DNA of 39,146 nucleotides from a virus: IMG/VR virus record IMGVR_UViG_3300050121_000224, positions 1 to 39,146 of that record; one strand, written 5' to 3'. The translations under genes and the position numbers were made by a program. This document shows positions 1-39,146 of the stretch, piece after piece; within the stretch, counting starts at the first letter, position 1; each line of letters starts with the position of its first letter. Below the pieces are notes generated by a model. It saw only the letters and a list, made by a program, of their open reading frames with translations, was not told the origin of the DNA and made no database searches.

Positions 1-2079
1 TGGGAGTATTTTGTAAGCCTTTTTGATTATAAGGCATGCATCTACTCAACACATAAGAGCACTCCGGACAAACCACGCTTGAGGCTAATAATGCCACTTG
101 CGAGAAATGTTTCAAGTGATGAATATATGGCAATTGCTAGGCTTGTTGCAAAGGATATTGGTATTGAGTATTTTGATGATTCCACCTACGAGCCACAAAG
201 ATTAATGTACTGGGCAAGCACCAGTTGTGACGGTGAGTTTGTTTTTCAAGAACAAAAGGGTGAACCGTTAGATCCTGATTTATTACTTGCAAAATATAAG
301 GATTGGCGGGATACAAGTCAGTATCCGGTATCTTCAAGGCAAAGCACTATTGTAAAACACACTATTAGTTCTCAAGCGGATCCACTTACCAAAGACGGAG
401 TTATTGGTGCATTTTGCAGAGCATACACAATTAATGCTGCAATTGATACCTTTATTCCGGATATATATAAGCCAAGTGTAATGGAAAATAGGTATGATTA
501 TGTACCTGCTGATTCAAGTGCCGGTGTGATTATTTATAACGATAAGTTTTGCTATTCTCACCATGCCACAGATCCTGCTTGCGGGAAACTTTGTAACGCT
601 TTTGATATTGTAAGGATACATAAATATGGCGACCTTGATAATAAATCAGACGATGACACTTCTCCATCAAAGTTGCCTTCGTTTAAAGAAATGCAGGAAC
701 TGTGCATTAAAGATGATAAAGTTAAAAAGCAGCTAGCACAGGAACGAGAGACACAGGCAAAAGATGAGTTTTCTGCAGATGATGAGGACTGGCAAACCGG
801 ACTTGACTTGAATAAACGTGGTGAAGTTGAAAACTCTCTGAAAAACTTGATTTTAATACTTGAAAAAGATGAATTTTTGAAAAACATTGTATTTAATCAA
901 TTAAGTGATGGCATGGAAATCAAAGGGGATGTTCCTTGGCAGCATCCAAGTAAGTATTGGCGTGATGCAGATGATGCACAACTTACTGCATATGTGGACG
1001 GGAAATACGGTACCTTTTCAAACCAGAATTATCTTATTGCTGTAGCAAAAGTAACAGACGATAGAAGCTATCATCCAGTTAAGGATTATTTAGAGCACTT
1101 GCCGCAGTGGGATAATATTGAAAGACTTGAAACACTGCTTATTGAGTATATTGGTGCATCGGACAACATTTATACAAGACAGGTGACAAGAAAAACATTA
1201 TGTGCGGCAGTAGCGAGGATATATATGCCAGGCATAAAGTTTGATTATATGCTCGTTTTAGTCGGAGCACAGGGTATTGGCAAAAGCACGTTATTTTCAC
1301 GGCTGGGCTTGGATTGGTATTCTGACAGTTTATCTGTGGCGGATATGAAGGACAAAACCGGTGCAGAGAAGCTACAAGGGTGCTGGGTTGTTGAAGTGTC
1401 AGAGTTAGCTGGGATACGCAAGGTTGAAAGTGATATGGTGCGCTCATTTGTAAGCAGGCAGGATGATAAATACAGAGCAAGTTATGGCAGACGTGTGGAA
1501 CCGCATCCTCGTCAATGCATTTTAGTTGGCAGCACCAATGCACAAGAAGGCTTCTTGCGAGATCTAACTGGTAACAGACGTTTTCTTCCTATTAATGTAG
1601 GCACAGGAATAAAAAAAGTATGGCACATGACAAATAACGATATAGGTCAAATATGGGCAGAAGTATTGCAGAATATAAAGGCTGGTGAAAACCTCGATAT
1701 AACTGATGAAATAAAAGAAATGGCAAAGGTTGAGCAACGTAAAGCATTAGAATCGGATGATCGAGAAGGGTTAATAGTTGAGTACCTTGATATGCTGTTA
1801 CCCGACAACTGGGACACTTTAAGTCTTATTGATAGGCGAAACTTCATTCACAATAATGATTTTGGCACACCAGTGAAAGGTACAGTTAAACGTGTTCGTG
1901 TTTGTACAATGGAAATCTGGAACGAGTTGTTTTGCAAAGATGCCGTTAATCTTAAAAAGTTTGAGTCGTATGAAATAAATGCAATTTTAACAAAGATTGA
2001 GGGTTGGAAAAAGGCTGAAAAGCCTATGGTGTTTTCAATCTACGGGAAGCAAAGAGGATATATTTTGGAACAAGATTAG
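1..2079 (+). CDS. VapE-type phage primase-helicase, 5' truncated by window edge
   Basis: Replication protein with a primase-like N-terminal part and a helicase-like ATPase C-terminal part, expected to open and prime the phage origin. The frame is open from base 1, so the start lies left of the window; 692 residues are visible, and family members of this kind are usually about 100 residues longer. The motif STYEPQRLMYW (visible residues 61-71) is typical of the primase half. The P-loop GAQGIGKST is at 422-430, and TGNRRF at 523-528 fits the arginine-finger region of VapE/D5-like ATPases. It is followed by a VRR-NUC and an SNF2 helicase gene, the usual replication set of clostridial prophages. 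A TTG at 79 and an ATG at 91 are internal and have no convincing ribosome binding site. The last codons form one arm of an inverted repeat that continues into the gap downstream. Confidence 0.9.
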   Translation, partial: WEYFVSLFDYKACIYSTHKSTPDKPRLRLIMPLARNVSSDEYMAIARLVAKDIGIEYFDDSTYEPQRLMYWASTSCDGEFVFQEQKGEPLDPDLLLAKYKDWRDTSQYPVSSRQSTIVKHTISSQADPLTKDGVIGAFCRAYTINAAIDTFIPDIYKPSVMENRYDYVPADSSAGVIIYNDKFCYSHHATDPACGKLCNAFDIVRIHKYGDLDNKSDDDTSPSKLPSFKEMQELCIKDDKVKKQLAQERETQAKDEFSADDEDWQTGLDLNKRGEVENSLKNLILILEKDEFLKNIVFNQLSDGMEIKGDVPWQHPSKYWRDADDAQLTAYVDGKYGTFSNQNYLIAVAKVTDDRSYHPVKDYLEHLPQWDNIERLETLLIEYIGASDNIYTRQVTRKTLCAAVARIYMPGIKFDYMLVLVGAQGIGKSTLFSRLGLDWYSDSLSVADMKDKTGAEKLQGCWVVEVSELAGIRKVESDMVRSFVSRQDDKYRASYGRRVEPHPRQCILVGSTNAQEGFLRDLTGNRRFLPINVGTGIKKVWHMTNNDIGQIWAEVLQNIKAGENLDITDEIKEMAKVEQRKALESDDREGLIVEYLDMLLPDNWDTLSLIDRRNFIHNNDFGTPVKGTVKRVRVCTMEIWNELFCKDAVNLKKFESYEINAILTKIEGWKKAEKPMVFSIYGKQRGYILEQD

Positions 2080-2260
2080 TGCTTGTTCCTAATCTTGTTC
2101 CTATAAAACAGCCTTTGAATTAGCCATAAATTAGGATTTTGGAACAAGAGAACAAGATTTATTATATAGAGATAGTTGTTTTATATATTAGTAGATATTA
2201 GCACGCTCGTTGTGTGTACACGCGTATATAGAAAACCTTGTTCTTTTGTTCTCTTGTTCC
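2062..2260. repeat. GAACAA/TTGTTC repeat cluster, possible origin or regulatory region
   Basis: Eight copies of GAACAA or its complement TTGTTC lie in about 200 bp (2068, 2083, 2095, 2142, 2150, 2238, 2246, 2254). They form a 13-bp perfect inverted repeat (2067-2079 with 2089-2101) and a second 15-bp perfect inverted repeat (2141-2155 with 2246-2260, 90 bp apart). ATTTTGGAACAAGA is also directly repeated at 2062-2075 and 2136-2149. Between the arms are an AT-rich stretch and the palindrome GTGTACAC followed by CGCG. The position inside the replication module suggests an iteron-like origin or a binding region for a replication protein; this is inference. Confidence 0.65.
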
Positions 2261-2280
2261 ATTAAAAGCGGAGGTCAGAA

Positions 2281-2559
2281 ATGTTAGAAAAGCTGATAGA
2301 AAGCCATTTGAGACGCAAAATTAAAAATGTTGGTGGTGTTGCTCTTAAATTCACATCACCAAATTACGATGGTATGCCTGACAGAATAGTGCTACTTCCA
2401 AATGGCAGGATTTATTTTGTGGAATTAAAGGTGGCAGGCAAAAAAGCTACACCGAAGCAGCTAAAGGTACATGGAATGTTAAGGAAATTAGGCTTTAATG
2501 TTTTAGTGCTTGATAACAAGCTGGCTGTTGATGAATTTGTAAATGGGGTGAAAATATGA
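2281..2559 (+). CDS. VRR-NUC domain nuclease
   Basis: Small nuclease (92 residues) of the VRR-NUC family, a PD-(D/E)XK-type fold common in phage replication modules, where it often sits next to an SNF2 helicase. The visible active-site pattern is G-M-P-D-R (residues 36-40), followed by the strand Y-F-V-E-L-K, which carries the E and K of the family; the following K-Q-L segment is also typical. The start is ATG with GGAGG 6-11 bp upstream, just after the GAACAA repeat region. Its stop overlaps the start of the helicase gene by 4 bp (ATGA), so the two are translationally coupled and probably act together on replication or recombination intermediates. The family assignment is strong; the substrate is unknown. 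Confidence 0.88.
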   Translation: MLEKLIESHLRRKIKNVGGVALKFTSPNYDGMPDRIVLLPNGRIYFVELKVAGKKATPKQLKVHGMLRKLGFNVLVLDNKLAVDEFVNGVKI

Positions 2560-3905
2560 ATATGGAGGACTTACATGAATATCAAAAATATAGTGTTGAT
2601 TTTATAGTTAAAAACCCTGCTTGTGGACTTCTTCTCGAAATGGGACTTGGCAAAAGTGTTATTACACTCACAGCAATTGTTGAACTTTTGCATAATACTT
2701 TTGAAGTTGGAAGAGTGCTTGTTGTAGCACCTTTACGAGTAGCAAAGGATACTTGGTCAAAAGAATGTGAAAAGTGGGAGCATCTAAAGCATCTAAAGAT
2801 TTCAAAAATACTCGGAAGCAAGGATGAACGCATAAAAGCCATTAATCGTAAAGCTGATATATATATTATCAATCGTGAAAATATAGCATGGCTTGTGGAC
2901 CATTATAAAACAAGTTTTCCTTACGATATGGTAGTACTTGATGAGCTTTCAAGTTTCAAAAATCATAATTCAGAGAGATTTAAAGCTATAAAAACGGTGC
3001 GACCATATATAAAACGCATTGTGGGACTTACAGGAACTCCGGCTCCTAATGGTCTTGAGGACTTATGGTCACAAATATATTTACTCGATAAAGGTGAGCG
3101 TCTTGGCAGATTTATTGGGCAGTATCGGCGGGATTATTTTACTCCGGATCAAAGAAAAGGTGAGGTTATATATTCATACAAACCCCGCAAAGGTGCAGAG
3201 CAGGCTATATATGATAAGCTTAGTGACATTTGCGTTAGTATGAAAGCAGTCGATTATATAACTATGCCTGAGAGAATTGATAATTTTGTTGAAGTAATTC
3301 TTGATGATAAAGAGCAAAAGTTGTACTCGAAATTAGAACGTGATGCACTTCTTCCTTTTGCTTCCGGCGATATTGATGCGGTTAATGCGGCAGCACTTAC
3401 AAACAAGTTGCTACAAATGGCAAATGGTGCTGTATATGATGAGAATGGCTTAGTAAAGCACATTCACGATAGGAAGCTTGATGCTTTAGAGGATTTAATA
3501 GAAAGTGCAAACGGTAAACCTGTCCTTATATTTTATAACTTCAGGCACGATAGGGACCGTATTGCAAAACGTTTTAATGCAGTGGATCTGCGAAGCAGTG
3601 AGAGTTGTGATACTTGGAACAATGGCGAGATACTTATCGCAATGGCACAACCTGCAAGTGTAGGTCATGGATTGAACCTTCAGGCAGGTGGCAGCAATAT
3701 AATATGGTTTGGACTTAACTGGAGTTTGGAATTGTATAGTCAAGCCAATGCAAGATTATGGCGACAAGGGCAAAAGAATACAGTGGTAGTAAATCATATC
3801 ATTACCAAAGGCACTACGGATGAAAGTGTTATGGCAGCTATTAGAAAAAAGGAAAAAGGTCAAGCTGGGCTTATTCAGGCTTTAAAAGCGAGAATTGGAG
3901 GATGA
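2556..3905 (+). CDS. SNF2-family DEAD/DEAH-box helicase
   Basis: Superfamily 2 ATPase of the SNF2/DEAD type, 449 residues, expected to move on phage DNA with the VRR-NUC protein encoded just upstream. The P-loop EMGLGKS is at residues 28-34, the Walker B box reads VVLDELSSF (a DELS variant of DEAH), GLTGTP is motif III, and ANARLWRQGQ near the C-terminus is motif VI with its arginine fingers. Both RecA-like lobes are complete. The start overlaps the previous stop by 4 bp. Members of this short phage SNF2 group are standard parts of clostridial prophage replication operons. No unusual feature is visible. Confidence 0.92.
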   Translation: MNMEDLHEYQKYSVDFIVKNPACGLLLEMGLGKSVITLTAIVELLHNTFEVGRVLVVAPLRVAKDTWSKECEKWEHLKHLKISKILGSKDERIKAINRKADIYIINRENIAWLVDHYKTSFPYDMVVLDELSSFKNHNSERFKAIKTVRPYIKRIVGLTGTPAPNGLEDLWSQIYLLDKGERLGRFIGQYRRDYFTPDQRKGEVIYSYKPRKGAEQAIYDKLSDICVSMKAVDYITMPERIDNFVEVILDDKEQKLYSKLERDALLPFASGDIDAVNAAALTNKLLQMANGAVYDENGLVKHIHDRKLDALEDLIESANGKPVLIFYNFRHDRDRIAKRFNAVDLRSSESCDTWNNGEILIAMAQPASVGHGLNLQAGGSNIIWFGLNWSLELYSQANARLWRQGQKNTVVVNHIITKGTTDESVMAAIRKKEKGQAGLIQALKARIGG

Positions 3906-3909
3906 AAAG

Positions 3910-4098
3910 ATGAGTATTTATGAAGATAGAGATTATATAGACCGGAATGAGTACCTTGAAAGTCTTTCTGATGAATACGGTGTTGATATTGATACGGTGT
4001 TTATTCTTGCTGATATACTGGGTGAAAGTGAGGACTTTGACGGACTAATCAGTTCTTTAGAAGATGCAAGTGCATATTTTGGAGGTTCACATGACTAA
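3910..4098 (+). CDS. small acidic phage protein of unknown function
   Basis: A 62-residue acidic protein (many Asp and Glu) that I do not recognise. An in-frame TTG at 3895 would lengthen it, but the ribosome binding site GGAGG at 3897-3902 points to the ATG at 3910. It follows the helicase stop by 4 bp and overlaps the next gene by 8 bp, so it is part of the replication operon. Small acidic proteins of this sort are common between the helicase and the late regulator in clostridial phages. No membrane segment or metal site is visible. Confidence 0.7.
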   Translation: MSIYEDRDYIDRNEYLESLSDEYGVDIDTVFILADILGESEDFDGLISSLEDASAYFGGSHD

Positions 4099-4489
4099 AA
4101 AAGAGCTATCACAGCTTTATTACTTAAACCGTGAGATTGAGGAGCAGCAACGCAGGCTAAAAGAGCTTGAAAGTAGTGCTACTTCATGTACACAAACAAT
4201 AACAGGCATGCCCCATATTGCTGGAATATCTGATAAGGTTGGCAAATATGCAGCAGAGATTGCGGACCTTAAAGGGCTCTTAGATTTAAACTTAAAGAAA
4301 TGCTTTTATGAACTTCACAGGCTTAATCGGTATATAGAAAGTATAGGAGACAGTGAAATGAGAATGGTTTTGTCTCTACGATATGTAAATGGCTTAAGTT
4401 GGGAACAGGTTGCAGCAAGTATTAGTGTTTATGCAAGTGAAAACAGCGTCAAGCAGGCAGCACACAGATATTTAAAGAATAATCAATAA
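4091..4489 (+). CDS. ArpU/DUF1492-like late transcription regulator
   Basis: A 132-residue protein with a long N-terminal helical, probably coiled-coil part (Q- and E-rich, residues 5-35) and a C-terminal helix-turn-helix resembling sigma factor region 4 (LRYVNGLSWEQVAASI followed by NSVKQAAHRYL). Proteins of this ArpU/DUF1492 type end the early operon of many Gram-positive phages and are thought to switch on the late genes. The start is the ATG at 4091 behind GGAGG at 4081-4085; the frame extends further upstream but without a better site. Right after its stop come 9-bp tandem repeats and a -10-like element, a plausible target. The family is well supported; the target is inferred. Confidence 0.8.
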   Translation: MTKKELSQLYYLNREIEEQQRRLKELESSATSCTQTITGMPHIAGISDKVGKYAAEIADLKGLLDLNLKKCFYELHRLNRYIESIGDSEMRMVLSLRYVNGLSWEQVAASISVYASENSVKQAAHRYLKNNQ

Positions 4490-4497
4490 TCAAATCC

Positions 4498-4538
4498 TGT
4501 CACACATGTCACGAATGTATGTTGTAAAATAGTATCAT
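4498..4538 (+). promoter_or_regulatory. candidate late promoter with 9-bp tandem repeats
   Basis: Three 9-bp units, TGTCACACA, TGTCACGAA and TGTATGTTG, run head to tail from 4498 to 4524. They are followed at once by the -10-like TAAAAT (4525-4530) and TATCAT (4533-4538). There is no good -35 box, so the repeats may be the binding site of an activator. The neighbouring ArpU-like gene is the obvious candidate. Downstream are a hairpin and then HNH, the start of the packaging and late region. Confidence 0.5.
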
Positions 4539-4555
4539 AGAAAATATATAAAATC

Positions 4556-4592
4556 ACAAAGCCTTTGCGGGATTAACCTGTGAGGGCTTTGT
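4556..4592 (+). other. 16-bp leader hairpin upstream of HNH
   Basis: As RNA, ACAAAGCCTTTGCGGG (4556-4571) pairs along its full length, with several G-U pairs, to CCTGTGAGGGCTTTGT (4577-4592) around the loop ATTAA. No U-run follows, so it is not a standard terminator. It lies between the candidate late promoter and the HNH ribosome binding site and would be in the leader of the late transcript. It could be an antitermination, RNA-stability or translation-control element. Confidence 0.6.
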
Positions 4593-4616
4593 CTATGCCC
4601 GAGAGGTGTTGAATGT

Positions 4617-4967
4617 ATGCCTTATAAATCTAAAAAAGCCTGTGGTTACCCTGGATGTCCAGAGCTAACCAATAGTAGGTACTGCGACAAGCATCAACAA
4701 GAATCAGACCATATATATAATAAATACAAGCGTGACCCAATGACAAAGAAGAGATACGGTCGCAGTTGGAAACACATTCGTGATAGATTCATAAAGACTC
4801 ACCCTCTCTGCGAAGAGTGCAGGATGGCTGGCAAACTAACTCTTGCAGAGGAAGTACATCATATATTGCCTTTGACTAAAGGTGGTTCTCACTCTGATGA
4901 TAACCTAATGTCCTTATGCAAGAGTTGTCATAGCACAATTACTGCCAAGAGTGGTTGCTGGGGGTAG
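4617..4967 (+). CDS. HNH endonuclease (packaging-associated)
   Basis: HNH-family nuclease, 116 residues. The N-terminal cysteine pairs (CGYPGC, YCDKH) and CEEC form zinc sites, and the HNH core reads EVHHILPL, then DDNLMSLCKSCH, with the two histidines, the asparagine and the final histidine in place. In HK97-like phages a small HNH protein encoded beside the terminase genes is needed together with terminase for cos cleavage and packaging. The position here, directly before the small terminase gene, fits that role. An ATG at 4613 is out of frame; the ATG at 4617 gives the conserved MPxKxKxxC start. Ribosome binding site: GAGAGGTG at 4601-4608. Confidence 0.9.
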   Translation: MPYKSKKACGYPGCPELTNSRYCDKHQQESDHIYNKYKRDPMTKKRYGRSWKHIRDRFIKTHPLCEECRMAGKLTLAEEVHHILPLTKGGSHSDDNLMSLCKSCHSTITAKSGCWG

Positions 4968-5035
4968 GGGTATCAAAATCCCTATATGTAACATAAATGG
5001 GAGCGAGCGTAGGGCTACGTGTGAGAAATGCCAAT
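4955..5035. other. candidate cos (packaging) site
   Basis: The end of the HNH gene and the following bases carry a G-rich run GGGGGTAGGGG, then TATCAAAATCCCTA and a GC-rich patch GGGAGCGAGCGTAGGGC. The short gap between HNH and small terminase is where cos sites of HK97-like phages are found, and a G-rich TAGGGG followed by a TCAAATC-like stretch is often seen there. No cohesive end can be read from the sequence alone. Confidence 0.4.
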
Positions 5036-5192
5036 TTCAAGTTAAAAAATCAAAATCTCGCAAAGCCTCATAAATACTGCACATAATTTTTTTCAGTCAT
5101 TAAAAAAAAGCTAAATGAATCAAAATTCTTGAATGAATTTCAAGTTTTACATTAAAAAACTTGAATAAAAGATACAAAAAGGAGTGTTTTTG

Positions 5193-5726
5193 ATGTCAAA
5201 TGGACATGGCGGTGCAAGAATCAATTCTGGAAGACCTCGCAAAGCATTTGCCGATGCTATTATAGATGGCACAAGGAAATCGAGGATTAAGACTGTAAAA
5301 CTTGAAGGGACAGAATTGCTTGATGCAAATACTCCAACTGTCCCGGAGGTTATGGAATATTTAAAAACACCGCAAAAAGATGGTGAAGCAATTCTTTCTG
5401 AAATATTCTTTAGCCGCATTTACAAATGGCTGTCAGAGAGAAAATGCGAGAAGCTTATTGAAGCAGACTTCTTACAACGTTTCGCATTACAACAAGCCCG
5501 ATATGTACAAATAGAAAACCTTATCAGTAAAACAGGTTTTTTGGCAAAGTCATCATCGGGAACAGCTATTGAGAGTCCTCTTGAGTCAATGGCTTTGAAC
5601 AGACTTAAAATTGTAAATCAAATGCAACAGGCAATTGAGAATATTGTTAGAGCGAACTGTGAGACACCATATACAGGTTTTCCGAATTGCTCTGACCCGA
5701 TGGAACAGTTGCTTAGTGGAAGGTAA
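5193..5726 (+). CDS. terS: terminase small subunit, P27-like
   Basis: DNA-recognition subunit of the packaging terminase, 177 residues. The start GHGGARINSGRPRK is the basic RPRK-type N-terminus of P27-family small subunits. The C-terminal part, with RYVQIENLISKTG, then SPLESMALNRLKIV, matches the family's helical region with its conserved S-P-x-x-x-x-A pattern. A GTG at 5184 and a TTG at 5190 are in frame, but AAGGAG at 5179-5184 suits the ATG at 5193. It follows HNH and the probable cos site as expected, but the large subunit is not next to it: about 9.9 kb of methyltransferase and accessory genes separate the two. Confidence 0.8.
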   Translation: MSNGHGGARINSGRPRKAFADAIIDGTRKSRIKTVKLEGTELLDANTPTVPEVMEYLKTPQKDGEAILSEIFFSRIYKWLSERKCEKLIEADFLQRFALQQARYVQIENLISKTGFLAKSSSGTAIESPLESMALNRLKIVNQMQQAIENIVRANCETPYTGFPNCSDPMEQLLSGR

Positions 5727-5743
5727 TAAATTAGAGGTGGAAA

Positions 5744-6523
5744 ATGAAACTTGATTACATAGTTGAAGGTGATTGTGTTGAGGTAATGAAGTCTTTTCCA
5801 AGTAATAGTATTGATTTAACTGTAACTTCTCCGCCCTATGATGATTTAAGAAACTACAATGGCTATTCGTGGAATTTTACAGAAGTGGCCAGAGAGTTAT
5901 TTAGAGTCACAAAAGACGGTGGCGTTGTAGTTTGGGTGGTTGATGATGCTACTATAAAAGGCAGTGAAACAGGCACGAGTTTTAAGCAAGCTCTGTATTT
6001 CAAGGAGCTTGGATTTAATCTGCATGACACAATGATATATATGAAAAATGGCAGTCAATATCCTGAAAAGGTACGTTATTATAAAGTCTTTGAATATATG
6101 TTTGTGTTCAGTAAAGGAAAACCAAAAACCATAAATTTGTTATGTGATAGAGAAAATAAGTGGGCTGGCAGTTGGGGAAAAAGAAGCCTTAGAAAAAAAG
6201 ATGGAACACTTGAGCAGAAAGAAAAAGTGCCATATAAGCAGTTTGGTATAAGGTATAATGTATGGAAAATAAACTGTGGTTTTGGCTATACAACAAAAGA
6301 CAAATGGGCATATACACATCCTGCAATGTTTCCGGAAAAACTTGCTGGTGACCATATATTATCGTGGTCAAACGTAGGTGATGTTGTTCTTGATCCATTT
6401 GTAGGGAGCGGGACAACTGCTAAAATGGCTAAGCTAAATAGCAGACATTACATAGGGATTGATATAAGCAAGGAATATTGTAGTTTGGCAAATAGGCGGG
6501 TTAATATTTTAGATTCTAAATAA
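5744..6523 (+). CDS. DNA methyltransferase, SPPY type (N4-cytosine or N6-adenine)
   Basis: SAM-dependent DNA aminomethyltransferase of 259 residues, motif order IV-X-I (beta class). Motif IV is TSPPYDDLRNY near residues 27-37; the SAM-binding motif I is DPFVGSGTT with IGIDIS after it, near the C-terminus. The SPPY form of motif IV is most often found in N4-cytosine enzymes, but N6-adenine activity cannot be excluded. It starts 17 bp after the small terminase stop behind GAGGTGG. There is no restriction endonuclease next to it, so it is an orphan phage methylase, probably protecting phage DNA from host restriction. It lacks the ParB domain of the two methylases that follow. Confidence 0.88.
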   Translation: MKLDYIVEGDCVEVMKSFPSNSIDLTVTSPPYDDLRNYNGYSWNFTEVARELFRVTKDGGVVVWVVDDATIKGSETGTSFKQALYFKELGFNLHDTMIYMKNGSQYPEKVRYYKVFEYMFVFSKGKPKTINLLCDRENKWAGSWGKRSLRKKDGTLEQKEKVPYKQFGIRYNVWKINCGFGYTTKDKWAYTHPAMFPEKLAGDHILSWSNVGDVVLDPFVGSGTTAKMAKLNSRHYIGIDISKEYCSLANRRVNILDSK

Positions 6524-6551
6524 AGATTTATTGCAGGAGAATTGAAAGCAT

Positions 6552-7844
6552 ATGGACATACAAAAAATAAAGGTAGAACTTCTTAATCCGGCGGTATATA
6601 ACCCAAGGAAAGATTTGAAACCCAGTGACAAGGAATATATAAAGCTCAAGAAATCAATTGAGACCTTCGGATATGTGGAGTTGGTGGTTTGGAATAAAGT
6701 AACAGGTAACGTTGTATCAGGACATCAGAGATTAAAAGTGCTTGTTGATTTGGGATACACAGAAGTTGACTGTGTTGTTGTTGAGATTGAAGATTTAAAA
6801 AAAGAAAAAGCACTCAACATAGCCATGAATAAAATTGGTGGTGAATGGGATGAGAATAAACTTGCAAGCCTTATTGCAGATTTAGATGCCAACTCTTTTG
6901 ATGTATCTATTACTGGTTTTGATGCTGCTGAGGTTGATGAGCTTATGAATAAGTTTTATTCCAAAGAAGCTGTCCAAGATGAGTTTGATGTCGATAATGC
7001 TAAAGATGAAATTGAAGCAAAAGGTGCTATAACTCAAAAGGGTGATATATGGCTTCTTGGCAACCATAGGCTAATGTGTGGTGATAGCACCAACGCTGAG
7101 GACTTTGAAAAATTGATGAATGGCAAGCACGCACAGATGGCTGTTACTTCACCACCCTATGGTGTAGGTAAGGAATATGAAAAAGCCGGCATTGAACCTT
7201 GGTTTGAAACAATAAAACCGGTTATAAAGAACATAACAAAACATGCCGATGTTATCTGCTGGCAGATAATTGATTTGTATTGTACAGGAAATCAGTTCAT
7301 TGAACCGACTGGCTTCTATTCTGTTCAAATGTTCGCTGAGAATGGCTTTCGTCCTATTTGGATTAGGATATGGAAAAAGCAGGGTTTAAATTTTGGAGTT
7401 GCACCTTATCATTTGGTGACTAATAAGCCGGTTCAACAATATGAATATATAACTGCTTTTGCGGGCAGGGAAACTGAGGAATATAACGACCAAGAATATG
7501 TTTGGCTTTCTGCTTTTGCAGGACATAGTTATAAATTCGTAAAAAGACTTTCAAAAGAGGAACGTAAGCGATGGGGCTATAGCGGTGTATGGGAAATTTC
7601 GACAGTAAAAGCAAATAAAGAACACCCTGCTATGTTTCCGCTGGAGCTGCCTTGGCGGTGTATTAAAATGCACTCTGACATGGGCGGTATTGTGCTCGAG
7701 CCATTTAGCGGAAGTGGTACTACAATAATTGCTTGTGAGCAAACAGAACGAATTTGCTATGCTATGGAGCTATCCCCTGTTTATTGTGATTTGGCAGTCA
7801 GGCGGTGGCAGGAGTTTTCTGGAGAAGCAAGCTGTAAAATTTAG
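6552..7844 (+). CDS. ParB-domain DNA methyltransferase, SPPY type
   Basis: Fusion of an N-terminal ParB/Srx-like nuclease fold (residues about 1-100, with YNPRKDLKP and VVSGHQRLKVL) with a C-terminal beta-class DNA methyltransferase (TSPPYGVGKEY as motif IV near residue 203, EPFSGSGTT as motif I near residue 390), 430 residues. Such fusions are common orphan phage methylases. The first 200 residues are closely similar to the gene at 10153, but the catalytic motif here is SPPY and the other has DPPW, and the C-terminal halves have diverged. It begins 28 bp after the previous methylase, behind GGAGA. Right after its stop comes a strong promoter for the cargo block. Confidence 0.9.
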   Translation: MDIQKIKVELLNPAVYNPRKDLKPSDKEYIKLKKSIETFGYVELVVWNKVTGNVVSGHQRLKVLVDLGYTEVDCVVVEIEDLKKEKALNIAMNKIGGEWDENKLASLIADLDANSFDVSITGFDAAEVDELMNKFYSKEAVQDEFDVDNAKDEIEAKGAITQKGDIWLLGNHRLMCGDSTNAEDFEKLMNGKHAQMAVTSPPYGVGKEYEKAGIEPWFETIKPVIKNITKHADVICWQIIDLYCTGNQFIEPTGFYSVQMFAENGFRPIWIRIWKKQGLNFGVAPYHLVTNKPVQQYEYITAFAGRETEEYNDQEYVWLSAFAGHSYKFVKRLSKEERKRWGYSGVWEISTVKANKEHPAMFPLELPWRCIKMHSDMGGIVLEPFSGSGTTIIACEQTERICYAMELSPVYCDLAVRRWQEFSGEASCKI

Positions 7845-7873
7845 TTGAAATTTATAATATTATATATTATAAT
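7845..7873 (+). promoter_or_regulatory. sigma-A type promoter of the cargo block
   Basis: TTGAAA at 7845-7850, a 17-bp spacer and a perfect TATAAT at 7868-7873. Transcription should start near 7880, 45 bp before the next gene. It begins on the base after the methylase stop codon. This gives the cargo genes expression independent of the late operon, as in phage morons. Confidence 0.7.
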
Positions 7874-7925
7874 TGATGCTATGAGATACCCATTATTTAT
7901 ACAATAAATAGTAAAGGAAAACTAA

Positions 7926-8267
7926 ATGCGAAATAAATTGAAGTGCGGGTTATCTTATCATAAAAGAGTTTATGGGTTGATATTTATATTCATTATTTTC
8001 ATTTGCATTTTACTCATAATTTTTAATCCCAATAGAGCAAGTTTTAATAATGCTGTTTTTGAGGGCGGTTCTAATGCAATAACAGAAAATCAAGAAATCT
8101 CTAAAAATATTCGTGATATAAACTTAAAAGATTATAACAATGATGACCATCCTTTGATAAAAAGAGAAAATTACTTATTGTTTTCAATATATACTGTACA
8201 TTTTAGTGACACAAAGATATATTCTATATTAGGGATTTTAAAATCTTTTAAGTTAATAAATCAATAA
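7926..8267 (+). CDS. small membrane-anchored protein, possibly DUF4359-like
   Basis: A 113-residue protein with one strong membrane segment (residues about 17-34, IFIIFICILLIIF) preceded by positive charges, then an outside part that begins NPNRASF and ends with NYLLFSIYTVHF and a hydrophobic SILGILKSF. The pattern of an N-terminal anchor, NP-x-R, and a late LLFSIY segment resembles small DUF4359-type proteins, but I am not certain. Topology predicts an extracytoplasmic domain. It is the first gene behind the promoter at 7845, with AAAGGAAA as ribosome binding site. Base composition is more AT-rich than the flanking methylases, consistent with later insertion. It may change the lysogen's surface; that is inference. 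Confidence 0.6.
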   Translation: MRNKLKCGLSYHKRVYGLIFIFIIFICILLIIFNPNRASFNNAVFEGGSNAITENQEISKNIRDINLKDYNNDDHPLIKRENYLLFSIYTVHFSDTKIYSILGILKSFKLINQ

Positions 8268-8349
8268 CAAAAGGTCATACCGACTTCTTAGACCAGAAAT
8301 TGACTGTCTTTAGATTCCAATTATTTATAATAATCGGAGGGTAATGTTT

Positions 8350-8811
8350 ATGGGGACAAAAGTGAAAATAAAAATTTCTGACGACATTATCCTAAGAAAT
8401 AGATTGGATGAATTGTATGAGAATACTAATCAGGTAACACTGGCTCAATGGTCTTTGTGCTTGGCAAAACATATACTTGAAATCACAGCTATAGAATATT
8501 TGTATAATCAAATTGTCCTTAATGGTTTTGCTGTCAATGAGCAATGGCAAAATGAAAAAGCACGAATGCATGATGTGCGACAAGCAGGATTCAAGATTCA
8601 TCAGCTCGCAAAACAATCTGAAAATGAGATTGAAAAAGCCGCATTACGTGTTGTAGGGCAAGCTGTTGCTACAGGTCATATGAGAGAACATGCTATGGTG
8701 GCTTCTGATTACGCTGTAAAAGTTATTAATCTGTTATGTCCTAATGATATGATAGCTGTAACTTCTGAAAGACAATGGCAGTTTGATAAACTCTGTCAAC
8801 TTACAGTATAA
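8350..8811 (+). CDS. Imm-5-like putative immunity protein
   Basis: An all-helical 153-residue protein. The segment VVGQAVATGHMREHAMVASDYAVK (positions 8650-8721) matches the hallmark of Imm-5-like putative immunity proteins, in which a G-Q-A-x-A-T-x-H motif is followed by H-A and x-x-A-x-Y-A. An earlier segment with WSLCLAKHILEI fits the same family. No polymorphic toxin is seen next to it, so what it would protect against is unknown; helical proteins of this sort are also found alone in mobile elements. Two in-frame ATGs occur at 8344 and 8350; GGAGG at 8336-8340 is only 3 bp from the first and 9 bp from the second, so 8350 is chosen. Confidence 0.6.
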   Translation: MGTKVKIKISDDIILRNRLDELYENTNQVTLAQWSLCLAKHILEITAIEYLYNQIVLNGFAVNEQWQNEKARMHDVRQAGFKIHQLAKQSENEIEKAALRVVGQAVATGHMREHAMVASDYAVKVINLLCPNDMIAVTSERQWQFDKLCQLTV

Positions 8812-8881
8812 GCATAATTGGCAACTTGGGTTTTGGCTTGATATGAAATTCGCATTGTTTATATTAAAGGAAGTATGAAAT

Positions 8882-9937
8882 ATGAGTTCATATAAAAATC
8901 AACATACAGTTCCTCAAACATATCTTAAATCTTGGGAAAATTCAAATAATCAAAACTTAGTTTGGTATTATAATAATTTAACTAAAACTTATTGCCAAAC
9001 TAACGTTGATAAAATTTTATATGAATATTACATGTACTCCTTGACACTAAAAGAAGATTTGTCAATTTATGAAAAACATTTTTTAGCAAAGGCTGATTTT
9101 ATTGATATTTTTATACCTTTAAAAAATTATATTGTAAAATACAATGATCAAGTTTTAAATCAACTTGATGATTTTGCAGATAACTATGTATACTTTGAAG
9201 ATTGGATAATTTTTGATAAAAATCAAAAACAAATTTCTCAATCAAATAAAATCCACCTACAGAAAAGAATCTACACTGCAAAATCACAAAGACTTGAAAA
9301 AAAACTCTCTGAAATAGAAAACAAGTGGGGTGGAGTTAAAACAAAAATAGAGAAGGTTTGTGTGTACTATATTAATAATACTCCTATAAGTAAGCATCAA
9401 AATATTTTGAGCCATGAAGATTTAGAATATTTAAAATTATTTGTTGATCTCCAATATAGCCGAACTCCAAAATTATATGATACATACTTACAAACCGGAA
9501 AACTTATCATGAATTTAGAATGTTTTGATTTTATCTTAAAAAAAGAACCAGAAATACCAGCCCGTGCGGCTTATCTAAAAATGATAGATAGAGGTCTTAA
9601 GACAAACCAATTTTTGATAGGCCAACCTTTGAAAAATTTTAATATAAAATTATTAATTGCTAGTGAAAATCAATATTTTTTGACGAGTGATAATCCTGTT
9701 TTTAAAATTGAAGATGATAATTTCAATGGAGTAATACAGCAAAAAGGAATTTACATACCAATTACTCCGAAGATCATAGCAGTTCTATTTGGAAAGGATA
9801 ATCGATTAATTGTTACTAAGAACATTCCGGATGAAATAATTAATTCAATAAATCAGCAAATTATAAACAATTCCCAAAAAGGTTTTATTTCTTTCACGGA
9901 ACTAAAAGATACAAAGTATAATAAAGTTAATAGATAA
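8882..9937 (+). CDS. DUF4238 domain protein
   Basis: A 351-residue protein of the DUF4238 family, which has no known activity. The family's landmarks are visible: an N-terminal Q-H-x-V-P-Q-x-Y-L-K-x-W motif (residues 7-18), a central R-T-P-x-L-Y segment, the late FLTSDNPVFKI and then IYIPITPK. Codon use is extremely AT-rich, more so than the methylases on either side, which suggests separate acquisition. It is the last gene of the cargo block and starts 70 bp after the Imm-5-like gene behind AAAGGAAG. Genes of this family are scattered in mobile elements, so an accessory or defence role is possible but unproven. Confidence 0.75.
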   Translation: MSSYKNQHTVPQTYLKSWENSNNQNLVWYYNNLTKTYCQTNVDKILYEYYMYSLTLKEDLSIYEKHFLAKADFIDIFIPLKNYIVKYNDQVLNQLDDFADNYVYFEDWIIFDKNQKQISQSNKIHLQKRIYTAKSQRLEKKLSEIENKWGGVKTKIEKVCVYYINNTPISKHQNILSHEDLEYLKLFVDLQYSRTPKLYDTYLQTGKLIMNLECFDFILKKEPEIPARAAYLKMIDRGLKTNQFLIGQPLKNFNIKLLIASENQYFLTSDNPVFKIEDDNFNGVIQQKGIYIPITPKIIAVLFGKDNRLIVTKNIPDEIINSINQQIINNSQKGFISFTELKDTKYNKVNR

Positions 9938-10023
9938 TCAGAGCAATTCCCCGTCATACCAATATATCATAATTCAAGTAATCTCTGGATAAGCCTGATT
10001 TGATAATGAGTTGGTTAATAAAG

Positions 10024-10085
10024 TTAACATGTTAATCATTCCTACAATAAGCATAATGTGAAATACACATATTAATAATTAATAT
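10024..10085. promoter_or_regulatory. two perfect palindromes in the gap before the second ParB-methylase
   Basis: In the 215-bp gap between the DUF4238 gene and the next methylase, TTAACATGTTAA (10024-10035) is a perfect 12-bp palindrome, and ATATTAAT-A-ATTAATAT (10069-10085) is a perfect 17-bp one. They are candidate operator sites. I found no convincing -35/-10 pair with them. Confidence 0.4.
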
Positions 10086-10094
10086 AAAGAATGA

Positions 10095-10121
10095 AGACCA
10101 CGCTCTAAACCGGTGTGGTTT
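10095..10121 (+). other. leader hairpin before the second ParB-methylase
   Basis: AGACCACGC (10095-10103) pairs with GTGTGGTTT (10113-10121), 9 bp with two or more G-U pairs and a 9-base loop. No U-run follows. It is followed by CTCTATACCC, which recalls the GTCTATGCCC that follows the hairpin before HNH, so both may be versions of one late leader element. Confidence 0.4.
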
Positions 10122-10152
10122 CTCTATACCCAAAATTAGGAGGTAACAAAAA

Positions 10153-11409
10153 TTGAATATACAAAAAATAAATGTAAGTCAAATAAAAGCGGCAAAATAC
10201 AACCCAAGAAAAGACCTAAAGCCCGGCGATTCTGAATACGAAAAGCTAAAAAAGAGCATTGAAGAGTTCGGATATGTTGAGCCGGTTATTTGGAACTCAA
10301 GAACTGGCAATATTGTAGGAGGACATCAGAGATATAAGGTGTTAACTGCACTGGGATACAATGAAATTGATTGTGTAGTTTTGGATATTGATGAGCAAAA
10401 GGAAAAAGCATTAAATATTGCTCTGAATAAAATTAACGGTGAATTTGATATTCCTTTACTTACTGATTTGCTCAAGGATATTGGTGACGGTGGCTTTGAT
10501 GTTTCGTTTACAGGTTTTGATGCTGCTGAAATAGATGAGCTTTTCAAGGATAGTACCGCCGGCAATATTAAAGAAGATGATTTTGATGCAGATAAGGCTG
10601 CTGCAGAAATAATAACACCAATATCACAGCGAGGCGATATATGGCTTTTAGGAAAACACCGTTTAATGTGCGGGGATAGTGCTAATACGTCTGATGTTGA
10701 AAAGCTTATGGATAATAAAAAAGCGAGGTGTGTATTTACAGATCCGCCTTGGAATGTTGACTACGGTGCCGATACAAAACACCCAAGTTGGAAGCCACGC
10801 ACAATACTTAACGATAAAATGAGCACCGAGGATTTCGGTGCATTTTTATTGCAAGTATTTAGTTGTATGAGAGCAGTTTCAGAAGTCGGTTGTATGACAT
10901 ACATAGTAATGTCGGGGCAGGAATGGGGAAACCTTATGAATGCCATGCGTGCACTTGATTATCACTGGTCAAGTACAATTATCTGGAAAAAAGATAGCTT
11001 GGTTTTGTCAAGAAAAGACTACCACACTCAATTTGAGCCTATATGGTATGGCTGGGCTGAAGGAACAAGACTTTGTCCGTTAACTGATAGAAAACAATCA
11101 GATGTTTGGGAGATTCCAAGGCCTAAGGTATCGGTTGAGCACCCAACGATGAAACCAATTGCCCTTGTTGCACGGGCAATAATGAACAGCAGTTATACAA
11201 ACGATAGTATTCTTGACCTATTCGGTGGTTCTGGAACAACAATTATTGCTGCAGAACAAACAGGCAGATGCTGCAATATGATGGAACTTGACCCTAAGTA
11301 TTGTGATGTTATTATAAAAAGATATATTGAAAACACCCACAACGATGCAGGTATTTTCCTAATCAGAAATGGTGAGACAATTCTGTATAGTAGTGTTACT
11401 CAGTTGTAA
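10153..11409 (+). CDS. ParB-domain DNA methyltransferase, DPPW type
   Basis: Second ParB-methylase fusion, 418 residues. The N-terminal ParB-like domain (YNPRKDLKP, VGGHQRYKVL) is closely similar to that of the gene at 6552, through GDIWLLGKHRLMCGDS at about residue 175. The catalytic half differs: motif IV is TDPPWNVDYG, the form of N6-adenine methylases, and motif I is LDLFGGSGTT near the C-terminus. So the two paralogues probably methylate different bases or sites. The start is TTG at 10153 behind AGGAGG (10138-10143), with MNIQKI aligning to MDIQKI of the paralogue. Its last 14 bp overlap a small gene on the other strand. Confidence 0.9.
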   Translation: MNIQKINVSQIKAAKYNPRKDLKPGDSEYEKLKKSIEEFGYVEPVIWNSRTGNIVGGHQRYKVLTALGYNEIDCVVLDIDEQKEKALNIALNKINGEFDIPLLTDLLKDIGDGGFDVSFTGFDAAEIDELFKDSTAGNIKEDDFDADKAAAEIITPISQRGDIWLLGKHRLMCGDSANTSDVEKLMDNKKARCVFTDPPWNVDYGADTKHPSWKPRTILNDKMSTEDFGAFLLQVFSCMRAVSEVGCMTYIVMSGQEWGNLMNAMRALDYHWSSTIIWKKDSLVLSRKDYHTQFEPIWYGWAEGTRLCPLTDRKQSDVWEIPRPKVSVEHPTMKPIALVARAIMNSSYTNDSILDLFGGSGTTIIAAEQTGRCCNMMELDPKYCDVIIKRYIENTHNDAGIFLIRNGETILYSSVTQL

Positions 11410-11572
11410 GCTCTATATTACCATGTTCCTTTTCAAAATCTGCAATACGTTTTTTAATCATTTGTTCTAATTCCTTGTTTGTAGTTCGCCCTTCAAATTT
11501 AGCAATATATGAAATTTTATCAAGAAATAAGCGGTTAATTCGTAAAGTAAAACGTGGTAAATTATCTTTCAT
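11396..11572 (-). CDS. Arc-like ribbon-helix-helix repressor
   Basis: A 58-residue protein on the minus strand, the only minus-strand gene I can support. The sequence MKDNLPRFTLRINRLFLDKI, then YIAKFEGRTTNKELEQMIKK, has the RHH/Arc pattern: a short beta strand (RFTLRI) for DNA contact, a helix, the turn G-R-T-T-N, and a second helix. The ribosome binding site GAGGTG lies at 11580-11585 on the minus strand. It faces away from the SLOG gene at 11680, and the gap between them carries a strong plus-strand promoter and an 11-bp tandem repeat, which is likely its operator. The natural reading is an autoregulated repressor of the accessory cassette. Its 3' end overlaps the methylase gene by 14 bp. 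Confidence 0.8.
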   Translation of the reverse strand: MKDNLPRFTLRINRLFLDKISYIAKFEGRTTNKELEQMIKKRIADFEKEHGNIELTTE

Positions 11573-11596
11573 TTATGACACCTCATCAACATATTA

Positions 11597-11625
11597 TTGA
11601 CTTTATTATATAGTCATATTATAAT
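11597..11625 (+). promoter_or_regulatory. sigma-A type promoter of the SLOG/amidoligase cassette
   Basis: TTGACT at 11597-11602, a spacer of exactly 17 bp and a perfect TATAAT at 11620-11625 on the plus strand. The start of transcription is expected near 11632, about 48 bp before the SLOG start codon. This is the best promoter in the window and would drive the genes from 11680 onward. Confidence 0.75.
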
Positions 11626-11635
11626 GAAATAATGC

Positions 11636-11657
11636 AATGACGCATTAATGACGCATT
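11636..11657. promoter_or_regulatory. tandem 11-bp operator-like repeats
   Basis: AATGACGCATT occurs twice head to tail with no spacer (11636-11646 and 11647-11657), just downstream of the promoter's expected start. Each unit has the half-symmetric form AATG-N3-CATT. Tandem sites of about one helical turn are what RHH dimers bind cooperatively, and the RHH gene is next door, so this is its likely operator. Confidence 0.65.
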
Positions 11658-11679
11658 GTATTTGTAAGGAGTGGTATAA

Positions 11680-12018
11680 TTGAAAGTTGCAATTGTCGGC
11701 TCAAGGGGATTAAAGGTTAATAATTTAAAGCAATATCTACCGAAGGATGTAACTGAGATTGTGTCGGGCGGGGTAAGTGAGATTAGCATTAGTGCGGCAG
11801 GATATGCTAAAAAATTCAGACTTAAACTCACAAGATTTTTACCTAAGTACGATATATACGGAAAGCAAGCACATATGATGCGAAACATTAGTATTATTCA
11901 ATATTCAGATTTAGTAATTGCATTCTGGGATGGGCAATCAAAAGGTATAGGGTTTGTAATAGAGACGTGTAATGCTATTGGTAAGCATATAAAAGTAATT
12001 ATGGATAAAGTACAGTAA
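11680..12018 (+). CDS. SLOG/YspA-like (DUF2493-type) Rossmann protein
   Basis: A 112-residue Rossmann-fold protein of the SLOG superfamily. The nucleotide-binding N-terminus VAIVGSRG is followed by IVSGGVSEISISAAGYA, a version of the SGG-x-x-G-x-D-x-x-A site in which the usual Gly and Asp are not in place, then RN-x-S-I-I-x-Y-S-D and IAFWDGQSKG. SLOG proteins bind nucleotides or nucleotide-derived signals, and some are sensors in defence systems. The start is TTG at 11680 with AAGGAG 8 bp before it. It is the first gene behind the repressed promoter at 11597 and starts the accessory cassette. The loss of the usual site residues may mean altered ligand use. Confidence 0.78.
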   Translation: MKVAIVGSRGLKVNNLKQYLPKDVTEIVSGGVSEISISAAGYAKKFRLKLTRFLPKYDIYGKQAHMMRNISIIQYSDLVIAFWDGQSKGIGFVIETCNAIGKHIKVIMDKVQ

Positions 12019-12045
12019 TACTTGACTTACTCACAAAAAAGAGCG

Positions 12046-12082
12046 AAAATGTACCCCACTAAAATATGGGAGGGTACATTTT
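12046..12082 (+). other. 11-bp hairpin holding the ribosome binding site of the next gene
   Basis: AAAATGTACCC (12046-12056) pairs perfectly with GGGTACATTTT (12072-12082) around a 15-base loop. The only good ribosome binding site for the GTG at 12085, GGGAGGG (12068-12074), lies in the loop and the first bases of the right arm. Folding should therefore limit translation of the next gene, or the hairpin plus the T-run acts as a leaky terminator. Confidence 0.55.
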
Positions 12083-12084
12083 TT

Positions 12085-12375
12085 GTGGACAAAAAGTTAA
12101 ACAAAGCAATTGACGAGTTGATTTTAACAAGAATGCAGGATGCAGAACTGTCGAAAACATTACCACGAGAATTAAAGACTGCATATAATGCGGTTGACAA
12201 GGCGACAGAAGAACTTATTTCAACATTAAATTCCGAGCAACTGCCGGCATACAACAACCTTGACAATGCACTCAGCCATCAAAACGGCGAAGAAAAAGCA
12301 TATTTTTTCAGTAAAGGAATTTCAGATGGAATAAGAATCGTAATTAAGTTAATGGGTGGTGAGCAATATGATTAA
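12085..12375 (+). CDS. small helical protein of unknown function
   Basis: A 96-residue, probably all-helical protein that I do not recognise; it contains ELKTAYNAVDKATEELI and ends GISDGIRIVIKLMGG. Three starts are possible in frame: a TTG at 12022 with no ribosome binding site, an ATG at 12049 that lies inside a hairpin arm, and the GTG at 12085 behind GGGAGGG at a spacing of 10 bp, which is preferred. The GIRIVIKLMGG-like C-terminus is frequent in small phage proteins encoded in such cassettes. It overlaps the following gene by 8 bp, so it is likely co-translated with the amidoligase-like gene. Confidence 0.65.
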   Translation: MDKKLNKAIDELILTRMQDAELSKTLPRELKTAYNAVDKATEELISTLNSEQLPAYNNLDNALSHQNGEEKAYFFSKGISDGIRIVIKLMGGEQYD

Positions 12376-13150
12376 TAACAGCTTTATATTTACGCAAAAG
12401 GTAATAGGACAAGAGAGAAAAGCTATTGCTGCTTTAATATCTGAGATAACTGGTGAACCTGTAATATATGCAGGTGTCCCTTCGTTTGCTTATAAAGTGG
12501 GTGGGTGGTCATTGGGGAAAAGCGGGATTATTCTCTCACCACAGACCAATATTACAGAAGTTTCAACACTCCGTGCGGTAATAGACGTTCTAAAAACTGC
12601 AGGGCTTACCGCAGAGGGCGATGCAACACTTATTTTATCAGCAGAGGCTCACACCGGCGGCACACTTCGCAACCTATGCAACTTAATCAGCAGCAAGGGC
12701 AAACTGCTTGCTAAGGCACTTGGGCGGGACAACGAGGCAATACCGCAAACACTGGTGGAAGACTTAAATAATACACCGATTGATACAGTTGAAGATTTTA
12801 TGCGGGTGTATAATAGTGGGCTTGAAGCCGGAAGGTATGTTAATAGTGGCGATATATGGCTTGACCATTTACCAAATGAAATCGGTCTTTGTTTTTTCAA
12901 TGCTACACTTAATGCTGACGAAGTTTTTGCATATATAACCTTGGCACAGAAGCTAAATGAAATGGCTATAACGCAAAAGCATACAAGTTCAAGGCAGAAA
13001 TCTACAGAGAATGAGGCTTATACAATGCGGTGCTACCTTTTACGCTTAGGTTTTATTGGGGATGAATATAAAACAAGCAGAAAGCTTTTACTTTCTAAGC
13101 TAAATGGCAATCGAGCCTATAGTGGGGGTATTGTAAATGAAAGCAATTAA
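12368..13150 (+). CDS. degenerate amidoligase-like protein
   Basis: A 260-residue protein related to the amidoligase encoded at 13506. The shared parts are SP-x-x-T-x-I-x-x-V-x-x-L (ILSPQTNITEVSTLRAVI against VSPILTYEKDIEVLQEII), LRNLCNLISSKGKLLAKAL against IRNFINIIASKNDLFYKAL, and the C-terminus TENEAYTMRCYLLRLGFIG against TENEKFAMRTYLNRIGLIG. The active-site parts are missing: there is no GIEVEF, no W-K-x-x-x-D-x-S, and GIHIHLN is replaced by ATLILSAEAHT. It is therefore probably not catalytic and may pair with or regulate the intact enzyme. The ATG at 12368 is chosen, with GGTGGTGAG before it; a start at 12356 lies too close to that site. It overlaps genes on both sides. Confidence 0.75.
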   Translation: MINNSFIFTQKVIGQERKAIAALISEITGEPVIYAGVPSFAYKVGGWSLGKSGIILSPQTNITEVSTLRAVIDVLKTAGLTAEGDATLILSAEAHTGGTLRNLCNLISSKGKLLAKALGRDNEAIPQTLVEDLNNTPIDTVEDFMRVYNSGLEAGRYVNSGDIWLDHLPNEIGLCFFNATLNADEVFAYITLAQKLNEMAITQKHTSSRQKSTENEAYTMRCYLLRLGFIGDEYKTSRKLLLSKLNGNRAYSGGIVNESN

Positions 13151-13370
13151 ACTCAGAGAGCTTATAAAAATATTACAAGCCCAAGCAAAGGAGCATGGTC
13201 CCGATATATTGGTAGGAATATCTTTTGATAGTGAGGGTAATGGTTGGTCTTTAATTGCGAATGAGCAGTTATGCAGTATTGAAAATAATGTATCCAATGA
13301 ATTAGGTTCTAAGGAATTTGGTGAGGAAGATGGAACTCAAAAGGCTCTTGTTTTATGGGGTACTAATTAG
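13137..13370 (+). CDS. small protein of unknown function
   Basis: A 77-residue protein, overlapping the end of the amidoligase-like gene by 14 bp, with GGGGGT as ribosome binding site. It starts MKAIKLRELIKILQAQAKEHG, an amphipathic helix, then a stretch LVGISFDSEGNGW that looks like two beta strands with a turn, and an acidic C-terminal part ending LVLWG. The pattern recalls small phage proteins of the type found beside gamma-glutamylcyclotransferases, but I cannot name the family. It probably belongs to the same transcript as the genes upstream; the hairpin that follows with its T-run may reduce read-through into the amidoligase. Confidence 0.65.
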   Translation: MKAIKLRELIKILQAQAKEHGPDILVGISFDSEGNGWSLIANEQLCSIENNVSNELGSKEFGEEDGTQKALVLWGTN

Positions 13371-13435
13371 CTGTAATTTACACAAATTGTAGGTCTGAAG
13401 ATGTGTAGTTATTAAGCTCGAATTGACTTGATGAT

Positions 13436-13490
13436 AGTGTGTTTCAGAGGTATTATGTACCCTACCAAAAGGGAACAAACACACTTTTTT
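13436..13490 (+). terminator. hairpin with T-run before the amidoligase, leaky terminator or leader
   Basis: AGTGTGTTT (13436-13444) pairs perfectly with AAACACACT (13477-13485), with an inner CCCT/AGGG stem (13460-13463, 13470-13473), and six T follow at 13485-13490. The ribosome binding site AAGGAG of the amidoligase comes directly after. Its loop contains ATGTACCC, also present in the hairpin at 12046. Confidence 0.5.
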
Positions 13491-13505
13491 AAGGAGATTG
13501 AGTAT

Positions 13506-14408
13506 ATGAAAAGCACAGGATTTGGTATCGAGGTAGAATTCACAGGAATAACAAGAACAGAGGCGGCTGAGGTTGTAAGAAAATGCTTGAACGGCAGAAC
13601 TGAGGTTCTTGGCGACAGTTATGACACAAGAGCAATAACAGCACCAAATAACATGATTTGGAAAATAGTAAGCGACGCCAGCATAACCTGCAAAAAGAAA
13701 GAAAACGACCGAGAGATTGCGGCAAGCAGACTTTATAGCTGCGAACTGGTTAGCCCGATACTCACATACGAAAAAGACATTGAGGTTTTGCAAGAGATAA
13801 TACGCAAACTCAGACACGCAGGCGGGCTCACCGGAGCAACGGAAGGTATACACATACATTTGAACGGCTCAAACCACACGCCGCAAAGCATAAGGAACTT
13901 TATAAATATAATAGCAAGCAAGAACGACCTTTTCTACAAAGCCTTAGAGATTGAAAAGGAAAGAGCAAAATACTGCAAAAGGCTCGACGCACACTTGGTT
14001 GAGAAAATGAACGCAAAAAAACCGCAAACTTTTAAAGCAATATCCGATATTTGGTACGAGGGTTACGGAGAAAACATAAACACGCACTACCATCAAAGCA
14101 GATACCACTTTTTAAATTTACACAGCTTTTTCACTGGGCACCACACCGTCGAGCTAAGAGGCTTTAATTCAGAGCTTCATGCTGGCAAGGTACGTTCTTT
14201 CGTGATACTTGCTTTGGCACTCAATCAACAGGCACTTACTCAAAGGTGTGCAAGCTCAAAGAAGAACCAAACTGAAAACGAAAAATTTGCAATGCGAACA
14301 TACCTCAACCGCATTGGACTTATAGGCGAAGAATTCAAAAACTGCAGAGAGCATTTAACACAGGCATTAGGAGGTTGCTCCGGTTGGCGATTTCGCTCAG
14401 CGGCATAG
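13506..14408 (+). CDS. amidoligase family protein (carboxylate-amine ligase)
   Basis: A 300-residue member of the amidoligase family, related in fold to glutamine synthetase and glutamate-cysteine ligase, which form amide bonds using ATP. The motifs expected for an active enzyme are present: FGIEVEF (6-12), WKIVSDASI (52-60), CELVSP (79-84), GIHIHLN (114-120) and TVELRGFN near residue 220. The frame is open to 13428, but AAGGAG and the family start MKSTGFGIEVEF support the ATG at 13506. The known genomic partner of such enzymes is an AIG2-type cyclotransferase, and one is encoded next. The substrate is unknown; a glutamyl adduct on a peptide, protein or small molecule is the simplest idea. 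Codon use is richer in C-ending codons (AAC, GAC, TAC) than in its neighbours. Confidence 0.85.
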   Translation: MKSTGFGIEVEFTGITRTEAAEVVRKCLNGRTEVLGDSYDTRAITAPNNMIWKIVSDASITCKKKENDREIAASRLYSCELVSPILTYEKDIEVLQEIIRKLRHAGGLTGATEGIHIHLNGSNHTPQSIRNFINIIASKNDLFYKALEIEKERAKYCKRLDAHLVEKMNAKKPQTFKAISDIWYEGYGENINTHYHQSRYHFLNLHSFFTGHHTVELRGFNSELHAGKVRSFVILALALNQQALTQRCASSKKNQTENEKFAMRTYLNRIGLIGEEFKNCREHLTQALGGCSGWRFRSAA

Positions 14409-14426
14409 ATAAAACAAAGGGCACAG

Positions 14427-14446
14427 GTGGCGGCACACACCGCCAC
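14427..14446 (+). other. GC-rich hairpin after the amidoligase gene
   Basis: GTGGCGG (14427-14433) pairs with CCGCCAC (14440-14446), loop CACACA. No T-run follows, so it is more likely an RNA-stability or translation-control element than a terminator. It is unusually GC-rich for this phage. Confidence 0.5.
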
Positions 14447-14482
14447 TGTTGGCTCTAATTAATAGATTGGAGTAAGTATATA

Positions 14483-14923
14483 ATGAAAAACAAGACCAAA
14501 TATATCGCATACGGGAGCAACCTAAATCTTGAGCAAATGGCTCAGCGATGTCCTACAGCAAAGGTTGTGGGCAGTGTAATGCTCAAAGGTTATGAGCTTT
14601 TATTCAGAGGTGGTAATGGTGCTGTTGCAACAGTTGAAAAGAAAAAAGGCTGTTCAGTGCCGGTGCTTATTTGGGAGCTTGAGCCAGCGGACGAGGCGGC
14701 ACTTGATAGATATGAAGGCTACCCTACTTTCTATCGCAAAGAGCAGGTCAAGGTTCACAAAGGCAAACTGTGGCTGGAGGTTATGGTATATATAATGAAT
14801 GACGGTCACCCGCTTGGAACACCCAGCAGATATTATTACAATACAATATTGCAGGGGTATAAATCGGTTGGATTTGATGTGAGTATTCTTAATAAAGCGG
14901 TTAGAGAATCAGCTGGTAAGTAG
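14483..14923 (+). CDS. gamma-glutamylcyclotransferase family protein (AIG2-like)
   Basis: A 146-residue protein of the GGCT/AIG2 family, which releases 5-oxoproline from gamma-glutamyl amines. The substrate loop YGSNL is at residues 10-14, and the acid-base glutamate E78 lies in DRYEGYPTFY, so the active site appears intact. RVxxY-type contacts are replaced by WLEVMVYIM, normal for phage members. It follows the amidoligase and could cleave the bond that enzyme makes, giving a reversible modification, or act on host gamma-glutamyl metabolites. Ribosome binding site: GGAG at 14469-14472. The family call is secure; the link to the amidoligase is inferred from position. Confidence 0.9.
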   Translation: MKNKTKYIAYGSNLNLEQMAQRCPTAKVVGSVMLKGYELLFRGGNGAVATVEKKKGCSVPVLIWELEPADEAALDRYEGYPTFYRKEQVKVHKGKLWLEVMVYIMNDGHPLGTPSRYYYNTILQGYKSVGFDVSILNKAVRESAGK

Positions 14924-14990
14924 CATAGAATATACACATCCATTCACTAATCTTTGTGTAGTAATAAGTAGCTAAATGCCTTGCTATTAC

Positions 14991-15026
14991 TGTGTTTTAA
15001 TGGCTTAATGTAACTACAAAAACACA
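14991..15026 (+). other. hairpin before small gene at 15049
   Basis: TGTGTTTT (14991-14998) pairs with AAAACACA (15019-15026) around a 20-base loop. It lies in the 125-bp gap between the cyclotransferase and the next gene, directly before that gene's AGGAGG. Its TGTGTTT/AAACACA arms resemble those of the hairpin at 13436. Confidence 0.4.
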
Positions 15027-15048
15027 CACTGACAAGGAGGACATTAGA

Positions 15049-15318
15049 ATGACAAACTTTAGAGAAAGCTTAGTAAAAAAGGTTATAAGGCAGGAAGCAA
15101 ATTGGGTTATTGGCGGGTATGAAAACGGCATAGCAGACGGTAAGTTAAGCGAAATGCCAAGTAAAGAAGCTCTTACAAAGGAAGTTTACACAGCAGTTAT
15201 GAATTCGGACGTAGTAGAGGTTGGCGGCGGACTTATACCAGTGAGAAAAGACATTAGGTTTTTAGGGAAAGAAAGGCTACAGTTCTTGGTGGCAGAAATA
15301 ATAGAAAAAACGAAGTAA
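15049..15318 (+). CDS. small conserved-looking phage protein, function unknown
   Basis: An 89-residue protein with a strong ribosome binding site AAGGAGG at 15035-15041. It begins with a helical part (FRESLVKKVIRQEANWVIGGYENG), continues through a charged linker, and ends RKDIRFLGKERLQFLVAEII. The late F-L-G-K-E-R-L segment recalls small proteins encoded next to gamma-glutamylcyclotransferases in Firmicutes phages, but I cannot name a family. No membrane segment or metal site is visible. It belongs to the accessory block between methylases and large terminase. Confidence 0.7.
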   Translation: MTNFRESLVKKVIRQEANWVIGGYENGIADGKLSEMPSKEALTKEVYTAVMNSDVVEVGGGLIPVRKDIRFLGKERLQFLVAEIIEKTK

Positions 15319-15351
15319 TTATGACAATAATATATTTGGAAGGACATAACA

Positions 15352-15537
15352 ATGAGAGAAAAGGAATTTAAAGAAGTTATACATGAAGCACTTATTCTAT
15401 ACGTGGAGGATGGGTTAAGTGAGATTAAAGAGGTTAAGACATTTAAAAATTCAGGTGTTGATGGCATTAGAGAGGGATTAATAGTAAAAACCAAGGATGG
15501 CAGTGAGTTTCAATTAATAATAGTAAGAAGTATATAG
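15352..15537 (+). CDS. small protein of unknown function
   Basis: A 61-residue protein starting 33 bp after the previous gene behind GGAAGGA. The pattern is one helix (MREKEFKEVIHEALILYV), then alternating strands ending GLIVKTKDGSEFQLIIV, a small alpha-beta fold that I do not recognise. It is the last gene of the accessory block; a 12-bp hairpin and the start of the large terminase follow. Its coding nature is supported by position, ribosome binding site and even packing rather than by family. Confidence 0.6.
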   Translation: MREKEFKEVIHEALILYVEDGLSEIKEVKTFKNSGVDGIREGLIVKTKDGSEFQLIIVRSI

Positions 15538-15559
15538 CTGAAAACTTGAAAATACTGCA

Positions 15560-15588
15560 AAAGAGCTTACTTAATGTAGGCTCTTTTC
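15560..15588 (+). other. 12-bp hairpin before the large terminase
   Basis: AAAAGAGCTTAC (15560-15571) pairs, with one G-U pair, to GTAGGCTCTTTT (15577-15588) around TTAAT, followed by CTTTG. The A-rich left and T-rich right ends make it terminator-like in both directions. It separates the accessory block from the head genes. Confidence 0.55.
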
Positions 15589-15666
15589 TTTGTGCAATTT
15601 TTAGAAAGGTGTGTGGACTAAATCGATGAACAATACAAGTTAAAGAAATTCAAGCCTACAAGGTTT

Positions 15667-17223
15667 ATGCTACCAACATCACACTACGATAAGAAAAAAG
15701 CTGACCACGCTGTAGCTTTCATTCAAAGCTTGAAACACACAAAAGGCGTGTGGGCAGGAAAATCATTTGAATTAATTGCATGGCAGGAAGAACTTATTCG
15801 TAATGTGTTTGGTGTTATTAAGGCTGACGGATATAGGCAGTTTCAAACTGCATTTGTAGAAACAAGCAAAAAATCCGGAAAATCGGAACTCGCCGCTGCA
15901 ATTGCCCTATATACCCTTTGTGCAGATATGGAAGCTGGAGCCGAGGTATATTCTTGTGCTTCAGATAGAAAACAAGCAGGTATCGTATTTGAAGTGGCAA
16001 AGGATATGGTTAATCAATGTCCTTCACTTCAAAGGCGAGTTAAGATAATTGATTCACAGAAAAGGATTGTATATCATCCTTTGAAATCTATTTACCAAGT
16101 ATTATCATCAGATGTAGCATCAAAGTTTGGTTACAATGTTCATGCTTGTATTTTTGATGAACTGTTGGCACAGCCGAACCGTAAGCTTTACGATGTAATG
16201 ACAAAAGGTGCTGGCATTGCAAGAAAGCAACCGTTAAACTTTGTAATCACAACTGCCGGCAGTGACAGAAACAGTATCTGTTATGAAGTACATCAAAAGG
16301 CTATAGATATTCTTGAGGGTAGAAAAATAGATTCAACCTTTTATCCTGTTGTATATAGCACGCCGGACAATGCTGATTGGACAGACCCTAAGGTTTGGAG
16401 AGAAAGCAATCCATCTCTTGGTGTAACCTTTACAGAGGATGCCTTACAGTTAGCCTGTGATAATGCAAAGCAAAATCCTGCGGAGGAAATGTTCTTCCGT
16501 CAGTTCTTTCTTTGTCAATGGACACAGAGCAGTATTCGCTGGCTTCCAATGGATAAGTGGGATTTGTGTGACTTCAAGTTTGAACCCGATAGCTTAAAGG
16601 GGCGTACATGTTATGCAGGGCTTGATTTATCAAGCACAACAGATTTAACAGCATTAGTGCTTGTTTTCCCACCTGTTGATGATGGCGATAAATATTGTGT
16701 ACTCGCCTATTATTGGATACCAAAAAACAATATTGATGTAAGAGTTAGACGTGACCATGTGCCTTATGATGTATGGGAACGACAGGGATATATTTACACC
16801 ACTGAAGGTGATGTTGTTTATTATGCAGCAATTGAGAAATTTATTGTGGAGCTTAATAAAAAGTACAACATTAAGGAAATTGCTTATGATAGGTGGGGTG
16901 CAATCCAAATGTCGCAGAACTTAGATGCTTTAGGATTTACTGTTGTACCCTTTGGGCAGGGTTTTGCTTCCATGCACGCACCAACAAACGAATTATTAAA
17001 GTTAGTACTTGAGAAAAATATCGCTCATTGTGGACATCCTGTTTTACGTTGGAATATAGACAACATACAAGTTGAAACCAAAGCTGCTGCCATTAAAATA
17101 AGCAAAGAAAAATCAAATGAACGAGTGGATGGTGCAGTGGCTCTTGTTATGGCACTTGACAGAGCTTTACGGCATCAGGAAACTTTAAGTGTTTATGACG
17201 AGAGAGGAATTTTAGTATTGTGA
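15667..17223 (+). CDS. terL: terminase large subunit (HK97/phi105-like)
   Basis: Packaging motor ATPase and nuclease, 518 residues from the first ATG. The Walker A-like loop ETSKKSGKSE is at 65-74, Walker B CIFDEL at 161-166, and the nuclease aspartates start at CYAGLDLSSTTDLTALV, ending with the DGAVALVMALDRAL helix. The start is problematic: the frame continues upstream as DEQYKLKKFKPTRF before MLPTSHYDKKKADHAV, and such residues are normally present in this family. The only codon that can start the longer form is ATC at 15622, straight after an in-frame stop, with AGAAAGGTG 12 bp upstream. The ATG at 15667 has only a weak AAGG before it. A non-standard start or a small upstream mutation is possible. 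Confidence 0.92.
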   Translation: MLPTSHYDKKKADHAVAFIQSLKHTKGVWAGKSFELIAWQEELIRNVFGVIKADGYRQFQTAFVETSKKSGKSELAAAIALYTLCADMEAGAEVYSCASDRKQAGIVFEVAKDMVNQCPSLQRRVKIIDSQKRIVYHPLKSIYQVLSSDVASKFGYNVHACIFDELLAQPNRKLYDVMTKGAGIARKQPLNFVITTAGSDRNSICYEVHQKAIDILEGRKIDSTFYPVVYSTPDNADWTDPKVWRESNPSLGVTFTEDALQLACDNAKQNPAEEMFFRQFFLCQWTQSSIRWLPMDKWDLCDFKFEPDSLKGRTCYAGLDLSSTTDLTALVLVFPPVDDGDKYCVLAYYWIPKNNIDVRVRRDHVPYDVWERQGYIYTTEGDVVYYAAIEKFIVELNKKYNIKEIAYDRWGAIQMSQNLDALGFTVVPFGQGFASMHAPTNELLKLVLEKNIAHCGHPVLRWNIDNIQVETKAAAIKISKEKSNERVDGAVALVMALDRALRHQETLSVYDERGILVL

Positions 17224-17244
17224 TGGTTGTGATTTATAAAAAGG

Positions 17245-17273
17245 TTGCATGTTAACTTCGATTCATATATAAT
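17245..17273 (+). promoter_or_regulatory. sigma-A type promoter of the VOC cargo gene
   Basis: TTGCAT at 17245-17250, a 17-bp spacer and a perfect TATAAT at 17268-17273, in the short gap after the large terminase. Transcription should begin near 17280, 40 bp before the next start codon. It gives the VOC gene its own expression inside the late operon. Confidence 0.65.
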
Positions 17274-17319
17274 CATTTTATAGTCATACGGCTTAAAATT
17301 TTATGTGAGGTGCAAATAT

Positions 17320-17682
17320 ATGAAATTCTGCTGGTGTACAATAATGGTTAATGATTTAGAACAATCAATCAAATTCTATAATGAAATTGTAGGACTTGAA
17401 GTAAGCAGGAGATTTGCAGCAGGTCCCGGAGTCGAGATAGTTTTTTTAGGAGCCGGAGAGACAAAAGTTGAGTTAATTTATAACGAAAAAAACAAAGAAG
17501 TAGATTTTGGAAAAGATATTTCTTTAGGATTTGAAGTTGAATCTGTTGACGTTATGATTGAGCTTGTAAAAGAAAAGGGTATTGATATTCATAGTGGACC
17601 ATTTCAACCAAATCCACATACTAAGTTTTTCTATGTACTTGATCCAAACAAACTGAAAATTCAGTTTGTTGAAAGCATATAA
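17320..17682 (+). CDS. VOC superfamily (glyoxalase-like) protein
   Basis: A 120-residue protein of the vicinal-oxygen-chelate superfamily: two beta-alpha-beta-beta-beta modules, the first with NDLEQSIKFYNEIVGLEV and the second with FVLDPNKLKIQFVE. The metal site seems altered: the usual first-strand histidine is replaced by the F-C-W-C segment, while the Glu of KVELIY is kept. It is not a phage structural protein; between terminase and portal it is a cargo gene with its own promoter. The ATG at 17320 behind GTGAGGTG is chosen over the GTG at 17305. Possible roles are a resistance or detoxification function, or ligand binding without catalysis. Confidence 0.8.
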   Translation: MKFCWCTIMVNDLEQSIKFYNEIVGLEVSRRFAAGPGVEIVFLGAGETKVELIYNEKNKEVDFGKDISLGFEVESVDVMIELVKEKGIDIHSGPFQPNPHTKFFYVLDPNKLKIQFVESI

Positions 17683-17718
17683 CCGTATATGCGTTAAACA
17701 ATTATATAAAAAACCTTT

Positions 17719-17745
17719 AGAGCATCTACAAATAGTAGGTGCTTT
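17719..17745 (+). other. 11-bp hairpin before the portal gene
   Basis: AGAGCATCTAC (17719-17729) pairs, with G-U pairs, to GTAGGTGCTTT (17735-17745) around AAATA, then TATTA. It ends the VOC cargo unit and precedes the portal ribosome binding site AAAGGAG by about 15 bp. It may be a weak terminator. Confidence 0.5.
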
Positions 17746-17774
17746 TATTATGCCATTTTTAAAGGAGAACACCA

Positions 17775-19049
17775 ATGCAAATTCCATTACTTTCAAGATT
17801 TTTTCAGCCAAGAGCAGGACCAAAAAACACTCTGTTTGGCTCAGCATATAGCTTTTTCTTTGGTGGCACAAACAGTGGCAAAGCAGTAAATGAGCGAACT
17901 GCCATGCAAACATCAGCAGTTTATGCCTGTGTGAGAATTCTTGCAGAAACAATTGCAAGTCTGCCACTGCACACATATAGATACACTGCAAATGGCAGTG
18001 AAAAAGCAACAAATCATGCATTGTATAAAATACTCCATGATGAACCAAACCCCGAGATGACTTCATTTGTGTTTAGAGAAACACTCATGAGTCATCTTTT
18101 ATTATGGGGAAATGCATATGCTCAGATAATCCGTGATGGTAGAGGTAACGTTGTGGCCCTATACCCTCTTCTCCCAAATAGGATGCTTGTTGACAGAGCT
18201 TCAAATGGTCAAATCTATTACACATATTCCGTATATACAGATGAAAACCCAAAACTGCATGAATACGGTCAAGTGTATTTAAGCAGTGATGAAGTTTTAC
18301 ATATTCCAGGGCTCGGATTTGATGGCCTTATCGGTTATTCACCGATAGCAATGGCAAAAAGCTCAATAGGTATGGCAATAGCCACCGAAGAATTTGGTGC
18401 TAAGTTTTTTGCTAATGGAGCAAATCCAGGCGGTGTACTTGAACACCCTGGAGTTTTGAAAGACCCCGCAAGAGTAAGGGAAAGTTGGAATTCTGTATAT
18501 GGTGGGAGCAGTAATTCAAATAAGGTGGCAGTGCTTGAAGAAGGGCTTTCTTTTAAACCAATAACAATACCGCCCGAACAATCGCAGTTTCTGGAAACAA
18601 GGAAGTTTCAGATAGAAGAAATATGCAGAATATTTAGAGTTCCCCCTCATCTTGTGGCAAGTCTTGACAAAGCTACTTTCAGTAATATAGAGAATCAATC
18701 TATTAGCTATGTTGTTCATACCATAAGACCATGGCTTGTTCGTATAGAACAATCTATTAATAAAGCACTTTTAAGCTCATCTGAAAAATCAGAATATTTT
18801 GTGAGCTTTGTTGTGGATGGACTTTTGCGTGGAGATTACGCTTCAAGGATGCAAGGATATTCAGTAGGAATACAGAACGGTTTCTTATCACCAAATGATG
18901 TCAGAGCTTTAGAAAACTTGAATTCCATTCCGTTTGGAGACACATATATGGTGAATGGAAATATGTTAAAACTTCAGGATGTGGGTGCATTTATAAAGCA
19001 GGCTGTGCCTACATCTAATTCGTATACTGACAACAATGCAAAACATTAA
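17775..19049 (+). CDS. portal protein, HK97 family
   Basis: Head vertex portal, 424 residues, the usual size for HK97-type portals. It forms a dodecameric ring through which DNA enters the head and the tail attaches. The typical signature is clear: an N-terminal TSAVYACVRILAETIASLPLH, GNAYAQIIRDGRG, VLHIPGLGFDGLIGYSP and FRVPPHLVASLDKATFSNIE. The start is the ATG at 17775 behind AAAGGAG. The next gene begins 43 bp after its stop. Nothing unusual. Confidence 0.93.
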   Translation: MQIPLLSRFFQPRAGPKNTLFGSAYSFFFGGTNSGKAVNERTAMQTSAVYACVRILAETIASLPLHTYRYTANGSEKATNHALYKILHDEPNPEMTSFVFRETLMSHLLLWGNAYAQIIRDGRGNVVALYPLLPNRMLVDRASNGQIYYTYSVYTDENPKLHEYGQVYLSSDEVLHIPGLGFDGLIGYSPIAMAKSSIGMAIATEEFGAKFFANGANPGGVLEHPGVLKDPARVRESWNSVYGGSSNSNKVAVLEEGLSFKPITIPPEQSQFLETRKFQIEEICRIFRVPPHLVASLDKATFSNIENQSISYVVHTIRPWLVRIEQSINKALLSSSEKSEYFVSFVVDGLLRGDYASRMQGYSVGIQNGFLSPNDVRALENLNSIPFGDTYMVNGNMLKLQDVGAFIKQAVPTSNSYTDNNAKH

Positions 19050-19092
19050 CTTTATGCCTGCGACCGCACAAAACAAAGAACGGAGGAATTTT

Positions 19093-19809
19093 ATGAGCAA
19101 AAATATGCCGGCGGGTGCTGCCCGCAAATTTTGGAACTGGGTAAAAAATGAGGATTCACGCACTCTCTACCTTGATGGTGCAATAGCAGAAGAAACTTGG
19201 CTTGGGGATGAAATTACCCCTAAGCAGTTTAAATCAGAATTGTTTAATGGCGAGGGCGATATAACAGTATGGATTAACAGCCCCGGCGGTGATGTTTTTG
19301 CAGCATCACAAATCTACAATATGCTGATGGACTATAAAGGTAAGGTTACAGTAAAGATTGACGGTATTGCTGCAAGTGCCGCTTCTGTAATTGCAATGGC
19401 CGGTGGGGACGTTCTAATTTCACCGACGGGACTCATTATGATTCACAACCCCATGACAATAGCCATGGGAGACACAGAGGATATGCAAAAAGCAATCGAT
19501 ATGCTCAGTGAAGTAAAAGAATCAATAATGAATGCATATCAATTAAAAACCGGTCTTTCACGCACAAAGATTTCAAACATGATGGATGCAGAAAGCTGGA
19601 TGAATGCAATTAAAGCAGTTGAGCTCGGTTTTGCAGATAGCATAATGTTTCAAAAGGATAATACTGAAATGGCACCTTCTAATGAGGGTGTCATTTTTAG
19701 TAGGCTTGCTATTACTAACTCAACGTTAAGTAAGCTTCCACACAAAGATAAACCAACAGGAACACAAATAAACACATTAGATAAGCGGTTAGAACTGCTT
19801 AAATATTAA
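19093..19809 (+). CDS. ClpP-like prohead protease
   Basis: Head maturation serine protease of the ClpP (S14) fold, 238 residues. The oxyanion segment INSPGGDVFAA is at 61-71, the nucleophile serine S95 in GIAASAAS, and the histidine H118 in IMIHNP. In HK97-type heads it cleaves the N-terminal scaffold part of the capsid protein, encoded next. The frame is open to 19036 inside the portal gene, but GGAGG at 19082-19086 and the lack of conserved residues upstream support the ATG at 19093. Confidence 0.92.
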   Translation: MSKNMPAGAARKFWNWVKNEDSRTLYLDGAIAEETWLGDEITPKQFKSELFNGEGDITVWINSPGGDVFAASQIYNMLMDYKGKVTVKIDGIAASAASVIAMAGGDVLISPTGLIMIHNPMTIAMGDTEDMQKAIDMLSEVKESIMNAYQLKTGLSRTKISNMMDAESWMNAIKAVELGFADSIMFQKDNTEMAPSNEGVIFSRLAITNSTLSKLPHKDKPTGTQINTLDKRLELLKY

Positions 19810-19828
19810 ATTATTGGAGGAAAACATA

Positions 19829-21037
19829 ATGAGTAAAATTTTAGAGCTTCGTGAGAAGAGAGCAAAGGCATGGGATACAACTAAGGCATTTCTTGATACA
19901 AAAAGAGACACAAATGGTCTTATTTCTGCAGAAGACACCACAACTTATGAAAAGATGGAATCTGTCGTTGTAAATCTTGGTAAAGAAATTGACAGGCTTG
20001 AAAGGCAGCAGGCACTTGACTTAGAACTTTCAAAGCCAGTCAATACTCCAATATTTACAAAACCTAATGCGGATATCGATGGCGCAAGAAAAAATATCCT
20101 TCCAAGAGCAACAGATGAATACAAACAGGCGTTTTGGAAAGCAATGCGTAATAAAAACAACAACTTTGATGTTCAAAACGCTCTGCAGGTAGGGACAGAT
20201 TCAGAGGGAGGGTTTCTTGTTCCGGACGAATTTGAAGCAACACTAATTGAAGCTCTTGAGGATGAAAATATAATCAGACAACTTGCAAATGTTGTCACAA
20301 CCTCAAGCGGTGATAAAAAAATACCTGTTGTTGCATCAAAAGGTACTGCCGATTGGACGGATGAGGAAGCACCAATGCATGAAAGTGATAATGCTTTTGG
20401 ACTTGTAACTATTGGTGCTCATAAGCTTACCACAATGCTGAAAATATCAGAGGAACTTCTCAATGACAGTGTCTTTGACCTTGCTTCATATATTGCCAAG
20501 GAATTTGCTCGCAGAATAGGCAGAACTGAAGAGGATGCTTTTGTAATCGGAAACGGGACAGGAAAACCTACCGGTTTCTTGAATGCAACAGGTGGTGCAG
20601 ATATTGGTGTCACAGCAGCAAGTGCAACAGCGATTACAATGGATGAGGTAATTGACCTTTTCTATTCATTGAAAGCACCATATCGCAGAAATTCAATATT
20701 TCTTATGAATGATACAACAGTAAAAGCCATCAGAAAGCTGAAAGACGGTACCGGAAACTATTTATGGCAGCCTTCAGTTCAAGCAGGTCAGCCTGATACT
20801 ATACTTAATAGACCAGTCAAAACATCAAGTTCCGTTCCAACTATTGCTTCAGATACAAAAACTATTGCATTCGGTGATTTCAGTTACTTTTGGATTGCTG
20901 ACAGACAAGGTAGAAGCTTTCAAAGATTAAATGAGCTTTATGCTGCAACCGGTCAAGTAGGTTTCAGAGCAACACAGCGTGTTGACGGTAAACTTACTCT
21001 CGCAGAAGCGATTAAAGTTCTTAAGATGAAAGCATAG
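19829..21037 (+). CDS. major capsid protein, HK97 family
   Basis: Major head protein, 402 residues, with the expected two parts: an N-terminal helical scaffold (delta) domain of about 100 residues, rich in charges, and the HK97 fold from about residue 110, including GTDSEGGFLVPDEFEATLIEAL, GNGTGKPTGFLN, FLMNDTTVKAI and a C-terminal QVGFRATQRVDGKL. A separate scaffold gene is not needed, as the delta domain and the ClpP-type protease upstream serve that role. The start is the ATG at 19829 behind GGAGG; a TTG at 19814 is in frame but lies inside the ribosome binding site. Two hairpins follow its stop codon. Confidence 0.94.
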   Translation: MSKILELREKRAKAWDTTKAFLDTKRDTNGLISAEDTTTYEKMESVVVNLGKEIDRLERQQALDLELSKPVNTPIFTKPNADIDGARKNILPRATDEYKQAFWKAMRNKNNNFDVQNALQVGTDSEGGFLVPDEFEATLIEALEDENIIRQLANVVTTSSGDKKIPVVASKGTADWTDEEAPMHESDNAFGLVTIGAHKLTTMLKISEELLNDSVFDLASYIAKEFARRIGRTEEDAFVIGNGTGKPTGFLNATGGADIGVTAASATAITMDEVIDLFYSLKAPYRRNSIFLMNDTTVKAIRKLKDGTGNYLWQPSVQAGQPDTILNRPVKTSSSVPTIASDTKTIAFGDFSYFWIADRQGRSFQRLNELYAATGQVGFRATQRVDGKLTLAEAIKVLKMKA

Positions 21038-21095
21038 CGGTGAGCCACCGCCGGCAATTCACACACGGAGTATAAGGATTACTTGCCTTATACTC
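21037..21095 (+). other. two hairpins after the capsid gene
   Basis: GCGGTG/CACCGC (21037-21042, 21046-21051) starts on the last base of the stop codon, with loop AGC. GAGTATAAGG/CCTTATACTC (21068-21077, 21086-21095) is a perfect 10-bp stem with an 8-base loop. Neither has a long T-run. They may protect the 3' end of the capsid message or lower read-through into the tail genes. Confidence 0.55.
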
Positions 21096-21131
21096 TTGCG
21101 TTATAAATATATTTAGAAGGGATGTTTATTA

Positions 21132-21416
21132 ATGTATAACACAAAGAATTATACAGAACAAGGCGGGGATAGAACGGTTATTGGAGGCCAACTTGAGATT
21201 GCAGCCGGAGGAAAGTTGACTTTTAATGATGTAGAGTTTTCCTCGGATATTATCAAAGGAGACACAGGTGCGGCTGGAGCTAAAGGCGATCCAGGTGTTG
21301 TAACTCCTGCTGCATTACAAACAGATAGTACAGCAACGACAATTGCAGATTTAAAAACAGATTTTAATGCACTGATTGCCAAACTAATAGCAGCAGGACT
21401 TATGGCTACATCATAA
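21132..21416 (+). CDS. head fibre protein with short collagen-like part
   Basis: A 94-residue protein. The start MYNTKNYTEQGGDRTVIGG and the end with DLKTDFNALIAKLIAAGLM match small head-fibre proteins encoded next to the capsid gene in Firmicutes phages. The middle has three collagen-type G-x-y triplets (GDTGAAGAKGDPG, residues 43-55). It probably decorates the head surface as a trimer and is dispensable for head assembly; the link to host or mucus binding is speculation. Ribosome binding site AGAAGGGATG. Confidence 0.75.
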   Translation: MYNTKNYTEQGGDRTVIGGQLEIAAGGKLTFNDVEFSSDIIKGDTGAAGAKGDPGVVTPAALQTDSTATTIADLKTDFNALIAKLIAAGLMATS

Positions 21417-21438
21417 TTTTAAAGGTGGTGAGGGTAGT

Positions 21439-21714
21439 ATGGTTACAACATTAGAGCAGGCAAAGCAGTACTTAAGGGTTGAGGGTACTGATGAAGATAC
21501 CCTCATCACAAACCTTATAACTACTGCTGAAGCTATGTGTGAGGATATCTTAAGGCAAAAGCTGTCAGAACTTGAAACAATACCTGAAACAGTTATTCTG
21601 GCTATACAATTTGCAACCGCATATCTCTATGAAAACAGAGAAACTGCTAATTATGATGAACTTATAAAAAGTCTTAAAATCCTATTATCAGCAAACAGGA
21701 TAGAGATGTTTTAG
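21439..21714 (+). CDS. head-tail connector, gp6-like
   Basis: A 91-residue helical connector of the HK97 gp6 family. The pattern VTTLEQAKQYLRVEGTDEDTLI, then LITTAEAMCEDILR and the late AIQFATAYLYENRE, is typical. It forms the ring below the portal. It lies in the standard order between capsid and head-closure genes, with GGTGGTGAGGG as ribosome binding site. Confidence 0.88.
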   Translation: MVTTLEQAKQYLRVEGTDEDTLITNLITTAEAMCEDILRQKLSELETIPETVILAIQFATAYLYENRETANYDELIKSLKILLSANRIEMF

Positions 21715-21730
21715 ATTTGGTGGTGAAAAC

Positions 21731-22063
21731 ATGCCTAAAAATATTAGCATTGGCGATCTGCGTTCAAGAATTACAATTCAACGTGATACATCCGATGGCA
21801 CAACCGCACCGGTGTGGGCTACATTTGCTACCTTATGGGCGAATAAAAAAGGGCTTACGGGACGTGTATTTTACCAAGCGGCGGCGGTACAATCAGAAAA
21901 TGACGCTATTTTTACAGTGCGGTATATCGTAGGAATTACAGCCGGAATGCAAATTTTAGATGGTGTGAGTACGTTTAGAATAAAAGCACCGCCATTTGAT
22001 GCTGATGGACTTAAAAGATGGCTCGAAATACACGCAGAGGAAGTGCTGACTAATGGGGGCTGA
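21731..22063 (+). CDS. head-tail adaptor (head closure, SPP1 gp16-like)
   Basis: A 110-residue mostly beta protein of the phage head-tail joining family. The start ISIGDLRSRITIQRD, WATFATLWANKKG and the C-terminal LEIHAEEV are characteristic. It closes the connector after DNA packaging. It overlaps the next gene by 11 bp. Confidence 0.87.
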   Translation: MPKNISIGDLRSRITIQRDTSDGTTAPVWATFATLWANKKGLTGRVFYQAAAVQSENDAIFTVRYIVGITAGMQILDGVSTFRIKAPPFDADGLKRWLEIHAEEVLTNGG

Positions 22064-22436
22064 CATTGAGCTTACCGGCATGGGGGATTTAATAGACAAA
22101 CTTGACTTGATGGTTGCAAATTCAAAGCAAGTTATTGATGAAACCTTGAAAGCTGCGGCAGCACCAATACTTGCAGATGCACAGCAAACAACCGCATTTC
22201 ACGACAGAAGCGGTAGACTGCGTAAAAGCCTTAAAATCAGTAAAGTGAAAAGCGGCAAAAATTCTAGAAAGCTCGTTTGGGTAGGTGATGTTGACGCAAA
22301 AGCTCAGTATTCATGGTATGTTGAGTATGGGCATTCCAATGTGCGTGCTCATCCGTTCATGGGTCCCGCTTTTGAGCGACACAAAGAAGAGGCTTATCGG
22401 ATTATCAAAGAAAAACTAACGGAGGCTTTAAAATGA
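22053..22436 (+). CDS. tail protein, HK97 gp10 family
   Basis: A 127-residue member of the HK97 gp10/tail-completion family. The visible marks are the first helix with GMGDLIDKLDLM, the centre HDRSGRLRKSLKIS, and YVEYGHSNVRAHPFMGPAF. It acts at the head-tail interface. It overlaps the previous gene by 11 bp and the next by 4 bp, so all four connector genes are coupled. Confidence 0.88.
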   Translation: MGADIELTGMGDLIDKLDLMVANSKQVIDETLKAAAAPILADAQQTTAFHDRSGRLRKSLKISKVKSGKNSRKLVWVGDVDAKAQYSWYVEYGHSNVRAHPFMGPAFERHKEEAYRIIKEKLTEALK

Positions 22437-22759
22437 ACTATAGGACAGTAATTCAAACAGCTTTGTCATCTTTGAATGTCCCTGTTAGTTTTCAAGTATA
22501 TCGGGGCACTGCTACAACATATGTTACATTTTTCTGTTACAACCAAATGAGCGAGTTATACGCAGAAAACATAGAAATAGCAACTGGTTATTATGTTCAA
22601 ATTGACATTTGGAGTAAAACCGATGACTACGATATTCTTGCAGAACAGATTAAAACAGCCATGACAACAGCGGGTTTTCAAGGTTACACAGCCCAAGATT
22701 TATATGAAAGTGATACTAAAATATTTCACAAAGCTATCAGATTTAACATTATCAACTGA
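22433..22759 (+). CDS. tail terminator/completion-like protein
   Basis: A 108-residue protein in the place of the tail terminator gene, between the gp10-like and major tail genes. The sequence shows a small alpha-beta fold with the strand pattern GYYVQIDIWSKTDDYDILAEQI, as in DUF3168-like tail terminators, which cap the tail tube. The family call rests on gene order and this pattern. It starts by a 4-bp overlap (ATGA). Confidence 0.72.
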   Translation: MNYRTVIQTALSSLNVPVSFQVYRGTATTYVTFFCYNQMSELYAENIEIATGYYVQIDIWSKTDDYDILAEQIKTAMTTAGFQGYTAQDLYESDTKIFHKAIRFNIIN

Positions 22760-22773
22760 AAGGAAATGATTGT

Positions 22774-23676
22774 ATGAGTACAGTTACAGGTATAGAAAAG
22801 GTATATATTGCAGTAAATACAAGAGATGATGCTTCAACTCTTACTTATGGTGTTCCTGTTTATTACGAGGGTATCAAGGAGCTCGGCATTAAGCCAAAAA
22901 CCAACAACGTTAAACTTTATGCAGAGAACAAACTGTGGGATCAGTCAAACTCGTTTGATTCTGCAGATGTAGACATAATTTTAGCTTCATTATCAAGTTT
23001 ACAAAGAGCGACATTATTAGGTCAGACAATTGCAGCAATAGGCGGTGTTTATGCAACAGATGATGACTCAGCACCTTATGTTGCAATACTTTACAAAGCG
23101 AATATCCGAGGAGGATTTCGATATGGTGTATTGTATAAAGGTATGTTCGCACTTCCTGAAGACACTGCAAAAGGTCAAGAAGGCAAACTTGAATTTCAAA
23201 CTCCTAAAATCTCAGCAGTATTTCAATCTACGGTTTATGAAATTACAGGGCAAGATGGGAATAAAAAGGGCGTGTGGGAATATCATGTTGACACAATAGA
23301 CCCCAATTGTCCTGTGGATATTGAAGCAAATTGGTTTACAAGTGTCACTGTGCCGACCCTTGACATAGTCGCACCAACTTTGACAAGTGTACCGGCAAAC
23401 AACGCAACAGGGGTGGCAGTTGGAGCTGTAGTTGTTATTACATTTAACAAGGCTATGGACGAAAGTACAATTACACTTGGTAATATATTCTTAATGACAG
23501 CTGCGGGCGTTCTGGCAGCATGTGCTTTGACACTTGATGCAGCAAAGAAAATTGCCACACTGACACCAGTGAGTAATCTATCTGCAGGAGTATACCTTGT
23601 GGCCATAACTAACGATGTTAAGTCTGCAACAGGTGTAGCTATTGCAAATACAAGCGTTATTAAATTCACAGTTTAA
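22774..23676 (+). CDS. major tail protein with C-terminal Ig-like domain
   Basis: Tail tube subunit, 300 residues. Residues 1 to about 195 form the tube domain of phi13/TP901-type major tail proteins (KVYIAVNTRDDA at the start, GIKELGIKPKTNNVKLYAENKL). From about residue 198 (APTLTSVPANNATGVAVGA) to the end there is a Big_5/SbsA-type Ig-like domain with VITFNKAMDESTI and the terminal VIKFTV. Ig-like additions on tail tubes stick out from the virion and are thought to bind carbohydrate on the host surface. Ribosome binding site AAGGAAATG. Confidence 0.88.
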   Translation: MSTVTGIEKVYIAVNTRDDASTLTYGVPVYYEGIKELGIKPKTNNVKLYAENKLWDQSNSFDSADVDIILASLSSLQRATLLGQTIAAIGGVYATDDDSAPYVAILYKANIRGGFRYGVLYKGMFALPEDTAKGQEGKLEFQTPKISAVFQSTVYEITGQDGNKKGVWEYHVDTIDPNCPVDIEANWFTSVTVPTLDIVAPTLTSVPANNATGVAVGAVVVITFNKAMDESTITLGNIFLMTAAGVLAACALTLDAAKKIATLTPVSNLSAGVYLVAITNDVKSATGVAIANTSVIKFTV

Positions 23677-23725
23677 TATTAAAATTGGTGAGCTTAATTG
23701 CTCCCTTTATATGAGGAGGATAAAA

Positions 23726-24064
23726 ATGATAACCATTAAATTGAATAAAAGCCTCGGCTTTGATGTAGACAACAAGGAGATTATTGAAACCAAAACATAC
23801 GTTGCACCAACTCCAAAGGCAAGAATGATTAGAACTGCTGCGGAAATGACGGAAAGCTTAGATGCAAAAGCATTAAAAACAGCAGACTTGGATTTGATGA
23901 TTGATTTCGTTGTTGATTTGTTTGGCAAAAAATTCACTGCAGATGATGTCTGGGACGGAATAGATGCTGATAAGCTCATTCCAACAGTAACAGGATGCAT
24001 TGGTGGTCTTACGGGTGATATGAACAGTAAGCTAAGTGCAATCCCAAACGCCGGGGCGGAGTAG
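23726..24064 (+). CDS. tail assembly chaperone, short form (gpG-like)
   Basis: A 112-residue protein in the place of the tail assembly chaperone between major tail and tape measure. It has a beta-rich N-terminus (MITIKLNKSLGFDVDNKE) and helical remainder with LDLMIDFVVDLFGKKF, typical of the Firmicutes gpG-like family. The start is the ATG at 23726 behind GAGGAGG. It ends at 24064, but ribosomes can slip at 24043-24049 to make the longer form listed separately. Confidence 0.82.
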   Translation: MITIKLNKSLGFDVDNKEIIETKTYVAPTPKARMIRTAAEMTESLDAKALKTADLDLMIDFVVDLFGKKFTADDVWDGIDADKLIPTVTGCIGGLTGDMNSKLSAIPNAGAE

Positions 24065-24234
24065 GAAAATTAATCTCCGCAAGCGATTTTATGAAAGAAT
24101 TTTATATAGGCAGATTAAAAGATGGTTGGTCATTATCGGAAATCGATGATGCTGACTTTTTTTATTATTTGGATTTAGTCGCATACGAAGCCAATCAAAA
24201 AGACGATGCCTGTACAATTGACGAAATATTTTAG
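23726..24234 (+). CDS. tail assembly chaperone, long form by -1 frameshift (gpGT-like)
   Basis: The heptamer CCCAAAC at 24043-24049 is in the zero frame as C CCA AAC, a canonical slippery site. A -1 shift there avoids the stop at 24062 and continues from 24049 in the other frame for 61 residues (including ISASDFMKEFYIGRLKDGWSLSEIDD and a Y-Y-L-D-L-V segment) to TAG at 24232-24234, for a total of 169 residues. The extension has the look of a gpT region and has no own start with a ribosome binding site. The long form is expected at low level and recruits the tape measure, encoded 15 bp later. The frameshift itself is inferred from the site and conserved practice in tailed phages. Confidence 0.8.
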
Positions 24235-24249
24235 AGAGGTGTGAAACAA

Positions 24250-27042
24250 ATGGCAGACGAAGAAATTAAAGGTTTGGCAGTTAAAATTGCATTAGAAGAT
24301 GGTACCTTTCAGCAAGGCGTATCAAACCTAAAGCAGAATTTAGCTGTTATTAACTCTGAATTTAAAGCCAGTGTTTCGGGTGTTAATGATTGGGGTAAAA
24401 GTTTAGACGCCTTAAAAAATAACGCTACATCTCTCGGTGAAAAAATAACCGTTCAAAAACAAATCGTACAATCCTATCAGGAGCAACTGCAAAAGTCAAA
24501 AGATATTCTCTCGGCAAACAGTGAAAAAATGATAGAGCTTAAAAATAAGCTTGACAACACCCGTGCCGCCTATGAAGAAAGTAAATCTGCTGTAGGTGAT
24601 AATGATGAAGCTACAAAGAAATTAAAGAATGAACTTGATGCACTGAACGGTCAATATACTTCATCTGAAAATCTGGTCCGTAGAAACAATACATCGGTGC
24701 AAGGATACACTGTACAAGTTAATAACGCACAGGGTGCTTTAAATGGCATGGAGGGAGAACTCCGACAGGCTAATGAGCAAATACAGAGGCAGTCAACCGA
24801 ATTTAACGGTTTAAGCGATAAAATCAATGATAAAGTTAATGGTGCATTAAAAGGGCTTGCTATTGGTATTACCGGGGCTGTTGTGGGTATGGGTGCGTTA
24901 GTCATGAAATCTGTTGAAAATGCGGATACAATACAAAAAGCAGCAGATGTATATGGCATGACCGCTGAGAGAGTGCAAGAACTCACTTATATTGGAGCAA
25001 AATTAAACGTTGACCTTGACACAATGACCAAAGCACAAAGTCTATTAACCAAAAATATGTATTTAGCAGAAAAGGGTACAGGAGCTCAAGCAGTTGCCTT
25101 TGATACTCTTGGCATATCAGTACTTGATAGTCACGGAAAATTACGAGATGCAAAAGTTGTAATGGATGAAACTATTACTGCCCTTGGTAAAATGCCAAAT
25201 GAAACCGAGCGAGATGCTTTATCAATGAAATTATTAGGCAAATCTGCTCTTGAATTAAATTCTCTTATTAAGGCGGGCGGCGTTGAAATAGCAAAACTTA
25301 CAGATGAAGCCCATAAGAGCGGAGCTGTTATATCTAATGAAACCGTTAAAGGACTTGATGAGTTTGGAAAGAGCACGGATGCAATAAAATTATCGTTACA
25401 AGGGGTGATAGGACAAGCACTCACTCCTTTAGTTCCAAAATTACAAGAAATGGCGGATAAACTTAAAAATGTAGATACCAAGCCTTTAACTGACGGTTTG
25501 AAATGGGTGATGGATAATGCGAAAACAATTGCCATAGTGGTCTTAAGTATTACCGGTGCTTTAGTTGCCTATAAGGTAGCTGTTGTTGCAGCAACCGTAG
25601 CACAAGAAGTGCATAACGCCTTGCTGATTGCGAGTGCATTGGCGAATGGCGGACTTAGTGCTGCGACGCTTGTTTTAACTGAGGCAACAGGCGGTAAAGT
25701 TGCAGCAACCCTAATAGCAAGCGGTGCATTAATTGCTCATAATGTAGCTTTGGCGGCTCTAACGGTTGCCCAAGGAGTGGCTACCGCAGCACAATGGTTA
25801 TTTAATATTGCTCTGGATGCGAACCCGATAGGAGCGGTAATTCTTTTAGTCGTTGCACTTATAGCTATTGTGGTTTTGATTGCCACGCATTGGAAAGAAG
25901 TCAGCGCGGCTTTAATGTCAGTTTGGAAAGTTATTGTTGGTGCCTTTGATACATCAATAAAAGCAATCAGCGGTTTTTTTCAAGGCTTGTGGAATGGGAT
26001 AGTTGCAGTATTTTCCCCCATTGGCAAATGGTTTGGAGACGTATTTAACGCCGCCTTTCATGCAATAGTGTTTGTTTTCAGCACATATATTAATTTTTGG
26101 ATTGGATTATTTAACGGTGTTGTTGCAATATTCACCCCAATAGTAGAGTGGTTCAGTCAAGTATTTACAGCAGTATTTGTTATTATAGGAATGATTATTA
26201 GTCCTATAATTAAATTCTTTGCCGGTATATGGAACGGTATAGTTCAAATATTTTCTGCTGTTGGAAAATGGTTCGGTGATGTATTTACAAGTGCATGGAA
26301 CGGGATAGTTTTTGCATTTTCTTTGTATATTAATTTTTGGGTCGGTTTGTGGAATGAGATTGTCAAAATATTCACTCCAATAATTAAGTGGTTCGGAGAT
26401 ATATTCAATGCTGCATGGAATGGCATCAAAACAGCATTTTCTGCTGTCGGTGGGTTTTTCCAAGGTGTATGGAATGGTATTGTCACGATATTCACTCCAA
26501 TAGTTAAGTGGTTTGCAAACATATTCACCGGTGCATGGAACGGTGTAACTAAGGCGTTTACTGCTGTTGGCGGATTCTTTCAAGGTATTTTTAATACCAT
26601 TGTAGGAATATTTGGAAATGTAGGAAATGCAATAGGCAATGCAATTAGTGGTGCTTTTAAATCTGTCGTTAACGGAGTTTTAGGCGTTGTTCAAGGGTTT
26701 GTTAATACAGTAATCGGTGGGATAAACGGAATAACTGGTTTACTGACGAAAGTATCGGGTGTTAAAATAAACGTAATACCCGAGTTGAAAATTCCTAAAT
26801 TTGATGTAGGCACAAGGTACCTACCATCCGATATGTTTATTCAAGCACATGAGGGTGAAATGATTGTGCCAAGATCTGAAAATCCTTATGCAAACAGCGG
26901 TAACGGTAAAACAATGCCAAACGGTGGTCTTAGTGTATATATAGATAATTTCATCAACAACACAGATAAAGATATAGAGCAGCTTGCATATGAACTAAAC
27001 TTCTATACTCAAAGACTATCAATGGCAAAAGGAGGGAATTGA
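24250..27042 (+). CDS. tail tape measure protein
   Basis: Tape measure that sets tail length, 930 residues. Residues about 10-200 are a long coiled coil (many K, E, Q, N, L); then a TMP core repeat region (VYGMTAERVQELTYIGAKL), a very hydrophobic part from about 420 to 560 with membrane-like segments (IAIVVLSITGALVAYKVAVVAA), and five tandem 40-residue repeats each starting G-(L/V/I)-(W/F)-N (bases 25984-26583). The C-terminus carries GEMIVPRSENPY. The ATG at 24250 with GAGAGGT 9 bp before it is preferred over a GTG at 24241. It is the largest gene in the window. Confidence 0.93.
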   Translation: MADEEIKGLAVKIALEDGTFQQGVSNLKQNLAVINSEFKASVSGVNDWGKSLDALKNNATSLGEKITVQKQIVQSYQEQLQKSKDILSANSEKMIELKNKLDNTRAAYEESKSAVGDNDEATKKLKNELDALNGQYTSSENLVRRNNTSVQGYTVQVNNAQGALNGMEGELRQANEQIQRQSTEFNGLSDKINDKVNGALKGLAIGITGAVVGMGALVMKSVENADTIQKAADVYGMTAERVQELTYIGAKLNVDLDTMTKAQSLLTKNMYLAEKGTGAQAVAFDTLGISVLDSHGKLRDAKVVMDETITALGKMPNETERDALSMKLLGKSALELNSLIKAGGVEIAKLTDEAHKSGAVISNETVKGLDEFGKSTDAIKLSLQGVIGQALTPLVPKLQEMADKLKNVDTKPLTDGLKWVMDNAKTIAIVVLSITGALVAYKVAVVAATVAQEVHNALLIASALANGGLSAATLVLTEATGGKVAATLIASGALIAHNVALAALTVAQGVATAAQWLFNIALDANPIGAVILLVVALIAIVVLIATHWKEVSAALMSVWKVIVGAFDTSIKAISGFFQGLWNGIVAVFSPIGKWFGDVFNAAFHAIVFVFSTYINFWIGLFNGVVAIFTPIVEWFSQVFTAVFVIIGMIISPIIKFFAGIWNGIVQIFSAVGKWFGDVFTSAWNGIVFAFSLYINFWVGLWNEIVKIFTPIIKWFGDIFNAAWNGIKTAFSAVGGFFQGVWNGIVTIFTPIVKWFANIFTGAWNGVTKAFTAVGGFFQGIFNTIVGIFGNVGNAIGNAISGAFKSVVNGVLGVVQGFVNTVIGGINGITGLLTKVSGVKINVIPELKIPKFDVGTRYLPSDMFIQAHEGEMIVPRSENPYANSGNGKTMPNGGLSVYIDNFINNTDKDIEQLAYELNFYTQRLSMAKGGN
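25984..26583 (+). repeat. five tandem 120-bp repeats inside the tape measure gene
   Basis: Five in-frame units of exactly 120 bp (40 residues) follow one another, with starts at 25984, 26104, 26224, 26344 and 26464; a partial sixth begins at 26584. Each unit has G-x-W/F-N-x-x-V-x-I-F, then W-F near residue 16 and an F-rich end. Units 4 and 5 are most alike, which suggests recent duplication. Confidence 0.8.
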
Positions 27043-27043
27043 G

Positions 27044-27751
27044 TTGACTAGTTTTAATTTTGCCGGAAAAAACAGTTATTCGGATTATGGGATAATAGTT
27101 GAAGAGCGGTCCACAATTCCCTCACCAAAACGAAGGGTAACCTCGGTAGATGTTCCAGGAAAAAACTCATCATTGCATTTTGATGAAAACACTTATGATG
27201 ATATAACTTTTACCGTGGCATGTTGGGTAGATGAAACAGGCGAAAATCTTAATGACAAGCTTGATGATATAAAAGGATGGCTTTTTGGGGCAGGCGAGAG
27301 CGAATTAATATTCAGCTACCAAAGCGATAAAAAATATATTGCTCAAGCGGTAAATGCCATAAACTTCTCTACACTTTATAAAATCATTGGTAAATTCCCT
27401 ATTTTATTTAACTGTCGGCCATTCAAGCAAGCTGTCAGCAATTTAGTAACAACTTTAAATGCTCCCGGACAGATAGTAAATGTAGGCTCAATATATAGTG
27501 AACCAATCATTAAAGTTTACGGCACTGGCAATGGAACACTCACAATAGGAAGTCAAGTAATTACATTAACAGGCATATCAAGCAGTATTGTTATAGACAG
27601 CACAATACAAGACTGCTATGCAGCAGACGGTTCAAACCTCAACAATAAAATGTCGGGTGACTTCCCTACTTTTGATGTGGGCATCAATAGCATAAGCTTT
27701 ACAGGAGCAATAACAAAGATTGATATTACTCCAAATTGGCGGTGGATATAA
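27044..27751 (+). CDS. distal tail protein (Dit-like)
   Basis: A 235-residue distal tail protein, the hub between tail tube and tip. The family start is visible: FNFAGKNSYSDYGIIVEERS, then SVDVPGKNSSLHFDE, and the galectin-like second half ends FTGAITKIDITPNWRWI. The start is TTG at 27044, behind GGAGGG at 27031-27036; no ATG nearby fits. It begins 1 bp after the tape measure stop and is followed directly by the tail tip gene, the standard order. Confidence 0.87.
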   Translation: MTSFNFAGKNSYSDYGIIVEERSTIPSPKRRVTSVDVPGKNSSLHFDENTYDDITFTVACWVDETGENLNDKLDDIKGWLFGAGESELIFSYQSDKKYIAQAVNAINFSTLYKIIGKFPILFNCRPFKQAVSNLVTTLNAPGQIVNVGSIYSEPIIKVYGTGNGTLTIGSQVITLTGISSSIVIDSTIQDCYAADGSNLNNKMSGDFPTFDVGINSISFTGAITKIDITPNWRWI

Positions 27752-29590
27752 ATGTCTGTAGTTATTTATGATAAGAAAACCACAAAGGGCAATTTTGAAA
27801 ATAATGGGTTATCTGTTTTGAATGAATGCATTAAATGTGAAACCGACGAAAAGCAAAATGACGATTATTCTTTGTATGTTGAATACCCTTCAACTTCAAA
27901 AAAGGCCCAGTATTTTGTTAAATATAACATAATTAAGGTCGATGGTCAGCTTTTCAGAATCTATAAAGTTGAGAAAGAGCATAAAAGCGATAAGATAGTT
28001 TATGTGTGGGCAAGTCATATATTTTATGACTTGTCCTTCGATTTTATTGAAAGCATTTCATTAACATCAACAAGCATTAAAACTGCCATGACAAAGGCTT
28101 TAGCAGGCAGACAGTTTGAATCGGTTTACACACTCGACAGTGACATTGTAATTGCCGGGAGTATTGATTTTACTCAGATTAATCCTGCTCAAGTCATGTT
28201 TAATATTATATCAACATGGGGATATGGTTATTTAAAAAGAGATAACTTTGATATTAAAATAAATATATCATCGGGTATCGATACAGGGGTACTTATCAAA
28301 TATGGGAAAAATATTCAAGGCATAAAAGTTACAAATGATTCTACGGATGTAGCAACGAAGATGTATCCGGTCGGCAATGGTGTAACTTTGACTGAAAAGT
28401 ATATCACTATTGCAAACTGGGACGGTTCTGATTACCCATCGTTTGCAATTATTAAAAAGGTTATATTCGATGCAGATGATGAGCCAACACTTAGGTCTCT
28501 GGCGCAAGCTGCGGCGGATACAATCGGTCTTGAAAGAATAACAATTGAAGTAGATTTTATGGAACTTTCAAAAACTGTAGAATATATGAATTACAAGCAA
28601 CTTGAAACCGTAAGTGTCGGTGACACAGTAACATTAAAACATAGTGAATTAAATCTGGATGTAAAGGTAACCGTTATAAGGGTTACGACCGACCACCTCA
28701 CCGGTAAGAATACAAAGGTTCAATTGGGGCAACCGAAAAAGTATGCAGATAATTCATCAGCAATAAACTCAGCCTTGCAAACAGTCAAAGACGATCTAGG
28801 CAATCAAATTGCAAAAGTAGCAAGCTCCATGATGTATTTTGCTAATGCTGTCATTCTGACAGTTACAACAACTAGCCAAACACCTATTTATCTTGGAATC
28901 ACCGCTGTCGATAATACTAACCTTACTTGTTCAATTTCAATTTATGGGGTCGCAAGTGAGGCTTGTACATTAAACATTCAAATTCTATTAGATAATAGAG
29001 CGATACCTTTTGCTCCAAAGCAAAAGCTTCAATCAGGCGATAATATCATAGGCATACCTCTTGGTATACCACAGGTTCCCGCTGGTGGACACTATCTAAG
29101 TATAATATTAGGCACTGATACTGGCACTTTTTCCATACCAATGTTTAATCTTGAAGTTATGATTGATGGAAGAAACCTACAGGGTGGATTGAATGCTTCG
29201 CCGCCACATGCTGAAATAATTCAAGCTATTGCTTTCTTGAACGTTGCTAATGGCACAGCGACTACCACTGCAACTATATCCGGTTTGCAAATACCTATTA
29301 CAAATTCGATATCTGAAACTGTCATTCAGCAATCTCTGCCCGGAATCGTTAATACTGTTATGCAAGTTATCATGAACAAAGTAGCAGAAGAAACCAACTT
29401 TGACATTGACGTCAGCCCTATGTTTGATACTGATAGTCAGTTTATGCAGTTTAACGGCACTTTATCTTTTGTAACCCAATATATGAGTTCTGATATGACA
29501 ATTGTTTCTACAGATACAGGCTTATTGTACAGTTCCGTCCTAAGCAGCAGCACAGACTTTTCAGCCTTTACTAATTTGGAGGTGGTTTAA
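27752..29590 (+). CDS. tail tip protein, prophage endopeptidase-tail (Tal-like)
   Basis: A 612-residue tail tip protein. The first 370 residues correspond to the minor structural protein N-terminal region of Gram-positive siphophages (gp27-like hub), with FRIYKVEKEHKSDKIVYVWASHI and a long beta-rich stretch, ending with VTTDHLTGKNTKVQLGQPKKY. The remainder has no clear lytic domain; it looks like a beta-rich baseplate or fibre-attachment part. The ATG follows the Dit stop with no gap. I see no peptidase motif, so any lytic role is unproven. Confidence 0.8.
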   Translation: MSVVIYDKKTTKGNFENNGLSVLNECIKCETDEKQNDDYSLYVEYPSTSKKAQYFVKYNIIKVDGQLFRIYKVEKEHKSDKIVYVWASHIFYDLSFDFIESISLTSTSIKTAMTKALAGRQFESVYTLDSDIVIAGSIDFTQINPAQVMFNIISTWGYGYLKRDNFDIKINISSGIDTGVLIKYGKNIQGIKVTNDSTDVATKMYPVGNGVTLTEKYITIANWDGSDYPSFAIIKKVIFDADDEPTLRSLAQAAADTIGLERITIEVDFMELSKTVEYMNYKQLETVSVGDTVTLKHSELNLDVKVTVIRVTTDHLTGKNTKVQLGQPKKYADNSSAINSALQTVKDDLGNQIAKVASSMMYFANAVILTVTTTSQTPIYLGITAVDNTNLTCSISIYGVASEACTLNIQILLDNRAIPFAPKQKLQSGDNIIGIPLGIPQVPAGGHYLSIILGTDTGTFSIPMFNLEVMIDGRNLQGGLNASPPHAEIIQAIAFLNVANGTATTTATISGLQIPITNSISETVIQQSLPGIVNTVMQVIMNKVAEETNFDIDVSPMFDTDSQFMQFNGTLSFVTQYMSSDMTIVSTDTGLLYSSVLSSSTDFSAFTNLEVV

Positions 29591-30693
29591 TGTTTTCATC
29601 AAGTATCAAAGTCCTTAAAGGTAATACGGGTATGACGTTATTTGGCACACGCAATGACGACTCTTCTGTATTGTTGCCAGATATAGGCTTTGATTTCATG
29701 TACAACAGCGTAAACGTAAGGTCTGCAATTAATACGAGCGGTAATTCATGGGTAGGATTTGGTGGTGCAATTGAACACCTTGATATTAATAGGAGGGATG
29801 CCAGTTACAATAATTTGTACTATGTGAATGAAACTGAAAATGGTAAACCCATATTTAGAATTAGGTGGGAGGGTCAAGGATATTACAATTCATGGGGAGC
29901 TAACGATTTAGTGTGGGAATTAATCCTTTATAATGATAATTCTATGGTACTTGTTATGGAATCAACACCTAAGAACGGTACGGATAGCTTTGTTTCACAA
30001 GGAGCGGACGGAACTATAGCCTGTAACTTCCAAGTGGGGAAATCATATGCCATCATACCTACCCAACCCGGAGGATTATCTTACACTATTCAAGAGGGCT
30101 CTTATGTACAGTTTGTACGTAAATACCTAATAGATGATGGTGCGAATGGAATAAAAGCATGGAATGGAAGCACATGGGGTAAAGTTGCAGATGCTCCAGT
30201 AACCGAGGACATAATGAAGAATAATGGGACTGTTACATTATCAGCCAGTAGAAATGGAATCATTTTAACTAATCCGGCTCTATTGATGTGGACTGATGAT
30301 TTGAGTGGCATATCACATCATTTAAAAACCACAGCAGCACCTACACCGAAACTTATAAAACAAATCATCCCATATTCGACTGCAACGGGTATTAAAAATG
30401 TAATAACAGATGTAAACATAACAGGGTCATCTGTGATAAAAGTAATTTGCAGTGTCGATGGAGGAGTTTCTTGGAAAACGTGGAATGGTTCCAGTTGGAT
30501 AGTTGTGGATACTTCGACTATTGCCAATGTTAAAACAAGCGGTATGTTGCCAGATGCTGTAGCGGCTCTTATTAGTACTCAATGGTTATTACTTGTGGGG
30601 GTGGAGGGAGATATACAATTCGGGTATTATATGGAGCAAGTTGCTACAAATGAGAACTGCTATATTGACAGAGTAAGGGTAAATTACAACTAA
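29590..30693 (+). CDS. tail/baseplate protein, probable host-contact
   Basis: A 367-residue protein that starts on the last base of the tail tip stop (TAATG). It is beta-rich: the start GNTGMTLFGTRNDDSSVLLPDIGFDFMYN and SAINTSGNSWVGFGG resemble jelly-roll-like sugar-contacting modules of tail fibres. The second half carries a repeated W-x-x-W-N-G-S-x-W pattern (KAWNGSTWG near 195 and KTWNGSSWIVVD near 300), as in beta-sandwich tail proteins of Firmicutes phages. A part of the tail tip or receptor binding is the likely role; no catalytic site is visible. Confidence 0.65.
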   Translation: MFSSSIKVLKGNTGMTLFGTRNDDSSVLLPDIGFDFMYNSVNVRSAINTSGNSWVGFGGAIEHLDINRRDASYNNLYYVNETENGKPIFRIRWEGQGYYNSWGANDLVWELILYNDNSMVLVMESTPKNGTDSFVSQGADGTIACNFQVGKSYAIIPTQPGGLSYTIQEGSYVQFVRKYLIDDGANGIKAWNGSTWGKVADAPVTEDIMKNNGTVTLSASRNGIILTNPALLMWTDDLSGISHHLKTTAAPTPKLIKQIIPYSTATGIKNVITDVNITGSSVIKVICSVDGGVSWKTWNGSSWIVVDTSTIANVKTSGMLPDAVAALISTQWLLLVGVEGDIQFGYYMEQVATNENCYIDRVRVNYN

Positions 30694-30703
30694 AGGAGGA
30701 AAT

Positions 30704-32074
30704 ATGAACGAGAAAATAAGCATGGATAATATCAAGTTGCCTATAGTGTACGAAAATAAAATCACTATACAGCTATTTGATGACCTTACAGGTAAGCAGG
30801 TTGAGGAAGTTAAAACACACAACTTACTTACAAATGGTGCTGCTAAAATGGCTTACATGGATAGATATTTTAGCAGGTTAAGAGATGGTAAAAATTCAGC
30901 AAATCCAACAGCAGGAAATTCACCAAGTTGGAACGGTGGCGGAAATATTTATACACCTTATGCAAACCCTTTTGATGTGCTTATATTAATGAATACGGGA
31001 ATACCAGAAAATGCTGACCAAACATTCTTACAAGGTACAAAAATAGGATGGGCTGAAAAGTCTGTACCTTATGCAGGTGGGGACAATTTAAGAGGTACAA
31101 TAAATACGTCAGAGACAACCTTTAATGAACCAAACAATTTGCATTATGTGTTTGATTTTCCTACTAATGCAGCAAATGGAACATTTGATACAATATTTTG
31201 GCATTCATGTTTTGATAATTGTTTTGATTTATTGTATAGTGGCGGTTATCCATATCTTATTAGTGATATAGGTTTTGGGTCTTGGAGTGATACTGGAAGA
31301 ACAGCCGCATATGGTGGTATAGCATATCAAAGTGGCAGAAATACTGTAATTATTTCAGAATTTACTTACTATTTGATGAAACAGGCAACACTTAACAAGA
31401 GAACAAATATATCAGCAATATTAGGTGGTGCAACAATAAGTGGATTATTTGTTGATGCAAATAATATTTGGGTTATTACCACCGATAACAAAATATACAA
31501 ATTAGATAAGAATTATGCTTTAGTTAGTTCAATAACAATATCAAATATACCTTCTGGATATTCACAACATTATAATTATAGTGGTGGACTATGGATGTAT
31601 AATGGCAATTTTTATACAACTTTTTGGAAATCGGGTGCAAATACCTTATTGTCAACAATAAATTCAACTGGTGTAGTTACGGCAAATAAAGATATTGGTT
31701 CAGATACGCAAATAAAAAATATTAGTGTTGTAGGTACGAATCTGTTTCTTACTAATGGTGCTTATGGAGGTACATTAGGTACTGGAGGAATATATAACTT
31801 ATCAAATAATTTAAATCAAATAGGCACATTTGCTGAATTTAGTGTCGGAGATGTAGCTTATAATTGGAATGGTAACATATCAACTATTACTTATGATGTT
31901 GTAAAACAATATTGGATGTGTGGCATTTGTAGAAATACTGTTGTATCGAATATTGCACCACTATATTTAGTTCCACCTGGAGCAATGGCAAATGTAGCAC
32001 CAAGTGTTACAAAAACTGCGACAAACACAATGAAGATTCAATATGATTTCAACATTGATATAGCAGTATTTTAG
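30704..32074 (+). CDS. probable tail fibre or receptor-binding protein
   Basis: A 456-residue beta-rich protein with few charged residues and many N, T, G and Y. After about 60 residues that look like an attachment region (ITIQLFDDLTGKQVEEVKTHNLLTNGA), the middle holds blade-like repeats (SGLFVDANNIWVITTDNKIYKL, GLWMYNGNFYTTFW, NISVVGTNLFLTNGAYGG), suggesting a beta-propeller. It ends MKIQYDFNIDIAVF. The attachment segment resembles that of the gene at 33062. Ribosome binding site AAAGGAGG. Host receptor binding is inferred from position and composition. Confidence 0.65.
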   Translation: MNEKISMDNIKLPIVYENKITIQLFDDLTGKQVEEVKTHNLLTNGAAKMAYMDRYFSRLRDGKNSANPTAGNSPSWNGGGNIYTPYANPFDVLILMNTGIPENADQTFLQGTKIGWAEKSVPYAGGDNLRGTINTSETTFNEPNNLHYVFDFPTNAANGTFDTIFWHSCFDNCFDLLYSGGYPYLISDIGFGSWSDTGRTAAYGGIAYQSGRNTVIISEFTYYLMKQATLNKRTNISAILGGATISGLFVDANNIWVITTDNKIYKLDKNYALVSSITISNIPSGYSQHYNYSGGLWMYNGNFYTTFWKSGANTLLSTINSTGVVTANKDIGSDTQIKNISVVGTNLFLTNGAYGGTLGTGGIYNLSNNLNQIGTFAEFSVGDVAYNWNGNISTITYDVVKQYWMCGICRNTVVSNIAPLYLVPPGAMANVAPSVTKTATNTMKIQYDFNIDIAVF

Positions 32075-32086
32075 AAAGGAAATATC

Positions 32087-32332
32087 ATGGATATTAAAAT
32101 CACATCCCCAACGAATGCCTATAATTTGAAAGCCGGTCAATTGATACTCACAAGCGATAAGGCATTACTTGTTACATCAATTGCGGTTAATGACTATGTT
32201 TTAGCAGTAATTGATTTGAAAACGGGCAATACCGAAATATTGCTTACATCAGGCGAAAACATAACGGAGATTAACGGAAGTCTTATAATGAAAGTATTTG
32301 AAAACGATCAAGCACAGTTAATACTACCTTAA
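32087..32332 (+). CDS. small protein of the tail fibre region
   Basis: An 81-residue mostly beta protein that I do not recognise; strands such as LKAGQLILTSDKALLVTSI and YVLAVIDLKTG alternate with turns. It starts 12 bp after the previous gene behind AAAGGAAA. Proteins of this size between fibre genes are often fibre chaperones or small adhesion subunits; nothing here decides. A short hairpin with five T follows it. Confidence 0.6.
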   Translation: MDIKITSPTNAYNLKAGQLILTSDKALLVTSIAVNDYVLAVIDLKTGNTEILLTSGENITEINGSLIMKVFENDQAQLILP

Positions 32333-32335
32333 CAA

Positions 32336-32357
32336 AGCACCATAGGGTGCTATTTTT
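32336..32357 (+). terminator. short hairpin with T-run, weak terminator
   Basis: AGCACC (32336-32341) pairs with GGTGCT (32346-32351), loop ATAG, followed by ATTTTTAT. Six pairs and five T make a weak intrinsic terminator between two fibre-region genes. Confidence 0.45.
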
Positions 32358-32387
32358 ATATATTCAAAATGATTGGAGTGTTGGAAA

Positions 32388-32714
32388 ATGGGAATTGAAA
32401 ACATGTCACCAGGCAACGGTAGATTTTACAAAGAGGATGGTACCACTATAAATATTGCAGATTTATTAGCAAATGGTGCTGGCGGTGCCTTTGAATTTAT
32501 AAGCGATACAGAAGCACATGCACCTCCATCCGGGCAAGTCTTTGTTGCATTGCAATTGATTACCGATACAGTCTTTGCGGATTTATCAAGCGAAGTGGTT
32601 ATTACAGGGAACACTTTTACAGGAGCTTCAATTCCGGCAGGCACAATAATATATGGACGATTTAATTCGGTTACCTTAACATCAGGTAGTTTAATTGCTT
32701 ATAAGGGGATATGA
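32388..32714 (+). CDS. small tail-region protein, function unknown
   Basis: A 108-residue protein. The first half (NMSPGNGRFYKEDGTTINIADLL) resembles the start of small structural proteins that carry an N-G-R-x-x-K-E-D-G-T pattern in Firmicutes phages; the second half is a beta-rich part with GNTFTGASIPAGTIIYGRFNSV, which is a frequent trimer-forming or capsid-decoration motif. The ATG at 32388 fits GGAG at 32375-32378; a TTG at 32373 is rejected. It is followed at 3 bp by the next gene. Confidence 0.65.
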   Translation: MGIENMSPGNGRFYKEDGTTINIADLLANGAGGAFEFISDTEAHAPPSGQVFVALQLITDTVFADLSSEVVITGNTFTGASIPAGTIIYGRFNSVTLTSGSLIAYKGI

Positions 32715-32717
32715 ATT

Positions 32718-33008
32718 ATGTTTGGGTTAGGATTGGGTTTAAATAAACATAAAACACAAACAAAAGTTATGACAGGCATTGCAAACGGAATTGAAAATAT
32801 AACAATAAACATAACAAGTATGGTAAAACCACGAATGACAGTCAATTCAATATTTATACCCAGCACAGTTTTTAGGCAAGATATATCTAAAGACATAACA
32901 AGTTTAGTAAAGCCACATATAACAATCGATCCAATATTTACACAAGGCGAAATTTTTGCACAACATATAGAAATAGATTTAATAGTTCCACAAATGATGA
33001 ATTCTTGA
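32718..33008 (+). CDS. small protein with internal duplication
   Basis: A 96-residue protein. After the start MFGLGLGLNKHKTQTKV it holds two similar segments, ITSMVKPRMTVNSIF and ITSLVKPHITIDPIF, each followed by a short linker with V-F/I-F and Q. The glycine-rich first residues might form a short hydrophobic segment. I do not recognise the family. It lies 3 bp after the previous gene within the fibre region, so it is probably a small tail accessory protein. Confidence 0.6.
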   Translation: MFGLGLGLNKHKTQTKVMTGIANGIENITINITSMVKPRMTVNSIFIPSTVFRQDISKDITSLVKPHITIDPIFTQGEIFAQHIEIDLIVPQMMNS

Positions 33009-33061
33009 GAATTTCCATGGGTGGCTATCTATACAAAATTAATTAAAGGGGATAGAAAACA

Positions 33062-33826
33062 ATGAAAAACATTGAAAGGTTACCAGATTTAGCAGTACCG
33101 GTTACTCCAGAATTAGAGAATCAAATCGCACAATTCCACAGGGATGCCGCTGCTTTGCATTTACCTACATTACCAGTAGTATATGTTAATACAAAAGTCA
33201 CAGATAAAGAAGGTAATGTTTTAGAGGATAGAAAATATAAGGCAAATAGCTTTAATAGAAATTTTCTAAATATATTGGCTTTAATGTTTTGCCCGACTGT
33301 GCTGGATGATACCACATTTGGGAATGGTTTATTAAGTTTAAAAGACATAGGTGGTCCTGTCAAAACGTTTGACGCCAATATTCCTCTGCACTCGTTTGCA
33401 TGTTCAGGCGGGGTATATTACACCTTTCCAGGCTTTAAAGCAAACTATGCAGATGATGGGTGGGGCATTCTCGCCGGTTCGGGGAATAGCATCGAGAGTT
33501 TCGAGGACTATAAGTTAGATAATAAAATATCACATGGTGTAGGGTTAGGACAACTATCTTATGGTGAATGTAATATAGCAAATTCCGGAAAAGCGGTGTG
33601 GGATAATACTGCTAAGACAATGACAAATAATATTTCAAGGGTATTTATCAATAATGGAAGTGCAGATGTTAATGTAAATGAATGTGGTATAGCTACAAGT
33701 ACCTATTACGCTTCAGTTTTCGCTACTGTTATGCTTGAGCGCACCCTGTTTGCAGCAACAAAAGTAATTCCACCGGCTGGTCAATTAGTTGTAACATATA
33801 CATTTTCATTAACCTTTCCAGTTTAG
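33062..33826 (+). CDS. probable second tail fibre/receptor-binding protein
   Basis: A 254-residue protein, last of the tail genes before the holin. Its early segment (VVYVNTKVTDKEGNVLEDRKYKANSF) parallels the start of the protein at 30704 (a beta strand, D-x-x-T/E-G, then a lysine and an asparagine-rich turn), and it ends VIPPAGQLVVTYTFSLTFPV, the F-x-T-Y-T-F type of end common to tail fibres. The middle is glycine-, asparagine- and serine-rich. Role inferred as host contact. Ribosome binding site AAGGGGAT. Confidence 0.65.
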   Translation: MKNIERLPDLAVPVTPELENQIAQFHRDAAALHLPTLPVVYVNTKVTDKEGNVLEDRKYKANSFNRNFLNILALMFCPTVLDDTTFGNGLLSLKDIGGPVKTFDANIPLHSFACSGGVYYTFPGFKANYADDGWGILAGSGNSIESFEDYKLDNKISHGVGLGQLSYGECNIANSGKAVWDNTAKTMTNNISRVFINNGSADVNVNECGIATSTYYASVFATVMLERTLFAATKVIPPAGQLVVTYTFSLTFPV

Positions 33827-33863
33827 AAAACATACAAATGTACCCTTGCATATACATCTATTC

Positions 33864-33897
33864 AAGAACGTTTTGCTGATAATAGCAGAGCGTTCTT
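33864..33897 (+). terminator. 14-bp hairpin between tail and lysis genes
   Basis: AAGAACGTTTTGCT (33864-33877) pairs, with two G-U pairs, to AGCAGAGCGTTCTT (33884-33897) around GATAAT, followed by TTC. A-rich and T-rich ends make it a good intrinsic terminator, though only four T follow the stem base. It marks the boundary between tail and lysis modules. Confidence 0.6.
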
Positions 33898-33934
33898 TTC
33901 ATATATTTAAAAATATATAAATGGAGGAAAACAA

Positions 33935-34429
33935 ATGAAAACAGCATGGAACACAGTTCAAATAACAGTTACCGCAATAGGTGGATTGCTCGGTTGGTTT
34001 TTGGGAGGACTTGATGGATTCTTATACGCACTCATTGCATTTGTAGTGATTGATTACATTACAGGAGTGATGTGTGCGGTGCTTGAAAAGAAACTGTCAA
34101 GTGAGGTTGGTGCAAGAGGCATATTCAAAAAAGTTCTTATCTTTGCACTGGTAGGAATTGCACACATTATTGATACTCATTTACTCGGAAGCGGCAGTGC
34201 ATTAAGGACAGCAGTTATATTCTTCTACATTTCAAATGAAGGTGTAAGCCTTTTAGAAAACACTGCAAGGATAGGTTTACCTATACCCCAAAAGTTAAAG
34301 GACGTATTATCTCAATTACATGGAGAGCAACCTACCCCTGTATCCAGCATACAAGTCAATTCAGATGAAACAACAAATACTAAGTCGGCAACGGAGCCAA
34401 AACAAGAGGAGGAAAAAAATAATGGTTAA
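33935..34429 (+). CDS. holin, phage holin family 4
   Basis: A 164-residue membrane protein of the phage holin 4 (Cph1/TcdE-like) type that makes the lysis pore. Membrane segments are visible near 11-28 (ITVTAIGGLLGWFLGGL), 34-52 (ALIAFVVIDYITGVMCAV) and 70-85 (VLIFALVGIAHII); the signature IDYITGVMCAVLEKKLSSEVGARGIFKK is clear at bases 34049-34132. The C-terminal tail (about residues 130-164) is hydrophilic and acidic-lysine-rich. It overlaps the amidase gene by 8 bp. Ribosome binding site GGAGG. Confidence 0.9.
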   Translation: MKTAWNTVQITVTAIGGLLGWFLGGLDGFLYALIAFVVIDYITGVMCAVLEKKLSSEVGARGIFKKVLIFALVGIAHIIDTHLLGSGSALRTAVIFFYISNEGVSLLENTARIGLPIPQKLKDVLSQLHGEQPTPVSSIQVNSDETTNTKSATEPKQEEEKNNG

Positions 34430-35117
34430 AATTTACTTGTCACCAAGCAATCAACCTACAAATACTTATTGCACCGGAAATACCAATGAAAAAGCTCAGA
34501 TGGAGGCTTTGGCAGGGAAAATAAAGGTCATACTCGACAATGAATATGACTGTGAAACGGTAATGGCAACCTTATCAATGAGCATTGATGCAAACGGAAG
34601 ACCTAAAGAAGCTAAGGACAAAGGCTGTCAGGTGTATATTGCAATTCACTCTAATGCAGGAGGTGCTGGCAAAGCAAGCGGTGCAGTAGGTTTGTATCAT
34701 CCAAGCAACGCAACAAGTAAAGTGCTTGCGACAGCTATTGTAAATGAATTAAATGCTGTATGTCCTATAAAATCAAATAGATCCGAATCTGTTGAAAATG
34801 GTATGATTGCTTTCAATGGTGCCGGCTATGGCGAAATCAGGAGTCCGTCTCAGTATGGATTAACCGCAGTGCTTATAGAAACCGATTTTCACGATAATTT
34901 GCAAACAGCTCAGTGGATTATTAATAGTAAGGATGCTATTGCAAGAGCTTACGTCAATGGGATTGTGAAGGCACTTGGGATTGTTAAAAAGCAAGTGGCT
35001 CCAGTTACACCAACAAAAATATATAGAGTTCAAGTGGGTGCATTTTCTGTTAAATTTAATGCTGATGCTATGCTTGCAAAGCTTAAGGCGGCTGGGTTTG
35101 ATGGATACATTTGTTAG
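34422..35117 (+). CDS. N-acetylmuramoyl-L-alanine amidase (endolysin), SPOR part truncated
   Basis: Lysis enzyme of the amidase 3 family, 231 residues, cutting between muramic acid and alanine. The zinc and catalytic region is visible as VYIAIHSNAGG (H near residue 74) and VLIETDFHDN (catalytic Glu); the first metal-ligand position is YLSPSNQ, as in related phage enzymes. The C-terminus carries a SPOR peptidoglycan-binding repeat (IYRVQVGAF ... LKAAGFDGYI) that stops at TAG just after GYIC. A second SPOR end is found 290 bp downstream, so the gene has been cut short. The ATG at 34422 fits GAGGAGG; the frame is open to 34320 inside the holin gene. Confidence 0.88.
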   Translation: MVKIYLSPSNQPTNTYCTGNTNEKAQMEALAGKIKVILDNEYDCETVMATLSMSIDANGRPKEAKDKGCQVYIAIHSNAGGAGKASGAVGLYHPSNATSKVLATAIVNELNAVCPIKSNRSESVENGMIAFNGAGYGEIRSPSQYGLTAVLIETDFHDNLQTAQWIINSKDAIARAYVNGIVKALGIVKKQVAPVTPTKIYRVQVGAFSVKFNADAMLAKLKAAGFDGYIC

Positions 35118-35160
35118 GCATAACAACTATAGTTTGGGGCGGCACAGGCGATTTCATCAA

Positions 35161-35200
35161 AGGGAGGTTAAAGCAACATTTTAGCCTTAACCTCTTTTTT
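35161..35200 (+). terminator. intrinsic terminator behind the amidase
   Basis: GAGGTTAA (35164-35171) pairs with TTAACCTC (35187-35194), with outer G-T/A-T pairs and an inner GC/GC, followed by six T (35195-35200). It would end the lysis transcript. Confidence 0.7.
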
Positions 35201-35341
35201 ATGTGCCGGTTGGTTACGTTAGCACTATGAGCACCAAGGATTTTCTACATCTCGTACCTTTTACGAATCAGGTAATTTCGCGTTTCTTTCGTTTCTTTCA
35301 TATGGTAATCATCAAAATTCTATAATACAAAAGGCAAAAAG

Positions 35342-35384
35342 AAAATGAACCACAGGTCAACTTGTAGACCTGTGGTTCATTTTT
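35342..35384. terminator. 17-bp bidirectional terminator
   Basis: A perfect 17-bp stem (35342-35358 with 35367-35383) around an 8-base loop, with A-run on the left and T-run on the right. It would terminate from either side. It is the second strongest hairpin in the window after the one at 39092. Confidence 0.8.
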
Positions 35385-35402
35385 AAGCAATATTATTATT
35401 GG

Positions 35403-35492
35403 AAGTTATTGTTTAGCACTATACAAAAAGAGAATGCTGAAGATATGGTTAAAAGACTAAAAACCGCTGGGTTTGAAGGATTGATTATATAA
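35403..35492 (+). pseudogene. remnant of the amidase's second SPOR repeat
   Basis: The frame ending at TAA 35490-35492 reads FSTIQKENAEDMV then KRLKTAGFEGLII, clearly parallel to the amidase's own AFSVKFNADAMLAKLKAAGFDGYI. It has no start codon or ribosome binding site. So the endolysin formerly ended in two SPOR repeats and the tail of the second is stranded behind the interruption. Confidence 0.75.
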
Positions 35493-35508
35493 AATCTTAA
35501 AATATATT

Positions 35509-35530
35509 GAGTGGCTTTTTTGAGTCGCTC
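35509..35530 (+). terminator. hairpin before the HTH/zinc-ribbon gene
   Basis: GAGTGGCT (35509-35516) pairs, with G-U pairs, to AGTCGCTC (35523-35530), loop TTTTTG, followed by TATTTTTA. A probable weak terminator at the end of the lysis region. Confidence 0.5.
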
Positions 35531-35552
35531 TATTTTTATAGGGGTGAATTAA

Positions 35553-35999
35553 TTGACTACTGAACAAAAAGAAATGATAAATGGAATGCGTAGTGAAGGA
35601 CATAGCTATTCTCAGATAGCAGTTTATCTTGACATATCTGAAAATACAGTAAAATCATTTTGTAGGCGAAATAACTTACAAAGCAAAGCTCTGGTGGTTT
35701 CTTTTAAGGAAGATATTACAAAAGTTGATAATGTTGCTTGTAAGAACTGTGGGAAACCTTTAAAACAAAAGCCAAAGCAAAAGCAAAAGAAGTTCTGTTC
35801 AGATAAATGCCGTTTTGAGTGGTGGAGTAATAATAAAGAATCGTTGAATAAAAAAGCAATGTATAACATAAGGTGCTGTTATTGTGGCAATGAATTTGAG
35901 AGTTACGGCAATAAAAATCGCAAGTACTGTAAGCATAGTTGTTTCATAATGGACAGGTATAAGAAAGTGGGTGATTCTGTTGACCAAAGAACAGTTTGA
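35553..35999 (+). CDS. HTH plus zinc-ribbon protein of the recombinase module
   Basis: A 148-residue protein. The first 45 residues form a sigma-factor-like or resolvase-like helix-turn-helix (RSEGHSYSQIAVYLDISENTVKSF). Then come two zinc sites: CKNCGKPL with FCSDKCRFEWW (about residues 63-90) and CCYCGNEFES with YCKHSC (about 108-130). Such proteins are regularly encoded just before pairs of large serine recombinases in clostridial mobile elements; the role, regulator or DNA-binding partner of the recombinases, is not known. The start is TTG at 35553 with GGGGTG upstream. It overlaps the next small gene by 20 bp. Confidence 0.72.
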   Translation: MTTEQKEMINGMRSEGHSYSQIAVYLDISENTVKSFCRRNNLQSKALVVSFKEDITKVDNVACKNCGKPLKQKPKQKQKKFCSDKCRFEWWSNNKESLNKKAMYNIRCCYCGNEFESYGNKNRKYCKHSCFIMDRYKKVGDSVDQRTV

Positions 36000-36141
36000 A
36001 CGTGAGAAGAATTACAGGATTTCACTTTCTATTGCAAAGTCCATGTTATCGAAAGGGTTTATAACCAACCAAGAGTACGGTAAAATTGATACAATGTTCC
36101 TGGATAAATACCGCCCAATATTGGGTAGTTTATGTCGATGA
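35980..36141 (+). CDS. SHOCT-like small protein
   Basis: A 53-residue protein starting with TTG at 35980, inside the end of the previous gene. The sequence SIAKSMLSKGFITNQEYGKI, followed by a tyrosine-proline end KYRPILGSL, matches the SHOCT pattern, a short two-helix module in which an L-x-x-G-x-I-T-x-x-E-Y motif is conserved. It sits between the zinc-ribbon gene and two serine recombinases, a frequent trio. Small basic or helical proteins next to serine integrases are sometimes directionality factors, but there is no proof here. The stop at 36139 leaves 57 bp to the first recombinase. Confidence 0.7.
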   Translation: MTKEQFEREKNYRISLSIAKSMLSKGFITNQEYGKIDTMFLDKYRPILGSLCR

Positions 36142-36198
36142 ATTGTCTTGCAATATGTGTAGTACAGAGTTAACATGGTGTTTGAAAGGAGAGGTTTT

Positions 36199-37494
36199 AT
36201 GGAACGAAACATAAGGAAAATAGAGCCTTCATCACCAAGAGTACCAACAAAAAAGCGTGTTGCCGCATATGCAAGGGTGTCAAGCGGTAAGGATGCAATG
36301 CTCCACTCGCTGTCTGCTCAGGTTAGCTATTATAGCGATTATATTCAAAAACATCGTGGCTGGGAATACATTGGAGTATATGCAGATGAAGCAATGACAG
36401 GCACAAATGACTCAAGGACAGAGTTTCAGAGAATGCTTACTGAATGTAGAGATGACAAGATTGACATGGTTATTACAAAATCCATTTCAAGGTTTGCAAG
36501 AAACACCTTGACTATGCTTGAGGTGGTAAGAGAACTTAAATCTTTAAACATTGATGTGTTCTTTGAAAAAGAGAATATCCATAGCTTAAGCGGGGATGGT
36601 GAGTTAATGCTTACCATCCTCGCTTCTTTTGCACAGGAGGAAAGTCGCTCTGTAAGTGAAAACTGCAAGTGGCGTATTCGAAAACGCTTTGAGGAGGGTG
36701 AACTTGTCAATCTACGGTTTATGTACGGTTACAACATTAAAAAAGGTAATATTGAAATAGACCACAAACAGGCAGACATCGTCCGAATGATTTTTACCGA
36801 TTATATAAATGGTATGGGGTGCAGCTTGATTGCAAAAAAACTTCGAGATATGGGTGTTGAAACAATAAGAGGAGGAACATGGGATTCGGAGCGGATTGCA
36901 GCCATTATCAAAAACGAAAAAATCGCTGGCAATGCACTTTTGCAAAAAAAGTATGTTTCCGACCACTTAACCAAGTCAGCGGTATGGAATAAAGGAATTC
37001 TGCCCAAGTATTATGCAGAAAACACTCACCCACCCATTATTGATGCTAACACATTTCAAAGAGCACAGGAAATTATGACTGAGAGCAGGGAACATAATGC
37101 TGGGAAAAAAGAAAAAGGGCAATACCCGTTTACAGGGGAAATCCTCTGCACCTGTTGCGGTAAACACTATAAGCGAAAAACTACGCATGGATTGATTTCG
37201 TGGAACTGTTCCACTTACCTACAGTTTGGTAAAGCCTTCTGTCACACAAAGCAAATCCCTGAAGAAATACTACTTTCCTTGACAGCTGAGGTCTTGGAGC
37301 TTTCTGAATTTATTGAAGCAGTCTTTGCACAGCAAATCAAGGAAATACAAGTGCCGGAGTTTAACAAGTTGGCTTTTATATTTTTAGATGGACATAGGAT
37401 TGAAAAAACCTGGCAGGATAAATCTCGAAAATGGAGTGATGAAGCAAAACAGCAAGCACGTGACAGGGTGATTCAGAGGAGGATTAGCAAATGA
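36199..37494 (+). CDS. large serine recombinase 1
   Basis: Site-specific recombinase of 431 residues. The resolvase-type catalytic domain (residues about 19-160) has the nucleophile S28 in YARVSSG and the arginines in ITKSISRFARNT; next is the recombinase domain (WDSERIAAIIKNEKIAGNALLQKK) and a zinc-ribbon with CTCCGKHYKRKT. It is shorter than its partner and lacks the long coiled coil. The ATG at 36199 fits AAGGAGAGG; the frame is open to 36175. The stop overlaps the start of the second recombinase by 4 bp, so the two are made together and probably act as a pair for integration or excision. Confidence 0.9.
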   Translation: MERNIRKIEPSSPRVPTKKRVAAYARVSSGKDAMLHSLSAQVSYYSDYIQKHRGWEYIGVYADEAMTGTNDSRTEFQRMLTECRDDKIDMVITKSISRFARNTLTMLEVVRELKSLNIDVFFEKENIHSLSGDGELMLTILASFAQEESRSVSENCKWRIRKRFEEGELVNLRFMYGYNIKKGNIEIDHKQADIVRMIFTDYINGMGCSLIAKKLRDMGVETIRGGTWDSERIAAIIKNEKIAGNALLQKKYVSDHLTKSAVWNKGILPKYYAENTHPPIIDANTFQRAQEIMTESREHNAGKKEKGQYPFTGEILCTCCGKHYKRKTTHGLISWNCSTYLQFGKAFCHTKQIPEEILLSLTAEVLELSEFIEAVFAQQIKEIQVPEFNKLAFIFLDGHRIEKTWQDKSRKWSDEAKQQARDRVIQRRISK

Positions 37495-39080
37495 ACACAG
37501 TAAGAGCAGTAACAGTTATCCCAGCCACGGTCAGCCGTTTTTCACCAGATTTTATAGGCATAATGTCAAAAAAAAGAGTGGCTGCCTATGCGAGAGTTTC
37601 AACCGACAATGAGGAACAGTTATCAAGCTACGATGCACAGGTTGATTATTACACAAGGTTCATCAATGCAAATGACATATGGGATTTGGTTGAGGTTTAT
37701 ACTGATCAGGGTATTTCTGCAACAAGTACCAAAAAGCGTGATGGTTTCAATCGGATGATTACAGATGCTTTAGGTGGTAAAATAGATATGGTTATAACTA
37801 AGTCGGTATCACGTTTTGCAAGAAATACTGTGGATACCCTTACCACAGTCCGTCATCTTAAGGAAAAAGGTGTTGAGGTTTATTTTGAGAAAGAAAATAT
37901 TTACACGCTTGATAGCAAAGGTGAACTACTAATTACAATAATGTCCAGCTTGGCTCAGGAAGAATCAAGGTCAATTAGTGAAAACGTTACATGGGGACAA
38001 CGCAAACGCTTCGCTGACGGTAAGGTAAGCCTACCGTATAAGAATTTCCTTGGCTACGAAAAAGGAGCAGATGGACAGCCAAAAATCGTGGAAAAGGAAG
38101 CAGTATTTGTTCGACTCATATACAAGCTGTTTCTTGAAGGCAAAGCACCGTCAAGTATTGCAAAACACCTAACAAACAGCAAGATACCCACTCCCTCAGG
38201 TAAAGAAATATGGCAGTCCAGCACAGTTGAAAGCATACTTCAAAACGAAAAATATAAAGGTTCAGCTCTTCTTCAAAAGAAATTCACAGTAGATTTTCTC
38301 ACTAAGAAGCAGAAAACAAACGAGGGAGAAGTGCCACAGTACTATGTGGAAAAAAGTCATCCTGCGATTATTTTTCCAGAGGTATTTGACCTTGCACAAC
38401 ATGAGTTCAAAAAAAGGAAAAGTATCGGGCGGTATACCACAAGTAGCGGATGCTTTTCAAGCAAGGTTATCTGCGGTGAATGCGGCAGCTTTTACGGCAG
38501 TAAGGTGTGGCATTCCACAAGCAAATATCGAAGAATGATATGGCAATGCAATGGCAAGTTTAAAAGCGATAAAATATGTCAAACACCGCATTTTTATGAG
38601 GATACCCTCAAGCAAGCATTTACTGACGCCTTTAACAGCTTGATTGAAAACAAAGACGAAATCCTGCAAGGCTACGAAGACATTATTGACTCTTTGACTG
38701 ACACCACTGCCCTTGGCGAAGAGAGTGCCAAGCTCGAAGGCGAGTGTGACGTGTTGCTCATAATGATGCACAAGTGCGTGGAGGAAAACGCTCAGACTGC
38801 CCTTGACCAAGCAGACTACCAACGGCGGTACGATGCCTTGGTTAAACGATACGAAACCGCCAAGAGCAGGCTTGCAGAAATTGATGATATGAGGTTGGAG
38901 CGAGCTGCCAAACGTAAGAACATATCAATATTTATAAAAACCCTTGAACAAAAAGAGACACTTCTGACTGAGTTTGATGAGGAGCTTTGGAACTCCACAG
39001 TGGATATGGTAACAATAAATTCGGAACATGAGATTGCATTTATTTTTAAGGATGGTATGGAGTTGGATTGGAAGATATGA
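37491..39080 (+). CDS. large serine recombinase 2 (probable integrase)
   Basis: Site-specific recombinase of 529 residues with all usual parts: catalytic domain with nucleophile S37 in YARVSTD and ITKSVSRFARNT, the recombinase domain (IPTPSGKEIWQSSTVESILQNEKYKGSALLQKKF), a zinc ribbon with CGECGSFYGSKVWH and WQCNG...CQTPHF, and a C-terminal coiled coil (about residues 430-490) that controls the direction of the reaction. It is the full-length member of the pair and the likely prophage integrase. It starts by a 4-bp overlap and is followed by a strong terminator. The attachment site should lie close to this gene but cannot be recognised in the sequence. Confidence 0.92.
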   Translation: MNTVRAVTVIPATVSRFSPDFIGIMSKKRVAAYARVSTDNEEQLSSYDAQVDYYTRFINANDIWDLVEVYTDQGISATSTKKRDGFNRMITDALGGKIDMVITKSVSRFARNTVDTLTTVRHLKEKGVEVYFEKENIYTLDSKGELLITIMSSLAQEESRSISENVTWGQRKRFADGKVSLPYKNFLGYEKGADGQPKIVEKEAVFVRLIYKLFLEGKAPSSIAKHLTNSKIPTPSGKEIWQSSTVESILQNEKYKGSALLQKKFTVDFLTKKQKTNEGEVPQYYVEKSHPAIIFPEVFDLAQHEFKKRKSIGRYTTSSGCFSSKVICGECGSFYGSKVWHSTSKYRRMIWQCNGKFKSDKICQTPHFYEDTLKQAFTDAFNSLIENKDEILQGYEDIIDSLTDTTALGEESAKLEGECDVLLIMMHKCVEENAQTALDQADYQRRYDALVKRYETAKSRLAEIDDMRLERAAKRKNISIFIKTLEQKETLLTEFDEELWNSTVDMVTINSEHEIAFIFKDGMELDWKI

Positions 39081-39091
39081 TATTGAGAGAC

Positions 39092-39136
39092 AAAACCCGC
39101 AGGGTTGGCATTTCTGCCAACCCTGCGGGTTTTTTT
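39092..39136 (+). terminator. strong intrinsic terminator behind the recombinases
   Basis: A perfect 19-bp stem (39092-39110 with 39115-39133) around TTTC, with seven T at 39130-39136. The AAAACCCGCAGGGTTGGCA arm is GC-rich in the middle, unlike the phage average. It ends the integration module and lies 10 bp from the window end. Confidence 0.9.
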
Positions 39137-39146
39137 ATATACAGGT

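Follow-up and report, generated by a model that had tools for sequence, protein, structure and literature searches.

The window (the whole stretch of DNA analysed, 39,146 nucleotides of IMG/VR virus record IMGVR_UViG_3300050121_000224) had been described in a first-pass annotation as carrying one independently regulated SLOG/amidoligase/cyclotransferase cassette inside the packaging region. Re-checking the window located all of the genes named in that description within 11396–15537, and the cassette does lie in the packaging region, between TerS (5184–5726, phrog_83) and TerL (15667–17223). The features are listed below.

11396–11572, minus strand: RHH (Arc-like) putative repressor, just under the cut-off for Pfam Arc and with a match to the PHROG Arc-like repressor
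11597–11625, plus strand: predicted sigma-70-type promoter upstream of SLOG, TTGACT-17-TATAAT, 11/12 matches
11638–11657, plus strand: tandem direct repeat TGACGCATT with an 11-bp period, copies at 11638 and 11649, found by inspection
11680–12018, plus strand: SLOG-family (YAcAr/DprA-like) protein (weak direct match to phrog_289, 46 bits)
12085–12375, plus strand: DUF6809-like small protein, optional (PF20648, 25 bits, just under the cut-off of 27)
12368–13150, plus strand: psAL, a pseudo-amidoligase with a glutamine-synthetase fold (phrog_2443 amidoligase, 155 bits)
13137–13370, plus strand: small 77-aa protein, no family above cut-off
13421–13480, plus strand: two-box element upstream of AL, a divergent copy
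13506–14408, plus strand: AL, an intact Amidoligase_2 protein (PF12224, 221 bits, cut-off 22)
14483–14923, plus strand: GGCT, a gamma-glutamyl cyclotransferase (PF06094 GGACT, 51.6 bits, cut-off 22.8)
14974–15033, plus strand: two-box element upstream of the 89-aa gene, a strong copy
15049–15318, plus strand: small 89-aa protein (phrog_22747, weak, E 0.0019)
15352–15537, plus strand: small 61-aa protein with one homologue, in L334
15559–15589, plus strand: terminator-like stem-loop followed by a T-rich stretch, identified by folding, between the cassette and terL

The stem-loop was missed by a strict terminator scan because its loop is long. The DUF6809-like gene occurs at 4 of 81 AL loci (the window itself included in the count), and the 77-aa protein has no counterpart among 80 relatives. 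Further cargo (Imm5-like and DUF4238) lies close by.

AL retains the three motifs that had been read in it (GIEVEF, WKIVSDASI and GIHIHLN), and E9, E11, W52, D57, S59, E80, H116, H118, R199, N204, E216 and R218 are invariant in 38 of 38 relatives; all of these bar W52 and S59 are residues of the glutamine-synthetase-like site. The AlphaFold2 model (pLDDT 90.7) finds YbdK, a GCS-type enzyme, as its best Foldseek match in the PDB, with glutamine synthetases lower; the Foldseek matches are significant, yet global TM-scores are modest (0.40–0.47). We predict that AL is an ATP-dependent amide ligase with a glutamine-synthetase/gamma-glutamylcysteine-ligase fold. A C-terminal extension was considered as a mark of the AL proteins that are accompanied by psAL and found no support, as R269 and G271 are also found in Arthrobacter AL. 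In the Arthrobacter phages, a class II glutamine amidotransferase adjoins AL; this is another enzyme type able to cleave gamma-glutamyl amides.

The neighbouring psAL scores 13.9 bits against PF12224, under the cut-off of 22; profile comparison shows it to be a clear homologue of AL (hhalign probability 99.9, E 1.7e-34), and its AlphaFold2 model (pLDDT 89.8) matches the glutamine synthetase, YbdK and Dop folds by Foldseek. Across 80 members, the positions equivalent to E80, R199 and N204 of AL fall in deletions, the common residues differ at those equivalent to E9, E11, H116, H118, E216 and R218, and the amidoligase motifs were found in none of 77 psAL frames. The protein had been called a degenerate amidoligase, which is correct as to the loss of catalytic residues and misleading as to decay: near-invariant residues run through 73–80 diverse members, and a C-terminal motif common to psAL and AL is equally conserved in the two. 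The psAL proteins make up a conserved family of pseudoenzymes with the glutamine-synthetase fold, and recognition of psAL as a pseudoenzyme appears to be new. In phages it is not an obligate partner of AL, since AL is missing from 47 of 58 intact loci in a motif-selected set and from 33 of the 48 psAL-anchored phages; psAL thus has a function independent of AL. In 20 genomes, outside phages, 8 of 9 psAL copies adjoin AL by a reading of coordinates, a figure biased by the selection of these genomes through AL.

GGCT matches phrog_2520 (158 bits) and human GGCT structures (E 5.8e-5). The YGSNL motif and the catalytic Glu78 are present, as had been noted; Y10-G11-S12-N13 is kept in 67 of 68 sequences and E78 in 65 of 68. 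The enzyme is predicted to release 5-oxoproline from gamma-glutamyl compounds. AL and GGCT are adjacent at 80/80 viral and 77/80 genome loci, and their pairing is therefore not chance. The psAL-anchored phages give the same picture, with both genes in 15, neither in 32, GGCT only in one and AL only in none (n = 48; Fisher p 1.5e-11). When AL is placed on the tree of its neighbour psAL, it has undergone at least 10 independent changes; GGCT changes in the same direction in 8.6 of 10 and never in the opposite one (p about 0.004 for joint gain and loss). Besides phages, integrative elements that encode a coupling ATPase, Replic_Relax and serine recombinases carry the pair. The trio with psAL is also found in integrative elements that have no terminase, and its role is therefore not in packaging. 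AL-GGCT is a real, facultative and mobile two-enzyme pair, whose genes come and go together in many mobile elements. Co-occurrence of the two families was given as known in the first-pass annotation and has previously been published.

The RHH and SLOG genes behave differently. RHH scores 19.0 bits against Pfam Arc (cut-off 20.4) and E 4.7e-5 against the PHROG Arc-like repressor. The strong promoter and tandem repeat reported beside it are both in place; the promoter is predicted to drive SLOG, and the repeat is likely to be the RHH operator. The SLOG protein of the window has no Pfam match above cut-off; its homologues in two other loci, L205 and L149, bear out the family call, the former meeting PF10686 (YAcAr SLOG) at 32 bits against 28.2. 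Both homologues have the GGARGVD nucleotide-binding loop, which is lost in the window (GGVSEISI). In L149 and L205, the same arrangement of RHH on the minus strand and SLOG on the plus strand recurs upstream of psAL without AL. SLOG is found at 1/80 viral and 0/80 genome AL loci, no higher than background, which rules it out as a core member with AL. In the closest relative (L333, terminase 92% identical), psAL is kept and RHH, SLOG, AL and GGCT are all absent. RHH-SLOG is its own travelling unit, a separate optional accessory insert, and psAL is the gene resident between methyltransferase and terminase, often without AL. The single regulated cassette of the first-pass annotation thus dissolves into three separate units: the AL-GGCT pair, psAL and the RHH-SLOG insert. 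Its neighbourhood argument holds for AL with GGCT, which occur together far above chance, and fails for SLOG with AL.

Nor is one joint regulation of the cassette supported: in the phages, both AL and psAL have a two-box element of their own upstream, CTTGcTAT-N11-AGAGTGATATATGTAC (spacer of 10–12 in the scan). The copy before the 89-aa gene scores 24.7 bits, where 1 Mb of random sequence with matched base composition reaches at most 15.7; the divergent copy before AL is weak (13.5 bits), its position being conserved in other loci. A motif-only scan also placed the element before serine integrases/recombinases and small phage proteins, so it is not specific to the cassette. A structured RNA was considered and rejected, as no credible Rfam match was obtained for the element at the gathering or a relaxed threshold; a short GAAA-loop hairpin is frequent at the element. 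We found no description of it in the searchable literature, and it appears to be new. It is probably a phage promoter. The reader of such promoters is possibly the sigma-region-4-like regulator encoded upstream at 4064–4489 of the window, a link based on synteny in a single group of phages.

Comparable gene sets have been reported. Terrisporobacter phage TPDSL_ph1, an active prophage, has "two amidoligases preceding a GGCT" (PMC11253131), LM41 prophages have two amidoligases and a GGCT (PMC11318856), and orf21–24 of Tn6164 encode a "hypothetical/virulence-related protein", an amidoligase, AIG2/GGCT and a terminase (PMC3485107). As far as the accessible parts of these reports go, they share with our locus the order psAL-AL-GGCT-terminase and the same families, but label both proteins amidoligases, or one a "virulence-related protein", and describe psAL neither as a pseudoenzyme nor as independent of AL; the version in integrative elements and the two-box element are likewise absent from them. 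LUZ24/PaP3-like Pseudomonas phages also combine Amidoligase_2 and GGCT in one cluster, as part of a putative peptidoglycan modification module (amidoligase, GATase, ATP-grasp, COOH-NH2 ligase and GGCT; PMC11945000, PMC3890496), whose ATP-grasp, GATase and COOH-NH2 ligase genes are absent from our cassette. The structures that the AL and psAL models match, glutamine synthetase, YbdK and Dop, differ from psAL in that the latter is without catalytic residues.

Precedents for installing and removing a gamma-glutamyl group are EgtA-EgtC, PuuA-PuuD and BtrJ-BtrG. Each couples a gamma-glutamyl amide ligase with a remover, as we propose here, but they serve defined biosynthetic or catabolic pathways, whereas our locus has no pathway and has a pseudoenzyme alongside. 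We suggest that AL most likely forms an amide between an amine and the gamma-carboxyl of glutamate or of a similar acid, and that GGCT would take the gamma-glutamyl group off as 5-oxoproline. The two may thus install and remove one and the same linkage, or use it for protection and deprotection, on an amine target, for which a protein lysine, a cell-envelope amine and a polyamine are candidates. psAL, incapable of ligation, keeps the C-terminal module of AL and for that reason probably has a binding partner or target in common with it; psAL could act as adaptor, oligomer partner or decoy. In phages, psAL and AL would probably be transcribed from the phage-specific two-box promoters, with RHH-SLOG standing apart. 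We give this account as a whole about an even chance of being right. Opposed chemistry, already proposed in the first-pass annotation, fits the folds and intact residues of AL and GGCT; the accompanying idea of SLOG as nucleotide-linked sensor is weakened by the loss of its binding motif. Two opposed enzymes that share a transcription unit would form a futile cycle unless they act at different times or on different targets. A more specific version, in which AL writes, GGCT erases and psAL is the target-recognition or regulatory subunit of a three-part reversible protein gamma-glutamylation, with phages lacking AL using psAL on its own against that target, as a decoy or blocker, we consider unlikely.

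Other explanations start from the same pair. For the phiEco32 amidoligase, Iyer et al. 2009 predicted a cell-surface role in excluding other phages; later papers repeat this prediction, and it is cited for TPDSL_ph1 and for the LM41 prophages, with their two amidoligases and GGCT. Modification of the cell surface or wall that blocks other phages (superinfection exclusion) would suit the protection of a resident element and hence the occurrence in prophages and integrative elements; the LUZ24-type partners ATP-grasp and GATase, however, are missing among the scanned cassette genes, and the phage-type element and late-gene region suit a lytic programme better than a quiet lysogen, which leaves the reading unlikely. 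The resemblance of AL to the GCS-like YbdK, and the activity of this type of GGCT on small gamma-glutamyl compounds, would fit a metabolic gamma-glutamyl cycle: small molecules, gamma-glutamyl-amine or gamma-glutamyl-cysteine-like, would be made by AL and recycled by GGCT, which would alter the thiol or polyamine pools or use up ATP and glutamate. At the loci examined, though, no further pathway enzyme and no transporter is conserved alongside AL-GGCT, and a conserved pseudoenzyme would be an unusual partner for a plain metabolic enzyme; we regard such a cycle as distinctly unlikely.

The defence or counter-defence unit that had been suggested, with AL modifying a host or rival-phage protein, GGCT reversing this and SLOG sensing a nucleotide signal, draws on the accessory position of the genes, their absence from a relative with a 92% identical terminase and the other cargo nearby (Imm5-like, DUF4238). 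SLOG, however, is unlinked to AL, travels with RHH and has a degenerate binding motif, and PADLOC gave no credible match among the cassette genes; this role is improbable. That psAL is simply a decaying amidoligase copy, and AL-GGCT passengers without joint function, would account for the lost catalytic residues and the frequent absence of the pair. It is already contradicted by the conservation pattern, psAL being a full family with a confident fold and near-invariant residues and the AL-GGCT linkage persisting through independent gains and losses, and is very improbable indeed.

The AL-GGCT pair, which has come or gone together at least 10 times and is present in phages and integrative elements alike, is a clean candidate for a reversible gamma-glutamyl modification employed by mobile elements. 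The two-box element offers a handle on a phage regulon to which serine integrases belong alongside these genes. Mobile elements of Firmicutes commonly carry psAL-type proteins. Their assignment as glutamine-synthetase-fold pseudoenzymes gives them a fold and a role that can be tested, as a protein bound or modified by AL, and is a reason to abandon the misleading name "virulence-related" under which one published relative goes.

The first-pass annotation had drawn a single regulated cassette in the packaging region, comprising a ribbon-helix-helix repressor gene (RHH, minus strand), a SLOG-family gene, a 'degenerate' amidoligase (here psAL), an intact Amidoligase_2 (AL) and a gamma-glutamyl cyclotransferase (GGCT); every gene it listed was found in its place on the source record, a 39-kb virus contig. 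AL and GGCT are secure by Pfam and PHROG, and the RHH and SLOG calls, weaker in the window copies, are both borne out by homologues.

4064-4489, sigma-region-4-like regulator (phrog_36 'transcriptional regulator')
5184-5726, small terminase gene, one flank of the interval
11597-11625, strong promoter, between RHH and SLOG
between RHH and SLOG, tandem 9-bp repeat with an 11-bp period
13506-14408, AL
14483-14923, GGCT
15667-17223, large terminase gene, other flank of the interval

Three methyltransferase genes of the DNA N6/N4 type lie in 5744-11409, and two of them have a ParB-like domain at the N-terminus. Between these two lies a second accessory insert (7926-9937: a DUF4359-like fragment, an Imm5-like putative immunity protein, PF21805, 134 bits, and DUF4238, PF14022, 100 bits). 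In L333, which of the relatives found is nearest to the window phage, the two methyltransferase genes directly adjoin. A Glyoxalase/bleomycin-resistance-superfamily protein (17305-17682; PF00903, 51 bits) is located between terminase and portal.

The window AL was used to scan IMG/VR, which yielded 80 viral loci (the best 80 matches). All 80 have GGCT directly after AL, the median gap between the open frames being 14 nt, and psAL lies within 3.5 kb of AL in 48 of the 49 with room. A further 80 AL loci (again the best 80 matches) come from a set of 84,980 prokaryote species genomes: 77 have GGCT next to AL, and 58 of the 69 with room have psAL nearby. AL rates here are biased because the loci were picked via AL. 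To avoid selection on AL, psAL was used as the anchor: the 48 phage loci with both neighbours present divide into AL plus GGCT (15), neither (32), GGCT alone (1) and AL alone (0), with a Fisher p of 1.5e-11. In a quick phylogeny of psAL (145 rows), the best tree needs at least 22 gains or losses of AL, supported branches forcing 10 of them; among independent pairs, GGCT moves with AL in 8.6 of 10 and the opposite way in 0 (sign test, median p 0.004). AL and GGCT are a real pair, by adjacency and by shared gain and loss; adjacency and synteny by themselves are no proof of joint function.

The proposed association of AL with GGCT thus held in its neighbourhoods, but that with SLOG did not: SLOG occurs in 1 of the 80 viral AL loci and is absent from all 80 genome AL loci. 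RHH (minus) followed by SLOG (plus) recurs in two related loci, L149 and L205, each of which has psAL and lacks AL. The supposed single cassette is therefore composite. L333 (identity to the window: terminase 92%, ParB-methyltransferase 85%, small terminase 82%, psAL 68%) runs ParB-methyltransferase, psAL, terminase, with nothing between the first two, and lacks RHH, SLOG, DUF6809-like, AL and GGCT. L333 has psAL without the rest, which makes psAL the resident gene of the interval and the other five accessory inserts around it.

The phage layout is ParB-methyltransferase, psAL, AL, GGCT, large terminase. No terminase is in reach in 29 of the 80 genome loci, and in at least 14 of these AL-GGCT, usually with psAL, is followed by two serine recombinases; one related locus, L053, encodes a Replic_Relax protein as well as a type IV coupling ATPase. 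AL-GGCT thus occurs in two kinds of mobile element, one without terminase, and a packaging-specific role is unlikely. The window has its own two tandem large serine recombinases (36175-39080), in the arrangement that follows AL-GGCT-psAL in integrative elements.

The term 'degenerate' does not fit psAL. Its profile aligns with that of AL over 212 columns (probability 99.9, E 1.7e-34), and nine residues invariant in 38/38 AL proteins (E9, E11, E80, H116, H118, R199, N204, E216 and R218) are replaced in the 80 psAL members by other common residues or deletions. A C-terminal module (N258, K260, R264, R269, G271, G274 and R281) is kept in 76-80 of 80 psAL and 35-38 of 38 AL; selection has therefore retained the module and given up catalysis. 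Confident AlphaFold2 models (pLDDT 89.8 for psAL, 90.7 for AL) match glutamine synthetase, YbdK and Dop (psAL) and YbdK (AL). Judged from sequence and models, psAL is a conserved pseudoenzyme family, which appears new as far as the open-access literature goes. In PMC3485107, one relative, orf21, is annotated 'hypothetical/virulence-related protein'; we infer that it is psAL from its size and position ahead of an amidoligase. An insert of ~40 residues (12752-12871) is present in the window and L333 psAL and missing in 98% of other psAL.

Most phage loci carry a two-box element, CTTG[C/A]TAT-N10-12-AGAGTGATATATGTAC, probably a phage promoter, upstream of AL and of psAL. In random sequence, its position weight matrix matched nowhere above threshold (400 kb scanned), and the highest score of a looser two-box model was 15.7 bits (1 Mb); the window copy at 14974, before an 89-aa gene, scores 24.7 bits, and that at 13421, before AL, is weak (13.5 bits). 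In a pattern-only scan of viral contigs, the next gene among the matches listed was psAL in at least 62, AL in at least 14 and another in at least 61, including serine recombinases and a few small phage proteins. Across ten whole genomes, all several megabases long, there are 23 exact sites in total, and the gene next to each is psAL, AL, one for a serine recombinase or one for a small phage protein; the reversed pattern, taken as control, has no site. Of the genome loci, 47 of 51 of phage type and 3 of 17 of integrative type have the element ahead of AL. In five genomes a relative of the 4064-4489 regulator is encoded on the same strand, 3-7 kb upstream; this regulator is therefore a candidate reader, although that position is also expected from synteny alone. 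The core motif, searched as text, was not found in the open-access literature, and within that scope the element appears new. Several recurrent small protein families in related loci (L101-L219) share it with psAL and AL; DUF7678 is one of them, and another is a 118-aa family starting MKEIKAFEEAK. A 12-bp stem-loop at 12045-12085, AAAATGTACCC...GGGTACATTTTTT, around the DUF6809-like gene's ribosome-binding site, is possibly a divergent copy or an attenuator.

Well-known amide ligases of the GS/GCS fold activate the gamma-carboxyl of glutamate or a glutamate-like residue, and GGCT cleaves gamma-glutamyl amides. AL of Arthrobacter phages has a class II glutamine amidotransferase as its neighbour in place of GGCT; enzymes of this type can also cleave such amides, EgtC acting in this way after EgtA. 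According to a prediction repeated in earlier papers, genes of this kind modify the cell wall and exclude other phages; this remains a rival. Our main argument is that AL is recurrently paired with an enzyme of opposite chemistry, and for this reason we suggest a put-on/take-off system: by predicted chemistry, AL would put on a gamma-glutamyl group and GGCT would take it off.
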